Shown here piece after piece: positions 1 to 64,000 of a stretch of DNA of 64,000 bases (position 1 is the stretch's first letter; every line of letters starts with the position of its first letter). A model generated the notes under the pieces. It made no database searches. It worked only from the letters and a program-made list of their open reading frames with translations, and was not told the DNA's origin. This DNA is from Parabacteroides sp. Marseille-P3160 (GTDB lineage: Bacteria; Bacteroidota; Bacteroidia; Bacteroidales; Tannerellaceae). Made by a program: the position numbers and the translations under genes. The stretch spans positions 3,755,856 to 3,819,855 of the forward strand of contig NZ_LT799418.1 of NCBI RefSeq assembly GCF_900162725.1. The letters run 5' to 3'.

Positions 1-354
1 CCCGCCAATAAGCAAAAAGTGAAAGCATAATTTTTCAATATATTCATTTTGATGAGCAAAACGTTTGTTTCGACAAAAGTACACTTTCTTTTCAAAATAT
101 TTGTATTTTGAAAAATAGTCTTGCGGTAAGTTAACTTTCCATGCCGATATCCTTTGTTTTTTTAGTGCCTGTTTAAAATTTCCACATTTTTTTCTAAAGA
201 TTAGTTCGTTATTGGTTTAGCCTTTTTTTGAATTTGCTCCGTTTGTTCAGCTCAAATAACCCGCTATTATCGCTTCGTAAACGAATCAACTACCCTAAAA
301 ACAGAACGAAACAAATTAACGAGCAAAATTTAAACAAGTTCTTATCTTTTTCCC
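1..354. other. Intergenic region with no gene seen
   Basis: This AT-rich stretch at the window edge has no reading frame I can support on either strand and no clear hairpin terminator. It holds several T-runs and A-runs. It lies upstream of the glycosyltransferase gene and may contain the 3' flank of a gene outside the window. Confidence 0.5.
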
Positions 355-362
355 TACTTTTG
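355..362 (+). promoter_or_regulatory. Probable -7 promoter box for the glycosyltransferase gene
   Basis: TACTTTTG matches the Bacteroidales -7 consensus TAnnTTTG. No convincing TTTG is seen about 19 nt upstream, so support rests on the -7 box and its position alone. It would give a leader of roughly 80 nt to the ATG at 448. Confidence 0.4.
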
Positions 363-447
363 TAATTTTTTAATATTGCAGAATACTATTTTACATATTT
401 ACATATTTTTTACGAGAAAAACAATTAAGAATTATTTTCATACAACT

Positions 448-1560
448 ATGACCAATATGCATCGGGAGATCAATGGAGTGAGACGATTTATCATGAGGTT
501 TTTAACAAGCAAAATCAGCCATTGCGTCTCCAACCGGGACATCTCTCTACTAAAAAATTCTCTGATCAAACGTATCTTAATCATCAGGCCGAATAGCCGG
601 TTAGGAAATCAACTTCTTTTAACGCCTCTCATACAGGAAATTTCGACCGTCTTCCCGCAATGCAAGCTGGATATATTCGTGCGTGGAAACTTAGCCCCGG
701 TTTTATACAAAAACTATTCGAATATCGATCAAATAATAAAACTGCCCCCTAAACCATTTAAACAACTTCTTGCCTATATCAAGGTCTGGTTTTCTTTGAG
801 CAAACGCAGGTATGACTTGGTAATAAACGCCGATGTAAATTCATCGTCAGGGCGTATAGCAACCAATCTATGCCGGTCAAAAATCAAATTTTACAACTGT
901 TTTAATCCCGAGAAGTTAAAACAGGTCCCGGATTACGAACACATGGGGAAAGGTGCCGTTTACAATTTAAGGGATTTCTTAGGAAGAGGCGGGTATCTTA
1001 CCGGAGAACGACCGATCCCTGTTCTTTCGTTGAGGCTAAGCCAAACGGAGCTAAGCAATGGCGCTTTAAAACTGAGGGAAATAGCCCAAACGAATAAACC
1101 GGTCATATGCATCTATACTTTTGCCACCGGCGCTAAATGTTACCCGAAATATTGGTGGCGGGAGTTATACTCTCGCATAAAAAGGACGTATGAAGATCAT
1201 TTCTCCATATTGGAAGTCTTGCCCAAAGAGAATGTATCCCAGATAGATTTTTCCGCTCCGACTTATTATAGTACGGATATCCGGGAAATGGGGGCCGTAA
1301 TCTCCCAGTCCGCAATTTTCATCAGCGCCGATTGTGGGATCATGCATTTGGCAAGCAGTGCCGGAACTCCTACCGTCGGCCTTTTTTCAACAACTAAAAT
1401 CGACATCTACGCTCCCTATAACCCCGGCAGTATTGCCATTGATACGACCCGGACAAGCATAGAGGAGATCATGGTACATATACACAAAATACTCACTCCC
1501 TATTGTTCTGGCGGATTGCCATGTCATCCGCATTTTACTAATTATTTTTCATTCCTCTAA
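448..1560 (+). CDS. Glycosyltransferase family 9 (heptosyltransferase-like)
   Basis: Predicted cytoplasmic or membrane-associated transferase that adds a sugar, classically ADP-heptose, to lipopolysaccharide core or a similar glycan. Two sequence features support GT9. Near residues 41-60 there is an ILIIRPNSRLGNQLLLTPLI segment, the usual first strand and loop of the GT-B fold. Near residues 292-312 there is a SADCGIMHLASSAGTPTVGL block, the family's nucleotide-sugar binding signature. The frame stays open upstream to a TTG at 376. ATG 448 is chosen as the first normal start, but ATG 457 or ATG 493 (with GGAG 15-18 nt upstream) are equally possible, and none has a strong ribosome binding site. 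The acceptor cannot be told from sequence. It is a single gene facing PUL-1, and its last 12 nt overlap the convergent BNR_4 gene. Confidence 0.8.
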   Translation: MTNMHREINGVRRFIMRFLTSKISHCVSNRDISLLKNSLIKRILIIRPNSRLGNQLLLTPLIQEISTVFPQCKLDIFVRGNLAPVLYKNYSNIDQIIKLPPKPFKQLLAYIKVWFSLSKRRYDLVINADVNSSSGRIATNLCRSKIKFYNCFNPEKLKQVPDYEHMGKGAVYNLRDFLGRGGYLTGERPIPVLSLRLSQTELSNGALKLREIAQTNKPVICIYTFATGAKCYPKYWWRELYSRIKRTYEDHFSILEVLPKENVSQIDFSAPTYYSTDIREMGAVISQSAIFISADCGIMHLASSAGTPTVGLFSTTKIDIYAPYNPGSIAIDTTRTSIEEIMVHIHKILTPYCSGGLPCHPHFTNYFSFL

Positions 1561-3003
1561 CTTTACAGCTTCCGGACTCTGTTGATCGGAACTCATCCGG
1601 TAAGGCAACTTCCATGTATGCCCTTGACTGTCTCCAAAGTAAAGCTCGGATTTACTTATCTTATTCGGATCTCCATCCGCCCAAAAGTAAAGGAAAGGGT
1701 CTACTCCATGGGCAACTTTCCGGACATAATTATGATTCAAGGTACTATTACGGGTTACTTGTTTATACTTCAGCCATGTATCTCCCTTATCATAACTTTT
1801 CCAAATGACGATTTCACCCCCGCCTCCCCAAGGTTGGGGGCCATTTTCCGTCGGTCCGATAACCGTCCAGACTTTATCCTCCACCCATAGGCTACCCGTA
1901 TCATAATTATGATCCGAGGTCGTAATTTCACGGTTAATCCACTCTTTTCCATTCCAATAAATGACCGCCCATTTCTTTAAGCCGTTTTGAGGGCCCGGTT
2001 GATAGCCGGTTCCAGATACATACAAGGCGACAGGGTGGCCTGACTTATCGTATGCGATATCTTTTATATAAACATTCTCCCCTTTACTGAAAAACTCCCG
2101 TACCATAGTAGGATTATCGACCTCCGTTATCGGAATAGAGAGCGATTTCCCATCCACTGTAGTCCAGGTCTTTCCGAAATCCGTCGTTTGCATATAATAA
2201 ATATTGGTACGCAAATCAACATTTCCATTCGGATGCCAGTTATAGAAAAAACCGATTTTATTCCCCGTTTGACCGCTGATTTGATAATGCCCTCCATAAC
2301 GATCTTCCTTCCGCTTGATTGCAACCAATTGCTGGTCTTCCGCCCATTTCCGTCCGTCCGCACTGGTGTTAAAATAAAGCAATCTTACCCCCTGATATTT
2401 GGTGAATAAGTAGAGGAAACCTTTACCGGGAATATATTTCGGCTGCGGATAGGTCATTTCACCCGAATAGATACTGTCGAAACGATCGATATTATAAGGT
2501 TTTTCGCCCCGGTAAATATAACCCGGTCTTCCCGTACCTCGTCCGCTAACAAAGACCCAGATATAGCCTTTATCATCCATTGCGATAGAAGGATTGTCGT
2601 GAGGATCGAAAACGCCGTTTTTATCATGCACAACGACCGGCTTGGAGACTGTTTGCGTTTTATGGTCAAAACAGCCGACCATACATAACAGATAATTACC
2701 ATAATCTTTGCTCTTTCGGTTCGGTTTATCCGCATCCGAGGGGCGCCCCTCGGCGATTCCTCCATAGACAAAAAAAGTTTTCTGAACTTCAGGGGCATAA
2801 ATGGCCAAAGGAATATGCTTGGCTGTATAGGTTCCCAAACCGCCGGAATATTTATCCCCGAATTCAGAAAACTGCCCTAAAGTAAACCAAATGCCTTTAT
2901 ACCCGTCAATCCGTTGATTATTGAGATTCTGCCCTTGTACCACTCCTATTCTTAAAGATAAAAAGAGGTATACCCCTAATAAAAATAATTTATTGTGTTT
3001 CAT
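1549..3003 (-). CDS. Secreted BNR_4-type beta-propeller protein (putative glycan-active enzyme)
   Basis: A 484-residue exported protein with a signal peptide (KLFLLGVYLFLSLRIGVVQG). The body resembles the BNR repeat-containing family (Pfam BNR_4), with openings such as GYKGIWFTLGQ and TYTAKHIPLAIYAPEVQKTF. Later DNPSIAMDDKGYIWVFVSGR, YPQPKYIPGKGFLYLFTKYQ and DNPTMVREF blades look like propeller repeats. Relatives sit in Bacteroidales PULs, and the fold is shared with some polysaccharide lyases and rhamnosidase-like enzymes, but the substrate of this protein is unknown. It is the last gene of the PUL-1 minus-strand run, 19 nt after the GH2 gene, and is probably co-transcribed with it. There is no terminator between it and the convergent glycosyltransferase; the two 3' ends overlap by 12 nt. 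Confidence 0.72.
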   Translation of the reverse strand: MKHNKLFLLGVYLFLSLRIGVVQGQNLNNQRIDGYKGIWFTLGQFSEFGDKYSGGLGTYTAKHIPLAIYAPEVQKTFFVYGGIAEGRPSDADKPNRKSKDYGNYLLCMVGCFDHKTQTVSKPVVVHDKNGVFDPHDNPSIAMDDKGYIWVFVSGRGTGRPGYIYRGEKPYNIDRFDSIYSGEMTYPQPKYIPGKGFLYLFTKYQGVRLLYFNTSADGRKWAEDQQLVAIKRKEDRYGGHYQISGQTGNKIGFFYNWHPNGNVDLRTNIYYMQTTDFGKTWTTVDGKSLSIPITEVDNPTMVREFFSKGENVYIKDIAYDKSGHPVALYVSGTGYQPGPQNGLKKWAVIYWNGKEWINREITTSDHNYDTGSLWVEDKVWTVIGPTENGPQPWGGGGEIVIWKSYDKGDTWLKYKQVTRNSTLNHNYVRKVAHGVDPFLYFWADGDPNKISKSELYFGDSQGHTWKLPYRMSSDQQSPEAVKLEE

Positions 3004-3022
3004 ATGAGGATTATTTACTGTT

Positions 3023-5794
3023 TCATGGAATATATTTAATATATACAGTCCCCTTTAACGGTTCTGCATGGGAAGAACTGACAAAATTGTTCTGTTGACT
3101 TTGTGGTCCCAGTTGGTTTGCTTTGTGGAATTTCGTGCCAACCGGACTGATCGCATTCAGTATGGATAACTGCCCATTAGGGAAAATGCCCAATGTATTA
3201 TCGTTATTCCTTTGTTCCGGATTATCCGGAGTAAATAAATGCAAGAATAAGTCCTCGGATGCAGCAACAAGTCTCAGCAGCCCATCATCCGTCACCAGAT
3301 CCGCTGCATATAGATTTGAATGATAACCTTTAAACTCCGGATATACCCAAGATTCACCGGTTACAGTATTATTATAAGCCTTCTCCCAAAGATTGAATGT
3401 CACTCCCTTCATCCGGTTTTTCCATACACGGTACGGTCCGTTTCCTAACCATCTTACCCGCTTTACTCTATCTTCCGGAAAGTCGAAAGTAATGCCGATA
3501 TTATCATATAATCCACCCACATCAAAAGAGTAAGCAATTTCAATCCAACCGGCAGGCAACAATCCGATTTGAATGATATTCCTTGTCTGCTGTTTGTCAC
3601 TATCCTTGGGTTTATACATAAACCGGACTGCCTCAACATCCTTCTTTACGATCGGCTGAACATCTATCAGTTCAAAATTCTCATACGTAAATCGAGGACC
3701 GTTTGAGAGAGGAAGGCGCTTTCCGTTCACGCTGATTTCCTGAATAACGCCTTTCCTTTTATCAATAATAAGCCTTACATTTCTGGAGCTTAATCTGATT
3801 TGATCATCGTCCGCCTCCTTATTTACCTGTCCGTTACCCAAATCAACCAATCTTGCAGCATAAACACTTGCCGGAGTTATTCTCCGTGTCCAAGTATAAA
3901 TCTCTTTGCCGAACGGATCTATGGCGGTAAGGTATAAAGCATCATATTCATGAATATCTTGTGGAAGCGCAATCTTCAGTGCTCCGGAAATACCCGGAGC
4001 AATATCAGGAGCGATCACCTTCGTTTCCGAAACAGCTGAAATTCCTGTTGGAAAATCGAATTTTATCCATTTAGCAATAAAACTACACTGTTTCAGATTG
4101 GTAAAATGATAACGATTCTGTACTCTGATAAAACCGTCGAATGAAAGAGGTAGGAAAGTAGTCCCTTCCAAGTAGATTGGAGACCAGACTTCTTTGATCG
4201 TATAAAAACTTCCTTCTTTCTCACGATATGGCCCTAATATACCATCTGCCGCATGATTTCCGTCCGTATCCATAATATTTCTTTTATCATTCCTCACGAC
4301 TCCTTGATCGGCAAAATCCCAAAGAAAACCACCTGCGCTTAATGGATTATCTTGCATCAACTTCCAATAATCATCCAACCCGGCACCATGCCCTCCGTCA
4401 TATAACCCATGTAAAAATTCTGTCGGAAAAAAAACCTTATTCCCTTCAAAGAAAAAATGGCTGCCAACCCCATAAGGTATATAATGAAAAGTATTCACCA
4501 CTTCCTCCTCCAACCATGGATGAATAACCTGCCTCTTCTGAATATCATAACGTGCATAATCAGGTAAAAGGTCAAAATTAAAGCCTCCCTCGTTTCCATT
4601 AGACCACATAACAACACAAGGATGATTGACATCCCTCGTAACCATTTCTCTTACTAACTTCCTACCGGCCGGGGTATCATAGGCAGATTGCCACCCGGTT
4701 AGTTCGTCTATCACATAAAGTCCAAGCGAGTCGCAAATCTCTAAAAAATGTTCATCCGGAGGATAATGAGACATACGGACAGCATTCATATTCATCTCCT
4801 TAATTAAAAGTGCATCCTGCAGGCTAATTGAACGGTTACTTGCCCGCCCGGTAGTGGGCCAATGGGTATGCCGGTTCACTCCTTTGAATTTTATTTTCGT
4901 GCCATTAACATAAAATCCATCTCCCGGACGCAGTTCTACGGTACGGAAACCGAATTTTTCCATGACGACATGTTTTCTTTCACCGTTTACATACAGTTCT
5001 ACTTCGACCTGATAACGGTTTGGAAATTCAGAAGACCACAACGCAGGATTTACATAAAAGGATGACAATCGGATCGAATCTTGTTGAAAAACAGGCTGTC
5101 TGACCGGAGTTCCAACCGGAGTTCCATCTAATGTTTTCACCTGGGCGGTCACCTCGCCCTTTTTCACCCGACCTCCCATAAAGACATCCATATTGAACTT
5201 TCCATCACTACGAGCGTCAATCGCAACTCGTTCTATATGGGCCAAAGGAAGTGCTTCCAGCCATACCGGACGAAAGATTCCTCCGAAAACCCAAAAATCT
5301 GCGATGCGCTCTGCATCTTCTACGGAATAATTTGATGACGATTTATGAACAGTGACTTCTAAATCATTCGTTTTTCCAAACTTCAGCGTTTTTGTAATAT
5401 CATATTTAAAACAATAGAATGCTCCTTGATGCTTTTCTCCTGCACTTTGCCCGTTAATCCGGACTTCAGTATCAGTCATAGAACCTTCAAATACAATATG
5501 AATCTTTTTATTTCTCCAATTTTCAGGGATTATGAATTGATAACGATAAATGCCACTCTCATTTAATCGTTCTTTATCATGCCCATAAGTAAATTGTCCG
5601 AATCCATGAAATTCCCAGTTGGAGGGAACAGGTATTTTCGTCCATTGGCCGCTTCGATTTCCAGCAGTACAATAAAAATCCCATAAAACCGTATCATCAC
5701 TACCAGTCCCAGACAGATACATTGATTCCGTATGTTGACCAAACGAAAAAAAAGGCATTAACGAGCAAAGAAACAGAAATAGTTTTTTCTTCAT
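3023..5794 (-). CDS. Glycoside hydrolase family 2, beta-galactosidase-like
   Basis: Secreted GH2 enzyme of about 923 residues, expected to release terminal beta-linked sugars (galactose is most usual) in the periplasm. Domain order is signal peptide (KKKLFLFLCSLMPFFSFG), jelly-roll sugar-binding domain, immunoglobulin-like domain, TIM barrel from about residue 290, then C-terminal beta domains. The acid/base pair N401-E402 lies in VVMWSNGNEGG and the likely nucleophile E459 in FFPTEFLHG; GGFLWDFADQG follows. The start at 5794 is preferred to the in-frame ATG at 5812 because the signal peptide begins there and a weak AGAG precedes it. GH2 covers galactosidases, glucuronidases and mannosidases, so specificity is not certain. 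The C-terminal tail is closely mimicked by the pseudogene just upstream. Confidence 0.88.
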   Translation of the reverse strand: MKKKLFLFLCSLMPFFSFGQHTESMYLSGTGSDDTVLWDFYCTAGNRSGQWTKIPVPSNWEFHGFGQFTYGHDKERLNESGIYRYQFIIPENWRNKKIHIVFEGSMTDTEVRINGQSAGEKHQGAFYCFKYDITKTLKFGKTNDLEVTVHKSSSNYSVEDAERIADFWVFGGIFRPVWLEALPLAHIERVAIDARSDGKFNMDVFMGGRVKKGEVTAQVKTLDGTPVGTPVRQPVFQQDSIRLSSFYVNPALWSSEFPNRYQVEVELYVNGERKHVVMEKFGFRTVELRPGDGFYVNGTKIKFKGVNRHTHWPTTGRASNRSISLQDALLIKEMNMNAVRMSHYPPDEHFLEICDSLGLYVIDELTGWQSAYDTPAGRKLVREMVTRDVNHPCVVMWSNGNEGGFNFDLLPDYARYDIQKRQVIHPWLEEEVVNTFHYIPYGVGSHFFFEGNKVFFPTEFLHGLYDGGHGAGLDDYWKLMQDNPLSAGGFLWDFADQGVVRNDKRNIMDTDGNHAADGILGPYREKEGSFYTIKEVWSPIYLEGTTFLPLSFDGFIRVQNRYHFTNLKQCSFIAKWIKFDFPTGISAVSETKVIAPDIAPGISGALKIALPQDIHEYDALYLTAIDPFGKEIYTWTRRITPASVYAARLVDLGNGQVNKEADDDQIRLSSRNVRLIIDKRKGVIQEISVNGKRLPLSNGPRFTYENFELIDVQPIVKKDVEAVRFMYKPKDSDKQQTRNIIQIGLLPAGWIEIAYSFDVGGLYDNIGITFDFPEDRVKRVRWLGNGPYRVWKNRMKGVTFNLWEKAYNNTVTGESWVYPEFKGYHSNLYAADLVTDDGLLRLVAASEDLFLHLFTPDNPEQRNNDNTLGIFPNGQLSILNAISPVGTKFHKANQLGPQSQQNNFVSSSHAEPLKGTVYIKYIP

Positions 5795-5976
5795 AATCTC
5801 TTGTTTTTTCATAATGAATGCAAACTATTTTGAACCAAGTTTGGATTCACATCTATTCATCCTAAGGGATAGGAAATACAAAGTGTTTTTCTTCTATTAT
5901 CTTACATATCCATACCGGAATTACAAAAATAAAATTTATTTTCTCAATATGTAATAATTTAGTTTATTATAATCGG

Positions 5977-6307
5977 TTAAGGCACATATTTAAGATAAAT
6001 CTTTCCTCTCATCGGTTCGAAGTGAGAGGTATTTAAACATAATTCGGCTGACTTTGAAGCCCCTAATTCTTTTGCTTTCTGAAACTTTATACCGATAGCG
6101 CTAATTCCACTCAGAAAAGAGATACGTCCTTCGGAAAAGATACCGTCCGTATGATCATTATTCCTGATCATTAATTTCAGGTTCCAACAATTCCGCAATA
6201 AACCGATTTCTCAAAAGTTCTATATCATCGTTAGAACCGAATATATTTCCATGATGAAAAATTAATATAAAACACAAAAAGAATCCGATGTTATAAATCT
6301 TTTTCAT
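5977..6307 (-). pseudogene. Deletion scar: PL8-like N-terminus joined to a GH2 C-terminal tail
   Basis: Two short frames overlap here. The upstream one (6307 down to 6158) encodes a good signal peptide (KKIYNIGFFLCFILIFHHG) followed by NDDIELLRNRFIAELLEP, which resembles the start of mature PL8-type polysaccharide lyases. The other (6198 down to 5977) encodes a tail matching the end of the neighbouring GH2 protein: RNNDHTDGIF against RNNDNTLGIF, ISAIGIKFQKAKELG against ISPVGTKFHKANQLG, and GKIYLKYVP against GTVYIKYIP. The frames differ and the junction lies near 6168-6180. The simplest reading is one deletion that removed most of a lyase gene and most of a second GH2 gene. The PL8 link rests on about 18 residues and is tentative; the GH2-tail match is clear. 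Not expected to give a working enzyme. Confidence 0.72.
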
Positions 6308-6418
6308 AATACTTCTAGTAAGTATTTCTTTTACAGCTTCCATTTCATATTAAGGAAAAAATCTAATTAATAAGCAATGAATAAAAGCATACTTTTAATT
6401 TTATATAAGATATTAATC

Positions 6419-7267
6419 TCAGAATGTAATACGAGCAAATATAGGATAATGATCTGAGAGTAACCTATCATAATATGTATCATTTAAAGTCGCATATTTA
6501 TTCACCTTTATATTTTTAGTAAGAAAAATATAGTCTATGCGGGCTTTAACTTTGGGGTTCACCTGGAATTGGTTTATAGTTCCCTCAGTTCCATAAGGAG
6601 GTTCTTGGGATATATCTCTTGAATCGGAAAACAAACCATCATTTTTCAGTATTTTTATATGGTTCGATTCGATTGTCCCGTTAAAATCTCCGACAAGAAT
6701 AGTAGGGGTTTTATCTACTATTTGCTTAATAGTCTTTAATATCAAGTCTGCAGACTTGATTCTGGCTTCATTTCCTCTATGATCAAAATGAACATTGAAG
6801 AAGAAGAAAACTTTCTCTGATCCTATCTCTCGGAGTTTTACCCAAGAACAGACTCTGCGGCACAAAGCATCCCAACCCAAAGAGGGTTTATCCGGTGTCT
6901 CTGAAAGCCAGAAATCACCGGAATCAAGAAGTTCGAATTGATTCTTCTTATAAAACACACATGCATGTTCTCCGTCTTCCTTTCCATCATCACGCCCCAC
7001 ACCTATACGATCATAGAGCCCCATCTCTTCTATTGCTTTTACCTGATGAATTAGGCCTTCTTGTATTCCAAAAACATCAAAATCATAGAAACGTATAAGG
7101 GATATGACTAAATCTTTTCGATATTTCCATTGATTAGATCCATCCTCGTTATTGTCATAACGGATATTAAAGCTTGCCACATTCAACGTGCATCGATCTG
7201 CCTTTTGAGCCGTTGAAAACAAGAAAATTAGAAAGAAAAACAAGATTGACCAAATTATCTTTTTCAT
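6419..7267 (-). CDS. Secreted endonuclease/exonuclease/phosphatase (EEP) family protein
   Basis: A 282-residue exported phosphoesterase with signal peptide KKIIWSILFFFLIFLFSTA. The EEP active-site set is complete: N34 in ASFNIRYDN, E70 in GIQEGL, N158, H160 and D162 in FNVHFDHRG, D194 and N196 in VGDFNG, D245 in RIDYIF, and D272-H273 in SDHYPIF. The fold hydrolyses phosphodiesters or phosphomonoesters with Mg2+; family members include nucleases, sphingomyelinases and inositol phosphatases. In a PUL a sugar-phosphate or phosphodiester-linked substituent is the most likely substrate, but that is inference. It lies between the GH127 gene (153 nt gap) and the deletion scar. Confidence 0.85.
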   Translation of the reverse strand: MKKIIWSILFFFLIFLFSTAQKADRCTLNVASFNIRYDNNEDGSNQWKYRKDLVISLIRFYDFDVFGIQEGLIHQVKAIEEMGLYDRIGVGRDDGKEDGEHACVFYKKNQFELLDSGDFWLSETPDKPSLGWDALCRRVCSWVKLREIGSEKVFFFFNVHFDHRGNEARIKSADLILKTIKQIVDKTPTILVGDFNGTIESNHIKILKNDGLFSDSRDISQEPPYGTEGTINQFQVNPKVKARIDYIFLTKNIKVNKYATLNDTYYDRLLSDHYPIFARITF

Positions 7268-7420
7268 AAATAAATAGATATATTATTTAACCGATCATTA
7301 ATTAATAAACCATACGTAAAGCACAACTTTACATGATTTCATTTTAATATAAAACAAAGGGAAAGTACGTTCCTGAAATTATTTTTGATAATCCATAAAC
7401 TCTATTTTAGTATTATTCCT

Positions 7421-9331
7421 CTAATATGGTTTATATTCATTCTTCATGACATTCAAGGTTTCTTGTAACCAGACCCTATATCTAATATTTTTATCCCAGG
7501 TATTCCCAGCTGAAGCAAAATCACAAAATTTAACAAGAACCGATTTCTTTGCCTCTCCCTCTAAATCCGTTCCTAACACTAAAGGAACCGTAAAAACCAT
7601 CCAGATATCCGATGAGTAGTTAGCTGACTGATTCAATTCAATATACCCATCTTTAGAATCAACTTTTGCACTCTCATCAATAAAACCATCTGCGAATCGT
7701 GTATCCCGGGCTAACACAACCGGTCCCTTAAGAATGGCAAAATGATTATCCTGTTTCACCACTCTTCCTCTTACATCTAAACTCAATGTTATTACATCTC
7801 CTGTTTTCCAAAGTCGATTAATCTTACAATAGGTTCCAGCTTCCACTATTTCTAAAGGTACATCATTCACTTTTACTTCATTCTTTTGACTCCAAGCCGG
7901 AATTCTTAAAGCAAGAGTAAAGCTTTCCGGCTTATCCACCTCCAGTTTAATTAGAACTTGTCCATTAACCGGATAGTTTGTTTGTTGAATAAGCTTCACC
8001 TTTCGTTTTCCTTTTTGATCCAGGGAAATAGACTTAACTTCCAGATTGCTATAAAGATTAATGAAGATACTATTCTCACCGGTCATTACAGCATATTCAG
8101 GAAGCAAAGCAAAAGCCCGTGGACCATTTGCATTACAACAGTTTATATGCATTCCGCATTGCTCCTCTCCCGGATGGCGCAATCCTTCTAATGGACTATA
8201 TTTTGCAATCTGTCCTGCATCAGCTCTCATCGAAGCTAAGAGAGCATTATAAGTAGTTGTTTCAATCTGATCAGCATAAATTGGATTTTGAGTTAAGCAT
8301 AATAAAGTTTGACATAGTTTCATCCAAGTCATAATCACACATGTTTCCATTGTATGGTAAGTAGGCATCGTTTGAAATGCCTTACCAAAATACCAACATT
8401 CAAAGGCACTGCCGGAACCTGCAATATTGATCTCATTCTCTATTATATTTTTTACCGTCTTCTCGACAGCAGACAAATAGATAGGTTCTCTTGTGATTTT
8501 ATATAGCTCTACAAGTCCTTCATAGCATGACATCATCTCATACGCTTTTTGTCCATTATCAGGTCCGAACCACGGCTTATTTATACTCGCCGGATGTGGA
8601 GAACGAGCAGCAACAGGAACACCGGCTTCCGCTTTACTAATTAACTTCGGTCCTTTCTCCGTTTCCCATTGTTTAACAATATATTTTGCAAAGTCCAAAT
8701 ATTTTGTTTCTCCGGTCCTTTGATAAAGGAAAACCATCGGCTCCAGAATACTGCTACTAGCCATCCCCCAATAGTTTCCAGTAGTTACTATATCAACCTT
8801 CCCCTCTCCCACTTGAGTAAATAAATGGTCCGCCATCCTACAACATGCTTTTAATACATCTTTATCCCCAGTAAGGTCATAATACGACAATAGACCGAGC
8901 ATAGAATATTTACGCCCCCAAATATCCCAGCTTTTCAACTGAGCATCAACAGCATAATTTCCAATATAGCCATTGGGAAGTTGTGATTCCAATAATCCTC
9001 GAATACCTACTTTAATAGAATCCATTAATACCGGATCATTTTTATAACGGTATGAGAGTACTGCTCCAAGCATCCATTTTCCCCAGAATTCACTCTGCCA
9101 AAGATGGGTTTCTGTTTTATTATAAAAAGGTTCTATTAAATGATGTACATCTTGCTCTTTTACCCGATGTTCAATACATGCATCAATTCGTTCTCCGAGA
9201 TGCCCTCCGATTTGTATTACCGAAGGATCCAATACTTTTAACAAGGGTTGTTGTATTATTGCATTTTGGGAATAAATGCATTTTGGAAAAAAGGAAACAA
9301 TCAACAGAAAAAAAAATACATATTTTTTCAT
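7421..9331 (-). CDS. Glycoside hydrolase family 127, beta-L-arabinofuranosidase
   Basis: A secreted 636-residue (alpha/alpha)6-barrel enzyme (former DUF1680) with signal peptide KKYVFFFLLIVSFFPKCIYS. The zinc-cysteine active site is visible: E329 and C331 in YHTMETCVIMTW, and the adjacent pair C398-C399 in MHINCCNANGPRAF. In characterised family members one of these cysteines is the nucleophile. A beta-sandwich region follows from about residue 430. Known activity is removal of terminal beta-L-arabinofuranose from plant glycoproteins, arabinans and pectin side chains. It starts 29 nt after the WbsX-like gene and belongs to the same minus-strand run. Related families GH142 and GH146 share the fold, so the exact family should be confirmed. 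Confidence 0.85.
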   Translation of the reverse strand: MKKYVFFFLLIVSFFPKCIYSQNAIIQQPLLKVLDPSVIQIGGHLGERIDACIEHRVKEQDVHHLIEPFYNKTETHLWQSEFWGKWMLGAVLSYRYKNDPVLMDSIKVGIRGLLESQLPNGYIGNYAVDAQLKSWDIWGRKYSMLGLLSYYDLTGDKDVLKACCRMADHLFTQVGEGKVDIVTTGNYWGMASSSILEPMVFLYQRTGETKYLDFAKYIVKQWETEKGPKLISKAEAGVPVAARSPHPASINKPWFGPDNGQKAYEMMSCYEGLVELYKITREPIYLSAVEKTVKNIIENEINIAGSGSAFECWYFGKAFQTMPTYHTMETCVIMTWMKLCQTLLCLTQNPIYADQIETTTYNALLASMRADAGQIAKYSPLEGLRHPGEEQCGMHINCCNANGPRAFALLPEYAVMTGENSIFINLYSNLEVKSISLDQKGKRKVKLIQQTNYPVNGQVLIKLEVDKPESFTLALRIPAWSQKNEVKVNDVPLEIVEAGTYCKINRLWKTGDVITLSLDVRGRVVKQDNHFAILKGPVVLARDTRFADGFIDESAKVDSKDGYIELNQSANYSSDIWMVFTVPLVLGTDLEGEAKKSVLVKFCDFASAGNTWDKNIRYRVWLQETLNVMKNEYKPY

Positions 9332-9360
9332 TCGGCGTAAATTTATAGTTCGACAATCTA

Positions 9361-10479
9361 TTATTTTTTATATTCAATTGATTCTTTCACGGCCTTTAAA
9401 TAAAGTCCGTCAGGATCACCTTTGGTCGGAACAAGATATCCACCTTCGCCAAGTTCATTCCATGCATAAAGAAAAATTATTTTTTCTTGAGTGGCTTTCT
9501 CCGGGTTATCATTTATCCATTTTATGCCACTCCGAATATAATCTTTCAATTTATCAGGAGTTTGGTTTGTGTAATACCAGCCTTCAGGAGTATTATACAG
9601 GCCTCCTTCAGAACCTTCCCAGGGGCGCTTATCCCATCCGACAGTAACAGTAGGAATGCAAGGTTGTTCTTTCGTGCCATTCCACTTCTTCATACCAGCA
9701 GCAACCAATTCCTCATAATCATGAGGTTCGGAATTCGCTGAATATCCCGGAACAATATTGTAATAAGTTTGAATATCAAAGCCGGATCTTCCTATCGTAT
9801 GATCTCCACAGCCGGCAATGGAAAGCCCTTGCAAATTATTAGTTATTGCAATTCTGTTTATATCAGCTAAACCTTGATCCGTAATCCCCTGAGGATTAAA
9901 AAGAACAAGTAAAGGTTTACCGCTCACTTTAAGATATTGATCATCTTTAAAATAAGGCATCCAATGCGAAACAGCCTCCTGCCAATTCTCTTCGCCCGTA
10001 ATTTCATGGCCTTGATGATTGGCAATAAGTAAAGCAAACTTGACTCTATTTTTGTTTTTTGCTTGAAGATATAAGGCTAAACTTGTATGCTTAGGATCAG
10101 AAAGAATCCTTTTTAAATCCAATGGAGCCTTATCCGGAGCCCAATACCAACAAAACAGGAAAAAATCAATGCCGTTCTCCGCAGCCAAATCTATTTGTCG
10201 TTCCATTATTTCGATTGAGTCGTTTCTCCATCCCCAAATAGGTTCACGAGAGGAATAATCGGTTGCTAATTTTTCACTTAAATGAGTTGGTGCGTTTTTT
10301 GCCCATAAAGCGTCTGGATTACCTGCATGTCTGTTTGTTCCGGACCATCCGTCAAAATAATAGGTTCCAACCATTATTTCCCTTTTTTCACTAACACTAT
10401 CGTTTTTCTTTTTGTTACATCCTATTCCCAAAAACAATATTAAAATGATAGGAAATACGATAATTAATCTCTTTTTCAT
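9361..10479 (-). CDS. WbsX/GH99-like lipoprotein, putative glycosidase
   Basis: A 372-residue lipoprotein (lipobox LGIG before C21) with a TIM-barrel pattern of the WbsX / GH99-like group. Marks are IMVGTYYFDGWSG at the first strand, ENGIDFFLFCWYW after it, KPLLVLFNPQG in the middle, and IIFLYAWNELGEGGYLVPT near the end. Homologous WbsX domains were first named from O-antigen clusters as glycosyltransferases, but the fold and this secreted, PUL-borne form suggest a glycoside hydrolase. GH99 proper is endo-alpha-mannanase; whether this protein has that activity cannot be judged from sequence. It lies between the 849-residue lipoprotein and GH127 with gaps of 46 and 29 nt, so it is probably in the same transcript. 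Confidence 0.72.
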   Translation of the reverse strand: MKKRLIIVFPIILILFLGIGCNKKKNDSVSEKREIMVGTYYFDGWSGTNRHAGNPDALWAKNAPTHLSEKLATDYSSREPIWGWRNDSIEIMERQIDLAAENGIDFFLFCWYWAPDKAPLDLKRILSDPKHTSLALYLQAKNKNRVKFALLIANHQGHEITGEENWQEAVSHWMPYFKDDQYLKVSGKPLLVLFNPQGITDQGLADINRIAITNNLQGLSIAGCGDHTIGRSGFDIQTYYNIVPGYSANSEPHDYEELVAAGMKKWNGTKEQPCIPTVTVGWDKRPWEGSEGGLYNTPEGWYYTNQTPDKLKDYIRSGIKWINDNPEKATQEKIIFLYAWNELGEGGYLVPTKGDPDGLYLKAVKESIEYKK

Positions 10480-10525
10480 TATATTGGATTAAAAGTTCAA
10501 AGTGACATCGATTCACTGATAATAA

Positions 10526-13075
10526 TTACCATGTAATCACAAGCTGACCTGTGATATTTTTATATTCATAATAACTTCCTTCAAAATCTGTCCCTTTCCG
10601 AGATTCAAGAATAACTTCCTTTTCTGGAGAATGATTATTATGAGGCATAGCTTTATAATTCGTTTCATCTTTTCCCGGATAAATCCGTACATTGGCTCCC
10701 TTCAAACCATAAATACCTATTTTACGATTTATTTCATATTCTACAGGCGCAAGTTCATGACAAGCTACGACTCCTTCTTTCTGTTCCACAAAAACACGAC
10801 ATTCCTTATGCCATGACTTTGGCATATGATAATTCGAATAACCATTCTTCAATTCCGTTTCTGTTCCCATAAAAAGAGGCGCACCTTGTGGAAATTTGTA
10901 CGATTGCTCTACCGTTTGATCAGGTACATACCCACTAAACCAATATCCGTTGTTGTTTTTCGAAATACAATTTATCGGATTTTTTCTGCTAAGTTCCTTC
11001 TTACTGTATTTTATTGAATAGCCGATCTCTCCAAGTGCATAGCGCATTAAAGAACCGCCGATAAAAAATCGGGGCATGTCATCTTGCGATAACAAATGAC
11101 CTCCTTTAAAAGAAGCAGAATTTGTCCCTCTCACATAACAGATAGCTCCTCCTTTCCAATCCGGAGATTGTCTTAAAACCGCCACGTCTCTATGTACAGA
11201 ATGATTTGATACCTTAGCAAGTATTCTGGTATCAGGCTGTAGATTCTCTACAAGAACTTCTATTCCTCCACCCGACATGTCTTTATTGTGATGCAATAGA
11301 GAAGGTTGAATATAATTATCAAAATCCGAATTCAAACTTATTGTCACAAGACCATCTATCGGATCCGTCAATTTAATATTCAAGAACCTGAGAAAGTCTT
11401 CACTCGCATGGGTTGCCGGACCATAGACAATAACTTTCCCGCCTTTTTCCACAAATCTCATCAACTCCTTTTCCACTTCTGCCCCTTTTTCCGGAACAGT
11501 CGTCACTAAGATAGATTCATTAAGAACCGTCGATTTTTTTTGCATACAAGAGATAAAACCTGCCGTGGAAATTACGGTATTTATTGGAAAACCATCATTT
11601 ATAGCCTGAATAACAAACCAGTCTCCATAAAATATTTCTTCTAAACGGTTTGGGTCTTTTTTAAACGCATTTTCGTGATATTCATCAAAAGGATAAAGCC
11701 AAACAATCGGCCCTGCTTTATCTGGGGATTTTCTACGAGCCTGAAGTATATGAGGTATAACCTCGTTTGGTACTTGGTCTGGCATATTTCCGTAGGAATC
11801 ATCCACTGTTAAGAGATTCAGATGGGTTGGTAGAGTAATCTCACCTTCGGAATTAATCCGGCTAACAGCCATCGGGAGATAAATATCATGAGCTTCACGG
11901 CCATATCGATCCAACCATGGACTATTTGCCCACCATGGATCATGTATGTAATATCTAAACAGATACCGATTATCCGGGATTTCCGATATTCTGGACATAT
12001 AGCCGGCTAATTCTAAGCCGAAATCTCCATTTAAGGCAGCCCATGGTGAATTAGGCGGCGGTAAAATATCATATGGACCGGTATATATACTTTTCAAATC
12101 AACTCCATCTCTGGCTAAGTCTATGCCAGCAGACAAATTTGTTCCTCTTGTTTCTATTCTATAATCCGGACATCCTTTTCTGAAATCAGTCCAAAAATCA
12201 ATTATCTTTTTTCGTATATCTGTCATTTTATCCACATGAAATACTTTACTGTCATATATCGCCCCAATTGTATTCCATGTTTCCATCCCGAAACCAAATC
12301 CATTTGAAAACCATAAATAATCAAATCCGATATCTTTCATCATTTCCTGGCTTTGCTTTCCTAAATAGTAACCCAATGATGTTCCTTGGGGAATGCCATT
12401 GGGAAATGCCGCATATTTTCCACTATCCTCATTTAGTCTAGCATAACAACAAACAAATGATTTTGCTCCCATTGTATTTGCCATACATATTTCCGGATGT
12501 TTCGCATATTTAAACGCCGATTTGGCAAACTCAGGCCCGGGATCAAAAGTTTCACCCACACGAATTATTTTACCCGTTATTTGCTCACCTATTGTTTTCA
12601 ATGTTCTAACAATATATTTTAAATCCCCATAATTAAAAGAAGGAGTATTTTCCATATAGGTATATGCTCTCGTATGTAAATTCAATTCTCTGGGACCTGA
12701 ATTTACTTCATGCGTTGTGTTGGGATTCCCAATATATCGTCCCCATTCCAAAGGTTGATTTAAATCTCCGCTATAATCCAGTATTTCCGAACCATCTGCT
12801 GTCCAGAGCAAAATAGAAACAGTATCACAATACTTTAATAAAGGATTCCATTGATCAAACATGGACTTGCAGACATATCGGATATATTCTTTGTCATTTT
12901 GTTTGAAAGGCTTTAGTGACATTTCCAAGGTTATATTGTTAAACTTTTTTATAGATGGATCCAATCCTATATTATCACTCATCCGTTTTTGCTGTTGGCA
13001 TGCAGTTATGACCATGAATAATATCATTAGACATATGACATTCTTTTCTGTATTCAATAATCTCCAATTCTTCAT
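10526..13075 (-). CDS. Large PUL lipoprotein, putative TIM-barrel glycosidase of unassigned family
   Basis: An 849-residue lipoprotein (MVITAC, C26). I do not recognise a named family. Visible features: an opening KFNNITLEMSLKPFK; aromatic-rich middle segments typical of a sugar-active TIM barrel (DYLWFSNGFGFGMETW, YRIETRGTNLSAGIDL, YLFRYYIHDPWWANSPW); and GPIVWLYPFDEYHENAF with several acidic candidates. Near residues 510-590 a Rossmann-like section (EKELMRFVEKGGKVIVYGPA) recalls the glutaminase-fold trimerisation domain of GH42-type enzymes, and a beta-sandwich end follows. The architecture suggests a retaining clan GH-A hydrolase, but catalytic residues are not assigned. It lies 38 nt after the 715-residue gene in PUL-1. 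Confidence 0.6.
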   Translation of the reverse strand: MKNWRLLNTEKNVICLMILFMVITACQQQKRMSDNIGLDPSIKKFNNITLEMSLKPFKQNDKEYIRYVCKSMFDQWNPLLKYCDTVSILLWTADGSEILDYSGDLNQPLEWGRYIGNPNTTHEVNSGPRELNLHTRAYTYMENTPSFNYGDLKYIVRTLKTIGEQITGKIIRVGETFDPGPEFAKSAFKYAKHPEICMANTMGAKSFVCCYARLNEDSGKYAAFPNGIPQGTSLGYYLGKQSQEMMKDIGFDYLWFSNGFGFGMETWNTIGAIYDSKVFHVDKMTDIRKKIIDFWTDFRKGCPDYRIETRGTNLSAGIDLARDGVDLKSIYTGPYDILPPPNSPWAALNGDFGLELAGYMSRISEIPDNRYLFRYYIHDPWWANSPWLDRYGREAHDIYLPMAVSRINSEGEITLPTHLNLLTVDDSYGNMPDQVPNEVIPHILQARRKSPDKAGPIVWLYPFDEYHENAFKKDPNRLEEIFYGDWFVIQAINDGFPINTVISTAGFISCMQKKSTVLNESILVTTVPEKGAEVEKELMRFVEKGGKVIVYGPATHASEDFLRFLNIKLTDPIDGLVTISLNSDFDNYIQPSLLHHNKDMSGGGIEVLVENLQPDTRILAKVSNHSVHRDVAVLRQSPDWKGGAICYVRGTNSASFKGGHLLSQDDMPRFFIGGSLMRYALGEIGYSIKYSKKELSRKNPINCISKNNNGYWFSGYVPDQTVEQSYKFPQGAPLFMGTETELKNGYSNYHMPKSWHKECRVFVEQKEGVVACHELAPVEYEINRKIGIYGLKGANVRIYPGKDETNYKAMPHNNHSPEKEVILESRKGTDFEGSYYEYKNITGQLVITW

Positions 13076-13113
13076 ATTGCTCTTATTACGTGTTATTTAT
13101 CAATCGTTTTTGA

Positions 13114-15261
13114 CTAAGGCATTCGTTGTAAATCCTCCCAAACCACATCCCAATTCCCATCTTTGGGAAATCCCGGATTTGTTTCATCACATCCATCCCA
13201 TCCCGCACACATCATAGCAATCGCTGTCAGTAAGCCGCCATTACCTGGTAGATATATCCGCAGCATTTTATTTTGATAATTATGTCCATTTGAAAGATAG
13301 ATATTTGTACGTTCGTCCATCAATAAAGCTGCAATCGCTTTTTGGGGTTGACGAAGTCGAGCGGCAGTCATTGCCAATATAGGAAAATCCCATCCCCAAG
13401 TATGGCTCCAATTCCATTTATCAAATATCCAATTAAAGGTATTCAGCATAATATCACCTTTAAACAAGGGAGACTCAGGAAGAAAACCATAAGCACATAA
13501 AACAGAAGGATGATCTGAAGTATAAAGCTTATTATGGTAGGTTGCGGGTATAGATTCTGCAGCCAAATAAAGATTGTCTTTTGCAGCCAGAGAGGATAGC
13601 TTATTTATGATCTGATCCCATTGTTCGTTTCTTTTCAATCCTGCACGTAGCCTCCATTGCTGTGCTACATTCAAGCCATAATACCAATACGCCAGTTCAA
13701 ACGGAGGATTTAATATCTCTTCCGGTCTAAACATTTCCTGGGCTGGAATAATACCGGCCAAAACATATCGATTATTTATGGTATCGAAAGTAGCAAATGA
13801 TGCCATAAATTCAGCTGATTCAAATATCGTTTTTTTATATTTATTTACGATCTCCTTCGAGTGCTTTTGCCGATAAAGAAGTTCTGCTAAATAGATTATA
13901 TGTGGCTGTTGCCATATTAAGAAAGAACCGATAGAGGAAGGAGCTTCATTCCCTGACGGATCCGTCATCTTCATCCATCTTATTCCGTCATACCCCTGCC
14001 TTTTTGCTATTTCTCTCGCTTTTTCTTCAACAGAAACATACCATTTCAAACTTCTTTCCATTAAACCAATCCGACTCCATAAAGCAAAATGGGCCGTATG
14101 CCACCAATGCATTTCTAAATGAAATTTACCATACCAACTATTATAGGTAAGTCCTGTTTCTTGTGGAGGCATATTTCCTGCACATTGTATCGCCATTAAA
14201 TATTGAGAAAGAACGACTCTTCTTTCCAGTACTTTCGCTCTGGGATCCTTACATTTTGAGAAATCAACAAATCCACCATATTTCCAGTAAGAATTCCAAT
14301 AAGAGTTATTTTCTTTACTCGCATTTTCAAACGAATCATTATTTGTATCCCTTATTTCCTTTTCATTAGCTGCAAAACGCAGAGAAAAACGTATTTCTTT
14401 CTTATCAGGAGAAAAAAGAAAATAATGTTCTTCCTTCTTTTTTATTTTCATATTACTCTCCCAGTTCATCCGAACAAAATAGACGGAATCATCTATTTTT
14501 CTCTTTATAATAAGACACTTATCAATCTGTTCTAATATTTCAGTTTGATGTTTTTCTGAATGATTCCAGTCACAGGCATCATCGGTATGTCCTCCCGTTG
14601 GATAAGGAAAACGTAATTTCAATTTTAAAAGACCACTTGAAAACATAGAGGATACGATTTTGACATATATCTCATCTTTTTGGGGATGGCAAAAAGTTTG
14701 CACATAAACAGAATCCCTTTCAATGACAAAACAACTGTTAATAGTTCCATTATAAAGATCTAATGTTTGAGATACAGATTTTACACTTTGATAATCGATT
14801 ATCTGTCCTGATGAATCAAATATTTCAAATCCTACAATACCCAAATGTAAACGATGAGGATTCGCTCGGAAATAATCCGAAGCTTTTTGTCTCCTCCCAG
14901 ATTCTTTAAACTGGACAGAATAAAAACCTTTATCCCCATGTCCAAAATTTGGATGAATTAATGTTTCTTCAAATTTATATTTTTCATCATTAGGGAAGCT
15001 GTTCCAACCCCATTCCGATTGTGTTCCCAACGGAATTCCATTCCTATATAATTCAGGAAAACTTTGCAATCCAGTTGCATCTACCGTAAAAGCAAAACGA
15101 CCATTTCCTAAAGATAAAGAAGATAAAGAATCAAAAGAAGTTACCAATGGATTATTTCGTTTCAAGACTATAGCTCTGTCTATTTTATTATTTTGACAAA
15201 AAACGGACAGTGCCATAAAGAATAGAAATATGAATGCAAAAATGGATTGTTTCTTTTTCAT
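13114..15261 (-). CDS. Secreted six-hairpin glycosidase-like protein of unassigned family
   Basis: A 715-residue exported protein (signal peptide KKKQSIFAFIFLFFMALSVFC). The N-terminal third is a beta-sandwich (LSSLSLGNGRFAFTVDATGL). From about residue 330 it is a helical (alpha/alpha)6 domain rich in W and H: LTYNSWYGKFHLEMHWWHTA, GIRWMKMTDPSGNEAPSSIG, WQQPHIIYLAELLYR and WNWSHTWGWDFPILAMTAAR. The order resembles GH65- and GH95-type enzymes, and E and D residues in these blocks are possible catalytic groups. No family is claimed. It follows the metallophosphoesterase gene after a 142 nt gap holding a hairpin, and precedes the 849-residue gene by 38 nt. Confidence 0.6.
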   Translation of the reverse strand: MKKKQSIFAFIFLFFMALSVFCQNNKIDRAIVLKRNNPLVTSFDSLSSLSLGNGRFAFTVDATGLQSFPELYRNGIPLGTQSEWGWNSFPNDEKYKFEETLIHPNFGHGDKGFYSVQFKESGRRQKASDYFRANPHRLHLGIVGFEIFDSSGQIIDYQSVKSVSQTLDLYNGTINSCFVIERDSVYVQTFCHPQKDEIYVKIVSSMFSSGLLKLKLRFPYPTGGHTDDACDWNHSEKHQTEILEQIDKCLIIKRKIDDSVYFVRMNWESNMKIKKKEEHYFLFSPDKKEIRFSLRFAANEKEIRDTNNDSFENASKENNSYWNSYWKYGGFVDFSKCKDPRAKVLERRVVLSQYLMAIQCAGNMPPQETGLTYNSWYGKFHLEMHWWHTAHFALWSRIGLMERSLKWYVSVEEKAREIAKRQGYDGIRWMKMTDPSGNEAPSSIGSFLIWQQPHIIYLAELLYRQKHSKEIVNKYKKTIFESAEFMASFATFDTINNRYVLAGIIPAQEMFRPEEILNPPFELAYWYYGLNVAQQWRLRAGLKRNEQWDQIINKLSSLAAKDNLYLAAESIPATYHNKLYTSDHPSVLCAYGFLPESPLFKGDIMLNTFNWIFDKWNWSHTWGWDFPILAMTAARLRQPQKAIAALLMDERTNIYLSNGHNYQNKMLRIYLPGNGGLLTAIAMMCAGWDGCDETNPGFPKDGNWDVVWEDLQRMP

Positions 15262-15355
15262 AAAAGTAAAAGATTTCTCTTATGGTTTTATATGGATGAG
15301 GATAGGAATTATCTAAAAAATCAACAAGATAGAGTGATAAAACAAATAAAAGCTT

Positions 15356-15394
15356 AAATATTATCAGACCACCCTACTTGGCCTGATAATATTT
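15356..15394 (-). terminator. Hairpin between metallophosphoesterase and downstream PUL-1 enzymes
   Basis: AAATATTATCAG and CTGATAATATTT form a perfect 12 bp stem with a 15 nt spacer that allows two more CC/GG pairs. On the minus strand it lies 9 nt past the metallophosphoesterase stop and is followed by a moderately T-rich stretch. It may be a partial terminator that lowers expression of the enzyme genes relative to susCD, or an RNA-end stabiliser. Confidence 0.55.
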
Positions 15395-15403
15395 ATACAA
15401 TTA

Positions 15404-16354
15404 TTATTTTTTCTTTCCGGGTTTGACAAATTCAAAGTTTTCTATGAGATATTTTGAGTCATCCTTCTTTATCAGATTATAGTATGGAGAATACATTTCA
15501 GCTGAAATTGTCCCTTTTTCCAAATCAAAATGTAACAATCGCAAATATCCTCCGCCAAAGTCTTCACCTTGATAATTCTGGAGAATCTGATATATTTTAT
15601 TGTTATTTATACCTGTATCTACTTTTAATGCAGAACTCATTACGTGACCACTTAGAACTAAACGTATATTGGGATACACCTTTATTAAACGATCAAAAAC
15701 AAACTGAGGACTAAAGTCTCCATAACCTGCATTATTTTGTACAATTTCTCCCTTTCCGCTAAGATGATAATGTGTCAATAAAATAACATTATATTCATGA
15801 TAAGCCTTTATCACGTCACCGGCCCAATTGATAGGTCCTTGGCGAGGACAGAACTCCAAAACAACAACAAGCCAATTAGTATTACCCACACGGAATGTAT
15901 AGTAAGCATTATCACTTTTACCCGGCTCATATCTCCCCCGTTGAGCAATAAAACGTGATGTAGGAAAATAGGAGTTAAACTTAAAGGTTTTACGCAAATT
16001 TTGATTCACATTACCTGGAGCGGCACTCCCACTATATTCACCAACAGCTTCAGTATCATGATTACCTAATGCTATTGCATATGGAATTCTTGCTTTATCA
16101 AATTTAGCAAAATATTCACCGGCTATTTCCCAATGAGTAAAATTGTCGTAATTTGCTACATCACCAACATGCAAAACAAGCGGTATATTCAATTTTTCTT
16201 TGTTTTTTATTATCCAATCAACCTGACTTTCAAGCATTTCAGGTTTAGAATCCACTTCACATTGGGTATCAGGGAAGACAGGTATTGTGAACTTCTGTGC
16301 ATTTAATTGTAAAAGCAAAAAAAACAAGAATAATAAAACATTTATCTTTTTCAT
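15404..16354 (-). CDS. Secreted calcineurin-like metallophosphoesterase
   Basis: A 316-residue exported phosphoesterase (signal peptide KKINVLLFLFFLLLQLNA). The two-metal motif series is present: PVFPDTQ with D29 and Q31 (the usual DxH histidine is Q, as in a subgroup of secreted enzymes), GD65 in LHVGDVANYDN, G97-N98-H99-D100, H195 in LLTHYHLSG, and G236-H237 in LVLSGHV. It should cleave phosphomonoesters or phosphodiesters in the periplasm or at the surface; the substrate is unknown. It begins 35 nt after susD, so it sits in the core susCD transcript rather than among the enzyme genes. This suggests that phosphate removal matters for early processing of the PUL-1 substrate. Confidence 0.85.
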   Translation of the reverse strand: MKKINVLLFLFFLLLQLNAQKFTIPVFPDTQCEVDSKPEMLESQVDWIIKNKEKLNIPLVLHVGDVANYDNFTHWEIAGEYFAKFDKARIPYAIALGNHDTEAVGEYSGSAAPGNVNQNLRKTFKFNSYFPTSRFIAQRGRYEPGKSDNAYYTFRVGNTNWLVVVLEFCPRQGPINWAGDVIKAYHEYNVILLTHYHLSGKGEIVQNNAGYGDFSPQFVFDRLIKVYPNIRLVLSGHVMSSALKVDTGINNNKIYQILQNYQGEDFGGGYLRLLHFDLEKGTISAEMYSPYYNLIKKDDSKYLIENFEFVKPGKKK

Positions 16355-16389
16355 CTTTTTATTTTTTTAGTTACTGTCAACATTAACTG

Positions 16390-18204
16390 TTAATTACTAT
16401 ATCCTGGATTTTCAACTAAGTTTGGATTGTTTGCTGTTCGATCCATAGTGATAGGAAAATAATAATTCTCAGACTTAAATATAGGCGGATTAACTGCTCC
16501 ATCCACTTTCAATCTTCTTTCAACCAAAAATTTCCTTGTTGTAAAATCTAAGATATAGCGGATTCCACTCATATGCCTTGAAAGATAATCTTCAGCAATT
16601 CTCCATCGTCTTAAATCCCAGTAACGATGTCCTTCAAAAGCCAGTTCTACCCTTCTTTCATTCCGTATTTTTTCATTGTCAATTGTACTTAATTCTTTAA
16701 TTCCTGCTCGTTCGCGGATTTGATTAAGTGCATTTAACGCAATATCTACTCTACCTAAGGCATATGCAGATTCAGCGTAATTCAATAGGATCTCAGCATA
16801 CCGGAAAATAATAAAATCTTGTGATGAGCCAAAAATACCTGCAGTAGAACTATTTCCATTATCTTTCTTTTCATCCAAATACTTAAGAACGCCAAAGCCT
16901 GTTTGCGTACTTTTTTGATCTCCGTTTGCTAAAACTCCATTATAGGAACCTGTTGTTAGGATAGTTCCATCCTCTTTTCGTATTCCATTATAAAAGTCAA
17001 GATTTCTGTCCTGCCACTGAGTATCCTGAGTGTAAAATGTAGCAAAAAAACGAGGATCTTTATTTAACCAAAGCTCTTGCGTCGTTAACAACTGGCCTTT
17101 TAATGCGTCTAAATCCAATGTGCCGGGTTTTCCATCAGTATATTCAAAAGCTTCAATCAATTCTAAATATGGAGCATCATGGATTCCGTTAGCCCAACCA
17201 TTGGGAAAAGGACATTGAAAATAATCATAGCACCATCCTGCTCCGCTATAATCTCTATCACTTCCATCATGTTGGACTGCAAATATTACCTCTGAATTCC
17301 TCTTTGTTAAAAACAATTCCCTAAAGTTTGCCGCCTTGTCAAGATTTTCATTATAAAGCCTATATAATCCGCTTTTTATAATCGCTTCAGAAGCATCAAA
17401 GGATTCTTGATAATAATGATTCGTTTGCCCATTATCTATACCAACAACACCTTCCAATTGAACAGTTCCATATTGAGCAATACTTCCGGCATAAAGTGCC
17501 GCCCTGGAAAGCAATGCTAAGGCTGTATATTTGGAAGGTCTTCCCCATTCCGTATCGCTAACCTTCTCAGGTAATAACTCACTTACAGCTTTCGCCTCCG
17601 ATATCACGAAATCATATACTTCTTTCTCCGTATTCCTTTTAGGATAGAGCGCATCTTCAGAATCCGTTATTTGTTGAACTTTCGTTATTAACGGAATTCC
17701 CCCATAGCGTTTTACCATATAAAAATAATTAAAGGCACGAAGAAACCGAGCTTCTGCAATCTTTTGTTTTTTAAAGGATTCACTAACTGATGAAGAAGGC
17801 AATCGTTCGATTATCTCGTTCAGAGAACGTATTACTTTATAAGGTTTTTCCCAATATTCTAATAACCCTCCTCCTATTTTAAGTCCATTTACCCTATACT
17901 GATAGGCATTACCAGAAAAATTAGAGGTTGATTTAGACTCATCACTTACATTATTAATATAAAATATAGAAAAAAATGGTTTGCTCGTATTAGAAACGTC
18001 ATCCGCTTCATTATTTAATACAGTTGTATTTAAGTATGCTCCCGTAAGAAAAGCATCGACTAATATTTCATCATCCCAAACTATTGTTTCCGGAATGACA
18101 TCTAATGGCTCTTTATCCAGTACATTACATGAAGCAAAAACAAGAATAAAGCTCAAGAGAAACCATTTTTGAATATTTTTAATATATTGTCTTTTATTAT
18201 CCAT
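16390..18204 (-). CDS. SusD/RagB-type glycan-binding lipoprotein (PUL-1)
   Basis: A 604-residue surface lipoprotein (lipobox LVFASC, C26) that captures a glycan and forms a lid on the partner SusC pore. SusD marks include DKEPLD directly after the lipid cysteine, the TPR-like segment AEARFLRAFNYFYMVKRYGG, PSKYTALALLSRAALYAG, and the C-terminal family block NERRVELAFEGHRYWDLRRW. It starts 11 nt after the susC stop and is surely co-transcribed with it. Ligand specificity cannot be read from sequence; the neighbouring GH127, GH2 and WbsX genes suggest an arabinose/galactose-containing glycan. Confidence 0.93.
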   Translation of the reverse strand: MDNKRQYIKNIQKWFLLSFILVFASCNVLDKEPLDVIPETIVWDDEILVDAFLTGAYLNTTVLNNEADDVSNTSKPFFSIFYINNVSDESKSTSNFSGNAYQYRVNGLKIGGGLLEYWEKPYKVIRSLNEIIERLPSSSVSESFKKQKIAEARFLRAFNYFYMVKRYGGIPLITKVQQITDSEDALYPKRNTEKEVYDFVISEAKAVSELLPEKVSDTEWGRPSKYTALALLSRAALYAGSIAQYGTVQLEGVVGIDNGQTNHYYQESFDASEAIIKSGLYRLYNENLDKAANFRELFLTKRNSEVIFAVQHDGSDRDYSGAGWCYDYFQCPFPNGWANGIHDAPYLELIEAFEYTDGKPGTLDLDALKGQLLTTQELWLNKDPRFFATFYTQDTQWQDRNLDFYNGIRKEDGTILTTGSYNGVLANGDQKSTQTGFGVLKYLDEKKDNGNSSTAGIFGSSQDFIIFRYAEILLNYAESAYALGRVDIALNALNQIRERAGIKELSTIDNEKIRNERRVELAFEGHRYWDLRRWRIAEDYLSRHMSGIRYILDFTTRKFLVERRLKVDGAVNPPIFKSENYYFPITMDRTANNPNLVENPGYSN

Positions 18205-18215
18205 AATTCTTTTTT

Positions 18216-21200
18216 TTAAAAGATTAATATTAATCCCACCGATAAATTCCGTTGCTGAGGATAGTAATTTGATCCACGTCCGGTCGGAACTTCCGGATCT
18301 AAACCGTATTTATTGAGAGAACTCCATGTAAGTAGATTAACACCAGAGAAGAAGAATCTCAAACTTTCAATATCAATAGATTTTAAAATATTATTTTTTA
18401 AGGTATATCCCAAATTAACAGATTTCAAACGGATATAGTCTCCTGGAACAAGTCGATAATCAGAAGTCCAACCATTAGAAGATGCTCCGCCTAATCTTGG
18501 GACTAAGGCATATCTATTATTATTCGTTTCAGTCCACCTATTATTATAATATTCTTCTGTTCTACTATCTAAGGTCGCTATAACATCAAAGCCTAAAGAT
18601 CCTTGAAATAAGAAATCAAGATCAAAATTTTTATAATTAAATGAAGGATTAAATCCAACAACCCAAGTGGGAACGGTGCCTTGCCCAATTTGTACCTGAT
18701 CTTTCCAGTCTATAATCTTGTCATCATTAACATCTAAATATTTGACATCACCCGGACGCAGAGTTGTATTTCCTCGCTGATCCTGATCATAAGTCAGGTT
18801 ATCTATCTCTTCCTGACTTACAAATAATCCATCTGATAGATATCCAAACGTTCTGTCAGTCCATTTTCCCGATTTTATATTAATTCTTCTTTGATCAGAA
18901 TCTAAATATTCCGGTTCTTCGTAATGGTTCCATTTAGAACGCGCCCATGAAATATTTGTCTTTAAATCCCAGATAAATCCATTCTGATTCCCGGAAGTAG
19001 CCAACATAAGTTCAAACCCACGGGTATTAGTGCTATTTAAATTCTCAGACGGAAGTGAAGCGCCAAAGGAAGAAGGCAATGTGATTAATCGGTTAGCTGG
19101 AATTCCCGTTCTTTTTCTATAAAAGACATCTAATGACCCATAAAAAAGTCCATTCCAGAAAGAAAAGTCACTTCCCGCATTATAGATTTTCAACTTTTCC
19201 CATGTAAGCTTTGGGTTTGCTAATCCTTTGGAAACAATACCTGAATATCTATTTGCTCCCCAAAGGTACGAACCGCCTGTATTCTTATCTGTAATATCAT
19301 AACCCGTAATATAAGCGAAATTACTTACATTATCATTACCTGAAGCTCCATAACTTAACCGCAACTTTAATGCATCTAAATGATTGAAAGTCTTCATAAA
19401 GTTTTCCTGGTCAAGGCGCCAGGCCAAGGAAACGCTAGGAAAATATCCCCATCTGGAGTCCGAAGGAAATTTCGCCGATGCATCTGCTCGCAATGTAGCC
19501 TCCATTATATAGCGACTCATATAGGAATAATTCACACGACCAACCCAACTCAATCGCCCCATTTCACTAGTTGACGCACTATTTGTCATACCAACTGTAC
19601 TACCGGCTAACATTTCATCAATTGCGGGGGTGATAAAGTTTGATCTTGCAGCCATCACATTATTATTATAATAATCAGTAGCTTCGAATAGGGCCAATGC
19701 ACTTAGATCATGAATCTCGTTAAATGCATTATTATAAGACAATGATGTTTGGTATAATATTTGACGATCATTAGGTAAATTATATGTCAGATTAGCTGTA
19801 CTACCAAATGAACCTGCATAAGTATAAATATCAGCCGCATAATCATATTTATAGAAAGGCACGGGCTTCGAAAAATTCTTCGTTGAAGAATACGTCTGTT
19901 TATAATCAATGAGTGTTTTTGCTCGTAAACCTTTAACTCTCTTAAAATCATAAATCAATTCACCAATGAAACGTATCTCCTGGCTTTTTCTATCACTATA
20001 TCCGGATAGATTCCTATCTGTCGTAATATGTGCTCCTCCCGTACCTCCTCCTTCTGCATAAGGCGTTTTGGATGGGTCAGGAAAATGATCCGGGTAGATA
20101 GGCAATGTTCCCCAAAAATCGCCCCATATATTAGAATCTAAATTTCTTGTCGTATAATCTCTATAATTTATGATAGTAGAGAAATCCATTCTTGCAGTCA
20201 AATTACTTGTTATGTTAGCATCAATGTTTGCACGAATATTATACCTTTCATAACTGGCATCGCTTCTTTTGAAGAATGTTTCTTGTTTCATATATCCGAT
20301 AAAACCATAAAACTTCACATTATCACTGCCTCCTCTCACTGACAAATTATGTTGTTGCTGCGGCGACCAGGTTCGGATTAACAAATCATACCAGTCCGTG
20401 TTTGGATATTGCGGATCGCCTCCATTATAAAATTTTTGTATTTCTTCTAATGTAAAAGGAGCTGTTGCCTCCGGTTGTCCTCCTTGAATATGTCCCTCTC
20501 TTTGCATTTCAGCGTATTGCCCCGAAGATGCTTTTTTAGGCATATTGGTTATACCTTGCCAGGTTAAAGAAGTATTAAGGGTTAATACCGGTTTTCCTTT
20601 AGTCCCCCGTTTGGTTGTTATCAAAAGAACTCCATTTCCTGCCCGGGCTCCATAGATAGCAGCTGAAGCGTCTTTCAATATAGAAACAGACTCTATTTCA
20701 TTTGCATCAATAGAATTAAGATCGCCCTCTGCTCCATCGATAAGTACTAAAGGACCATCAAAACCTCGAATTTTTAGTGTCGCTTGGTCGGAACCAGGTA
20801 ATCCACTTGATTGTAAAGTAATTAAACCCGGTAATTTACCTGCCAAAGCATTGGATACGGTGGACACTGGTGTTTTGATAATATCATTTGCTTTAATGGA
20901 TGATACAGAACCTGCAATATTAAGCCTTTTTTGCATTCCATATCCTACGACAACTATTTCATCCAATTCGGATGTTTTCTCGACGAGAGAAACTGTTATA
21001 GAACTTCGACTGTCAACAGGTATTTCTTTCGAGATAAAACCGATATAAGAAATTTGCAATATGGCATTATCAGGAGCATTAATAGTAAATTTCCCGTCAA
21101 GATCTGAGATTGTACCATTGCTTGTCCCTTTAACCACTATATTCGCGCCGATAATCGGTTCTCCGTTTGCATCCTGTACCGTTCCTGTTATTTTTCGTGT

Positions 21201-21599
21201 CTGTTGAAGAACGGTTGTTATTTCTTCTTTTGGTTCTTTCGAAAGCACAATATGGGTACCTTCCAAAACATAGCGTACATCCGTATCAGCCAAAAGATTG
21301 TTTAAGACTTCAACTACCGGTTTATTTTTGGCTTTTACTGAGACTTTACGGGTAACATCGATCTCATTGTTATATATAAAAAGATAGTCAGTCTGACTTT
21401 CAATTTCATTTATGATTTTGTCGAGCGAAGCATTCCGCTGATTAATGCTGACTCGGGCATTCTGGGAATGCGTATTCTCAGCAAACGAACAGAACACACA
21501 GACCAAAAATAGAAATGTGGTTATTCGCATAATTCTAAATAGTTGTTTAAATTGTGGATTTTTTAAATAATAGAGTCCACACAAAGAGTTATTTTTCAT
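18216..21599 (-). CDS. SusC/RagA-type TonB-dependent transporter with STN domain (PUL-1)
   Basis: A 1127-residue outer-membrane importer. Order: extended signal region (MRITTFLFLVCVFCSFAENTHS); STN signalling domain at about 47-120 (ASLDKIINEIESQTDYLFIY); carboxypeptidase-D-like domain at about 135-215 (ITGTVQDANGEPIIGANIVV); TonB-box-like segment ELDEIVVVGYG; plug with the typical IESVSILKDASAAIYGARAG; beta barrel ending in SVGLILIF. The STN domain is the part that signals through FecR to the ECF sigma, and both are encoded upstream. The start is supported by the context ACAAAGGTATGAA, which is identical at the paralogous susC at 56390. The oligosaccharide it imports is unknown. Confidence 0.95.
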   Translation of the reverse strand: MKNNSLCGLYYLKNPQFKQLFRIMRITTFLFLVCVFCSFAENTHSQNARVSINQRNASLDKIINEIESQTDYLFIYNNEIDVTRKVSVKAKNKPVVEVLNNLLADTDVRYVLEGTHIVLSKEPKEEITTVLQQTRKITGTVQDANGEPIIGANIVVKGTSNGTISDLDGKFTINAPDNAILQISYIGFISKEIPVDSRSSITVSLVEKTSELDEIVVVGYGMQKRLNIAGSVSSIKANDIIKTPVSTVSNALAGKLPGLITLQSSGLPGSDQATLKIRGFDGPLVLIDGAEGDLNSIDANEIESVSILKDASAAIYGARAGNGVLLITTKRGTKGKPVLTLNTSLTWQGITNMPKKASSGQYAEMQREGHIQGGQPEATAPFTLEEIQKFYNGGDPQYPNTDWYDLLIRTWSPQQQHNLSVRGGSDNVKFYGFIGYMKQETFFKRSDASYERYNIRANIDANITSNLTARMDFSTIINYRDYTTRNLDSNIWGDFWGTLPIYPDHFPDPSKTPYAEGGGTGGAHITTDRNLSGYSDRKSQEIRFIGELIYDFKRVKGLRAKTLIDYKQTYSSTKNFSKPVPFYKYDYAADIYTYAGSFGSTANLTYNLPNDRQILYQTSLSYNNAFNEIHDLSALALFEATDYYNNNVMAARSNFITPAIDEMLAGSTVGMTNSASTSEMGRLSWVGRVNYSYMSRYIMEATLRADASAKFPSDSRWGYFPSVSLAWRLDQENFMKTFNHLDALKLRLSYGASGNDNVSNFAYITGYDITDKNTGGSYLWGANRYSGIVSKGLANPKLTWEKLKIYNAGSDFSFWNGLFYGSLDVFYRKRTGIPANRLITLPSSFGASLPSENLNSTNTRGFELMLATSGNQNGFIWDLKTNISWARSKWNHYEEPEYLDSDQRRINIKSGKWTDRTFGYLSDGLFVSQEEIDNLTYDQDQRGNTTLRPGDVKYLDVNDDKIIDWKDQVQIGQGTVPTWVVGFNPSFNYKNFDLDFLFQGSLGFDVIATLDSRTEEYYNNRWTETNNNRYALVPRLGGASSNGWTSDYRLVPGDYIRLKSVNLGYTLKNNILKSIDIESLRFFFSGVNLLTWSSLNKYGLDPEVPTGRGSNYYPQQRNLSVGLILIF

Positions 21600-21652
21600 A
21601 CCTTTGTAAGTGTTTGAGATTAATACAGTTTTAATTAATTGTGTTAGTTAGG

Positions 21653-21716
21653 GCCGGTAAATGTTAGCGCATTTATCGGCTTCTTTTTGGGGTTAACAGT
21701 TTTTCATTTCATAGGC
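21653..21716 (-). promoter_or_regulatory. fecR-susC leader element: GCCTATG box plus 11-6-11 hairpin (copy 1)
   Basis: On the minus strand GCCTATG (21716-21710) is followed after exactly 29 nt by a 28-nt hairpin (21680-21653): GCCGATAAATG, six-base loop, CATTTACCGGC. It lies 63 nt after the fecR stop and 53 nt before susC. The same box, spacing and stem geometry occur in the fecR-susC gap of PUL-3 (56265-56328), while the stem sequence itself differs in many places. A promoter or an mRNA leader structure specific to ECF/FecR-controlled susC genes is the likely meaning. Confidence 0.6.
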
Positions 21717-21743
21717 AAACAGTCGATTTAAAGTTAAACATTT

Positions 21744-22685
21744 TTACTTAATATAGATGATATGATTATCATCGTCTCGTTGATATGTAAATCGAATATT
21801 CTTTTGAAGAACGCGTAAAGCATATTCGACACCGTCTGTCTGACGGAATTTTCCCGTATAAGTGTGTTTATTCACACGGCTACTCTCTATTTTAATCGTG
21901 ATTCCATAATATTTTTCAAAATCACGCATGATTTTTGAAAAAGATTCATTTTTAAAGCAAATCAGTCCCTCTTTCCAACGATAATGATTGAACTCATCAA
22001 CAGCAACTGCCTGCAAACGCCCATCCACCAGATAGGCTTTAGTCTCCGGCGTAAGCAGCAAAGCGTCGGTCGGATCTTTTATGGAAGCCACTTTCACACT
22101 GCCTTCCATCAAGGTTGTTTCAAATTCATCCGCATCTTCGTAAGCTTCCACATCAAATTTGGTTCCTAAAACTTCAACGTTATGGTTTGCTGTTTGGACA
22201 ATGAAAGGGGCTTTTTCATCCTTCTTTACTTCGAAATAAGCTTCTCCCGTTAGAGTGACTTTTCGTTCTTTCTTATTAAATGCAATGGGATATTGTAGGG
22301 TAGTCCGAGAATTTAGCCAGACATTCGTACCGTCAGGCAATGTAAGATTGATTCGCTGTCCCGGGGGCACAAAGATAGATTGCATCCGGGATAATTTTTC
22401 GTCCATTTGACGTTGATAGTACCAATGGCTCCCTCCAAGGACAAGCAAAATGATCGCTGCGATCTTTACAAGTTCCAGCGTGGCATTCCTTCCTGACTTC
22501 TTTTTCATTTCCACCATCACAGGAGATGTCTTTTCTCCTGTCAGCAAGATTATATCATACTGTTTCCGTTCTTCATTAAAAGAAATACGATTTTCAGGAG
22601 ACTTATCAAGCCACTGTTTCAAAATCACTTCTTCCTCATAAGAGGCAAGCCCTTCAAAATATTTATACAATAGAGATCTATTCAT
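21744..22685 (-). CDS. FecR-family anti-sigma factor (PUL-1)
   Basis: A 313-residue inner-membrane regulator that relays the SusC signal to the ECF sigma. Visible parts: cytoplasmic N-terminal sigma-binding region (MNRSLLYKYFEGLASYEEEV), one transmembrane segment at about 72-88 (LVKIAAIILLVLGGSHW), a periplasmic FecR domain (VPPGQRINLTLPDGTNVWLN, LTGEAYFEVKKDE, VLGTKFDVEAY), and a C-terminal STN-like DUF4974 domain (KIMRDFEKYYGITIKIES). Normally such a gene follows its sigma gene directly. Here they are separated by an opposite-strand phosphotriesterase-like gene, so fecR must have its own promoter in 22686-22873. It stands 144 nt upstream of susC. Confidence 0.93.
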   Translation of the reverse strand: MNRSLLYKYFEGLASYEEEVILKQWLDKSPENRISFNEERKQYDIILLTGEKTSPVMVEMKKKSGRNATLELVKIAAIILLVLGGSHWYYQRQMDEKLSRMQSIFVPPGQRINLTLPDGTNVWLNSRTTLQYPIAFNKKERKVTLTGEAYFEVKKDEKAPFIVQTANHNVEVLGTKFDVEAYEDADEFETTLMEGSVKVASIKDPTDALLLTPETKAYLVDGRLQAVAVDEFNHYRWKEGLICFKNESFSKIMRDFEKYYGITIKIESSRVNKHTYTGKFRQTDGVEYALRVLQKNIRFTYQRDDDNHIIYIK

Positions 22686-22797
22686 TTTTTTCTTTAGATA
22701 ATCAACCGCTTATATATATAGCAGTTTAGAAATAGAAGACCCCAGTCATTTGTTTATTTTTTTCTAAAATATTTATTGATGCAACTTGCCAAATTCT

Positions 22798-22828
22798 TTT
22801 GTTTTTATCCTATCTATTTATAGATTTG
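22798..22828 (+). promoter_or_regulatory. Bacteroidales-type promoter for the phosphotriesterase-like gene
   Basis: TTTG at 22798-22801, a spacer of exactly 19 nt, then TAGATTTG at 22821-22828 match the -33/-7 consensus. Start of transcription is expected near 22835, giving a leader of about 40 nt. Confidence 0.7.
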
Positions 22829-22873
22829 TATATTAAGTGGAATGCAGTCTTATAGTAAAAAAAACAAAAATAG

Positions 22874-23899
22874 ATGAATAGAAAAGAATTTATCCGTACT
22901 ACCGGATTATTAGTATGTGCACCTTCACTTTTCTCATTCAAAAGCGCAACGAATCAGAAAGCTGATTACCTAATGACTGTGAATGGTGCTGTGCCTATAA
23001 ATAAGACCGGGCTTATTTTACCGCATGAACATATCCTCGTTGATTTCATCGGCGCGGATAAAGTAACCCCATCCCGTTATGACGCTGATATAGTATTTGC
23101 AAAGACGCTGCCTTACCTGGAACAAATCGTACGCAACGGGTGCAATACGTTTGTGGAATGTACCCCGGCTTATTTAAGCCGGGATGTAAAGCTTTTGCAG
23201 CGGCTCTCCAAAGCAAGTGGACTGCATATTATTACCAACACAGGATACTATGGGGCCGGCAATGGAAAATATTTGCCTCCTCATACGTATTCCGAATCTG
23301 CCGGACAACTGGCTGCAAGATGGACGCGGGAATGGAAAGAAGGGATCGAAGGTACCGGCATTAGGCCCGGCTTCATTAAAATAGGCGTTGACGCCTATCC
23401 ACTTTCCGAGGTGCAACACAAACTGGTCGAAGCGGCGGCATTGACCCATCTGAACACAGGTTTGACCATCGCCATACACACCGGTAATGGAGAGGCGGCT
23501 CTGGAAGAAATGAGAATACTTAAAAACAAAGGCGTACGCCCGGAAGCATGGATCTGGACACATGCCCAAAACGAAAACGACAGAGCTGTACATTTGCAAG
23601 TAGCGAAAGAGGGAGGCTGGGTTTCCTTTGATGGCCTGAATACACAATCCCTCCGAGAATATATTCAATTCCTGAAAGATATGAAAGAGGCCCAGATGCT
23701 TCATAAAGTACTGATCTCCCATGATGCGGGCTGGTACCATGTAGGAGAACCGGACGGAGGTAATTTCCGACCGTTCGATACAGTTTTCAAAGACCTTATC
23801 CCTGCACTGGAAGAGGAAAAATTTACAGAAAAAGATATTGATAAGCTTTTCAGAAAAAATCCGGCTCGTGCGTTAGCCATAAGCATCAGAAAAGTATGA
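22874..23899 (+). CDS. Phosphotriesterase-family metal-dependent hydrolase
   Basis: A 341-residue TIM-barrel hydrolase of the amidohydrolase superfamily. The full binuclear metal set of the PTE group is present: H51 and H53 in LPHEHILVD, the carboxylated lysine K169 in GFIKIGVD, H202 in AIHTGNG, H230 in WTHAQNE and D284 in ISHDAGW. Homologues include phosphotriesterases, lactonases and sugar-lactone or sugar-phosphate hydrolases; in a gut Bacteroidales PUL a sugar lactone or phosphoester is more likely than an organophosphate. The N-terminus MNRKEFIRTTGLLVCAPSLF looks like an export signal with a weak twin-arginine flavour. It lies between the ECF sigma gene and fecR on the other strand, with its own promoter and 62 nt from the convergent sigma gene. 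Confidence 0.85.
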   Translation: MNRKEFIRTTGLLVCAPSLFSFKSATNQKADYLMTVNGAVPINKTGLILPHEHILVDFIGADKVTPSRYDADIVFAKTLPYLEQIVRNGCNTFVECTPAYLSRDVKLLQRLSKASGLHIITNTGYYGAGNGKYLPPHTYSESAGQLAARWTREWKEGIEGTGIRPGFIKIGVDAYPLSEVQHKLVEAAALTHLNTGLTIAIHTGNGEAALEEMRILKNKGVRPEAWIWTHAQNENDRAVHLQVAKEGGWVSFDGLNTQSLREYIQFLKDMKEAQMLHKVLISHDAGWYHVGEPDGGNFRPFDTVFKDLIPALEEEKFTEKDIDKLFRKNPARALAISIRKV

Positions 23900-23961
23900 A
23901 ATTAAATAATCGATAAAGTCATCCGAATCAATAAAATAAAATATAACGTTCAAACTATTAC

Positions 23962-24519
23962 TTAAACGAATAAAAGAATAATCAGGAAATAGTCTTTTAA
24001 TGAAATCCGCAATCGAGTCAAAGCTTTAGAGATATGATATTCTACCCCACTGATACTCAATCCTAAACGCTGAGCGATTTCTTTATAAGAGAGATTATGC
24101 TCGCGATTTAAGAGAAAGGCCTGCCGGGTTTGTTCAGGTAATGACGCCAATGTCCGGTCAACGATTTCTTTTGCTTCATCAATAAACAGTTCGTTCGGGT
24201 CACATGCTTCCAAGGTGGATATCCGGAGGTTAAACTCCCATAAGGCATGCACACGCAGTTTCTCTGAGGCATCTTCCCGTACTTGAAGATGTTGTAAATA
24301 ATTAAGACATTTATGCTTTATAATAGTAAGGATATAAGCCGACGGATTGGATTCCGAAGCGAGGGTCTGCTGGTTTTCCCAATAGTACATGAACGCCTCA
24401 AGTACGAAATCCTCCGCTACCGCCAACTCCCGGACATACGAATTCGCAAAATGGACAAAACGTCCGTGGTAAGTCGTAAAGAGTTGGTTAAATGCACTGA
24501 TTTCGTTCTCCTTATCCAT
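23962..24519 (-). CDS. ECF-type RNA polymerase sigma factor (PUL-1)
   Basis: A 185-residue sigma-70 factor of the extracytoplasmic-function group found with FecR/SusC in Bacteroidales. Region 2 is seen as FVHFANSYVRELAVAEDFVL with EAFMYYWEN. Region 4 is seen as LPEQTRQAFLLNREHNLSYK and EIAQRLGLSISGVEYHISKA, a helix-turn-helix. It would direct transcription of the fecR-susC-susD region when released by FecR. The gene ends next to the convergent phosphotriesterase-like gene with no visible terminator in the 62 nt between them. The pairing with this FecR is inferred from gene order. Confidence 0.92.
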   Translation of the reverse strand: MDKENEISAFNQLFTTYHGRFVHFANSYVRELAVAEDFVLEAFMYYWENQQTLASESNPSAYILTIIKHKCLNYLQHLQVREDASEKLRVHALWEFNLRISTLEACDPNELFIDEAKEIVDRTLASLPEQTRQAFLLNREHNLSYKEIAQRLGLSISGVEYHISKALTRLRISLKDYFLIILLFV

Positions 24520-24540
24520 GATTTCCAGATTAACTTATGG

Positions 24541-24548
24541 CAAATATA
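24541..24548 (-). promoter_or_regulatory. Probable -7 box of the PUL-1 sigma gene
   Basis: On the minus strand TATATTTG matches TAnnTTTG and lies 21 nt before the start codon, implying a very short leader. No TTTG is seen at the expected -33 distance, so the site is tentative. Confidence 0.45.
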
Positions 24549-24585
24549 TGAATAAAAAAAACATCCATATCCATTAAATATTTAC

Positions 24586-24593
24586 TAATTTTG
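24586..24593 (+). promoter_or_regulatory. Probable -7 box of the GNAT/IbrA/IbrB cassette
   Basis: TAATTTTG fits TAnnTTTG, 37 nt before the first start codon of the three-gene cassette. The -33 region is not convincing. It is the only promoter-like site seen for the cassette. Confidence 0.45.
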
Positions 24594-24630
24594 CGAAAAG
24601 GTAAATTATATACCATTCAATTATGTTATT

Positions 24631-25041
24631 ATGGATATCATCAAATTGAAAGGAGAAGACCGACAACTTTATAACCTCATAGCCCATCTGGTAATGAAGG
24701 AAGAAGTCTTAAGTTACAATTTGAATTACTCATATAAAACGTCTCCTGAATATCGCTGGTTCGTCGCCACAAACGAAGGCAATATCCTCGGCTTTATCCC
24801 GGTAAAATTAAAAGAGGGAAAAGCGATAATAAATAACTATTTCATCGCCAATGACGAAAGTACGGTTCTATCGACATTATTAAAAGAGGTCATACAGGAT
24901 CTTTGGCCTGACTTTGAAGTCGAATCGGTAACACAAATACGTCATATCCCTCTTTTTGAGCAAAATGGTTTTGTAACGATATTTCAATGGAAAAGATATG
25001 TTAAAATGAAAGTTGTCTCAAATGAAAAAAAACGTCTATGA
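24631..25041 (+). CDS. Small GNAT-like protein, first gene of an IbrAB-type cassette
   Basis: A 136-residue cytoplasmic protein with a GNAT acetyltransferase-like layout: a central hairpin WFVATNEGNILGFIPVKLKE, then NNYFIANDE, a helix VLSTLLKEVIQDL, and the typical last strand IPLFEQNGFVTIFQWKRYVK. The acetyl-CoA loop (Q/RxxGxG/A) is not obvious, so it may be a degenerate or substrate-binding version. Its last 20 nt overlap the PAPS-reductase-like gene, which implies translational coupling and a shared role. Substrate unknown; the GNAT call is by pattern and moderately sure. Confidence 0.62.
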   Translation: MDIIKLKGEDRQLYNLIAHLVMKEEVLSYNLNYSYKTSPEYRWFVATNEGNILGFIPVKLKEGKAIINNYFIANDESTVLSTLLKEVIQDLWPDFEVESVTQIRHIPLFEQNGFVTIFQWKRYVKMKVVSNEKKRL

Positions 25042-26311
25042 ACGGGCAATGAACCGGATAAAAATACTGTTTAACGAGTTTGATAACATCTATATTTCTT
25101 TTTCCGGCGGTAAAGACAGTGGTGTTATGCTCAATCTTTGTTTGCAATATATGAAGGAAAACAATATCAAGAGAAAAATCGGAGTATTTCATATGGATTA
25201 TGAAATCCAGTATAATGAGACGATCCGCTATATTGACCGGGTATTTCAACATAATTCCGACTTGCTGGAAATATACCATATTTGCGTCCCATTCAAAGTA
25301 AGTACTTGTACTTCTATGTACCAGACTTTCTGGCGCCCTTGGGAGGATGCCTGCAGAAAGTTTTGGGTACGGGAAATGCCTGCAGGCTGTTATACAAAAG
25401 AAGATTTCCCTTTTTATACTATGGAAATGTGGGATTATGATTTTCAGACCCTGTTTGCCCAATGGCATCATCGTTTGAAAAAAAGCAAAAGAACATGTTG
25501 TCTGGTTGGCATACGAACTCAGGAAAGTCTTCATCGATGGAGAACGATATACGGCAACAGAAGGTGCCAGATGTATCACAATATAAAATGGACTCATCAG
25601 TTATCAGATAATATATATAATGCATATGTGATATATGACTGGTTGACAACCGACATATGGACGGCAAACGGTCGCTTCGGCTGGGATTACAACAGGCTTT
25701 ATGACCTGTATTATCAAGCCGGCGTAACTTTGGAAAGGCAGCGGGTAGCCAGCCCGTTTATTTCTGCCGCACAAGAAAGCCTGTCGCTTTACCGTGCTAT
25801 TGATCCTGACATGTGGGGAAAAATGATATGCCGCGTGAATGGCGTAAATTTTACTGCTATTTACGGGAGTACGAGCGCTGTGGCACGACATAGTAAAATC
25901 ACCCTTCCACCGGGCCATACATGGGAAAGCTATATGCACTTCCTTTTGTCCACCTTGCCTGAAAAAACGCGGTTGCATTATTTACAGAAATTATCCGTAA
26001 GCATTAATTTTTGGCGAACCAAAGGAGGTTGCCTTTCTTGTGAGACTATCGAAAAATTACAAGCTTGCGGCATTGAAATTGAGGTATTGCCGCATTCGAA
26101 CTACAAGACGAGCAAATCCCCGGTAAAGATGGAATATCAGGATACAATAAATATTCAGGAATTCAAGTATTTACCCACTTTCAAGCGAATGTGCATATGT
26201 ATCCTTAAAAATGATCATCTGTGTAAATATATGGGATTTGCCATGACCAAAAAAGAAATCGAAGAGCGAAAAAACATAATGGAATTTTATCAAAAAAACA
26301 CAAATGAATGA
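25022..26311 (+). CDS. IbrA-like PAPS-reductase-family protein (DUF3440 type)
   Basis: A 429-residue PP-loop ATP-pyrophosphatase-fold protein. The N-terminal motif FSGGKDSGVML (residues about 27-37 from this start) is the PP-loop, FHMDYEIQYN follows, and GIRTQESLHRW matches the second conserved block of PAPS reductases. The C-terminal half with GGCLSCETIEK and YLPTFKRMCICILKNDHLCK resembles DUF3440, the IbrA family. E. coli IbrA acts with IbrB to activate expression of immunoglobulin-binding eib genes; its chemistry is not established. ATG 25022 is used rather than the in-frame TTG at 25013. It overlaps the gene before by 20 nt and the gene after by 8 nt. It is not a sulfate-assimilation CysH, since no cysD, cysN or cysI genes are near. 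Confidence 0.82.
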   Translation: MKKNVYERAMNRIKILFNEFDNIYISFSGGKDSGVMLNLCLQYMKENNIKRKIGVFHMDYEIQYNETIRYIDRVFQHNSDLLEIYHICVPFKVSTCTSMYQTFWRPWEDACRKFWVREMPAGCYTKEDFPFYTMEMWDYDFQTLFAQWHHRLKKSKRTCCLVGIRTQESLHRWRTIYGNRRCQMYHNIKWTHQLSDNIYNAYVIYDWLTTDIWTANGRFGWDYNRLYDLYYQAGVTLERQRVASPFISAAQESLSLYRAIDPDMWGKMICRVNGVNFTAIYGSTSAVARHSKITLPPGHTWESYMHFLLSTLPEKTRLHYLQKLSVSINFWRTKGGCLSCETIEKLQACGIEIEVLPHSNYKTSKSPVKMEYQDTINIQEFKYLPTFKRMCICILKNDHLCKYMGFAMTKKEIEERKNIMEFYQKNTNE

Positions 26312-26837
26312 GAATAATGAGTACATTAGTCCTGCTTACAATGTCAGACGGGTTCCGATAGAAAAAATAAGAGCAAATGCATATAATCCCAATGTAGTTG
26401 CACCTCCGGAAATGGAACTTCTGGAACTTTCCATTTGGGAAGACGGGTATACGATGCCGTGTGTCTGCTATTATTGTTCTGAAGAAGACAGATACGAACT
26501 TGTAGATGGATTCCACAGATATATGGTAATAAAAACATCGCAACGCATTTATAATCGGGAAAAAGGTTGCCTGCCTGTAACGGTGATTAACAAAGATCTG
26601 TCCAATCGAATGGCTTCAACCATCAGGCATAACCGGGCCCGAGGGATACATAGCATTGAACTTATGACCAATCTGGTAAGCGAACTCAAAAAGGCAGGAA
26701 TGAGTGATGCATGGATTATAAAGAATATCGGCATGGATAAGGATGAACTACTTAGGCTTAAACAGATTTCGGGTTTAGCCGCTCTATTTGCGGATAAAGA
26801 TTTTAGCATTCCCGAAAGACACGCTAAGATTTTTTAG
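26304..26837 (+). CDS. IbrB-like ParB/Srx-fold protein
   Basis: A 177-residue protein with a ParB N-terminal-like fold: VRRVPIEKIRANAYNPNVV at the start, the short acidic block ELSIWEDGYTMPCV, and LVDGFHRYMV in place of the ParB GxHRR box. A later block STIRHNRARGIHSIELM and helices IIKNIGMDKDELLRLKQISG form a DNA-binding-like end. This matches the IbrB partner of IbrA. ParB-fold proteins bind CTP or act as nucleases or regulators; which applies here is unknown. Start overlaps the IbrA-like stop by 8 nt. A perfect palindrome that can end transcription follows 25 nt after the stop. Confidence 0.8.
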   Translation: MNENNEYISPAYNVRRVPIEKIRANAYNPNVVAPPEMELLELSIWEDGYTMPCVCYYCSEEDRYELVDGFHRYMVIKTSQRIYNREKGCLPVTVINKDLSNRMASTIRHNRARGIHSIELMTNLVSELKKAGMSDAWIIKNIGMDKDELLRLKQISGLAALFADKDFSIPERHAKIF

Positions 26838-26862
26838 CTAAAAAGAGCATTGCGCCGCCCTG

Positions 26863-26906
26863 AAAAAGGAATATACTCGATCAATTGATCGAGTATATTC
26901 CTTTTT
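26863..26906. terminator. Perfect 44-nt palindrome, likely bidirectional terminator
   Basis: Arms AAAAAGGAATATACTCGATC-AA and TT-GATCGAGTATATTCCTTTTT are exact reverse complements with no spacer. In RNA it gives a long hairpin with a T-run on either strand. It lies between the convergent ibrB-like and sufD genes, so it can end both transcripts. Confidence 0.75.
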
Positions 26907-26910
26907 GATA

Positions 26911-26948
26911 TTGAGTGCACTCAATTTTTCCCGTACAAGTCATGACTT
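26911..26948. repeat. Two further perfect palindromes beside the 44-nt one
   Basis: TTGAGTGCACTCAA (26911-26924) and AAGTCATGACTT (26937-26948) are exact palindromes with no loop, within 42 nt of the long palindrome and before the sufD 3' end. They are better suited to binding a dimeric protein than to forming RNA hairpins, though the first is followed by a T-run on the plus strand. Confidence 0.55.
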
Positions 26949-26972
26949 TGGGGACAGCCTTTCCTCTCCGGT

Positions 26973-28319
26973 TCACATTTTTATTTTGTGACAGGTCGAA
27001 CACCTGGCCAATTCGCCGCGAAAACGTTTTTCTACCAATTCATGTAGACGGCTCTTCAAAGCATCCAAACGTACATGGTCGATGACATCGGACGTAAAAG
27101 CGACACTCAACATCAAACGTGCTTCTTCTTTGGAGATTCCACGACTCTGCATATAAAACAAGGCATTTTCATCGATTTGTCCGGTCGTCATACCGTGCGA
27201 ACATTTCACATCGTCGGCATAGATTTCCAATTGAGGCTTACTGAACATCCGTGCTTCCCGTGTCATACATAAGTTACGATTATTCTGATAAGCCTGCGTT
27301 TTCTGGGCATCCTTCGCCACATAGATCCGTCCGCTAAAAGCTCCGACGGAACGATCGTTCAACACATTCTTGAAAAGTTCATTACTGGTACAGTGAGGAA
27401 CGGCATGATTGATATAGGTATACGTATCTACCTGTTGCTCCCTGTCTAATATAGACATCCCGCAAAGGTAAGTTTGGGCCCCTTCTCCGTTGAGATCGAT
27501 ATAATAATTGTTACGGCTCAAACCATTGTTCAACGTAATTCCATCCACCAGAACATTCGATGAAGCGCCCTGCTCTACATGAAGCGAAGAAAACCGGGTG
27601 GTCGAGACACTGCTTTCTTCCAAATCATAAAAATCGAAGTAAGCGCCTTCAGCGGCAAAAATCTCCACCACTTGTGTCGACAGGAACTTTACATCATCAA
27701 TGCTATGGTCACAAACCAAAAGCCGGGCTTCGGAATGAGGTTCCATAATTACCAACATCCTCCGGTTTGCCATCAAATCACGATCACTCCTGAAAATATT
27801 AATCAACTGAATCGGGCGTTCTACCTTCACACCTTCCGGAACATAAAGGACAAAACCATCCTGGGCAAGCATCGTATTCAATGCAATCACTCCGTCCTTT
27901 GAAAAAGAGGCGGCTTTGCCATAATACCGGGAAACCAGTTCCGGATGCTGTTCCGCAAAGCTTTTCAGGCTTCCGGCAAAAACGCCCGGAGGGAAAACTA
28001 CATTCGGTTGATTTCTCTCATAAAAAGAATCATTGACAATGAAATACAAGGAAGTACTCAAGTTGGGAACATCGCAACAAAATACATCTTCCGGATTGAC
28101 GGGTACCGGCTTCCGGCTCAGGTTCAGCCCATAATCAGGCGCGAACGAGCGGGCGACGTCCGTATATTTGTAATCCTCTCCTTTCAAAGAAGGGAATCCG
28201 AGTCGCTCAAAAGCTTCGAAAGCGTCCTTACGAAAATGGTTGAGCACAGGGGAGCTATGCTTGCAAATCAAGTCCTCATACTGTGTAAACAGATCAATAT
28301 AGGATTGTTCGGCTCTCAT
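26973..28319 (-). CDS. sufD: Fe-S cluster assembly protein SufD
   Basis: A 448-residue scaffold subunit of the SufBCD complex, which builds Fe-S clusters in the cytoplasm. Family marks: central beta-helix blocks such as GFVLYVPEGVKVERPIQLIN and VEIFAAEGAYFDFYDLEES, NRNLCMTREARMFSKPQLEI, then ADDVKCSHGMTTGQIDENAL and FYMQSRGISKEEARLMLSVA, where the His of CSHG is conserved in SufB and SufD. It starts 1 nt after the sufC stop. It is the last gene of a long operon. No sufS (cysteine desulfurase) follows it in this window; the cassette and palindromes lie there instead. Confidence 0.95.
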   Translation of the reverse strand: MRAEQSYIDLFTQYEDLICKHSSPVLNHFRKDAFEAFERLGFPSLKGEDYKYTDVARSFAPDYGLNLSRKPVPVNPEDVFCCDVPNLSTSLYFIVNDSFYERNQPNVVFPPGVFAGSLKSFAEQHPELVSRYYGKAASFSKDGVIALNTMLAQDGFVLYVPEGVKVERPIQLINIFRSDRDLMANRRMLVIMEPHSEARLLVCDHSIDDVKFLSTQVVEIFAAEGAYFDFYDLEESSVSTTRFSSLHVEQGASSNVLVDGITLNNGLSRNNYYIDLNGEGAQTYLCGMSILDREQQVDTYTYINHAVPHCTSNELFKNVLNDRSVGAFSGRIYVAKDAQKTQAYQNNRNLCMTREARMFSKPQLEIYADDVKCSHGMTTGQIDENALFYMQSRGISKEEARLMLSVAFTSDVIDHVRLDALKSRLHELVEKRFRGELARCSTCHKIKM

Positions 28320-28320
28320 A

Positions 28321-29076
28321 TTACTCTCCCTCCACTTCTTTTTTTATCCAGTCATACCCTTTCTCCTCTAATTCCAAAGCAAGTTCCGGACCGGCAGATT
28401 TCACGATGCGCCCTTTGTAAAGAACGTGTACAAAATCCGGTTTAATATATTCCAACAACCGCTGGTAATGGGTAATGACAATCGTTGCATTCCGAGGTGT
28501 TTTTAAATGATTCACACCCTTTGCTACAATCCGCAAGGCGTCAATATCCAAACCGCTATCCGTTTCATCCAGAATAGCCAATGTAGGTTCCAGCATCGCC
28601 ATCTGGAAGATTTCATTTCTTTTCTTTTCTCCTCCGGAAAAGCCTTCGTTCACACTCCGGCTGGTTAGTTTGCTGTCCATCTCCACCAATTCACGCTTTT
28701 CACGCATCAACTTCAGGAAATCGGTAGCCGATACCGGAGATTCTCCTTTATACTTACGATGCTCATTTACAGCCGATCGCATAAAATTCACCATACTTAC
28801 CCCCGGAATCTCCACCGGATATTGGAAACTGAGGAAAATCCCTTCGCAACTCCGTTCTTCGGGAGAAAGCTCCAGCAGATCCTTTCCCTCGAAAGTCACT
28901 TCTCCTTCGGTCACTTCAAAAGCCGGATTTCCGACCAATACGCTACTCAGCGTACTCTTACCGGAACCGTTCGGCCCCATAATTGCATGTATTTCTCCGG
29001 CTTTAACAAAAAGATCAATTCCCTTTAATATTTCCTTGCCATCGACATTGGCATGCAAATTCTTTATATCTAACAT
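28321..29076 (-). CDS. sufC: Fe-S cluster assembly ATPase SufC
   Basis: A 251-residue ABC-type ATPase that powers the SufBCD scaffold. Walker A GPNGSGKST at 34-42, Q-loop FLSFQYPVEIPG, signature FSGGEKKRNE at 146-155, Walker B LAILDETDSGLD from 167, and the switch His in IVITHYQRLLEYI are all intact. The length is normal. It lies 16 nt after sufB and 1 nt before sufD in the operon. Confidence 0.97.
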   Translation of the reverse strand: MLDIKNLHANVDGKEILKGIDLFVKAGEIHAIMGPNGSGKSTLSSVLVGNPAFEVTEGEVTFEGKDLLELSPEERSCEGIFLSFQYPVEIPGVSMVNFMRSAVNEHRKYKGESPVSATDFLKLMREKRELVEMDSKLTSRSVNEGFSGGEKKRNEIFQMAMLEPTLAILDETDSGLDIDALRIVAKGVNHLKTPRNATIVITHYQRLLEYIKPDFVHVLYKGRIVKSAGPELALELEEKGYDWIKKEVEGE

Positions 29077-29092
29077 GTTTTTTATTTATTTA

Positions 29093-30538
29093 TTATCCGA
29101 CACTACCTTCCAGAGAAATAGAGAGAAGCTTCTGAGCCTCTACGGCAAACTCCATAGGCAGTTTATTCATTACTTCACGCGCATATCCGTTTACAATCAG
29201 GCCAACGGCTTCTTCAGTCGTTATCCCCCGCTGATTACAATAAAACAACTGTTCTTCGCTAATCTTGCTTGTCGTCGCTTCATGCTCTATGACCGCCGTT
29301 TCATTCTGAATATCGGCATACGGGAATGTATGGGCCCCGCAAGTAGAACTCAACAAAAGGCTGTCGCATTGGCTATGGTTGCGGGCGCCTTCGGCACGAG
29401 GAACAACTTTCACCAAACCGCGATAACTGTTCTGGCTGAATCCGGCGGAAATTCCTTTCGAGACAATCGTACTACGCGTATTCTTCCCCAGATGGATCAT
29501 CTTGGTACCCGTATCGGCCTGTTGGTAATGGTTCGTTACGGCAACCGAATAAAACTCTCCGACCGAATTATCCCCGGCCAAAATGCAACTGGGATATTTC
29601 CATGTAATCGCAGAGCCGGTTTCCACCTGTGTCCAGGAAATTTTACTTCCTTCCCCTTTGCACAAACCGCGTTTGGTTACAAAATTATAAATACCGCCTT
29701 TCCCTTCTTTATCCCCCGGATACCAGTTCTGTACCGTGGAATATTTCACTTCGGCATGTTCCAGGGCGATAATTTCCACAATCGCGGCATGCAGTTGGTT
29801 TTCATCCCGCATCGGAGCTGTACATCCTTCCAGATAACTTACATAAGACTCGTCATCCGCCACAATCAGTGTACGCTCGAACTGTCCCGTATTCGCCGCA
29901 TTAATACGGAAATACGTACTCAGCTCCATCGGACAGCGTACTCCTTTGGGGATATAAACAAACGAGCCGTCCGAAAAGACAGCCGAATTCAACGCCGCAA
30001 AAAAGTTATCCCGGTAACTCACAACGCTGCCGAGGAAGCGTTTTACCAAGTCGGGATGATGCTTGACAGCCTCGCTGAAAGAGCAAAAGATAATTCCTTT
30101 TTCTGCCAGCACGTCTTTAAAAGTCGTCTTGACGGAAACACTATCCATAACGGCATCCACAGCCATTCCGCTCAGAATCTTCTGTTCCTCCAGAGGAATC
30201 CCCAGCTTATCAAATGTCTTCAGCAACTCCGGATCTACTTCATCCAGGTTTTTAGGTCCTTCTTTCCTCCTTGGGGCGGCATAATAAATGATATCCTGAT
30301 AATCGATGGAGGGAATAGACAAATGCGGCCACACGGGCATTTCCATCGTCTGCCAATGCCTATAGGCTTTGAGGCGAAAATCAAGGAGCCACTCAGGCTC
30401 TTCTTTTTTCGCGGAGATCGCCCGGATAATGTCTTCGTTGAGTCCTTTGGGAATCGTATCCGTATCGACGTCCGTGACAAATCCGTATTTATAGTCTCCG
30501 CTTGTTACTTCATTCAGTATATTATTGGAATCTTGCAT
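29093..30538 (-). CDS. sufB: Fe-S cluster assembly scaffold SufB
   Basis: A 481-residue scaffold protein on which new Fe-S clusters form. SufB-specific blocks are [18 protein letters not shown] near the N-terminus, [40 protein letters not shown], and the C-terminal [20 protein letters not shown] with [15 protein letters not shown]. It lies 21 nt after cvpA and 16 nt before sufC. The order sufB-sufC-sufD behind infB is familiar in Bacteroidales. Confidence 0.97.
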
Positions 30539-30559
30539 TACTCATACATCATTAAATAG

Positions 30560-31051
30560 TTATTCTCCTTTATTAAACAAGTCATTCGGATAAATGGTTG
30601 GGACAATATTGCGTACGGTAAAATAAAACCGGGATTCAACCTTCGTTTCCAATGAAATAAAAGAAGATTTGGGATCAAGGACTTCCAATAAGTTCAAAAA
30701 TAAACTTAAAAAAAAGAGGGTTGCAATCAGGCCGAAAACTCCACCGACCAAATGGTTGAATAAACTGAGCGGAGTAACCTCCAATACCCGATGGACAATT
30801 TCACCCGTAGAAACCACAATGCCTACGATCAGCAGGAAAGCCAATACATAACTCCCGATCATCGCCGCTTCCTGTGGGAACCAATCCGATTTAAGCAAAT
30901 GCTCTCTTACCCAGACCGCCACTTCCGCACAAAAATAAATGGCCGCCAATAAGGCTATAAGCGAAATAACCTGTCTGACTAATCCGTCAGACAGGCCTTT
31001 TATCAATCCGATCACTGCCAGACACAACAAACTAATGTCTAACCAGTTCAT
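30560..31051 (-). CDS. CvpA-family membrane protein
   Basis: A 163-residue inner-membrane protein with about four transmembrane segments: WLDISLLCLAVIGLIKGLSD, VISLIALLAAIYFCAEVAVW, MIGSYVLAFLLIVGIVVSTG and LVGGVFGLIATLFFLSLFLN. The GLIKGLSDGLVRQVISL start is typical of CvpA, named for colicin V production in E. coli and later tied to envelope stress and purine-operon contexts; its molecular role is not settled. It sits between infB (9 nt) and sufB (21 nt). Confidence 0.85.
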   Translation of the reverse strand: MNWLDISLLCLAVIGLIKGLSDGLVRQVISLIALLAAIYFCAEVAVWVREHLLKSDWFPQEAAMIGSYVLAFLLIVGIVVSTGEIVHRVLEVTPLSLFNHLVGGVFGLIATLFFLSLFLNLLEVLDPKSSFISLETKVESRFYFTVRNIVPTIYPNDLFNKGE

Positions 31052-31060
31052 ATCCTTTAA

Positions 31061-34000
31061 TTATAAAGTCTTCCGAATTTCCGTCTCCTCAAAAGCTTCA
31101 ATGATGTCGCCTACCTGAATGTCATTATAGTTGGTAAGGGAAATACCGCAATCCAAACCGGCCGTAACCTCCTTCACTTCATCTTTGAAGCGCTTCAAGG
31201 AGGCTATTTCACCTGTATGGATCACAATACCGTCGCGGATCACCCGGACTTTATTGCTTCGCTTGATCTTACCTTCTTTCACGACACATCCGGCAACCGT
31301 CCCTACTTTAGTAATTTTAAATACTTGCTGGACATCCACATTTCCGCATATTTCTTCTTTGATCTCCGGAGACAACATACCTTCCATCGCACTCTTCACC
31401 TCATTGATCGCATCATAGATGATCGAATACAAACGTATTTCGACGCCTTCTTTCTCCGCCATCCGGCGGGCCAATAAGGCCGGTCGTACTTGGAAACCGA
31501 TAATAATCGCGTCGGAAGCGGCCGCAAGAACCACATCCGATTCCGAGATTTGTCCCACCGCCTTATGAATCACGTTCACCTGTATCTCTTCGGTCGACAG
31601 ACGTATCAAGGAGTCCGACAAAGCCTCTACCGAACCGTCCACATCTCCCTTGACAATGACATTCAGTTCCTGGAAGTTTCCGACAGCAATACGCCGTCCG
31701 ATATCATCCAGCGTAAGCATCTTCTGCGTACGCAATCCCAGTTCGCGTTGCAATTGTTCCCGGCGGTTTGCAATTTCACGCGCCTCCTGCTCCGTCTCCA
31801 TCACGTTAAACAGGTCGCCGGCCTGCGGCGCTCCATCTAATCCAAGGATCAGTACCGGTTCCGAAGGACCGGCCGTTTCCACACGCAGGTTACGTTCGTT
31901 GAACATCGCCTTTATGCGCCCGTGATGCGTACCGGCCAGGACGACATCGCCGATCTTCAAAGTCCCGTTCTCAACCAAGATGGTCGCCACGTATCCGCGC
32001 CCTTTATCCAACGACGATTCAATGACGGAACCGCTGGCACGTCTTTTCGGATTGGCTTTCAGATCCAGCAAATCGGCTTCAAGCAACACTTTTTCAAGAA
32101 GTTCCTGAACGCCGATCCCTTTCTTGGCCGAAATTTCCTGACATTGGTACTTTCCTCCCCAATCTTCAACCAGATAATTCATCCCCGCCAGTTCTTCTTT
32201 GATCTTTTCCGGATTAGCATGGGGCTTATCTATTTTGTTAATGGCAAAAACGATCGGAACGCCCGCAGCCGAAGCATGGTTGATCGCTTCAACCGTCTGT
32301 GGCATCACATTATCGTCCGCAGCTATAATGATAATGGCGATATCCGTCACTTTCGCTCCACGGGCACGCATGGCCGTAAAAGCTTCATGCCCCGGCGTAT
32401 CCAGGAAGGTGATGCGCCGCCCGGAAGCCAGTTTTACATTGTATGCCCCGATATGTTGCGTAATCCCTCCGGCCTCACCAGCAATGACGTTTGCATTACG
32501 GATATTATCCAGCAATGATGTCTTACCGTGGTCTACGTGTCCCATGACCGTCACGATCGGCGGACGAGATACCCAATCATCTTCATTATCTTCCTCTTCC
32601 TTGATGGCGTCAATTACTTCGGCGCTCACATATTCGGTCTTGAAGCCGAACTCGTCGGCTACTATATTGATGGTCTCCGCATCCAGGCGCTGGTTGATAG
32701 AAACCATAATACCGATACTCATACAGGTCGAGATAACCTGCGTAACCGGTACATCCATCATGTTCGCCAAGTCGTTGGCGGTAACAAACTCCGTCAGTTT
32801 CAGGATGCGGCTTTCCCTTTCCTCCTGCTCCAACAGTTCATGCTCACGTCTTTCGGCGGCGTCCCGTTTATCCCGGCGGTATTTCGCACCTTTTCCGGCC
32901 TTACTCCCTTTATTGGTCAGGCGGGCTAAGGTTTCCTTGATCTGCTTTTGTACATCTTCCTCATTCACTTCGGCTTTCACCGGTTTCTTCAGATGCTGCG
33001 TGCGGCGTTCATGCGTCGGACGAACGTTCGTGCCCGGAGTATTGGATATATCCACCCGGTCTTTCTTGATCCGCTTCCGTTTCTTCTTTCCGTCCGCGTC
33101 CGCAGAACCTCCGGCGGCATTCTGTGCCGATTTCAGGATTACAACCTTCTTAATGCCCGGAGCGGACGAATGACCCGTTCCATTCTGGTCGGATGTCGAG
33201 GCTGCCGACCGGGCCTTGTGTTCGTTGAATTTTTCCCGTTTCTCTTCCCGTTCTTTTTTCCGTTCTTCCTTGGTCTTCTTTTTAGGGCGGGTAGACTGGT
33301 TCAATGAATCCAGATTGATCTTTCCGGTGACCTTAATCTTCGATTCGAATTTGGGCGTACCGATACGAAAGATCGTTTCTTCCTCCGCCGAAGCGGCTTC
33401 AGGCTCCGCCGGCTTTTCAACGGAAGGAGAAGGAGGCGGTACGGTTTCTTTTTCCGGTTCCTTGGCGACGGTTTTCTCCGGTTCTTTGGCGGCAGCAACC
33501 GGCTCCGTCTTTTCAGCGACTGCAGCCGGCTCTGTGACGGCGGCTTCAGGTTTTACTTTCTTCTCTGATTCCTCCGCTTTACGCACAGGCTCTTCTATTG
33601 TCTTTGTTTCCACGGCCTCTTTTTCTACAGTCTGTTCTTTTTCCGGCGCTTTTTCCTTGGGCTGTTCTTCTTCCTTCGGAGAAGGTTTGCCGGCCAAAAC
33701 GTCTTCCTGTTTATATATATGCACGCGAGGAGCATCCAAATCAATGTGCCCCTTCGTTACTATTTTGGGAATAAATTCTTTTGGTATTTCCGTCTTGATC
33801 AGTTCCGGCTTTTTCTCCTCTTCCTTTTTCTCCTCTTTCTTCGGATGTTTGATTGAAGAGGCAGGTGTAGGCGCCGACGGGGTTATTTGGTTCATCAATC
33901 TTTTCCGTTCCGCTTCGGACAGATCTTTCCCAAACTCATTCACGAGCAAAGTATACTGTTCATCACTGATCTTCATGTTGGGGTTGCTCTCAACAGGAAA

Positions 34001-34081
34001 ACCTTTCCCGTGCAGGAAATCGACGACCGTCGTAATTCCTACGTTCAAGTCTCTTGTTACTTTAATTAATTTTATAGGCAT
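31061..34081 (-). CDS. infB: Translation initiation factor IF-2
   Basis: A 1006-residue GTPase that places initiator tRNA on the 30S subunit. Domains: N-terminal IF2-N ([20 protein letters not shown]), a long charged linker rich in K, E, P and A at about 70-400, a second IF2-N-type segment ([20 protein letters not shown]), then the G domain from about residue 505 with G1 [10 protein letters not shown]3 DTPGHEAF and G4 NKID. The EF-Tu-like domain II, domain III and C-terminal domain with [20 protein letters not shown] follow. The long linker explains the large size and is normal for Bacteroidales. It lies 20 nt after nusA and 9 nt before cvpA. Confidence 0.97.
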
Positions 34082-34101
34082 ATTTTACTTTGTCGTGTTC
34101 T

Positions 34102-35388
34102 TTATTTCTTTGCTTCGTCTTCTCCTCCTTCATCCTCACCCTCAAACTCGGCCGACAGGATAGCAAGGACGTCGTCTACCGTTTGCTCTTCCAGGTCGGC
34201 ACGTTCGATAATCTCTTCGCGTTTCATCGCCAATACCGCTTTCGCGGTATAACAACCGATATTTTTCAACGCATCGATTACCCAGGAGTCGATTTCATCC
34301 GCAAATTCATCCAGGTAAATATCTTCTTCATCCGCGCCTTCCACATCACGGAAGACATCGATCGTATACTCTGTCAACATACAAGCCAGCTTGATATTCA
34401 ATCCTCCTTTTCCGATAGCCAGTGAAACTTCTTCGGGACGAAGAAAGACCTCAGCTCTCTTTTCTTCCTCATTCACCCGAATAGATGAAATTTTGGCAGG
34501 ACTCAAGGCTCGTTGAATGAACAAAGATATATTAGATGTATAGTTAATTACATCTATATTTTCATTTTTTAACTCTCTTACGATTCCATGGATACGGGAA
34601 CCCTTCATTCCGACGCAGGCGCCTACCGGGTCGATCCGGTCGTCATACGACTCGACCGCCACCTTGGCGCGTTCGCCCGGAATACGGGCAATCGCCTTGA
34701 TCGTAATCAGTCCGTCGTTAATTTCAGGTACTTCCAACTCGAACAGGCGTTGAAGGAAGACCTTGTCCGTACGTGAAAGAATGATCTTCGGATTGTTGTT
34801 CACGTTTTCCACCCGTTGTATGACCGCACGTACCGTTTCGCCTTTGCGGTAGAAGTCCGAAGGGATTTGCTCCGATTTGGGAAGCAGCAACTCATTTCCC
34901 TCGTCATCCAGCAACAGGATTTCTTTCTTCCAGACTTGGTACACGTCCGCTGCAATAATGCTTCCGACGCGTTCCTTATATTTAGCGTACAAATTATCCT
35001 TCTGCAATTCAAGTATCTTGGAAGCCAGCGTCTGGCGCAGGTTCAGGATTGCACGACGGCCGAATTTGGCAAAATGTACCTCGTCGGTAACCTCTTCCCC
35101 GACTTCGCAATCCGGATCGATCTCACGCGCTTCACTCAGTTTGGTCTGCAAATTGGCATCCGTCAGTTCATCATCTTCCACGACGATCCGGTTTCTCCAG
35201 ATTTCAAAATCTCCTTTCTCCGGATTGATAATCACGTCATAGTTCTCATCCGTCCCGAACATTTTGGCAATCACATTACGGAATGACTCTTCCAACACAC
35301 TGATCATCGTATCCTTGTCAATATTTTTCAATTCCTTGAATTCCGCCAGCGTATCGATCATGCTGATTGTTTCCTCTTTCTTTGCCAT
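34102..35388 (-). CDS. nusA: Transcription elongation/termination factor NusA
   Basis: A 428-residue RNA polymerase-binding factor for pausing, termination and antitermination. The N-terminal domain (MIDTLAEFKELKNIDKDTMI) is followed by an S1 domain (GSIIAADVYQVWKKEILLLD), then KH domains with RIPGERAKVAVESYDDRIDP, VGACVGMKGSRIHGIVREL and SLAIGKGGLNIKLACMLTEY. A short helical and acidic tail (EFEGEDEGGEDEAKK) ends the protein. It starts 3 nt after the rimP stop. Confidence 0.97.
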   Translation of the reverse strand: MAKKEETISMIDTLAEFKELKNIDKDTMISVLEESFRNVIAKMFGTDENYDVIINPEKGDFEIWRNRIVVEDDELTDANLQTKLSEAREIDPDCEVGEEVTDEVHFAKFGRRAILNLRQTLASKILELQKDNLYAKYKERVGSIIAADVYQVWKKEILLLDDEGNELLLPKSEQIPSDFYRKGETVRAVIQRVENVNNNPKIILSRTDKVFLQRLFELEVPEINDGLITIKAIARIPGERAKVAVESYDDRIDPVGACVGMKGSRIHGIVRELKNENIDVINYTSNISLFIQRALSPAKISSIRVNEEEKRAEVFLRPEEVSLAIGKGGLNIKLACMLTEYTIDVFRDVEGADEEDIYLDEFADEIDSWVIDALKNIGCYTAKAVLAMKREEIIERADLEEQTVDDVLAILSAEFEGEDEGGEDEAKK

Positions 35389-35391
35389 AAT

Positions 35392-35859
35392 TTACTTGAA
35401 TCTAATTAGATATTTTGTCTGTTTTATTTCTTCTTTTTTATAAGTCCGGTCCTCTTCCACGGTAACTTTCCGCTTCACACCTTCCGGTTTTACTTTCTTT
35501 TCGACCGTAAGCACAATCCCCGATTCATCAGCGGATTTAAGGATACCGGTCAGTTTCACTCCGTCATTCAACAGCACCTCCACTTCGTTTCCGATGTTTT
35601 TTACGTACTGCCGGAGCACCTTGAACGGAGCGGTAATTCCCGCCGAACCGACTTCCAACTCATAATCCTCTACATCGCGGTCCAAATGTTCTTCCACATA
35701 GCGGCTCAACTCCACACAATCGTCGATACAGACACCTTCATCATTGTCTATTTCAATCACAATCCGGTTGCCCGCCTTCACCATGACATCCACTAAATAG
35801 TCATCCGAACCGGCCAGCTTCTCCTCCACTATTTGTCTCACTACGCCCTTATCGATCAT
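35392..35859 (-). CDS. rimP: Ribosome maturation factor RimP
   Basis: A 155-residue factor for 30S subunit maturation. Core motifs: VDVMVKAGNRIVIEIDNDEG, CIDDCVELSRYVEEHLDRDV, then YELEVGSAGITAPFKVLRQY (family form EVSSPGxxRPL) and an SH3-like end. The frame is open 19 codons upstream, but ATG 35859 is chosen because the family begins with a MIDKGVVRQIVEEKL-type helix and the upstream piece has no family match. It leads the rimP-nusA-infB-cvpA-sufBCD operon, with a strong promoter 70 nt upstream. Confidence 0.93.
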   Translation of the reverse strand: MIDKGVVRQIVEEKLAGSDDYLVDVMVKAGNRIVIEIDNDEGVCIDDCVELSRYVEEHLDRDVEDYELEVGSAGITAPFKVLRQYVKNIGNEVEVLLNDGVKLTGILKSADESGIVLTVEKKVKPEGVKRKVTVEEDRTYKKEEIKQTKYLIRFK

Positions 35860-35927
35860 ATTGTTTATCCCGTTACAATAAAAGAAGGGGACTACCCGCC
35901 CCCTCCTCATCTTCACTTAATCGCCTG

Positions 35928-35958
35928 CAAATATACAAATCCCTCGTGACTTTGCAAA
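35928..35958 (-). promoter_or_regulatory. Promoter of the rimP-nusA-infB-cvpA-sufBCD operon
   Basis: On the minus strand TTTG (35958-35955), exactly 19 nt, then TATATTTG (35935-35928) form a full Bacteroidales -33/-7 promoter. The expected leader of about 60 nt holds a short GGGG/CCCC hairpin (35884-35900) followed by a T-rich tract just before the rimP start. Confidence 0.78.
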
Positions 35959-36075
35959 ACAATATGAAACAAAAGATTATTCACTATTTTCTATAGAATA
36001 ACGCAGAACCTACCCGACAAGCCGGTAAAAATGGCGGAAGACTTTAATTATACGTATTAAATATGAAAAGCCTTC

Positions 36076-36100
36076 GAAAAAGTGTGAAGGAAATCCTCAC
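36076..36100 (-). terminator. Terminator after the hybrid two-component gene
   Basis: The plus-strand form GTGAAGGAAATCCTCAC gives a 7 bp stem with one bulged A and a tiny loop. On the minus strand it lies 24 nt past the regulator's stop and is followed by a run of five T, so it should end that transcript before the rimP promoter. Confidence 0.6.
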
Positions 36101-36124
36101 AGGGCGTAAGTCATACGGATTTTG

Positions 36125-39100
36125 TCAACTTCCGCCCTCTTTACGGTCACGGAACTCGCGGGGGGTGACGCCGAATTGCTTTTTGAAAATGCGGCTGAAG
36201 TAGGCTGGATTCGTGAAACCCAATTGATAGGCTATCTGGGCTATCGGGTTCTGTACCTTCTCTTCATCCAGCAAAAGCATGGCTTTATTCATCTTCAGGC
36301 GGAGCACATAATCATTGGGAGTCAGCCCTGTAATCCGTTTGACCTGGTTGAACAGGTGGGTGCGCCCGATTTTTAACTCGCAGCTCCATAAGTTCACGTC
36401 AAAGTTAGGATCCGAAAGATGTTGCAGGATGACGCGATCGGCAGCTTCCAGGAAAAGCCGGTCTTTCGGGTTGGTTCCTCTGATGAGCGGTTCGTTTTCG
36501 ATGCTTTTCTCCAGGTTAAGCAGGCGTTTGCTATTCCGCACCAATTTATTACATTGCAGGAAAAGAAGTTCCATATCAAACGGCTTCTCGATATATTCAT
36601 CGGCACCGCGCCGGATGCTATCCACTTTCTGCTCGAAAGAAGGTTGGGCAGCCAATAAGACTACCGGAATATGGAGCGTCTTCACATTCGTCTTCAACAT
36701 TTCACACATTTCGAGTCCGGACAAACGGGGAATATTGATTTCGCTCAGGATGATGTCGGGTTGCTCTGAGATGGCATATTGATAGGCCTGCTCTCCGTCT
36801 TTAATGATGTTCACCTCATAGATCAAAGAAAGGGAATCTTTCAAGAGGAGTAAAATCTCATCATCATTATCCACCAGGAGCATTTTGAAAAGCTTGTTAC
36901 CTTTGGATTCGCCCCCCCACTCTTCGGTAAGCTCTTCGGCATCCCGGTCGACGACCAATCGTTCCATCAACTCGAGCGGTGCAACCGGTTCCGGAAATTC
37001 TTCCAGTTCATCCTGGTCGAAATGGGAATTGCCTAAACGAAGTGAAATCACGAACACAAGTTTGTCCTCCTCCTTTTCAGCCCGGATAGATCCTTTATGC
37101 AGTTGTATGATTCCCCGGCTGAAAGCCAGGCCGATTCCCCGGTCGGAAAACAGAGTAATACCTTCTTTTTTGCTTTCTTCCGGATGATTGAAGTCCTCTA
37201 TGAACTGTTCCACGCCGGACAGATCATAGTCCGACAATTGGTAGCCGATCCGTATCTCCATCTTGTTATTTTTACGCTGTACGCTCATTACGACCTCTCC
37301 CTTGGGCGGTGTCGCTTTAAATGCCGTCGACAACAAATTATAAAAGACCTTTTGCATCTGGGCCGGATCAAACCAGATATAAAGTCCGTCATTCGCCCCG
37401 AGAAACCGGCAATTCACCTTCTTTTCGGCTGTATATTCGGAGAAACTGCCCAAAATCTCCTGGACAAACTGGGAGATATTGGCCGTCCTTACCTTTAGGC
37501 GCAAGCTGCCGGATTCCATTTTGCGAAAATCCAGTAATTCCGTCATCAATTCCTGTAGCCTCACCACCTGTCTCCGGATGCGCTCGATGCGCCCCTTCCC
37601 GATCTGGGAAGTGTCATGCATCAGCCGGTCCAAAGAAGCGACGATCAGGGTCAACGGCGTGCGGAACTCATTGGATATATTGGTAAAGAATTCTATTTTA
37701 TGTTTGTTGACTGTCTCGATCCGTTCCAATTCTTTTTTTTCCAGGGCCAATGATATCTTCAACCTCGACCGGCTGCGATAGAAACGGACAATCCAGTAGA
37801 TAAGGGCAAAAATCAAAAAGGAATAAAGGGCAATCGCCGGGAGAGAGAGCCAATATGGGGACTTCACGACAATCTCCAATTGAATCCGGCGTGCCGGATC
37901 GGCTTCTTCCCTGACAATGAGGTGATAAATTCCCGGGCGAAGGGAATTGTATACGATTGTATTATGCTCGGCCGGTGTCCATAACTTGTCTAATCCCTCC
38001 AACTTATATTCATAAGTCGTAAAAGAGGAAGACAAGTAGTTGGTAGAAGCAAAAGTCAGGCTAATCGAGTTCTTGGAATAGGGCAACACGATTTTTTTAG
38101 TCGCGAGGATGCTTTTCGGCAGAAGAGGGGTAGAAGCCTTGACAGGTTTGTTGTTGACGGAAAGGGAAGAGAAAAACATCGGATAGTCCATATTACTATT
38201 GATCATATCCCGCTCGGAAAAAGAGAACAAACCATAAAGTCCGCCGACATAAATCCGGTCTTCATGCGGAGAGGCGTAGAGACCGCAATCTCCGCTGAAT
38301 CCGGTCAGCGGTAACGCTTTCCCAAACGGCAGATGGCGGGGAGAAAGTAACTTTCCGTCGGGAGAAACATTCAGTATCGTCAATCCCCGGTTGCTCGTCA
38401 CCACAAGACTGCCATACAGGGTAAAAGTCATGCAATAACAGATATCGCTCAGCAACAGTCCATTCTCCCGGTTAATCAGGGAAAAAGAATTTTTATCGGC
38501 ATGATAACGCAAAAGACCGGAACGTAAAGTCATAAAGTACAAACCTTTTTCGGCACTTCCTCCTATCTGAAGGATTGCGCTGGGGATGATGCTGTTTTCG
38601 CTCAGTCCGTCGCCGTAAAAGGCGGAAACCTGGTTTGTCCGCAGATTAATCGTAAATAATCCTTTCAAATGGGAAGAAACCCACATCACATCCCTTTCAT
38701 CCACAAAAACCGTACGGACGATGCCCGAAGTCATCTCTCTCAATTCCTCCGACTCGAAGAAGAAAGATATTCCCTGGGTTTTCCGGTTCATTTTAAACAA
38801 GCCATTCTGAGTCAACAGGATCAAATCGCCCTTATAGGGAATGATTTCTTCGATTATCCGCTGGTAAGTATCTGTCATTACCCTATCGATCACAGGATAA
38901 ATGCGTTTGGTACTCCCGTCCCGGCAGTAAAGTCCTTTCATATAGACACTCATGTACAGGCGGTCATATTCTTTGTCATACCACAAGGCGCGGATCTTAT
39001 CGTGCGGCAAACCGCCGGGAGCCGAAACGATATGGCCAACCTGCTTGTTACCTTTCCGGAGGATGTTTATTCCACTTCCTTCGGTTGCAATATATAAGGT

Positions 39101-40130
39101 ATTCGCCCGGTCTTCCACGATTTGTCCGAGCACTACGCCATGCATGGAATTTACATCGTTTTCCTGCGTCGGATAATAGTCGTAATTGTCTATCGCCGGA
39201 TTGAAATAACGGACATCGCCGTAATAAGATCCGATCCACAAAGATCCCTGCCGGTCGGAGTGCAAGTCAAAGATGCTGGATCCCTTCAATAAATATTCAT
39301 CCAGGACGGCTTCCCGGGAACCTTCCTCCAAGCTTAGGCGATAAAGCCCCGAAAGCGTTCCAACCCAGAAAGACCCTTTTGCATCTTCTTCCATACAATA
39401 AATCTCATCACGGATAACGCCGTCTTTACAAACCGGAGTGAAGAGAGTGAACCTCCCCATCTCCTGCGGTTTAGCTACATAAATTTGTTTGGAACGGCAG
39501 GCAGCCCACAATCTCCCATGGGAATCATGCAGTAAATAGGATATAAATTCACCGTGCAAACCGGTGGAGATTGTTTTCTTTTTCACCGGATCGACCAGAT
39601 AGATGCCGGCTGTCGTACCAATGCCGAAACGTTTATTTCCAAGGGAAACCATGGAAGTCGGATCTATGGCATCCGGAGTAAAAGAATAGATGGTTTCCCC
39701 CGCTTTCTTCGCCGGATTATACCTAATATAATACATTCTTATTGGCATAATACAATTCACCGCCTTCGCTACAAATGACATCGGTCTGAATACCGGTCAA
39801 CACAAATTGCTCGGTAATCAGGTTAAAGTAAAGCAACTTGTCCTCCGCTAAAAAATAGAGCAGGGAATCCGTTCCGCAAAAGGCATGAATATCGGCATCG
39901 ATCACCTCCCTGAAATATTCGGACAACTTGTATACCTTCACATTCACTCCATCATAACAGTTAAGGGCGTCATTGCCCAACCAGATTCTTCCCCATCCGT
40001 CCTGCCAGATAGAGATAGCGGAAGATTGCGAAAGTCCCTGTAAACTTCCCAAGGTTTGAAAATGGTAATCTTTAGCAGCCAAAAAACAAACCGCAAGGTT
40101 AAAAAAAACAAATAAAAAGCTTTTTTTCAT
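36125..40130 (-). pseudogene. Hybrid two-component system (HTCS) with one frameshift and lost phosphorylation residues
   Basis: One gene read in two frames: residues 1-135 from 40130 to the TAG at 39725-39723, and the rest in the +1-shifted frame down to 36125. Dropping one T near 39724-39727 joins NKNVLY to RYNPAKK and gives about 1334 residues, the usual HTCS length. Domains: signal peptide, propeller repeats (LQGLSQSSAISIWQDGWGR), Y_Y_Y domain, transmembrane segment (AIALYSFLIFALIYWIVRFY), HisKA, HATPase, receiver and an intact AraC helix-turn-helix (IAQIAYQLGFTNPAYFSRIF). The phosphoacceptor His is Asn (NISNEFRTPLT, codon 37670-37672), the N-box Asn is Thr (LLSTAFK, 37325-37327), the receiver Asp is Glu (DIILSEINIP, 36740-36742) and the receiver Thr is Ala (VVLLAAQPS). 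It likely regulated the divergent susCD pair. A sequencing error could explain the frameshift but not the substitutions. Confidence 0.85.
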
Positions 40131-40196
40131 ACTCGAAAAATAAAAACAAATAACGATTCGGATTGCGAAAACGACCCCAATACTATTCTTTTCGTA

Positions 40197-40204
40197 CAAA
40201 AATA
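40197..40204 (-). promoter_or_regulatory. Probable -7 box of the HTCS gene
   Basis: On the minus strand TATTTTTG fits TAnnTTTG, 66 nt before the HTCS start. No clean TTTG lies at the -33 distance. It falls in the 242-nt divergent gap shared with susC of PUL-2, which is otherwise AT-rich. Confidence 0.4.
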
Positions 40205-40337
40205 TGAATATTTCATACGCACAATAAAATTGTACTGTTAAATACTAAATAAAACTAGGCATAAAACGTACAAATCTATAGTTTTACCTTAAATCATATA
40301 TATACGCCATATTTATTTTTTTTTGTTTTTATTGATT

Positions 40338-40362
40338 TATCGTAAAAATATTATCGTAAAAA
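40338..40362 (+). repeat. Tandem TATCGTAAAAA direct repeat before PUL-2 susC
   Basis: TATCGTAAAAA occurs at 40338-40348 and again at 40352-40362, a 14-nt period, ending 10 nt before the susC start. It overlaps the untranslated leader and ribosome-binding zone. It could be a regulator site or a translation-enhancing leader; nothing similar precedes the other two susC genes. Confidence 0.5.
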
Positions 40363-40372
40363 GAGAATCATT

Positions 40373-43300
40373 ATGTTAAAAATCAAACGACCAGTCAGCT
40401 TATTTTTATTAGTTGCTTCATTGAGTTTGCCGATGGTAAGCTACGCTGAAAGCCAAACAAATCCTGGAAATACAGCGATTTCCCAACAAAAGAAGAAGGT
40501 TACCGGAACGATCCGTGATGTTTCCGGTCCGGTAGCAGGCGCTTCCATCGTCATTCCGGGAACGAGCAGCGGGGCCATTAGCGACTTGGATGGAAAGTTC
40601 AGCTTAGAAGTAAAGGAAGGTGAATCGATTCAGGTTTCATTCCTTGGGTACCAAACTCAATTAATTAAATTTACGGGACAAACGTCATTGGATATTATAT
40701 TGATTGAAGATTCTCATGCCTTGAATGAAGTTGTTGTAACCGCTTTAGGAATCCAGAAAGACGCTAAAAAATTAGGCTACGCCGTAAGTACGATCTCAAG
40801 TGAAGATCTGATCAAAACAGGGACACCCAACTTTGCCACCTCTTTATATGGTAAAGCATCCGGAGTACGTATCCAGGCGGCTCCGGGCGGAAGCACTTCC
40901 GCGGTTTCCATTAACATTCGCGGATTAAGCTCTATTACAGGAACAAACCAGCCGTTGATTATTGTGGACGGGGTACCTATTCGTAATGGAGAGGCCAATA
41001 ACGACGGTTACTGGACCGATCAGCGCGTAAACAGCAATGGTTTGGTAGATATCAATCCGGAAGATATTGAAAGCCTTTCTATCCTTAAAGGAGCATCCGC
41101 CTCGGCATTATACGGCTCGGAGGCAGCCAACGGTGTCGTGATGATCACGACGAAAAGCGGTAAAGGAACTTCCGGTATAGGAGTCGATTTCAGTGCTAAT
41201 GTCAGCTTTGACAACGTGGCCTATATGCCCGAGATTCAAACTGTATTTGGGCCTGGTTATCCGGCAAGGTATATGAGTAATTCTTATGAAATTTCCAGCG
41301 GAGGATTTATTCAAAGAGAAGTAAACGGGCAACAGGTAAAATCCATACGCAGAACGTCCGTACAATTCGGACCTAAATACGATGGAAGTGACGTATATTA
41401 TTGGGATGGCGAATATCGCCCGTATAATGCCATCACCCGTAACCAGTGGAAAGACATTTTCCGCACGGGTATTAATCAAACTTATAATGTAGCTATTACA
41501 CAAGGAAGTGAAAAAAGCAATACACGTTTTTCTTATACTTATGCAGATAACCGTCCGACACAGTATAACAGCTCCTATAATAAGCATAATTTCAATCTTG
41601 TCGGAAGTAATTCTTTAAATGAAAAAATAAAAATTGATTATACCGTCAACTATATTCGTCAGGATATTGAAAACCGCCCCTATCGGATCTCCCGTTTGAC
41701 CAACAATTATGGAGGTATGTTCGGCTCTTTTGAAGATGTCGCTTTGATCCGTGAAAAAACGGTAACCAGCTTGGGCTATAAAAACACCTACGGAACGAAT
41801 AGAACATTGACACCTGACGAATCGTTTGCTTGGCAACCCTATGGATGGGCTTTGCTGGATGAATATTTCTGGAATATTTTAGGGCGTAAACAGGCGGAAG
41901 AAAATAACCGTTTAATCGCCAGTGTTACTCCGACCTGGAAAATTATTGACGGTTTGACATTGCGCGGACGTGCAGCGACCGATTTTACTTCCGAAAAAAT
42001 TGAGAAAATGGAGAATACGGAAAGTCCCATTGCTTTCGGAACATATACCGGATATTACGGACTGAACAATAAGCGCTATGAAATCTATTATAGCGATGTT
42101 CTATTGATGTATGATAAACAATTGACTGATAAAATCGGATTAACGGCTAATGTCGGCTGGCAAGGACGTATGGAAAAAGCATTTAACAGCGAAGTAGGTA
42201 CGAACGGAGGTTTGTCTGTAGAAAACTGGTTCCATATCAATGCCAGCAAAAATGCAAAAAATGCCAATATGTTAAAGCAGGAATTCATGAAAACAGCTCT
42301 TTTAGGAACATTGAGTTTATCTTACGATAATTATTTATACTTGGAAGGAACCCTTCGCCAAGAAAAGATATCCACTCTTTCCAAAGGAAATAACTCCTAT
42401 ACCTATCCGTCTGTAAACGGAAGTTTCATCTTTACGGAAGCATTGAAGGACAGCAAACCCGATTGGTATGATTATGGGAAAGTACGCGTTTCTTACGGTA
42501 TTGTAGGTAATGCTCCGGAAATATACAAAGCTGTTCAAGCCTACAATCAAAGTACATTCGAAGGTTATATCTATAATAATGTAGATGGAAAATTAGGAAA
42601 TGAAACAATTCGTCCGGAAGAAAAACATGAACTTGAATTCGGTTTGGAAAGTAAATTTTTCAATAACCGTTTAGGATTTGAAATTTCTTATTATACAAAC
42701 AAAGTAAAAGATCAAATTCTTGAAACAACAATGCCTCAATCCGCCGGAGGAACATCGATCTTGTTAAACGTAGGAGAATTACAAAACAACGGGCTGGATA
42801 TTTCGGTTTATGGAACTCCTGTTGAGACGAAAGATTTCCGTTGGGATCTTCGAGGGAACCTTTCATTCAACAAAAACAAGGTGAACAAACTACAAAATGG
42901 ATTAACCGAGTTGGTCCACACGACTTGGGACGGGGCAGTTGAATTAAAATCCATCGTAGGAGAATCGATGGGTGATCTCTATGCCTATGTCCCCAAAGAA
43001 GATGCGAACGGCAATAAAATAGTTGATGAAGAAGGCTTGTATATAGTGGATTATACCGAACGCAAAAAAGTAGGAAATGCCATGCCGAAAGCTATAGGTG
43101 GTATCGGAACTTCTTTCAATTATAAGAATTTCTTTGTGGATGCAACCGTCGATTTCCGTATCGGAGGGGCTGTATTAAACCAACCATACCAATATATGAT
43201 GAATATCGGTAACATTGTAGAATCTTTAGATTATCGTGACGCCGCACATGGAGGTCTGACTTATTATTTTGAAGGAAATGACGTAGCCGGAGGCAAAACC

Positions 43301-43729
43301 ATTGCAACCAGGGCATCCGCCGGTCCTAACGGAGAAAAAGTATATGATAACGGAGTGATCCTTCCGGGAGTAAAAGAAAATGGTTCCGCGAACGATATCA
43401 TTGTTCCTTCCGACTTCTATTATGCAGAACAATACGGCTGGGGATCATCAGGCTACGTAACATACGAGAAGTCTATCATAGATAACAGCTATGTGAAATT
43501 CCGCGAGCTATCTTTAGGATATAGCCTCCCGAAGGTTATCGCCTCCAAATTAGCTTGTAAAAACCTGACGTTATCCGTTTATGGTCGTAACCTGTTTTAC
43601 ATTTACAAGAAAATGCCTTCTATGGATGCAGAGGCTACGGATGGTACTTCCTGGCAATCACAAACAGTGATCGGAGGTTCCACGGCAACAACCCGGACAT
43701 TCGGCCTATCCTTACGTGCAAGTTTCTAA
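40373..43729 (+). CDS. SusC/RagA-type TonB-dependent transporter without STN domain (PUL-2)
   Basis: A 1118-residue outer-membrane glycan importer. Order: signal peptide (PVSLFLLVASLSLPMVSYAE), carboxypeptidase-D-like domain at about 40-115 (VTGTIRDVSGPVAGASIVIP), TonB-box-like ALNEVVVTALGIQK, plug with IRGLSSITGTNQPLIIVDGV and IESLSILKGASASALYGSEA, and a beta barrel ending in RTFGLSLRASF. It has no STN domain, which fits control by the adjacent divergent HTCS instead of an ECF/FecR pair. No glycosidase gene lies beside it, so the substrate cannot be guessed. Confidence 0.94.
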   Translation: MLKIKRPVSLFLLVASLSLPMVSYAESQTNPGNTAISQQKKKVTGTIRDVSGPVAGASIVIPGTSSGAISDLDGKFSLEVKEGESIQVSFLGYQTQLIKFTGQTSLDIILIEDSHALNEVVVTALGIQKDAKKLGYAVSTISSEDLIKTGTPNFATSLYGKASGVRIQAAPGGSTSAVSINIRGLSSITGTNQPLIIVDGVPIRNGEANNDGYWTDQRVNSNGLVDINPEDIESLSILKGASASALYGSEAANGVVMITTKSGKGTSGIGVDFSANVSFDNVAYMPEIQTVFGPGYPARYMSNSYEISSGGFIQREVNGQQVKSIRRTSVQFGPKYDGSDVYYWDGEYRPYNAITRNQWKDIFRTGINQTYNVAITQGSEKSNTRFSYTYADNRPTQYNSSYNKHNFNLVGSNSLNEKIKIDYTVNYIRQDIENRPYRISRLTNNYGGMFGSFEDVALIREKTVTSLGYKNTYGTNRTLTPDESFAWQPYGWALLDEYFWNILGRKQAEENNRLIASVTPTWKIIDGLTLRGRAATDFTSEKIEKMENTESPIAFGTYTGYYGLNNKRYEIYYSDVLLMYDKQLTDKIGLTANVGWQGRMEKAFNSEVGTNGGLSVENWFHINASKNAKNANMLKQEFMKTALLGTLSLSYDNYLYLEGTLRQEKISTLSKGNNSYTYPSVNGSFIFTEALKDSKPDWYDYGKVRVSYGIVGNAPEIYKAVQAYNQSTFEGYIYNNVDGKLGNETIRPEEKHELEFGLESKFFNNRLGFEISYYTNKVKDQILETTMPQSAGGTSILLNVGELQNNGLDISVYGTPVETKDFRWDLRGNLSFNKNKVNKLQNGLTELVHTTWDGAVELKSIVGESMGDLYAYVPKEDANGNKIVDEEGLYIVDYTERKKVGNAMPKAIGGIGTSFNYKNFFVDATVDFRIGGAVLNQPYQYMMNIGNIVESLDYRDAAHGGLTYYFEGNDVAGGKTIATRASAGPNGEKVYDNGVILPGVKENGSANDIIVPSDFYYAEQYGWGSSGYVTYEKSIIDNSYVKFRELSLGYSLPKVIASKLACKNLTLSVYGRNLFYIYKKMPSMDAEATDGTSWQSQTVIGGSTATTRTFGLSLRASF

Positions 43730-43773
43730 TGGTATAATATAAAAGGAACAGATTAATCAAAAAATTAAAGAAA

Positions 43774-45339
43774 ATGAAACAGATATTATTAATTATACTA
43801 GCATGTGCAGCCATGATCTCTTTCAATGCCTGCAGTGATTCGGATTATACAGACCGTTATCCAGACCCATCCAAGACATCAAACGTTTCTTGTGAAAAAC
43901 TGATGACAGGAATTTTTCAGGCAGGCAATACTTATACATTATCTTCCTACTACCGCTATTTTACTTTCGAGACCCAACAAATCGGAAAATTCGCCCAAAC
44001 CATGGGTTTCACCAATGAAAAAGGAATGTATCTTGGTATGGGTGAATCTTATAATAACGACCGATGGAAGAATTTCTATAATGTCTTAACTCAATACCGG
44101 TTATTGGAATATACGTATAATAATTTACCGGAGGATGAGAAATCGGACTATGAAGTATTCGTACTGCTTTCAACCATTTACCTATACGATCATTTGCAAC
44201 AGATTGTCGATTTATGGGGAAATGTTCCTTTCAGTGAAGCCGGTTACTTGGCGATCACAGGTGATGTTGCGAATTCTTACCCCTCTTATGAAACGGCGGA
44301 AAGCATCTATGAAACGATGTTGGACGAATTGCAGAATATCAATACCAAGTTGGCTTCCATGACCAATCTCTCCACATTGACCAGTACTTACCTGACCACT
44401 CAGGATTACATTAATGGCGGAGACCTTTCTTTATGGAGAAAATATGCGAATTCCTTGCGTTTACGTATGGCTTTACGGGTATCTGAAAACGGATCATTAA
44501 CTTCCAAAGGTAAATCCGTGATTAACGAAATCTTATCCGATCCGTCCACTTATCCCGTAATCGAGAATAATAATGAAAATACCATCATCCAAACGGCCGG
44601 ATATGGAATTGACTTTAAAGTCCTTGACGAAATCCGTGAAGGTTTCGAATCATGGGCCGGACAATGTAACCGCGCCTCAGCCACAATGGTAACCAACCTG
44701 ACAGGAGATCCCCGCCTGGATATCATCTACGATAAGAACGGAAGCGGTCAATACATTGGCATGAATACGACCGAAACGGAAGCGGAACAAACGATCAACT
44801 TCAACAAAGGCGATTACTATTCTGCGGTAGATACGGCAACCTTCAGCCGAAACGAAGAAATGCCGGGCGTAATTATGACTGCGGCCGAAGTAGACTTTAT
44901 CAAAGCGGAAGCCTTCCAAAAAGGATATGCTTCCGGGGATGCCAAAGCGGCATTTGAAGCAGGGGTCAAGCATTCTATCGAATTATATTACGAGATCAAC
45001 GCTACGGCTACTTACCGTACTCCGACTACCGCTCCGTCCAATACGGAAATTGCCGCTTTTGCCGCTTCCAAATGGGACGCCTATCCTTCCAAAGAAATCG
45101 CCATCGGCACCCAGAAATGGCTGCATTTCAGCTTACTACAAATGGTTCAGGCATGGAGTGACATTCGGAGGACAGGCATTCCGGCTCTTTTCTTCCAGGT
45201 TGACAACGCCACAGCCGATTGCCCGAATGTTCCGGACCGTCTGCGTTATCCGACTGATGAAAAGAATAGTAACCCTATCAAATATGCAGAAGTTCAGGCA
45301 AACGATACCTATTACAATAAACTATTCTGGGCAAAATAG
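43774..45339 (+). CDS. SusD-like glycan-binding lipoprotein (SusD_like 2 type, PUL-2)
   Basis: A 521-residue surface lipoprotein (lipobox SFNAC, C20) that pairs with the SusC encoded 44 nt upstream. Blocks such as NDRWKNFYNVLTQYRLLEYT, YEVFVLLSTIYLYDHLQQIV, DLWGNVPFSEA and DLSLWRKYANSLRLRMALRV are typical of the SusD_like 2 branch, with C-terminal YPSKEIAIGTQKWLHFSLLQ. This branch is often found with STN-less SusC proteins. A strong terminator follows, so the PUL-2 transcript probably contains only these two genes. Confidence 0.9.
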   Translation: MKQILLIILACAAMISFNACSDSDYTDRYPDPSKTSNVSCEKLMTGIFQAGNTYTLSSYYRYFTFETQQIGKFAQTMGFTNEKGMYLGMGESYNNDRWKNFYNVLTQYRLLEYTYNNLPEDEKSDYEVFVLLSTIYLYDHLQQIVDLWGNVPFSEAGYLAITGDVANSYPSYETAESIYETMLDELQNINTKLASMTNLSTLTSTYLTTQDYINGGDLSLWRKYANSLRLRMALRVSENGSLTSKGKSVINEILSDPSTYPVIENNNENTIIQTAGYGIDFKVLDEIREGFESWAGQCNRASATMVTNLTGDPRLDIIYDKNGSGQYIGMNTTETEAEQTINFNKGDYYSAVDTATFSRNEEMPGVIMTAAEVDFIKAEAFQKGYASGDAKAAFEAGVKHSIELYYEINATATYRTPTTAPSNTEIAAFAASKWDAYPSKEIAIGTQKWLHFSLLQMVQAWSDIRRTGIPALFFQVDNATADCPNVPDRLRYPTDEKNSNPIKYAEVQANDTYYNKLFWAK

Positions 45340-45363
45340 AGAGTTTAGCGTTATCTGTTAGAG

Positions 45364-45401
45364 AAAAGCCTGATGAAGAATCATCTTCATCAGGCTTTTT
45401 T
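45364..45401. terminator. Bidirectional terminator between susD (PUL-2) and the nitrilase-fusion gene
   Basis: AAAAGCCTGATGAAGA, a four-base loop ATCA, and TCTTCATCAGGCTTTT form a 16 bp stem flanked by T-runs on both strands. It serves the two convergent genes; on the minus strand it begins next to the nitrilase-fusion stop codon. Confidence 0.88.
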
Positions 45402-46932
45402 ATTTCTTCAGTTTCAACTCGTACAAATCCCTTCGCCGGTTCCGCAGGTTGCGGACGCTACCGTAGGTATGCAGTTCGTTCAGCAAATCCAGTTCAACAT
45501 CCGAGATCAGGATCATTTCCGTATTCGGCGTCGCCTCGGCACGCTTCCCGTCCGTAGGAAAAGCAAAATCACAAGGCGTAAAGACTGCACTCTGGGCATA
45601 CTGGATATCCATGTTATGCACGCGGGGAAGGTTACCGACACAGCCGGCGATAACCACATAACATTCGTTTTCGATCGCCCGGGATTGGGCACAGACCCGC
45701 ACGCGCGAGTAGCCGTTTTGCGTATCGGTCACGAAAGGAACGAAAAGGATCTGCATCCCCTGCTCCGCCATGATGCGGGAAAGTTCGGGGAACTCGATAT
45801 CATAACAAATCAAGACACCGATCTTGGCGGAATCCGTCTCGAAGGTCTGTATCTTCTTCCCTCCCGTCAACCCCCAGCTCTTCACCTCGTCCGGCGTCAC
45901 ATGGATCTTTTCGTAGCTTTCCACGCTTCCGTCGCGGCGGCAAAGGAATCCGACATTATAAAGCTCTTCCCCCCGTAGCTGAGGCATACTTCCCGTAATG
46001 ATGTTGATATTATAGCTGATGGCCAGATTAATGAAACGATGCCTTATTTCCTCGGTATACTGGGCTAACTCCCGGATCGCCTGGGATTCCCCCAGATGAT
46101 TGAAGGCCGCCATCAGGGGAGCATTGAAATACTCCGGAAAAAGAATAAAATCGCTTTTATAATCACTCACGGCATCGACAAAGAACTCCACTTGTTCGAA
46201 CAGTCCGTCCATATTCCGGTAAGGGCGCATTTGCCACTGGACCAATCCGACCCGGACACTCGTTTTCTGCGTGGTAATATCCTGCGTCGGCGGCTGGTAA
46301 TAGATATTATCCCATTGCAGCAGGCAGGCGTAGTGCTTGGACTCTTCATCGTTGGGCAGGTAATTGGTCATCACCTTCCGTACATGGAAGTCGTTGGAAA
46401 GTTGGAAAGTCAGCACCGGGTCGTAAATCTCACGCTTGCGCACCTTATCGATGTATTCCTTCGGCTTTATTTCGTCGGCATACAGGTGATAATTGGGTAT
46501 GCGCCCGCCGAACATGATCGCTTTCAGGTTCAGTTTTTCGCATAGCTCCTTCCGGTAGTCGTACATCCGCCGCGCCAGGCGCAACGAACGGTATTCCGGA
46601 TGGATGAAGACCTCGATGCCGTACAGGATATTCCCGTTCGGGTTATGCGTATCGAACGTTTCGTTCCCGGTGACCTGGGCATAGGTGTGATCCCCCTTGA
46701 CCATATTATAATCGACAATGATGGATAGCGCGCAGCCGACGATTTTATCATCCGCCACCGTGACAACCTGCCCTTCCGGGAAAATCCGTATCAGGGTTTC
46801 AATTTGATGGTAAGTCCAAAACACATCGCTCCCATCCGTATATACCCGCGTAAAAGATTGGGCCAATTGATTGTAGTCCTCAATTTGCAGGAGACGCACA
46901 AAAACTTTATTAATATTCCTTTCCGGTTCCAT
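45400..46932 (-). CDS. GNAT acetyltransferase-carbon-nitrogen hydrolase fusion
   Basis: A 510-residue cytoplasmic two-domain protein. Residues about 10-200 form a GNAT domain (GIEVFIHPEYRSLRLARRMY, FGGRIPNYHLY). Residues about 225-500 form a nitrilase-superfamily amidohydrolase with the complete catalytic triad E267 (ILFPEYFNAP), K342 (YEKIHVTP) and C376 (GVLICYDIEFPE). Such fusions occur widely in Bacteroidetes, annotated as bifunctional; the substrate is not known to me. A linked acylation/deacylation of an amine is a reasonable inference. It is a single gene with its own promoter at 46953-46986 and a leader under 20 nt. Confidence 0.88.
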   Translation of the reverse strand: MEPERNINKVFVRLLQIEDYNQLAQSFTRVYTDGSDVFWTYHQIETLIRIFPEGQVVTVADDKIVGCALSIIVDYNMVKGDHTYAQVTGNETFDTHNPNGNILYGIEVFIHPEYRSLRLARRMYDYRKELCEKLNLKAIMFGGRIPNYHLYADEIKPKEYIDKVRKREIYDPVLTFQLSNDFHVRKVMTNYLPNDEESKHYACLLQWDNIYYQPPTQDITTQKTSVRVGLVQWQMRPYRNMDGLFEQVEFFVDAVSDYKSDFILFPEYFNAPLMAAFNHLGESQAIRELAQYTEEIRHRFINLAISYNINIITGSMPQLRGEELYNVGFLCRRDGSVESYEKIHVTPDEVKSWGLTGGKKIQTFETDSAKIGVLICYDIEFPELSRIMAEQGMQILFVPFVTDTQNGYSRVRVCAQSRAIENECYVVIAGCVGNLPRVHNMDIQYAQSAVFTPCDFAFPTDGKRAEATPNTEMILISDVELDLLNELHTYGSVRNLRNRRRDLYELKLKK

Positions 46933-46952
46933 TTTCCATTATTTTTGCGCGG

Positions 46953-46986
46953 CAAAGATAGGCAATAATAGCCGAAAAAGAGCAAA
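46953..46986 (-). promoter_or_regulatory. Probable promoter of the GNAT-nitrilase gene
   Basis: On the minus strand TTTG (46986-46983), 22 nt, then TATCTTTG (46960-46953). The -7 box is a full match; the spacer is about 3 nt longer than the usual one. Confidence 0.5.
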
Positions 46987-47379
46987 TCTTCACTCCTACC
47001 CGCGAAAGTAACGGCATCTTTTCTACCGCATTTGACTGGGGAACATTGTAACCCACTTGCCTGCATTATGGATGGATGCAAGAGAAAGCGTGATTTGTGT
47101 GCCGGCATTTGAGTACTTCAACGTACTGATTTTATTCACATTGTATTAATTCTTCAATTTTTTCTGACCGGGCGAAGATCTTCGTCCGGCCAGAAAAAGA
47201 CTTTCGCCCGGCCGGGAAAAGATCTTTTTCCGACCGAAGAAATTCGGATTATCGCTGTCGGTGAAACAAAAAGACGCTGCCCTCGCAATGTTTTGTCACT
47301 GTCCCGGCATGGAAATGAGTATACTCTACACACACATTGGAGCATCTCTTTTTTTATTCCGGCAAAGGAAAGGAATGCG
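46987..47379. other. Intergenic region without a gene, containing a double-hairpin element
   Basis: No reading frame here looks like a protein. Apart from the double-hairpin element at 47159-47239 I see no promoter or RNA gene. It separates the YdiJ-type gene from the nitrilase-fusion gene, both on the minus strand, so it includes the 3' end of the former and upstream region of the latter. Confidence 0.5.
47159..47239. repeat. Double-hairpin intergenic element A, four quasi-repeated units of about 22 nt
   Basis: Two adjacent long inverted repeats. The first (47159-47198) pairs 20 positions with only an A/C mismatch and one G-T: its halves run from TTTTTCTGACCGG to CCGGCCAGAAAAA. The second (core 47209-47236) pairs 14 positions with one mismatch and one G-T. 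Both are centred on AGATCT. Read linearly, the region is four units of the general form TTTTC, CCGG core, GAAAA-GATC. It lies 141 nt downstream of the YdiJ-type stop. Element B at 54409-54489 has the same plan with different sequence. Confidence 0.65.
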
Positions 47380-50202
47380 TCACCTCGTCACTTCTTCAAT
47401 CAGATAGAAGATAGATTTGAAGTTAATGCCGCTATATTCGTTCAATCCGATCTCACAGGTACGGCTGGTGGAGTATCCCTCCGTACAACCTACAGGTATT
47501 TGTTCGGCCAGATGCCTCTGCCCGTGCTCATTCAGTTCCGGATAGGTAAAGCCGCGGTCGCCGGCAAAGCCGCAACAGTTGGTTTCCACCAGCGTCACTT
47601 CTTTGGCGCAAAGGCCGGCCAACTTCACCAATGTCTCTTCCATTTCGATCTTCTTTACCGAGCAAACGGGAAAGACGGTAACCGTTTCCTTCAGGTATTT
47701 CACCTTTAGCTTCGGCATCACAAAATGATACATGAACTCGATCGGATCATAAACGTTCAGCTTCTCCCGGTCATACGCCTCGTGAAAAGTATAGAAGCAA
47801 GGGCTCATATCGAATAACACAGGGTAGCGTCCGTTGTCGGAAGCCTTGTAGAGCGCCTCTTCCAATTCTTTCGACTTACGGCTTCCCTCTTCCTTCAATC
47901 CCTTACTGCTGAAGGCCATTCCGCAGCAAAGATGATCCAATCCCTCGGGATAGAGCACCGTGAATCCGGCGCGTTGCAGGAGTTCTTCTGTCTTGCGGGT
48001 CAGTTCGACCTCCTCTTCCCTGTAGCCCTTGGATTTTCCCATCGTGCGGTTGATGCAGGAAGGAAAATAGACAACCTTGTCTTCCTGCCCCCGATTTACG
48101 ACCGAATGCCTGATCCGGCGGGCTCCCCAAGGCATCGCCGGATTCCATTTCGGTATCCGGTTGCCGGAAAGCGTACGCATTCCGCCGGCGATCCCTCCCA
48201 TCAGGGAATCTCCCAGCAGTTTATGGAAGAAATGAACTACATTCAGGGCGGTCCTTCCCGAAGCAGTCACCATGCCCATGTGCCCGCCGACCCATGCGGC
48301 GATCTTCTTCGCGCGGCCAGTCGCCTCCTCATGGCGCATCGCCTTCGTATATTTCCCCGTATCAATATTCACCGGGCAGACCAAAGCGCAGAGGCCGTCG
48401 GTCGCACAGGTTTCGTCCGAATAATATTTTGCATCCCTAAGCATCTGCTGCAGCCTCGCCGCATCTTCTCCCGTAGCTTTCAACCGGGAGATTTCCCGGG
48501 CGATCACGATACGTTGCCTGGGGGAAAGCGTCAGCCCCTCCGATACGCAATTGGGTTCGCAGAAGCCGCATTCCATGCATTTGTCGACCAACTCATGGGC
48601 CGCCGGCAGGGGTTTCAGGTTCTGGATATGCGCCAGCGGATTCGGATTAATGATGACTCCCGGATTAATCAAATGCTGCGGATCGAAAAGATTTTTGATT
48701 TGCACCATGATACGGTAGGCCGCCTCTCCCCACTCCCGTTCGACAAAAGGCGCCATGTTCCGCCCCGTTCCGTGCTCCGCCTTGAGGGAACCGCCGTATT
48801 TATCCACGACAAGATCCGCAATCCCGTCCATCAGCTTAGCATAACGGTCCACTTCGGAAGGGGTCGTAAAATCCTGGGAAAAGACCATGTGCAGGTTTCC
48901 TTCCAAAGCATGGCCGAAGAGGGAAGCGTCTTTGTAGTCCAACGTTTTGAAGAGGTCCTTCAAATCCATGCACCCATCCGCCAGCCGGTCGATCGGGAAG
49001 GCGACATCCTCGATCATGCAGGTCGTCCCGGTTTGGCGCAAACCGCCGACAGAGGGCAACAAGCCCTTCCGCGCCTTCCAGTTGAAGTTATACTCTTTCG
49101 GGTCGGAGGTAAAAACGTAAGGGCGAAGCGTAGGAATCGACTGGATAGCGATCCGGACGGCCGCCTCTTTCTGCTCCAGCTCCACCTGCTCGTTTCCCCG
49201 GATATCGATCAGCAAGGCGCAGGTCGTCTCCGGCAGCGTGCGGAAAAACGGATCCGCATCCGGGTCGTCCTCAACCGAACGCAGGCTGTCGCGATCCAAC
49301 AGTTCCACGGCGGAAACCGGCGTCTTTTTCAATAAAGGTACCGCCTCACAGGCGGTTTTGATCGTATCGAAGAAGACCAACGAACAAGCTTTATACTTTT
49401 CATCGACCACCGTATGGTAAGTCAGGTCGGATATAAACGCCAAGGTTCCTTCCGACCCGATCATCAGATGCTTGATGATCTCATAGGGGTCTTCATAGTC
49501 GACAAAGGCATTGATACTATAACCCGTCGTGTTTTTTATCTTATACTTCCGTTTGATGCGTTCGGTCAGCACCGTGTCCGATTTGATTTCATCGCGCATC
49601 CGTCCGATTTCGCGGAGAATCTCCGGATGTTTTTTCCCAAAGGCGGCTTTGCTCACCTCATCCGAAGTGTCGAGCACCGTTCCGTCATACAGGATGATCC
49701 GGATGTCGGCAATCGTCTGATAGGAATTCTGCGCCGTACCGCAGCACATTCCGCTTGCATTGTTGGCGGCGATCCCCCCGATCATGGCGGCATGAATCGA
49801 AGCCGGATCGGGCCCGATCTTCCGCCCGTAAGAATGCAGGAATATATTGGCGCGCGATCCGGTGATTCCCGGCTGCAGGCGGATTTTATAACCTTGCTCG
49901 CTGATCGAATAATCCTTCCAGTGATGCGTAGCGACCATCAATACCGAATCCGAAATCGCTTGGCCGGAGAGGCTGGTTCCGGCCGCCCGGAAAGTCAAGG
50001 GAAGTTTCAAGCTGTTTGTCCGGCGAATAACCTCCACCGCTTCCTGTTCGGTATGTACCTGCACCACCAATTTGGGGATCAGGCGGTAAAAACTGGCATC
50101 CGTCCCGTAAGCGAGCAGCCGTAGGGGATTTGAAATAATTCTATCAGGATCAATCGTTTTTGCCAACTCATCCTGCAATTGCTGATAATCTGGAGGTAAC
50201 AT
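47380..50202 (-). CDS. FAD- and Fe-S-binding D-2-hydroxyacid dehydrogenase (YdiJ type)
   Basis: A 940-residue cytoplasmic or membrane-associated oxidoreductase that joins a GlcD-like flavin part to a GlpC-like electron-transfer part. FAD-binding blocks are LPLTFRAAGTSLSGQAISDS, IHAAMIGGIAANNASGMCCG and MIGSEGTLAFISDLTYH, with FAD-oxidase C-terminal features such as HALEGNLHMVFSQDF. Two 4Fe-4S motifs follow: CMECGFCEPNC at about 541 and CATDGLCALVCP at about 597. Cysteine-rich CCG motifs lie near 757 (CCGMAFSSKG) and 875 (CCGFAGDRGF). E. coli YdiJ oxidises D-2-hydroxyglutarate; D-lactate or glycolate are alternatives. It stands alone in the minus strand. Confidence 0.9.
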   Translation of the reverse strand: MLPPDYQQLQDELAKTIDPDRIISNPLRLLAYGTDASFYRLIPKLVVQVHTEQEAVEVIRRTNSLKLPLTFRAAGTSLSGQAISDSVLMVATHHWKDYSISEQGYKIRLQPGITGSRANIFLHSYGRKIGPDPASIHAAMIGGIAANNASGMCCGTAQNSYQTIADIRIILYDGTVLDTSDEVSKAAFGKKHPEILREIGRMRDEIKSDTVLTERIKRKYKIKNTTGYSINAFVDYEDPYEIIKHLMIGSEGTLAFISDLTYHTVVDEKYKACSLVFFDTIKTACEAVPLLKKTPVSAVELLDRDSLRSVEDDPDADPFFRTLPETTCALLIDIRGNEQVELEQKEAAVRIAIQSIPTLRPYVFTSDPKEYNFNWKARKGLLPSVGGLRQTGTTCMIEDVAFPIDRLADGCMDLKDLFKTLDYKDASLFGHALEGNLHMVFSQDFTTPSEVDRYAKLMDGIADLVVDKYGGSLKAEHGTGRNMAPFVEREWGEAAYRIMVQIKNLFDPQHLINPGVIINPNPLAHIQNLKPLPAAHELVDKCMECGFCEPNCVSEGLTLSPRQRIVIAREISRLKATGEDAARLQQMLRDAKYYSDETCATDGLCALVCPVNIDTGKYTKAMRHEEATGRAKKIAAWVGGHMGMVTASGRTALNVVHFFHKLLGDSLMGGIAGGMRTLSGNRIPKWNPAMPWGARRIRHSVVNRGQEDKVVYFPSCINRTMGKSKGYREEEVELTRKTEELLQRAGFTVLYPEGLDHLCCGMAFSSKGLKEEGSRKSKELEEALYKASDNGRYPVLFDMSPCFYTFHEAYDREKLNVYDPIEFMYHFVMPKLKVKYLKETVTVFPVCSVKKIEMEETLVKLAGLCAKEVTLVETNCCGFAGDRGFTYPELNEHGQRHLAEQIPVGCTEGYSTSRTCEIGLNEYSGINFKSIFYLIEEVTR

Positions 50203-50277
50203 GAGATTGTTGTTTTATAACACTAACGTATGTAATTGAACACGAAGATACATATCTTTCTCCAAACTCCCTACATG

Positions 50278-50299
50278 AAAAAGAGCGCACTCTTTTTTT
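50278..50299. terminator. Short orphan hairpin with T-run between divergent genes
   Basis: AAAAAGAG, loop CGCA, CTCTTTTT with more T after it. No gene ends here: the YdiJ-type gene reads away on the minus strand and the GH9 gene on the plus strand. It may be an attenuator in the YdiJ leader or the end of a small RNA. Confidence 0.4.
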
Positions 50300-50462
50300 G
50301 CCTATCAAACTTCAATCATATATACGTCCCGGCGCCCTATACCGTACAGTATACAATCGACGGCAAAGTGCGGGTTATTGTTATTTATACGGAAATATTC
50401 ATATCTTTATACATTCGTTGCATGGATGGATATCATTTATCAAATATAATCAAGGTTTCATT

Positions 50463-52958
50463 ATGAAAAAGAGTCTGCATTTTCTGCTTTTCTTTATAAC
50501 CGTATGTGGAAATCTATTTGCGCAGGAACAGTCATGGATACGCATAAACCAACTGGGATATCTACCCTATTCTGCGAAAGTGGCCGTTTTTCTTTCCAAG
50601 GAAGGAAAAAACGAATTATCGTTCTTCCTGAAAGACGCCCAAAGCGACCAGATCGTATTCACCGGGAAAGGGAAGGCAGCCAATGCTAACCGGTGGGGAA
50701 TGAAAGAAGCTTACCGTCTTCCCTTTTCGGAGATAACGGCTGATGGCGAATATTATATCGAATGCAACGGCGTACGATCCCCCCGGTTTAAAATCTCCCC
50801 GGACGTATACAGGGGAACCGCCGACTTCCTTTTGAATTACATGAGGCAGCAACGCTGCGGCTACAATCCTTACCTGGATCACGAATGCCATCAACACGAC
50901 GGATACATTGTAGACCATCCGACACGTACCGGCGAGTTTATCGATGTCCGCGGCGGTTGGCATGACGCTTCGGATTACCTCCAATATCTGACAACCTCAG
51001 CCAATGCGACTTTCCAAATGATGTTTGCCTGGCAACAGACGCCTGACAAAACCATTTTCCAAGATGCCCATGACGCATCAGGCAAAAAGGGAAGCAATGG
51101 AATACCCGACATTATTGACGAAATACGCTGGGGGCTCGAATGGATGGTTCGCATGAATCCGGACTCGGCTGTGATGTTCAATCAGATCGCTGATGATCGT
51201 GATCACGCCGGAATGCGCATCCCAACTAAAGACGATGTTGATTATGGCTGGGGAAAAGGAACCGGACGTCCGGTCTATCCGGTCACCGGCAAACCGCAAG
51301 GATTGGGAAAACACAAAAACAGATCGACCGGCGTCTCTTCATCGGCCGCCAAATTTGCTTCCGCCTTTACTTTAGGAGCTGACCTTTTTAAAGAGATCGA
51401 TCCGGCCTTCAGTGAAATACTCCGGGAAAAGGCCCTCCCGGCCTATTTGTATGGGAAAGCCGTCCCAGGGAATAATCAGACGGCTTGTACGGTTTCTCCT
51501 TATTTTTATGAGGAAGATAACTGGGTAGACGATATGGAACTGGCGGCAGCAGTACGCTATCAACAGGAAGGGGACGCCTATTGGTTGAAAGAAGCGGATT
51601 ATTGGGGGCAATTGGAAGAGATTACTCCTTGGATGGAGCTGGGACGGGCCCGCCATTATCAATTCTATCCGTTCGTAAACCTTGGACATTACTATTTATC
51701 CCAATCGGGCAATCCGGGCGTCAGTGCTAAATACACCGAATTCATGCGCCATGGCTTGGAAGCGCTTTCCCAACGGGCAAAAGAGCAGGATGATCCGTTC
51801 CTGAACGGTATTCCGTTCATTTGGTGTTCCAACAATCTGGTAGCTGCCGCCATAACGCAGGCCCGCTTATATTACCAAACATCAGGTGATGATACGTATA
51901 AGGAAATGGAGGCGGCCCTCCGGGATTGGCTGTTTGGATGCAATCCCTGGGGAACAAGCATGATTTGCGGACTTCCGGCAACCGGCGATTCGCCTACCCA
52001 GCCCCATTCTTTCGTATCGGAACTGATGAACGATATCCCTTACGGGGGATTAGTGGACGGCCCTATCTATAAATCGACTTATGAATCCCTGCTCGGCATT
52101 CATTTGAAACATGAAGATCCCTATGCCCCCTTCCAACAGGGCGCGGCCGTCTATCATGACGATTCGGGCGATTATTCTTCCAATGAACCGACGATGGACG
52201 GTACGGCCAGCCTCAGTTTCTACCTATCCACCATGGAAAAGACCGGAAACCGTCAACAAGGTAAAAAACACGATCAGGCAGACGCTCAGGGAGCGATTGT
52301 CCGCCACCGGACCAATCAAAAAGCCGTTTATCTGATTTTCTCCGCCGACGAAACGTTTGAAGGAGCCTCCTCTATTCTGAAAACGCTGAAAAAGCATAAG
52401 GCGAAAGCCTCTTTCTTTCTTACCGGCAATTGCCTGCGCAACCCGCGTTACGAACCGATCATCCGGCAGATAATCAAGCAAGGGCATTATGTAGGCGGAC
52501 ATTCCGACAAACATATACTCTATGCATCCTGGGAAAACCGGGACTCCTTACTAGTCAGCAAAGACAGCCTGGTTTCCGACTTCCGGCAAAACATGAAAGA
52601 GTTAGCCAAATTTGGGGTGGATCTCAATCAGGTGGAATACTATCTGCCTCCTTATGAATGGTATAACCGGAAAAGCGTCCGATGGATTGAAAATGAAGGA
52701 CAAACAACAATCAATTTTACTCCCGGAATACTTACGGCCGCCGATTACACGACGCCGGATATGCCGAATTACCGTTCTTCGCAGGAATTGATTGACCAGT
52801 TATATCAGTTTGAGCGAAAGGAAGGACTTAATGGTGCCGTTATCCTCCTTCATCCGGGCACCCAAGACATAAGGACAGATAAACTCTACCTTCGTCTGGA
52901 TGGAATCATACAATACCTAAAGCAAAAAGGATACTTGTTTGAGTCTTTTAAGAACTGA
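50463..52958 (+). CDS. GH9 endoglucanase-type enzyme fused to a polysaccharide-deacetylase-like domain
   Basis: A secreted 831-residue fusion. Signal peptide KSLHFLLFFITVCGNLFA; immunoglobulin-like CelD_N domain at about 24-110 (RINQLGYLPYSAKVAVF); GH9 (alpha/alpha)6 barrel at about 115-590 with D168 and D171 in GGWHDASDYLQY as base and helper, and E575 in SSNEPTMDGTASL as acid. A NodB-like fold covers about 618-831, with ASFFLTGNCLRNP, GGHSDKHILYASW (intact HxxxH pair) and YYLPPYEWYN. The first NodB motif, normally TFDDG, is FSADE here, so activity may differ. GH9 acts on beta-1,4-glucans and similar chains. The frame is open further upstream, but ATG 50463 begins a clear signal peptide. Not part of a recognised PUL. 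Confidence 0.86.
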   Translation: MKKSLHFLLFFITVCGNLFAQEQSWIRINQLGYLPYSAKVAVFLSKEGKNELSFFLKDAQSDQIVFTGKGKAANANRWGMKEAYRLPFSEITADGEYYIECNGVRSPRFKISPDVYRGTADFLLNYMRQQRCGYNPYLDHECHQHDGYIVDHPTRTGEFIDVRGGWHDASDYLQYLTTSANATFQMMFAWQQTPDKTIFQDAHDASGKKGSNGIPDIIDEIRWGLEWMVRMNPDSAVMFNQIADDRDHAGMRIPTKDDVDYGWGKGTGRPVYPVTGKPQGLGKHKNRSTGVSSSAAKFASAFTLGADLFKEIDPAFSEILREKALPAYLYGKAVPGNNQTACTVSPYFYEEDNWVDDMELAAAVRYQQEGDAYWLKEADYWGQLEEITPWMELGRARHYQFYPFVNLGHYYLSQSGNPGVSAKYTEFMRHGLEALSQRAKEQDDPFLNGIPFIWCSNNLVAAAITQARLYYQTSGDDTYKEMEAALRDWLFGCNPWGTSMICGLPATGDSPTQPHSFVSELMNDIPYGGLVDGPIYKSTYESLLGIHLKHEDPYAPFQQGAAVYHDDSGDYSSNEPTMDGTASLSFYLSTMEKTGNRQQGKKHDQADAQGAIVRHRTNQKAVYLIFSADETFEGASSILKTLKKHKAKASFFLTGNCLRNPRYEPIIRQIIKQGHYVGGHSDKHILYASWENRDSLLVSKDSLVSDFRQNMKELAKFGVDLNQVEYYLPPYEWYNRKSVRWIENEGQTTINFTPGILTAADYTTPDMPNYRSSQELIDQLYQFERKEGLNGAVILLHPGTQDIRTDKLYLRLDGIIQYLKQKGYLFESFKN

Positions 52959-53161
52959 CCATAGAAACAGAAAAACCGGAAATATCGGTAATATCTCAGA
53001 TATAGAATGGCCGCCATCGAAGTAAACAGTCTATTTTCGCAGGTTAATATACGTCTTTATAAATACCAAAAGCTTAATGCCGGAAGATAATGGGATAAAA
53101 AGAATTCTTTCCCGAAATAAATAGCGAAATTAGAGTCTTTAAATAATAAAACAGGGTGTTT

Positions 53162-54223
53162 ATGGAATCATTTCGTATCGGGTCTTTAAATATAAAGCTC
53201 CCTGTGATTCAAGGAGGAATGGGAGTAGGAATCTCTCTTTCGGGTTTGGCCGCAGCAGTAGCAAACGAAGGAGGAGTCGGGGTTATATCTTGCGCGGGCT
53301 TAGGATTGCTTTATCACCGGAAAGCATCTGATTTTCTAAACGATTGCATCTGGGGATTAAAGGAAGAAATTCGAAAAGTAAGGGAAAAAAGCAGTGGATT
53401 GATTGGCATTAATATTATGGTTGCTCTCAGCAATTTTTCGGATATGGTGCGTACCGCTATTGAAGAGAAAGTAGATATTATATTTGCCGGGGCGGGGCTT
53501 CCTCTCAATCTCCCCTCTTTTCTTACGCCTACAAGCGAAACAAAGTTAGTGCCCATTGTTTCGTCGTCACGAGCGGCAAAAATAATTTGTGAGAAGTGGA
53601 AGACTAATTACAATTATCTGCCTGATGCCCTTGTGGTGGAAGGTCCAAAAGCTGGCGGGCATCTGGGATTTAAGAAAGAACAGATCGAAGATGAAAATTA
53701 TTCGCTGGAGCATATTATCCCGGAAGTGATAGAAATCATCGCCCAATATAAGAATGATAAATCCATGCCGATCATTGCGGCAGGAGGCATCTATTCGGGG
53801 CAGGACATCCATCGTTTCATACAGTTGGGCGCCTCCGGCGTACAAATGGGAACTATTTTTGTTACATCGGAAGAATGCGATGCATCATACGCATTCAAAA
53901 AAACCTATATTGATGCCAATAAGGAAGACATCATACTGATAGAAAGTCCGGTCGGAATGCCGGGACGGGCCATTCGGAATGAATTCATCGGAAAGGTAGA
54001 GTCGGGAACAGAAATTCCGAAAAGTTGCCCTTTTCATTGTATCAAGACTTGCAACTATCAGAAAAGCCCGTATTGCATCATGAATGCCTTATATAACTCT
54101 TCAAAAGGAAATATGAAAAAAGGATACGCCTTTGCCGGAAGTAACGCTTATCTGGCGAGAAAAATCTCAAGTGTTAAAGACATTATTTCCACACTGAAGA
54201 TCGAATATTCAATCATGGAATAG
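53162..54223 (+). CDS. Nitronate monooxygenase-like FMN enzyme
   Basis: A 353-residue TIM-barrel flavoenzyme of the 2-nitropropane dioxygenase/nitronate monooxygenase family. Signature PVIQGGMGVGISLSGLAAAV at the N-terminus, FMN-site blocks IIAAGGIYSGQDIHRFIQLG and ASGVQMGTIFVTSEEC, and a C-terminal cysteine cluster SCPFHCIKTCNYQKSPYCIM common to Bacteroidales members. Related proteins also include enoyl-ACP reductase FabK, so a fatty-acid role is the main alternative. ATG 53162 is used, with ACAGGG just before; an in-frame GTG lies at 53156. No partner genes are seen. Confidence 0.85.
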   Translation: MESFRIGSLNIKLPVIQGGMGVGISLSGLAAAVANEGGVGVISCAGLGLLYHRKASDFLNDCIWGLKEEIRKVREKSSGLIGINIMVALSNFSDMVRTAIEEKVDIIFAGAGLPLNLPSFLTPTSETKLVPIVSSSRAAKIICEKWKTNYNYLPDALVVEGPKAGGHLGFKKEQIEDENYSLEHIIPEVIEIIAQYKNDKSMPIIAAGGIYSGQDIHRFIQLGASGVQMGTIFVTSEECDASYAFKKTYIDANKEDIILIESPVGMPGRAIRNEFIGKVESGTEIPKSCPFHCIKTCNYQKSPYCIMNALYNSSKGNMKKGYAFAGSNAYLARKISSVKDIISTLKIEYSIME

Positions 54224-54266
54224 GCATACGATAAGGGTGGGTATATCTATTTAATAAAATCAAATT

Positions 54267-54395
54267 ATGGGAGAAAAGAGATTTACAAGAGAGGCCAAAA
54301 AGCCCAAGCAAGTAAAACCGAAAGTGATTGCAGCAAATCCTCCGGTAAGTGAGGAAGAAAAGAAGAAAAAGAATTCGGAAACAAAAAGACGATAA
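54267..54395 (+). CDS. Small, highly basic 42-residue protein
   Basis: The frame begins MGEKRFTREAKKPKQVKPKV and ends in KKKKNSETKRR. About 14 of 42 residues are lysine, with proline and glutamate, and there is no hydrophobic segment. It starts 43 nt after the nitronate monooxygenase-like stop and may be co-transcribed with it. A double hairpin with T-run begins 13 nt after its stop, which supports a real expressed gene end here. Nucleic-acid or ribosome binding is possible from composition alone; function unknown. Confidence 0.55.
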   Translation: MGEKRFTREAKKPKQVKPKVIAANPPVSEEEKKKKNSETKRR

Positions 54396-54408
54396 ACCTC
54401 TTTAAAAA

Positions 54409-54489
54409 TTACCTGCGGCATCTTAAACTTGCCGCGGGTAAAATTATATTTGTCGCAGGTAAAATATTAGTTTTACCCGCGACTTTTTT
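54409..54489 (+). terminator. Double-hairpin intergenic element B ending in an intrinsic terminator
   Basis: Four related units of about 22 nt, two direct and two inverted, with the core TTG(C/T)CGC(G/A)GGTAAAAT. Units 1 and 2 form a stem TTACCTGCGGC / GCCGCGGGTAA (54409-54419 with 54431-54441). Units 3 and 4 form GTCGCAGGTAAAA / TTTTACCCGCGAC (54452-54464 with 54471-54483) followed by six T. The second hairpin is a strong intrinsic terminator for the small gene upstream. Alternative pairings between units are possible. Confidence 0.75.
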
Positions 54490-54609
54490 GTTGATTCGTA
54501 TCGAACGGGGCCACAATCGATCAAATAATCCACGGGAACTCCCTTCTATTTCATTTTATTCACATTTTCAAAGGCCATGCACCTAACTTCTACTTTAAAT
54601 TTTATTATA

Positions 54610-54617
54610 TACCTTTG
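54610..54617 (+). promoter_or_regulatory. Probable -7 box of the PUL-3 sigma gene
   Basis: TACCTTTG matches TAnnTTTG, 45 nt before the start codon. The -33 region reads CTTC, a weak match. GGAAGGGA at 54641-54648 may serve as ribosome binding site. Confidence 0.5.
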
Positions 54618-54662
54618 TGTCTCACAAACCCATAAATAAAGGAAGGGAAAAGCCGGACGAAC

Positions 54663-55202
54663 ATGGATTTTAATAATTTTTATCTTAATTGGTATTCACG
54701 GATGAAATCATTTGCCCGTGAATATGTACTTTCAGAAAAAGATGCGGAGGATATCGTACAAGATATCTTTATCGAATTATATGAAAAAGATAAAAAATAT
54801 GATCCGGTAAATCAAACAGCTTATTTATTTACCTCCATCAAGAATCGTTGTATAGATCACCTCAGGCGTAAAAAATTAGAGCAAGAGGCCGCGAACCATC
54901 TACAGGAAGAATATTTCCTAACCCTACGGATGAAGCTGGATTCGTTAGAAATACTTGACTTATCAATATCGGATAGAGAGATAGAAAAAGTCTTGGAAGA
55001 GGCTCTTCAATCACTCCCGGAACGTTGCAGGGCAATTTTCATCAAACATAAAATCGAAGGCGAAAAACAAAAAGAGATCGCCGAAGAATTAAAAATTTCT
55101 CCCAAAACAGTGGAGAATCAACTAACCATAGCCTATAAAAAATTACGGATCGCATTGAAAAATTATGCTCCTTTGATATTTTTATTATTAAATCACTACT
55201 AA
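54663..55202 (+). CDS. ECF-type RNA polymerase sigma factor (PUL-3)
   Basis: A 179-residue sigma factor. Region 2: MKSFAREYVLSEKDAEDIVQ with DIFIELYEKD, and AYLFTSIKNRCIDHLRRKKL. Region 4: LPERCRAIFIKHKIEGEKQK and EIAEELKISPKTVENQLTIA. It is the first gene of the sigma-fecR-susC-susD series, 61 nt before fecR, the canonical arrangement that PUL-1 has lost. It is predicted to drive the susC promoter when FecR releases it. Confidence 0.94.
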   Translation: MDFNNFYLNWYSRMKSFAREYVLSEKDAEDIVQDIFIELYEKDKKYDPVNQTAYLFTSIKNRCIDHLRRKKLEQEAANHLQEEYFLTLRMKLDSLEILDLSISDREIEKVLEEALQSLPERCRAIFIKHKIEGEKQKEIAEELKISPKTVENQLTIAYKKLRIALKNYAPLIFLLLNHY

Positions 55203-55263
55203 AAAGATTTTCTTTTGGGGGATTTTACTTACTCATTCGTTTACTTTAAAAGTAAACAAAAGA

Positions 55264-56238
55264 ATGGATGAACGGATTATAAAATATTTTCAGGAGGAGT
55301 TGACGGAACCGGAAAGAATCTCTTTACTGAAAGACGCCTATTCCAAAGAAGATTTGAAAAAGGAAATGTTCGCATATCAAAATGTGAAAGCCCTTCTATC
55401 ACTTGTCCCGGAAAACATAAACATCCCTGAGGGAGAGGCCGGATATAAACGGCTGATCGCTACTGTCCGGAAACGGAAAATACTTTACTATATACGATTA
55501 TCCATCGGTTACGCCGCAGCAATATGTTTGGTGGTGATCCTGACATGGCATGTTGCCGTTTCCTCCTCTCCAAACGTAAAGCAAACAGTCAAACGACAGG
55601 AATTATATGTACCTGCCGGGCAACGGGCACGCATTACTTTGCCGGATGGAACCACCGTATGGCTGAATGCAAATTCTTCCCTTAGCTATCCTTCCGTTTT
55701 TGAAAAAGAACGCAAAGTTACCCTAACCGGAGAAGCCTATTTTGACGTAGCGAAGGATAAAGAAAATCCGTTCATCGTATCCACACAATCCATAAATATT
55801 AAGGCTCTCGGCACACAGTTTAATGTTTACAGTTATCCTGATGCGCCATACGTAAGTACAACGTTAATAAGCGGTTCGGTACAAGTGTATTGTCCTCAAA
55901 AAGAAACTGAAAGCATTCTGTTGAAACCGAATCAACAATTATTTCACGAAGGCAAGAAATTCAATGTAACAAACATAAGGGATAAAGACGATTTGCTTTG
56001 GAAAGAAGGGATTTACAATTTCAAATCTGCCTCATTACGCCAGATTATCAAAAAATTGGAATTATATTATGATGTGAAGATTATCGTGAAAGATCCGGAA
56101 ATTTTTTCCTACATCTATACCGGAAAGTTCAGACAAAGGGATGGAGTTTTGGAAATATTACGCATCATTCAGAAAATTCATCATTTCAAGATATATAAAG
56201 ATGAAGAACTTAATCAAGTAACATTATCAAGTAAATAA
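55264..56238 (+). CDS. FecR-family anti-sigma factor (PUL-3)
   Basis: A 324-residue inner-membrane protein. Cytoplasmic start (MDERIIKYFQEELTEPERIS), one transmembrane segment at about 78-98 (IGYAAAICLVVILTWHVAV), periplasmic FecR domain (VPAGQRARITLPDGTTVWLN, VTLTGEAYFDVAKD, ALGTQFNVYSY) and a C-terminal DUF4974/STN-like part (LRQIIKKLELYYDVKIIVKD, YTGKFRQRDGVLEILRIIQK). It is closely parallel to the PUL-1 FecR through the whole length. It is followed by the conserved leader element and susC. Confidence 0.94.
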   Translation: MDERIIKYFQEELTEPERISLLKDAYSKEDLKKEMFAYQNVKALLSLVPENINIPEGEAGYKRLIATVRKRKILYYIRLSIGYAAAICLVVILTWHVAVSSSPNVKQTVKRQELYVPAGQRARITLPDGTTVWLNANSSLSYPSVFEKERKVTLTGEAYFDVAKDKENPFIVSTQSINIKALGTQFNVYSYPDAPYVSTTLISGSVQVYCPQKETESILLKPNQQLFHEGKKFNVTNIRDKDDLLWKEGIYNFKSASLRQIIKKLELYYDVKIIVKDPEIFSYIYTGKFRQRDGVLEILRIIQKIHHFKIYKDEELNQVTLSSK

Positions 56239-56264
56239 TATTAATCATCTTCTAAATCTATTAT

Positions 56265-56328
56265 GCCTATGGCCTAAAAACAATTAAAAACATGCTAAAA
56301 ATCGGCAGATGTGACAGCATCCACCGAT
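56265..56328 (+). promoter_or_regulatory. fecR-susC leader element: GCCTATG box plus 11-6-11 hairpin (copy 2)
   Basis: GCCTATG at 56265-56271, exactly 29 nt, then a 28-nt hairpin at 56301-56328: ATCGGCAGATG, six-base loop, CATCCACCGAT, with one internal CA/CA mismatch. It begins 62 nt after the fecR stop and ends 61 nt before susC. Box, spacing and 11-6-11 geometry equal those of copy 1, although only about half of the hairpin bases are the same, which suggests conserved structure. Confidence 0.6.
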
Positions 56329-56389
56329 TAAATGCAAAGCAAACAGCCTTGAGATTAAAAACAAAGTATTTACTTAACAAAACAAAGGT

Positions 56390-59300
56390 ATGAATATAAA
56401 TCTTTTGTTATTACCCCTATCGTGTATAAAAACACTTAAAGCCATCTTTCGAGTTATGAAAATATCTTCATTACTTCTATTTTTTTGTGTATGTCAGCTT
56501 ATGGCTGAAAGCAGCAAAGCACAGAATGCAAAAATCACACTGATCTCCAATGATTTAACGATAGAGCAATTGATTAAGGAGATAGAACGTCAAACAGACT
56601 ATTTAGTGGTATTTAGTGACCGTGAAGTCGACATAGAACATACAGTTCACGTCAAACAGAAATCCGCCAAAGTCTACGAATATTTGCAAGAAGCTTTTAA
56701 AAATCAAGATTTAAGGTATGAATTTGAAAACAAATACATTATTTTAGCTAAAAAAGAAAAATTACAACAAGTACAACAATCGCAAAGGCGAATCACGGGC
56801 CAGATCATTGATGAAAATGGAGATCCTATCATTGGAGCAAGCATCATTATGAAAGGAACAACAAATGGAATTGTCTCCGACATCGACGGAAGATATTCTA
56901 TTTCTATTCCGGCTAACACAAAGGAAGCAGTACTTATATTTTCTTATGTAGGCTTAGCGACACAAGAAATAGCATGGAAAGGACAGACAGAGATAAATGT
57001 AAAACTCATCAGCCGTACGCAGGATTTGGATGAAGTTGTCGTAGTAGCTTATGGCACAGCCAAAAAATCCACCTATACAGGTTCTGCGTCTATCGTTAAA
57101 TCCGACAAGTTAGAGAAAGTAATGGGTACCGGTTTTGCCGAATCGCTACAAGGTATGTCCGCCGGGGTGAATGTTGTCAATGTACAAGGGAATCCCGGAG
57201 GAAATACTCGTATCGAGATTCGTGGCATTGCCTCCATGTCAGGAAAGGCGGATCCATTGTATATCGTAGACGGGATGCCTTATGACGGGGATCTTAACCA
57301 AATCAGTCCTTCGGATATAGAATCAATGACTGTATTGAAAGATGCTGCAGCGACTTCATTGTATGGCTCACGTGCGGCAAATGGCGTAGTAGTGATTACA
57401 ACAAAGAAAGGGAAATCGGAGAAGCCGCAAATTAATTTCCGTGGAGCATGGGGTACTTCCGATAATGCGGTTGCTAATCCGAAAAAAGCAAATCCTTATC
57501 AACAATTGGAAAACACATGGTACGCCCTGTATTACGATGCCGTTTATTTTGACGGATTATCTCCCCAGGCCGCCGGAGATTATGCATCAGCTAATGCATT
57601 AACCAAGCAGGTAAAGGCCGTAACCAACTCTAAAGGAGAATCTATCTACGTAACGCCATTTAAATATATTAATGAGAATTATGTCCTGCATGACGGAAAT
57701 GGGAATCCCTACATGAACCCTAATTTAGAGTATGCCTGGAAAGAAAGTGACTGGGATGTGTACAAAGCTGTTTTTTCACGCAAACTGCGCCAGGATTATA
57801 GCGTGGATGTAAGCGGACAGTCTTCCAGTGGAAAAACTTCCTATTTTTTCTCCGGAGGTTATCTGGATGACCTTGGCTATGGAAATCGTCAATATTATAA
57901 ACGTTATTCTTTCCGTACAAATATAAACACAACGATTAAAGACTGGTGGAATATGGGAGGTAGCCTGGCCTATTCACGTCACCGGCAGAACCTTTCGGGC
58001 GGAGTAAGCCGGGCATGTAATTTTACTACTACATTGTCTTCTCCCTGGTTACGTAACGCAGACAATACAGATTGGGTTTACTCTGAAAAATCGGGAAAAC
58101 GAATGTATGATTATGGTAAATATACTAATAATTTCTTCGGAATCCAGGTCCTGAATAATTCCGGGGATTATTGGGATAATGATAATGATGACAGCTTTGA
58201 CTGTAACATGGGGCATATTATAACATCACAATATTATACGGAATTTAAATTACCGTATAATCTGAAATTCAGGTCTGCAATCAACATAGATGACTACTGG
58301 TATAGATCTATGTCCTATGGATCTGCAGTCCATGGAAGTGCTCAAACGGCCCCTTACGGTATTTCTATTTTGGCTGACGGTGGTTATGCCAGTCGCTATG
58401 ATTTCAATCAAACTTCTACGACGTGGAATAATCTATTGTCAGGAGACTGGACTATTGGAAATCATACCTTTACCGGCTTATTAGGACAGGAATGGTATGC
58501 TTGGAATTCCCACTATGAGCAAGGTTGGGGAGACGGTATTATGGAATTAGGTAAGTATGAATTGTCAAATACCACCAAGAATTTTGGCGTATCCGGTGGG
58601 CGTGATGAATACGCATTATTGTCATTCTTTGGGAAAATCGATTATAATTTTCTAAGTAAATATTATTTATCCGCATCTGTCCGGGAGGATGGTTCTTCCC
58701 GTTTTAGTTCTGACAACAGATGGGGAACTTTCTGGTCGGCAGGAGCATCCTGGCGGCTTTCTAAAGAAGGCTTCTTGGCAGATGTAAAATGGTTAGACAA
58801 TTTATCCATTCGCGGCAGCTACGGTACGACAGGTAATGACAAATTGATTGTTCGTAACGCAAGTAACGGTAAAGCCGGCGGTGAAGTGCTATATGCATAC
58901 CAGGGCACCTATACCAGAGACGATTTGTATCTCCAACCCGGTTTAATGCCTGCTACTTATGCTACCCCCGACCTGAAATGGGAAAGTAATAAACAGTGGA
59001 ATGTCGGAGTAGACTTCTCCGTATTTAACCGCATTAACGGTACGATTGAGTATTATTCCCGTACATCCCATGATTTATTATATTATAAAGAATTACCGAT
59101 TTCTGCCCAAGTAGGGAATGCTTCCGGTTATAATATGAATATAGGCGATTTGCGTAATAGCGGCCTTGAAATCACATTGAATGCCAATGTATTGAGATCA
59201 AAAGACTTTAGATGGGATATTGACGCGAACCTAAGTACACTGAAGAATGAGGTTACTTATTTACCGACGGGAGCATATACTTATGCCGGTACAGCTTGTA

Positions 59301-59995
59301 CGTATAAGATGGAAGAAGGTAAATCCATTTATGAATTCATAGCTCCACAATATGACGGCGCAAATCCGGAAACCGGCTTACCCGGTTGGTTGATCCGGGA
59401 TGGAAATGGGGGATGGAAACGCACGGAGAATACGGCGGAAGTACTGACTTCCGATTTCGTATATTGTGGCTCTGCCATACCCAATTTGTTTGGTTCCATT
59501 ACCAATAATGTACAATATAAGGGTTTTGACCTTTCCTTTATGTGGTATTACTCTTATGGTTCCAAAATGTCCGATTATAATTATAAAGAACGCATTATGA
59601 ACCGTCCGGGTGTAGGTATGGTACAAGATCTTATTCAAGATCGCTGGAAACAACCGGGTGATGCGGATAAAACAATTCCCCGTTGGTCTTATACACAATA
59701 TAGCGCTACGGTTAAGTACGCCACTAATTTTGTATTCGACAATCATTATTGGCGCTTAAGAAATCTAACATTGGGTTATTCTTTACCAAAGTCAATCAGC
59801 AGAAAAGCAATGGTTGAAAATCTGCGTTTGTATGTAACCGGAAACAATCTGCTTACATTCGGACCGGCGGCCGATCGCCATTCGGATCCTGAAACAGGCG
59901 TGATGGGAAACAGTTACAATGGAAATGCTGAAACAGATAATGGTATTCAAGGTTCAAGGAGACTCTATATGTTCGGTATTCAAATCACATTATAA
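56390..59995 (+). CDS. SusC/RagA-type TonB-dependent transporter with STN domain (PUL-3)
   Basis: A 1201-residue outer-membrane importer. Signal region with MKISSLLLFFCVCQLMAESS, STN domain at about 48-118 (TIEQLIKEIERQTDYLVVFS), carboxypeptidase-D-like domain at about 130-215 (ITGQIIDENGDPIIGASIIM), TonB-box-like DLDEVVVVAYGTAKKS, plug with IESMTVLKDAAATSLYGSRA, and barrel ending in SRRLYMFGIQITL. The STN domain fits the ECF/FecR pair upstream. The start at 56390 shares its 13-nt context ACAAAGGTATGAA with PUL-1 susC. The imported sugar is probably rhamnose-containing, judging by the GH78 gene downstream. Confidence 0.95.
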   Translation: MNINLLLLPLSCIKTLKAIFRVMKISSLLLFFCVCQLMAESSKAQNAKITLISNDLTIEQLIKEIERQTDYLVVFSDREVDIEHTVHVKQKSAKVYEYLQEAFKNQDLRYEFENKYIILAKKEKLQQVQQSQRRITGQIIDENGDPIIGASIIMKGTTNGIVSDIDGRYSISIPANTKEAVLIFSYVGLATQEIAWKGQTEINVKLISRTQDLDEVVVVAYGTAKKSTYTGSASIVKSDKLEKVMGTGFAESLQGMSAGVNVVNVQGNPGGNTRIEIRGIASMSGKADPLYIVDGMPYDGDLNQISPSDIESMTVLKDAAATSLYGSRAANGVVVITTKKGKSEKPQINFRGAWGTSDNAVANPKKANPYQQLENTWYALYYDAVYFDGLSPQAAGDYASANALTKQVKAVTNSKGESIYVTPFKYINENYVLHDGNGNPYMNPNLEYAWKESDWDVYKAVFSRKLRQDYSVDVSGQSSSGKTSYFFSGGYLDDLGYGNRQYYKRYSFRTNINTTIKDWWNMGGSLAYSRHRQNLSGGVSRACNFTTTLSSPWLRNADNTDWVYSEKSGKRMYDYGKYTNNFFGIQVLNNSGDYWDNDNDDSFDCNMGHIITSQYYTEFKLPYNLKFRSAINIDDYWYRSMSYGSAVHGSAQTAPYGISILADGGYASRYDFNQTSTTWNNLLSGDWTIGNHTFTGLLGQEWYAWNSHYEQGWGDGIMELGKYELSNTTKNFGVSGGRDEYALLSFFGKIDYNFLSKYYLSASVREDGSSRFSSDNRWGTFWSAGASWRLSKEGFLADVKWLDNLSIRGSYGTTGNDKLIVRNASNGKAGGEVLYAYQGTYTRDDLYLQPGLMPATYATPDLKWESNKQWNVGVDFSVFNRINGTIEYYSRTSHDLLYYKELPISAQVGNASGYNMNIGDLRNSGLEITLNANVLRSKDFRWDIDANLSTLKNEVTYLPTGAYTYAGTACTYKMEEGKSIYEFIAPQYDGANPETGLPGWLIRDGNGGWKRTENTAEVLTSDFVYCGSAIPNLFGSITNNVQYKGFDLSFMWYYSYGSKMSDYNYKERIMNRPGVGMVQDLIQDRWKQPGDADKTIPRWSYTQYSATVKYATNFVFDNHYWRLRNLTLGYSLPKSISRKAMVENLRLYVTGNNLLTFGPAADRHSDPETGVMGNSYNGNAETDNGIQGSRRLYMFGIQITL

Positions 59996-60005
59996 AAAAA
60001 CACTT

Positions 60006-61598
60006 ATGAAAAGATTAGTTAGAAAGATATCTTTCGCATTTATTACTTTAATTAGTTTTATATTGATAAGCTGTGAAGATCAATTGAGTACAAATTCTTT
60101 TGTTGATATATCCGATGTAGAAGTATTGAAAAATGTATCGCAATTAAATAAAGTATTAACCTCTACTTACAAGCAGTTGTTATTTAATTCGGATGGAACA
60201 GACCGGGTATATGCCGGTCTCCCCGGCTTCCAGATGTATGTTGATCTCGGAGGTTCCGATATTATATGCCATACGAATATGGGAGGTGATCAATTAACCG
60301 CATATCAATATTCCAATCAAAAGACGCAGGCAGACGGTAATTCCGCCCATATTTGGAAAATGTGTTATAACGTTATTAACCGGGCTAATATTATATTGAC
60401 TAATATAGAAGAGGCAGATGGAAATGAAACGGATAAAAAACAGATTAAAGGGCAGGCCCTGGCTATACGTGCGATTGAATATTTCCATTTGATCCAAAAT
60501 TTTCAACAGACCTATGTGATCGCTAAGAATAAACGAGGCGTTATTTTGCGTACTTCTTCAAATGATGATGCTCATAAAGGATTTGCTACAGTAGAAGAAG
60601 TATATACCCAGATAGTATCGGATTTAACCACAGCAAAATCATTACTTGCTGATTACGAACCTGAAGAGCTATGGTTGATTAATGCTGAAATTTGTTCCGG
60701 TATTTTAGCTCGCGTTTATCTGGTTATGCAAAATTGGGATAATGCTTACACGGAAGCCAAGGCTGTTTACAACAATCATAGCAGCTTGATGACACGCGAA
60801 CAATACCGCTCTGGCTTCGATGATATGATATCAGGCGGATATCCGGAAGTCGTATGGGCCATGAAATACACAACAGATAATAACTTAGGTGGCGGCACCC
60901 AGTTTAATTTTTGGTATAATCAGGATGAAAGTTATGGAGAAGGTTATTCGGACGGCCCTATATATTCATTTATTTGCTTTTTTGCAGACAGTAAATTCGA
61001 AGCTCTATTCGAGAAAACGGAAGACCGTTACCAATTCTGGAAACGTACTAAAAATGCAAATATAGAAATAAGTACAAAATGGGCTTTCGACAAATATAAG
61101 CACTATGGAGAAGACGGAGGAAGCGTGATTGGAAGTGCCACCCGCCCTGAAGTCTGTTTAATGCGCGGTTCCGAAATGCTGTTAATTATGGCAGAAGCCG
61201 CAGCCCATAAAGGAAATGAAGCGGAAGCCTTAGCCTTGCTTAATCGCCTGCAAACAGCCCGTAATGCGACTCCAACAACAAACACTTCCGGTGACGCTTT
61301 ATTGGAAAAAATTTACATTGAGCGCCGTAAAGAACTGATTTGCGAAGGACAATCAGGATTTTACGATTTAGTCCGCTTGCAAAAGCGATTAGTCCGTTAT
61401 GGGGAATCAAAATCAAACCCGGGCGGACATTATGTATGGGGGCTTCAATATTTGAATGGCTATAATGTATCCGCTACCGAACCATCTGCTTTTTTAGAAT
61501 CTAACGATTATCGTTTTTTCTGTCAGATTCCTCAGATGGAGATTCTTAATAATAATGCTATTTCCGAATCAGATCAAAACCCATGGAGCGGACAATAA
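60006..61598 (+). CDS. SusD/RagB-type glycan-binding lipoprotein (PUL-3)
   Basis: A 530-residue surface lipoprotein (lipobox LISC in FITLISFILISCEDQL). SusD blocks: QIKGQALAIRAIEYFHLIQN, EICSGILARVYLVMQNWDNA, and the C-terminal IYIERRKELICEGQSGFYDL. The upstream frame is open to 59919 inside susC, but ATG 60006, 10 nt after the susC stop, starts a clear lipoprotein signal. Partner of the preceding SusC. A terminator follows, separating it from the rhamnosidase gene. Confidence 0.93.
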   Translation: MKRLVRKISFAFITLISFILISCEDQLSTNSFVDISDVEVLKNVSQLNKVLTSTYKQLLFNSDGTDRVYAGLPGFQMYVDLGGSDIICHTNMGGDQLTAYQYSNQKTQADGNSAHIWKMCYNVINRANIILTNIEEADGNETDKKQIKGQALAIRAIEYFHLIQNFQQTYVIAKNKRGVILRTSSNDDAHKGFATVEEVYTQIVSDLTTAKSLLADYEPEELWLINAEICSGILARVYLVMQNWDNAYTEAKAVYNNHSSLMTREQYRSGFDDMISGGYPEVVWAMKYTTDNNLGGGTQFNFWYNQDESYGEGYSDGPIYSFICFFADSKFEALFEKTEDRYQFWKRTKNANIEISTKWAFDKYKHYGEDGGSVIGSATRPEVCLMRGSEMLLIMAEAAAHKGNEAEALALLNRLQTARNATPTTNTSGDALLEKIYIERRKELICEGQSGFYDLVRLQKRLVRYGESKSNPGGHYVWGLQYLNGYNVSATEPSAFLESNDYRFFCQIPQMEILNNNAISESDQNPWSGQ

Positions 61599-61656
61599 TT
61601 AAAACTATGCATTGCAAAAACAGCATTTAAAATCCAAATAAAACCATGTAAAAAAC

Positions 61657-61694
61657 AAAGGAAGACTATAGATCATCTATAATCTTCCTTTTTT
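61657..61694 (+). terminator. Intrinsic terminator after PUL-3 susD
   Basis: AAAGGAAGACTATAGAT, one-base centre, ATCTATAATCTTCCTTT make a stem of 17 positions with one mismatch, then a run of T. It should end the susCD transcript, so the rhamnosidase gene needs its own promoter. Confidence 0.85.
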
Positions 61695-61792
61695 ATTACA
61701 CAGCATTCATTTAGATAAGGTTAATCAAGTACTTTTTTTTATTGAGATATGGTTTATTTATTAAATATATTTCTGATTTGTAGTTTTTTATG

Positions 61793-61800
61793 TAAGTTTG
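61793..61800 (+). promoter_or_regulatory. Probable -7 box of the rhamnosidase gene
   Basis: TAAGTTTG fits TAnnTTTG; TTTC at 61770-61773 lies 19 nt upstream and matches three of four -33 bases. Leader of about 35 nt to the ATG at 61839. Confidence 0.55.
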
Positions 61801-61838
61801 TCCATTCTAAAGATCACAATAATTAAATAATTATATAT

Positions 61839-64000
61839 ATGAAAAACACATTTCTTTTCTTTATTATGGTTTTGACTGTTTTACTATCTGGATGTAATCC
61901 TCCCCAAACGGTCGGTGTAAAAAATCTCCAAGTGGAGAATCAGGAAAACCCGGAAGGAATCAGTATCCCCCATCCCCGGTTTACATGGCAAATAGCTTCC
62001 TCCAAAGAGAACCTGATACAAACTTCTTATCAAATCCAAGTATCGGAATCTCCGGAACAATTAAACACGGAACAGAATTTAATCTGGAACTCAGGTGTCA
62101 TTAAAAGCGACCAATCGGTACTTGTGCCCTATTCCGGTAGTCCGCTAAAGTCCAAAGGATTATATTACTGGCGTGTCAAAGTAGGCACTAATCAGGGGGA
62201 AAGTAATTGGAGCGAAATTCAGCAGTGGTCGATGGCTTTCCTGGATTCTTCGGAATGGAAGGCGAACTGGATTGGAGAAAAAGGACTCACAAATCCGGGA
62301 GAAACGGACAAAGAAAAGACACGACTCGCCGCCCGCTACTTACGTAAAGAATTTTCCGTGGGACAAAAAGTAAAAAGAGCCGTTTTATATATCAGTGGTT
62401 TAGGCTCATACGAAACCTATCTGAACGGAAAAAGAATCAGCGAAGATGTTTTCGCACCAATGCCCTCTCTTTATACGGATCGCATTTATTATAATGTATA
62501 TGATGTAACTAAATTTATTCAAAACAAGGAAAATACACTCGGAGTCATCGTAGGGAACGGACGCTTCTTTTCCATGCGAATCCCAGGTATGAAGACGTTT
62601 GGACTACCGAGCTTGTTGGCACAGTTGGAAATCGAACACACCGATGGCTCTACAACCGTCATATTGAGTGATGCGACTTGGAAGGTCACGTCCAAAGGCC
62701 CTATTGTAGCGAACAATGAGTTCGACGGAGAAGAATATAATGCCGCCTTGGAATTAACCGGATGGAATACAAACGGATATGATGATTCCGCCTGGAAGCA
62801 AGCCGATCTTATGCCTAATCCCGGAGGTGAGTTAACGGCACAGCAAAATCCGAATATCCGCATACAAGACGAGGTTAAACCCATTTCAATTTCCGAACGT
62901 TCCGATCATAAATATATACTTGATATGGGACAAAACATGGTAGGCTGGTTGAAGATTGATCTTAAAGGAAAGAAAGACCAACCGATTGTCATGAGATTTG
63001 CCGAAACATTAAATCCCGATAGTACGCTTTACGTAGCTAATCTCCGGTCGGCGGAAGCAAAAGATACTTACATACCGGCGAAAGACGGATCCTTCTCTTG
63101 GCATCCTTCTTTTGTTTATCACGGATTTCGCTATGTGGAAATTTCCGGAATTGATTATAAACCGGAATTATCCGCTTTCACCGGACAGGTTATTTATGAT
63201 CAAATGAAGACAACGGGTAATTTCGAAACTTCCAATAAGATTATCAATCAAATACATAAAAATGCCTATTGGGGTATTCGTGGAAATTACAGAGGCATGC
63301 CGACCGACTGCCCACAACGTGACGAACGTCTTGGTTGGTTGGGTGACCGTGCTACAGGCGCCTATGGAGAAGCATTTGTTTTTGATAACCTTTTGTTATA
63401 TAAAAAATGGCTGCAGGATATTGAAGACTCTCAGAATGAGGAAGGAAGCATTTCGGTTATCTCACCTAAATACTGGACGGCATATAATGATGACGTGACC
63501 TGGCCTTCCGCTTTTTTCTATGTCGCACATATGTTATATCATCATTTTGGAGATATGGAAGGTATTACAAAGCACTATCCGGCCATGAAACACTGGATGG
63601 AACATATGGAAGAAGTGGCGTTGAAAGACAATTTAATTGTGAAAGACACTTATGGGGATTGGTGTATGCCGCCGGAGTCACAAGAATTAATCCATTCGAA
63701 AGATCCTGCCAGAAAGACAAATGGCGAAGTTTTAAGTACCACTGTTTATTATAGTCTTCTTAACCGGATGGCCGAATTTGCCAAGCTGGCAGGCAAAGAA
63801 GAGGATATACCCCATTATCAGGAACTCGCAGCGAAATTGAAAGAAGCTTATAATAAGAAATTCTTCAATGAGGAGACGGCTCAATATGATAATAATACAG
63901 TTACGGCCAATATTTTGTCTTTGCGTTTAGGTTTGGTTCCGGAAGGATACGAAAGTAAAGTTTTTAACAATATCGTCGAAAAAACGGAAAAGGATTTTGG
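61839..64000 (+). CDS. GH78 alpha-L-rhamnosidase lipoprotein, 3' end outside the window
   Basis: The first 720 residues of a lipoprotein (lipobox LLSGC, C19) that should remove terminal alpha-L-rhamnose at the cell surface or in the periplasm. Visible parts: N-terminal fibronectin-like domain (VKNLQVENQENPEGISIPHP, PRFTWQIASSKENLIQTSYQ), rhamnosidase N-domain (AARYLRKEFSVGQKVKRAVL, YISGLGSYETYLNG), concanavalin-like beta domain (GTNQ and YILDMGQNMVGW regions), and the six-hairpin catalytic domain with the diagnostic PTDCPQRDERLGWLGD at about 488-503, where D495 and E496 are candidate catalytic residues. The frame is open to the last base. Its position after susCD makes rhamnose a likely part of the PUL-3 substrate. 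Confidence 0.92.
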   Translation, partial: MKNTFLFFIMVLTVLLSGCNPPQTVGVKNLQVENQENPEGISIPHPRFTWQIASSKENLIQTSYQIQVSESPEQLNTEQNLIWNSGVIKSDQSVLVPYSGSPLKSKGLYYWRVKVGTNQGESNWSEIQQWSMAFLDSSEWKANWIGEKGLTNPGETDKEKTRLAARYLRKEFSVGQKVKRAVLYISGLGSYETYLNGKRISEDVFAPMPSLYTDRIYYNVYDVTKFIQNKENTLGVIVGNGRFFSMRIPGMKTFGLPSLLAQLEIEHTDGSTTVILSDATWKVTSKGPIVANNEFDGEEYNAALELTGWNTNGYDDSAWKQADLMPNPGGELTAQQNPNIRIQDEVKPISISERSDHKYILDMGQNMVGWLKIDLKGKKDQPIVMRFAETLNPDSTLYVANLRSAEAKDTYIPAKDGSFSWHPSFVYHGFRYVEISGIDYKPELSAFTGQVIYDQMKTTGNFETSNKIINQIHKNAYWGIRGNYRGMPTDCPQRDERLGWLGDRATGAYGEAFVFDNLLLYKKWLQDIEDSQNEEGSISVISPKYWTAYNDDVTWPSAFFYVAHMLYHHFGDMEGITKHYPAMKHWMEHMEEVALKDNLIVKDTYGDWCMPPESQELIHSKDPARKTNGEVLSTTVYYSLLNRMAEFAKLAGKEEDIPHYQELAAKLKEAYNKKFFNEETAQYDNNTVTANILSLRLGLVPEGYESKVFNNIVEKTEKDF

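What the first reader, a model, noticed from the sequence alone, without database searches (positions are those of the whole stretch)
36740..37672. HTCS with every phosphorelay residue replaced
The histidine kinase phosphoacceptor is Asn (37670-37672, AAT; one base from CAT), the N-box Asn is Thr (37325-37327), the receiver Asp is Glu (36740-36742, GAA) and the receiver Thr is Ala. The AraC DNA-binding part is intact. Asp-to-Glu in a receiver can mimic phosphorylation. So the protein may be a phosphorylation-independent or constantly active regulator of PUL-2 rather than a normal HTCS. The loss of several independent residues on one path is unlikely to be chance in a gene otherwise open for over 1200 codons.
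Basis: partly seen in the sequence, partly recalled or inferred. Interest (0 to 1): 0.75.

Follow-up and report, generated by a model that had tools for sequence, protein, structure and literature searches.

The report
Sugar-sensing regulator with dead phosphorelay
A bacterium and at least a dozen relatives carry a nutrient-uptake regulator that has lost the key residues of the phosphate relay its family normally uses, yet keeps its sensor, its DNA-binding part and its likely DNA target site, so it probably works without phosphorylation.

Summary
The HTCS at 36125-39781 (-) has Asn for the kinase His, Thr for the N-box Asn, Glu for the receiver Asp and Ala for the receiver Thr. The G1-box Asp, the second acidic receiver residue and two of the S/CHIP-DK contacts that restrain the DNA-binding domain in ordinary HTCSs are also replaced. 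The lost phosphoacceptors are not recent decay: 16 further loci share His-to-Asn, all 16 lack the N-box Asn, 15 have Glu at the receiver Asp and one Lys. The 17 form one clade (100/99; sensor-only tree 96/95). The sister pair has lost the ATP-site residues but keeps His and Asp. Five pairs of clade members show purifying selection on dead kinase and receiver (dN/dS 0.08-0.18). All 15 HTCS/susC intergenic regions examined hold a 21-bp direct repeat of TCGTAC type, the spacing published for HTCS operators. Most likely it is a phosphorylation-independent, membrane-bound regulator of the adjacent susCD pair; 'constantly active' is possible but not shown. Caveat: here the first ~135 codons lie in another frame, and Ala for Thr is unique to this copy, so this copy may be broken or misassembled.

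The parts
36125..39781 (-). Pseudo-HTCS main open frame (1218 codons): propeller sensor, Y_Y_Y, HisKA, HATPase_c, receiver, AraC-type HTH_18
39726..40130 (-). 5' part of the same gene in another frame: start codon (inferred), signal peptide (by eye), first propeller residues; 60% identical to L061 up to the frame break
37508..37699 (-). HisKA domain; phosphoacceptor His replaced by Asn704 at 37670-37672
37037..37369 (-). HATPase_c domain; N-box Asn replaced by Thr819 (37325-37327), G1 Asp replaced by Tyr847 (37241-37243)
36563..36880 (-). Receiver domain; phosphoacceptor Asp is Glu1014 (36740-36742), acidic DD2 is Asn972 (36866-36868), switch Thr is Ala1044 (36650-36652), Lys1066 and Tyr1063 kept; alpha3-beta4 loop LHIP instead of S/CHIP
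36143..36379 (-). AraC-type DNA-binding domain (HTH_18); contact Lys of S/CHIP-DK is Gln1146 (36344-36346)
40189..40218 (.). Putative operator: direct repeat TTTTCGTAC ... TTTCATAC, period 21 bp, between the HTCS and susC; the exact pattern TCGTAC-N15-TCATAC occurs once in this genome
40373..43729 (+). susC-like TonB-dependent transporter, divergent from the HTCS; likely target
43774..45339 (+). susD-like lipoprotein (SusD-like_2); the next annotated gene (45400-46932) is on the other strand; genes beyond it were not annotated by me

Best explanation
The gene belongs to an evolutionarily stable clade of 'pseudo-HTCSs'. They descend from ordinary hybrid two-component regulators but by sequence carry neither a working kinase nor a phosphorylatable receiver. 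SHOWN from sequence: shared loss of His, ATP-site residues and receiver Asp, with a single origin on the tree for His-to-Asn; retention of sensor, domain order, most switch Lys and all switch Tyr residues, and DNA-binding domain; a conserved HTCS-type repeat beside susC; purifying selection in the clade pairs tested. INFERRED: the protein acts as a membrane-bound one-component regulator. Ligand binding to the periplasmic propellers is passed through the membrane helix and the dead HisKA/receiver scaffold by conformation, and this positions two AraC-type domains on the 21-bp direct repeat to control the divergent susC-susD pair. Loss of the full S/CHIP-DK clamp and the fixed Glu in the receiver would let the DNA-binding domain work without phosphate. 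Whether the default state is on or off is open. For the window's copy this applies only if the frame break is an assembly error or is bypassed.
For: Shared loss, one origin. His-to-Asn in 17 of 19 clade rows (17 of 17 in the inner clade, over 7.3 substitutions per site of tree); N-box Asn and G1 Asp lost 19 of 19; receiver Asp lost 17 of 19 (16 Glu, 1 Lys). Intermediate L061/L062 (His, Asp and DBD Lys kept; ATP-site residues and S/C lost) as sister of the 17. Purifying selection: dN/dS in kinase 0.08-0.18 and receiver 0.095-0.17 for five pairs among L052, L053, L054 and L055, L056, L058, about the level of the sensor of the same pairs (0.12-0.15). Window keeps 162 of 172 columns that are invariant in 13 other members. 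Repeat: 15 of 15 regions (13 of the 17, plus L061, L062) score 9-12 of 12 at period 21; mean best score 10.73 at 21 against 7.5-8.7 at the 21 other periods from 12 to 33; HTCS motifs average 21 bp (PMC3878776). Full S/CHIP-DK in 0 of 19 clade rows; altering that motif gave DNA binding without phosphate in BT4124 and BT4663 (PMC11253607). AlphaFold2 of receiver plus DNA-binding domain: pTM 0.53 for the window, 0.80 for the canonical paralogue L049, 17 sequences each; PMC11253607 reports lower pTM for most non-consensus HTCSs.
Against: dN/dS in the dead domains is higher than in six canonical pairs (kinase 0.03-0.095, receiver 0.02-0.07); the sensor is raised too (0.12-0.15 against 0.04-0.09), so the whole gene evolves less tightly. 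One clade relative is a relict with many stops (L115 = L165), the window copy has a frame break and alone has Ala at the switch Thr. The stricter operator pattern found no site in five of eleven clade genomes, the window's among them, and two of its seven sites lie elsewhere. The half-site consensus was read from the same sequences it was tested on. Full S/CHIP-DK is absent in 37 of 79 scorable non-clade rows as well, so that motif alone is weak. The two AlphaFold2 runs used different alignments, and a pTM difference is only an indirect sign of domain docking. No expression or binding data exist here.
Confidence: 0.6

Rival explanations
1. Locked-on regulator: Glu in the receiver mimics phospho-Asp and the lost clamp frees the DNA-binding domain, so susCD is expressed whatever the ligand.
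For: Glu in 16 of 17 with Lys kept in 15 of 17 and Tyr in 17 of 17; Glu as phospho-mimic in many response regulators (PMC12632262 section 18); the full S/CHIP-DK clamp is lost.
Against: Sensor still conserved and under purifying selection, which a locked regulator would not need; window has Ala for the switch Thr; L051 has Lys in place of Glu; PMC12632262 notes that the hypothesis was disproved in some pseudo-receivers.
Confidence: 0.2
2. The window copy is a pseudogene in early decay: the frame break removes the signal peptide, so no working sensor is made.
For: Frame break between the 5' part and the main frame; longest end branch of the 19 clade rows (0.88); most deviations at columns invariant in other members, 10 of 172, next highest 9 of 171; Ala for the switch Thr, seen in no other of the 17; a relict relative exists (L115).
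Against: 1218 codons without a stop; both sides of the break keep conserved sequence (60% identity to L061 in the 5' part); the losses of His, ATP-site Asn/Asp and receiver Asp are old and shared, so they do not come from this decay; the repeat beside susC is still present.
Confidence: 0.15
3. Partner protein: the pseudo-HTCS pairs with a canonical HTCS and inhibits or tunes it, as DivL does for CckA, instead of acting alone.
For: Pseudo-histidine kinases with partner roles are known (PMC4211667, PMC9430884: start of abstracts in the listing only); the genome holds canonical paralogues (L049, L050).
Against: The AraC domain and a repeat beside its own susCD are conserved; the closest canonical paralogue in the genome is only 33-35% identical; no second HTCS-like frame in the 8.6-19.6 kb regions read.
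Confidence: 0.07

Closest known systems
Bacteroidetes hybrid two-component systems (HTCS), e.g. BT4124, BT4663
   Same: Domain order, neighbouring susC/susD, 21-bp direct-repeat operator type, phylogenetic nesting among them
   Different: No phosphoacceptor His, no ATP-site N-box Asn or G1 Asp, no receiver Asp, no full S/CHIP-DK clamp
BT4236 of B. thetaiotaomicron (CSIP-EK, Gln for the kinase His; PMC11253607, section 11 part 1 read)
   Same: An HTCS lacking the kinase His, for which the authors suggest a phosphorylation-independent mechanism
   Different: Gln rather than Asn, different loop motif; state of its ATP site and receiver Asp not seen by me; no clade, intermediate or operator described in what I read
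Pseudo-receiver / aspartate-less receiver proteins (PMC12632262: abstract, passages, sections 6 and 18; PMC4395418: passages only)
   Same: Receiver Asp replaced, most often by Glu; other conserved receiver positions altered
   Different: Here the receiver sits in the same chain as an equally dead kinase
DivL pseudo-histidine kinase
   Same: Called a pseudo-histidine kinase; kinase fold kept without the usual His (the latter recalled)
   Different: DivL regulates CckA (start of abstract in listing); the present protein carries its own DNA-binding domain

Membership tests
HTCS (by descent and architecture) | Reg_prop propellers, Y_Y_Y, HisKA, HATPase_c, receiver, AraC HTH in one chain | tested here: met
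   Pfam, (Y_Y_Y at 26.3 bits, just under its cut-off of 26.6)
HTCS (by descent and architecture) | Nested among canonical HTCSs in a tree | tested here: met
HTCS (by descent and architecture) | Next to susC/susD | tested here: met
HTCS (by descent and architecture) | Direct-repeat operator with about 21-bp spacing | tested here: met
   (sequence only; binding not assayed); comparison PMC3878776
HTCS (by descent and architecture) | N-terminal signal peptide and membrane placement | tested here: inconclusive
   By eye in the N-termini of relatives; in the window it lies in another frame; no signal-peptide program was run
Phosphorelay HTCS (working two-component system) | Phosphoacceptor His in HisKA | tested here: not met
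   Asn704
Phosphorelay HTCS (working two-component system) | ATP-site N-box Asn and G1 Asp | tested here: not met
   Thr819, Tyr847
Phosphorelay HTCS (working two-component system) | Receiver Asp | tested here: not met
   Glu1014
Phosphorelay HTCS (working two-component system) | S/CHIP-DK receiver/DNA-binding-domain contacts (present in most, not all, HTCSs) | tested here: not met
   LHIP, Asp, Gln
Pseudo-histidine kinase | Recognised kinase domain lacking one or more catalytic functions | tested here: met
   (sequence only; activity not assayed)
Pseudo-receiver | Recognised receiver domain without its phosphorylation site | tested here: met
Phosphomimetic, constitutively active regulator | Activity without signal or phosphate | not testable with these tools
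   needs expression or binding assay

The most novel reading that the evidence does not exclude
HTCSs have given rise to a lineage of phosphate-free, signal-responsive transmembrane transcription factors: a dead histidine kinase and a dead receiver serve only as a mechanical link from periplasmic glycan sensor to DNA, with an extant intermediate showing that ATP binding was lost before the phosphoacceptors.
Probability: 0.45. Interest if true: 0.75.

Novelty: new variant of a known kind. Interest (0 to 1): 0.6.

Why it matters
HTCSs are a major class of regulators of glycan use in gut Bacteroidetes, and how one chain carries a signal from periplasm to DNA is unsettled. A natural, conserved clade that appears to have no phosphate chemistry, with a half-way relative and a shared operator type, lets one ask directly what phosphorylation adds and whether conformation alone suffices. 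It also warns that HTCS annotation does not imply a kinase.

Tried and rejected
Recent decay as the source of the lost phosphoacceptors: rejected, because 16 other loci share them in one clade. Window as sister of L061/L062: they share the gene order SufB-CvpA-IF-2-NusA-RimP-HTCS-susC-susD (names by sequence from reading, not from a family search), but both trees put the window inside the 17 instead. His-to-Asn as a common HTCS variant: a DNA pattern for N-E-x-R-T-P H-boxes hit 8 of 393 Bacteroidales genomes; two hits are clade members, and of the other six, four lie in non-HTCS kinases or hybrid kinases and two in non-kinase frames. In the family, a looser pattern hit 19 of 123 genomes at 22 sites: 15 in clade members of the tree, one in the relict G005, and six in frames that are not kinases. 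These patterns miss L067 (Ala after Asn), would miss L075 (Phe before Asn), and miss any other replacement of His, for example Gln as in BT4236. PDB fold search listed ordinary receiver and response-regulator chains first for both models and did not bear on the question. The genus search gave no sister species. First extraction script misread strands and was redone.

Limits and dropped rows: one search scored at most five candidates a genome at E <= 1e-150, so further members may exist. Trees used 35, 33 and 21 rows. The 27 canonical rows were chosen by me from the 84. The repeat test used 15 of 19 clade loci: L052, L053, L054 and L058 have no susC directly beside the HTCS. The leave-one-out test used 14 of 17, without the near-copies L053, L054, L056. 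Of 14 pairs, I used 11 (five clade, six canonical, some of the latter with dS above 1); L057/L060 and L064/L066 are saturated, and L061/L062 gives kinase 0.03, receiver 0.05. Whether the HTCS has other targets was looked at only with two operator patterns.

Full report
WHAT WAS CHECKED. The finding names four replaced phosphorelay residues in an HTCS on the minus strand. The open frame is 36125-39781, 1218 codons. Pfam finds propeller repeats, Y_Y_Y (just under cut-off), HisKA, HATPase_c, Response_reg and HTH_18. All four residues are as stated: Asn704, Thr819, Glu1014, Ala1044. The table adds Tyr847 for the G1 Asp, Asn972 for the second acidic receiver residue, and Leu1036/Gln1146 where ordinary HTCSs have Ser/Cys and Lys. 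Lys1066, Tyr1063 and Asp1107 are kept.

The minus-strand frame 39726-40199 holds a start codon (inferred at 40128-40130), a signal peptide (by eye) and the first propeller residues, and ends where the main frame takes up the homology. It is 60% identical over 119 residues to L061, higher than the 43% of the main frame. All 17 relatives from L051 to L067 have one frame of 1324-1380 residues, stop to stop. So this copy has a frame break: a recent mutation or an assembly error. The three other matches of this genome listed are open.

A CLADE, NOT A DECAYING GENE. Searches of 60 relatives and 123 genomes of the family and of named genomes gave 18 further close homologues (41-46% identity): L051-L067, all in the same family, and L075, from a record named Bacteroides sp. 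Eight of the 18 have named records: Tannerellaceae, Tannerella, Parabacteroides, Porphyromonadaceae and Bacteroides MAGs. Of the 19 including the window, 17 have Asn for His, 19 lack the N-box Asn, 19 lack the G1 Asp, and 17 lack the receiver Asp (16 Glu, 1 Lys). Of the 84 other aligned HTCS-type rows, 81 have His, N-box Asn and receiver Asp; the rest are partial or lack those domains. A likelihood tree of 35 rows makes the 17 one clade (100/99), with one change of the His state. A tree from the sensor alone, which contains none of the trait columns, agrees (96/95). The sister pair L061/L062 keeps His, Asp and the DNA-binding-domain Lys but has lost N-box Asn and G1 Asp; next come canonical L068-L070. 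The order of loss therefore seems to be ATP site first, then both phosphoacceptors and the clamp Lys (inference from the tree). A further row, L009, has the G1 Asp changed to Asn, but 9 of the 84 other rows, L009 among them, have Asn there, so I make nothing of it. A fragment of one more member (L104) has Glu in the receiver.

CONSTRAINT. Within the 17, Asn is unchanged in 17 of 17 over 7.3 substitutions per site of tree length, while 9.6% of kinase columns are invariant. dN/dS (Nei-Gojobori, my script) for L052/L053, L052/L054, L053/L054, L055/L056 and L055/L058 is 0.08-0.18 in the kinase, 0.095-0.17 in the receiver and 0.12-0.15 in the sensor. Six canonical pairs give 0.03-0.095, 0.02-0.07 and 0.04-0.09. 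So the dead domains are under purifying selection, weaker than in canonical HTCSs, and so is the sensor. The window deviates at 10 of 172 columns invariant in 13 other members, the highest of 14 but close to L052's 9 of 171. As a yardstick, PMC12632262 (sections 6 and 18 read) gives a missing His in 722 of 76,471 HisKA domains and a missing Asp in 3,111 of 152,269 receivers.

THE TARGET SITE. In 15 clade loci where HTCS and susC are divergent (13 of the 17 and L061, L062), the region between them holds a direct repeat of TCGTAC type with a period of 21 bp: score 9-12 of 12 in all 15, at most 5 of 1000 shuffles as good in 14, 29 of 1000 in L063. Over periods 12-33 the mean best score peaks at 21 (10.73; others 7.5-8.7). 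With a longer half-site the window is the weakest (p 0.023; 0 of 300 shuffles in the 14 others); with the 6-base core it scores 11 of 12 at 40189-40218. The half-site was first seen by eye in these sequences, so the shuffle counts flatter it; the period is the independent point. PMC3878776 (passages read) reports direct repeats averaging 21 bp for 16 B. thetaiotaomicron HTCSs. L068-L070 show a repeat of another half-site at the same period, by eye. In the window's genome the exact pattern TCGTAC-N15-TCATAC occurs once, at this place; allowing one mismatch gives 17 sites against 20 for the reversed control. A stricter family pattern hit 7 sites in 6 of 11 clade genomes (control 1); five lie at these loci, two elsewhere; none was found in G000, G003, G023, G060 or G109.

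THE CLAMP. PMC11253607 (abstract, passages, and sections 7, 8, 10 and 11 part 1 read) proposes that in most HTCSs a receiver loop S/CHIP and a D and K of the DNA-binding domain hold the latter inactive, and shows that changing the loop allows DNA binding without phosphate. Taking the K 39 residues after the D, as in BT4124, none of 19 clade rows has the full motif, against 42 of 79 scorable other rows; among the 27 canonical rows I chose, each position is kept in 25-27. AlphaFold2 models with 17 sequences each gave pTM 0.53 for the window and 0.80 for the canonical paralogue L049. That fits loose domains, as the paper reports for most non-consensus HTCSs, but is indirect.

CONTEXT. In the window the regulator stands next to susC and susD (SusD-like_2); the next gene is on the other strand and encodes a carbon-nitrogen hydrolase with a GNAT domain. 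Genes beyond it were not annotated. Across the clade, susC falls into two groups that are about 27-41% identical to each other, plus a separate L061/L062 type. On the HTCS tree the two groups, scored in 13 loci, need at least 4 changes. So regulator and operator type were kept while the transporter was exchanged, or the loci were re-paired.

WHAT IT MOST LIKELY DOES. The best reading is a signal-responsive, phosphorylation-independent membrane regulator of susCD. A locked-on regulator is the main rival; a decayed copy in this genome is a separate possibility that does not touch the clade. I found one published statement close to this: BT4236 with Gln for His (PMC11253607). My paper searches (open-licence PubMed Central only, top rows of each listing seen) showed no paper on an HTCS clade without phosphorelay residues; subscription papers were not searched. 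PMC3404733 was looked at in passages only and not used. Domain names follow Pfam; box names (N, G1) and the DivL details beyond the listing are recalled.

On recounting I corrected the receiver dN/dS range, named L075 as not shown to be of the same family, added the sensor dN/dS, L104 and the six sites (read), and marked Ala for Thr as unique to this copy.

Noticed in passing
window 39700-39760: Frame break inside the HTCS gene: conserved sensor sequence continues in another frame on each side. Mutation or assembly error cannot be told apart here.
   Followed up: partly
L051, L055-L057, L063, L067 against window, L059, L060, L064-L066, L075: The susC partner of this regulator clade belongs to two unlike groups; the HTCS tree needs at least 4 exchanges while regulator and operator type stay.
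   Followed up: partly
L115 around 8000-10125 (same place as L165): Relict clade relative with Asn H-box and many stops in all three forward frames.
   Followed up: partly
L151, L153, L154, L155: Non-HTCS histidine kinases or hybrid kinases with Asn in place of the phosphoacceptor His.
   Followed up: no
L133 (Segatella paludivivens): HTCS-like protein whose H-box position is Ser and which shows no receiver in the alignment.
   Followed up: no
window 29093-45339 and L061, L062: Gene order SufB, CvpA, IF-2, NusA, RimP, HTCS, susC, susD is shared with L061/L062, although the trees place those two outside the window's clade.
   Followed up: yes
L068-L070, HTCS/susC intergenic region: A different 21-bp direct repeat (GGTAATATCCGTC type) upstream of susC in the canonical outgroup (by eye).
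   Followed up: no
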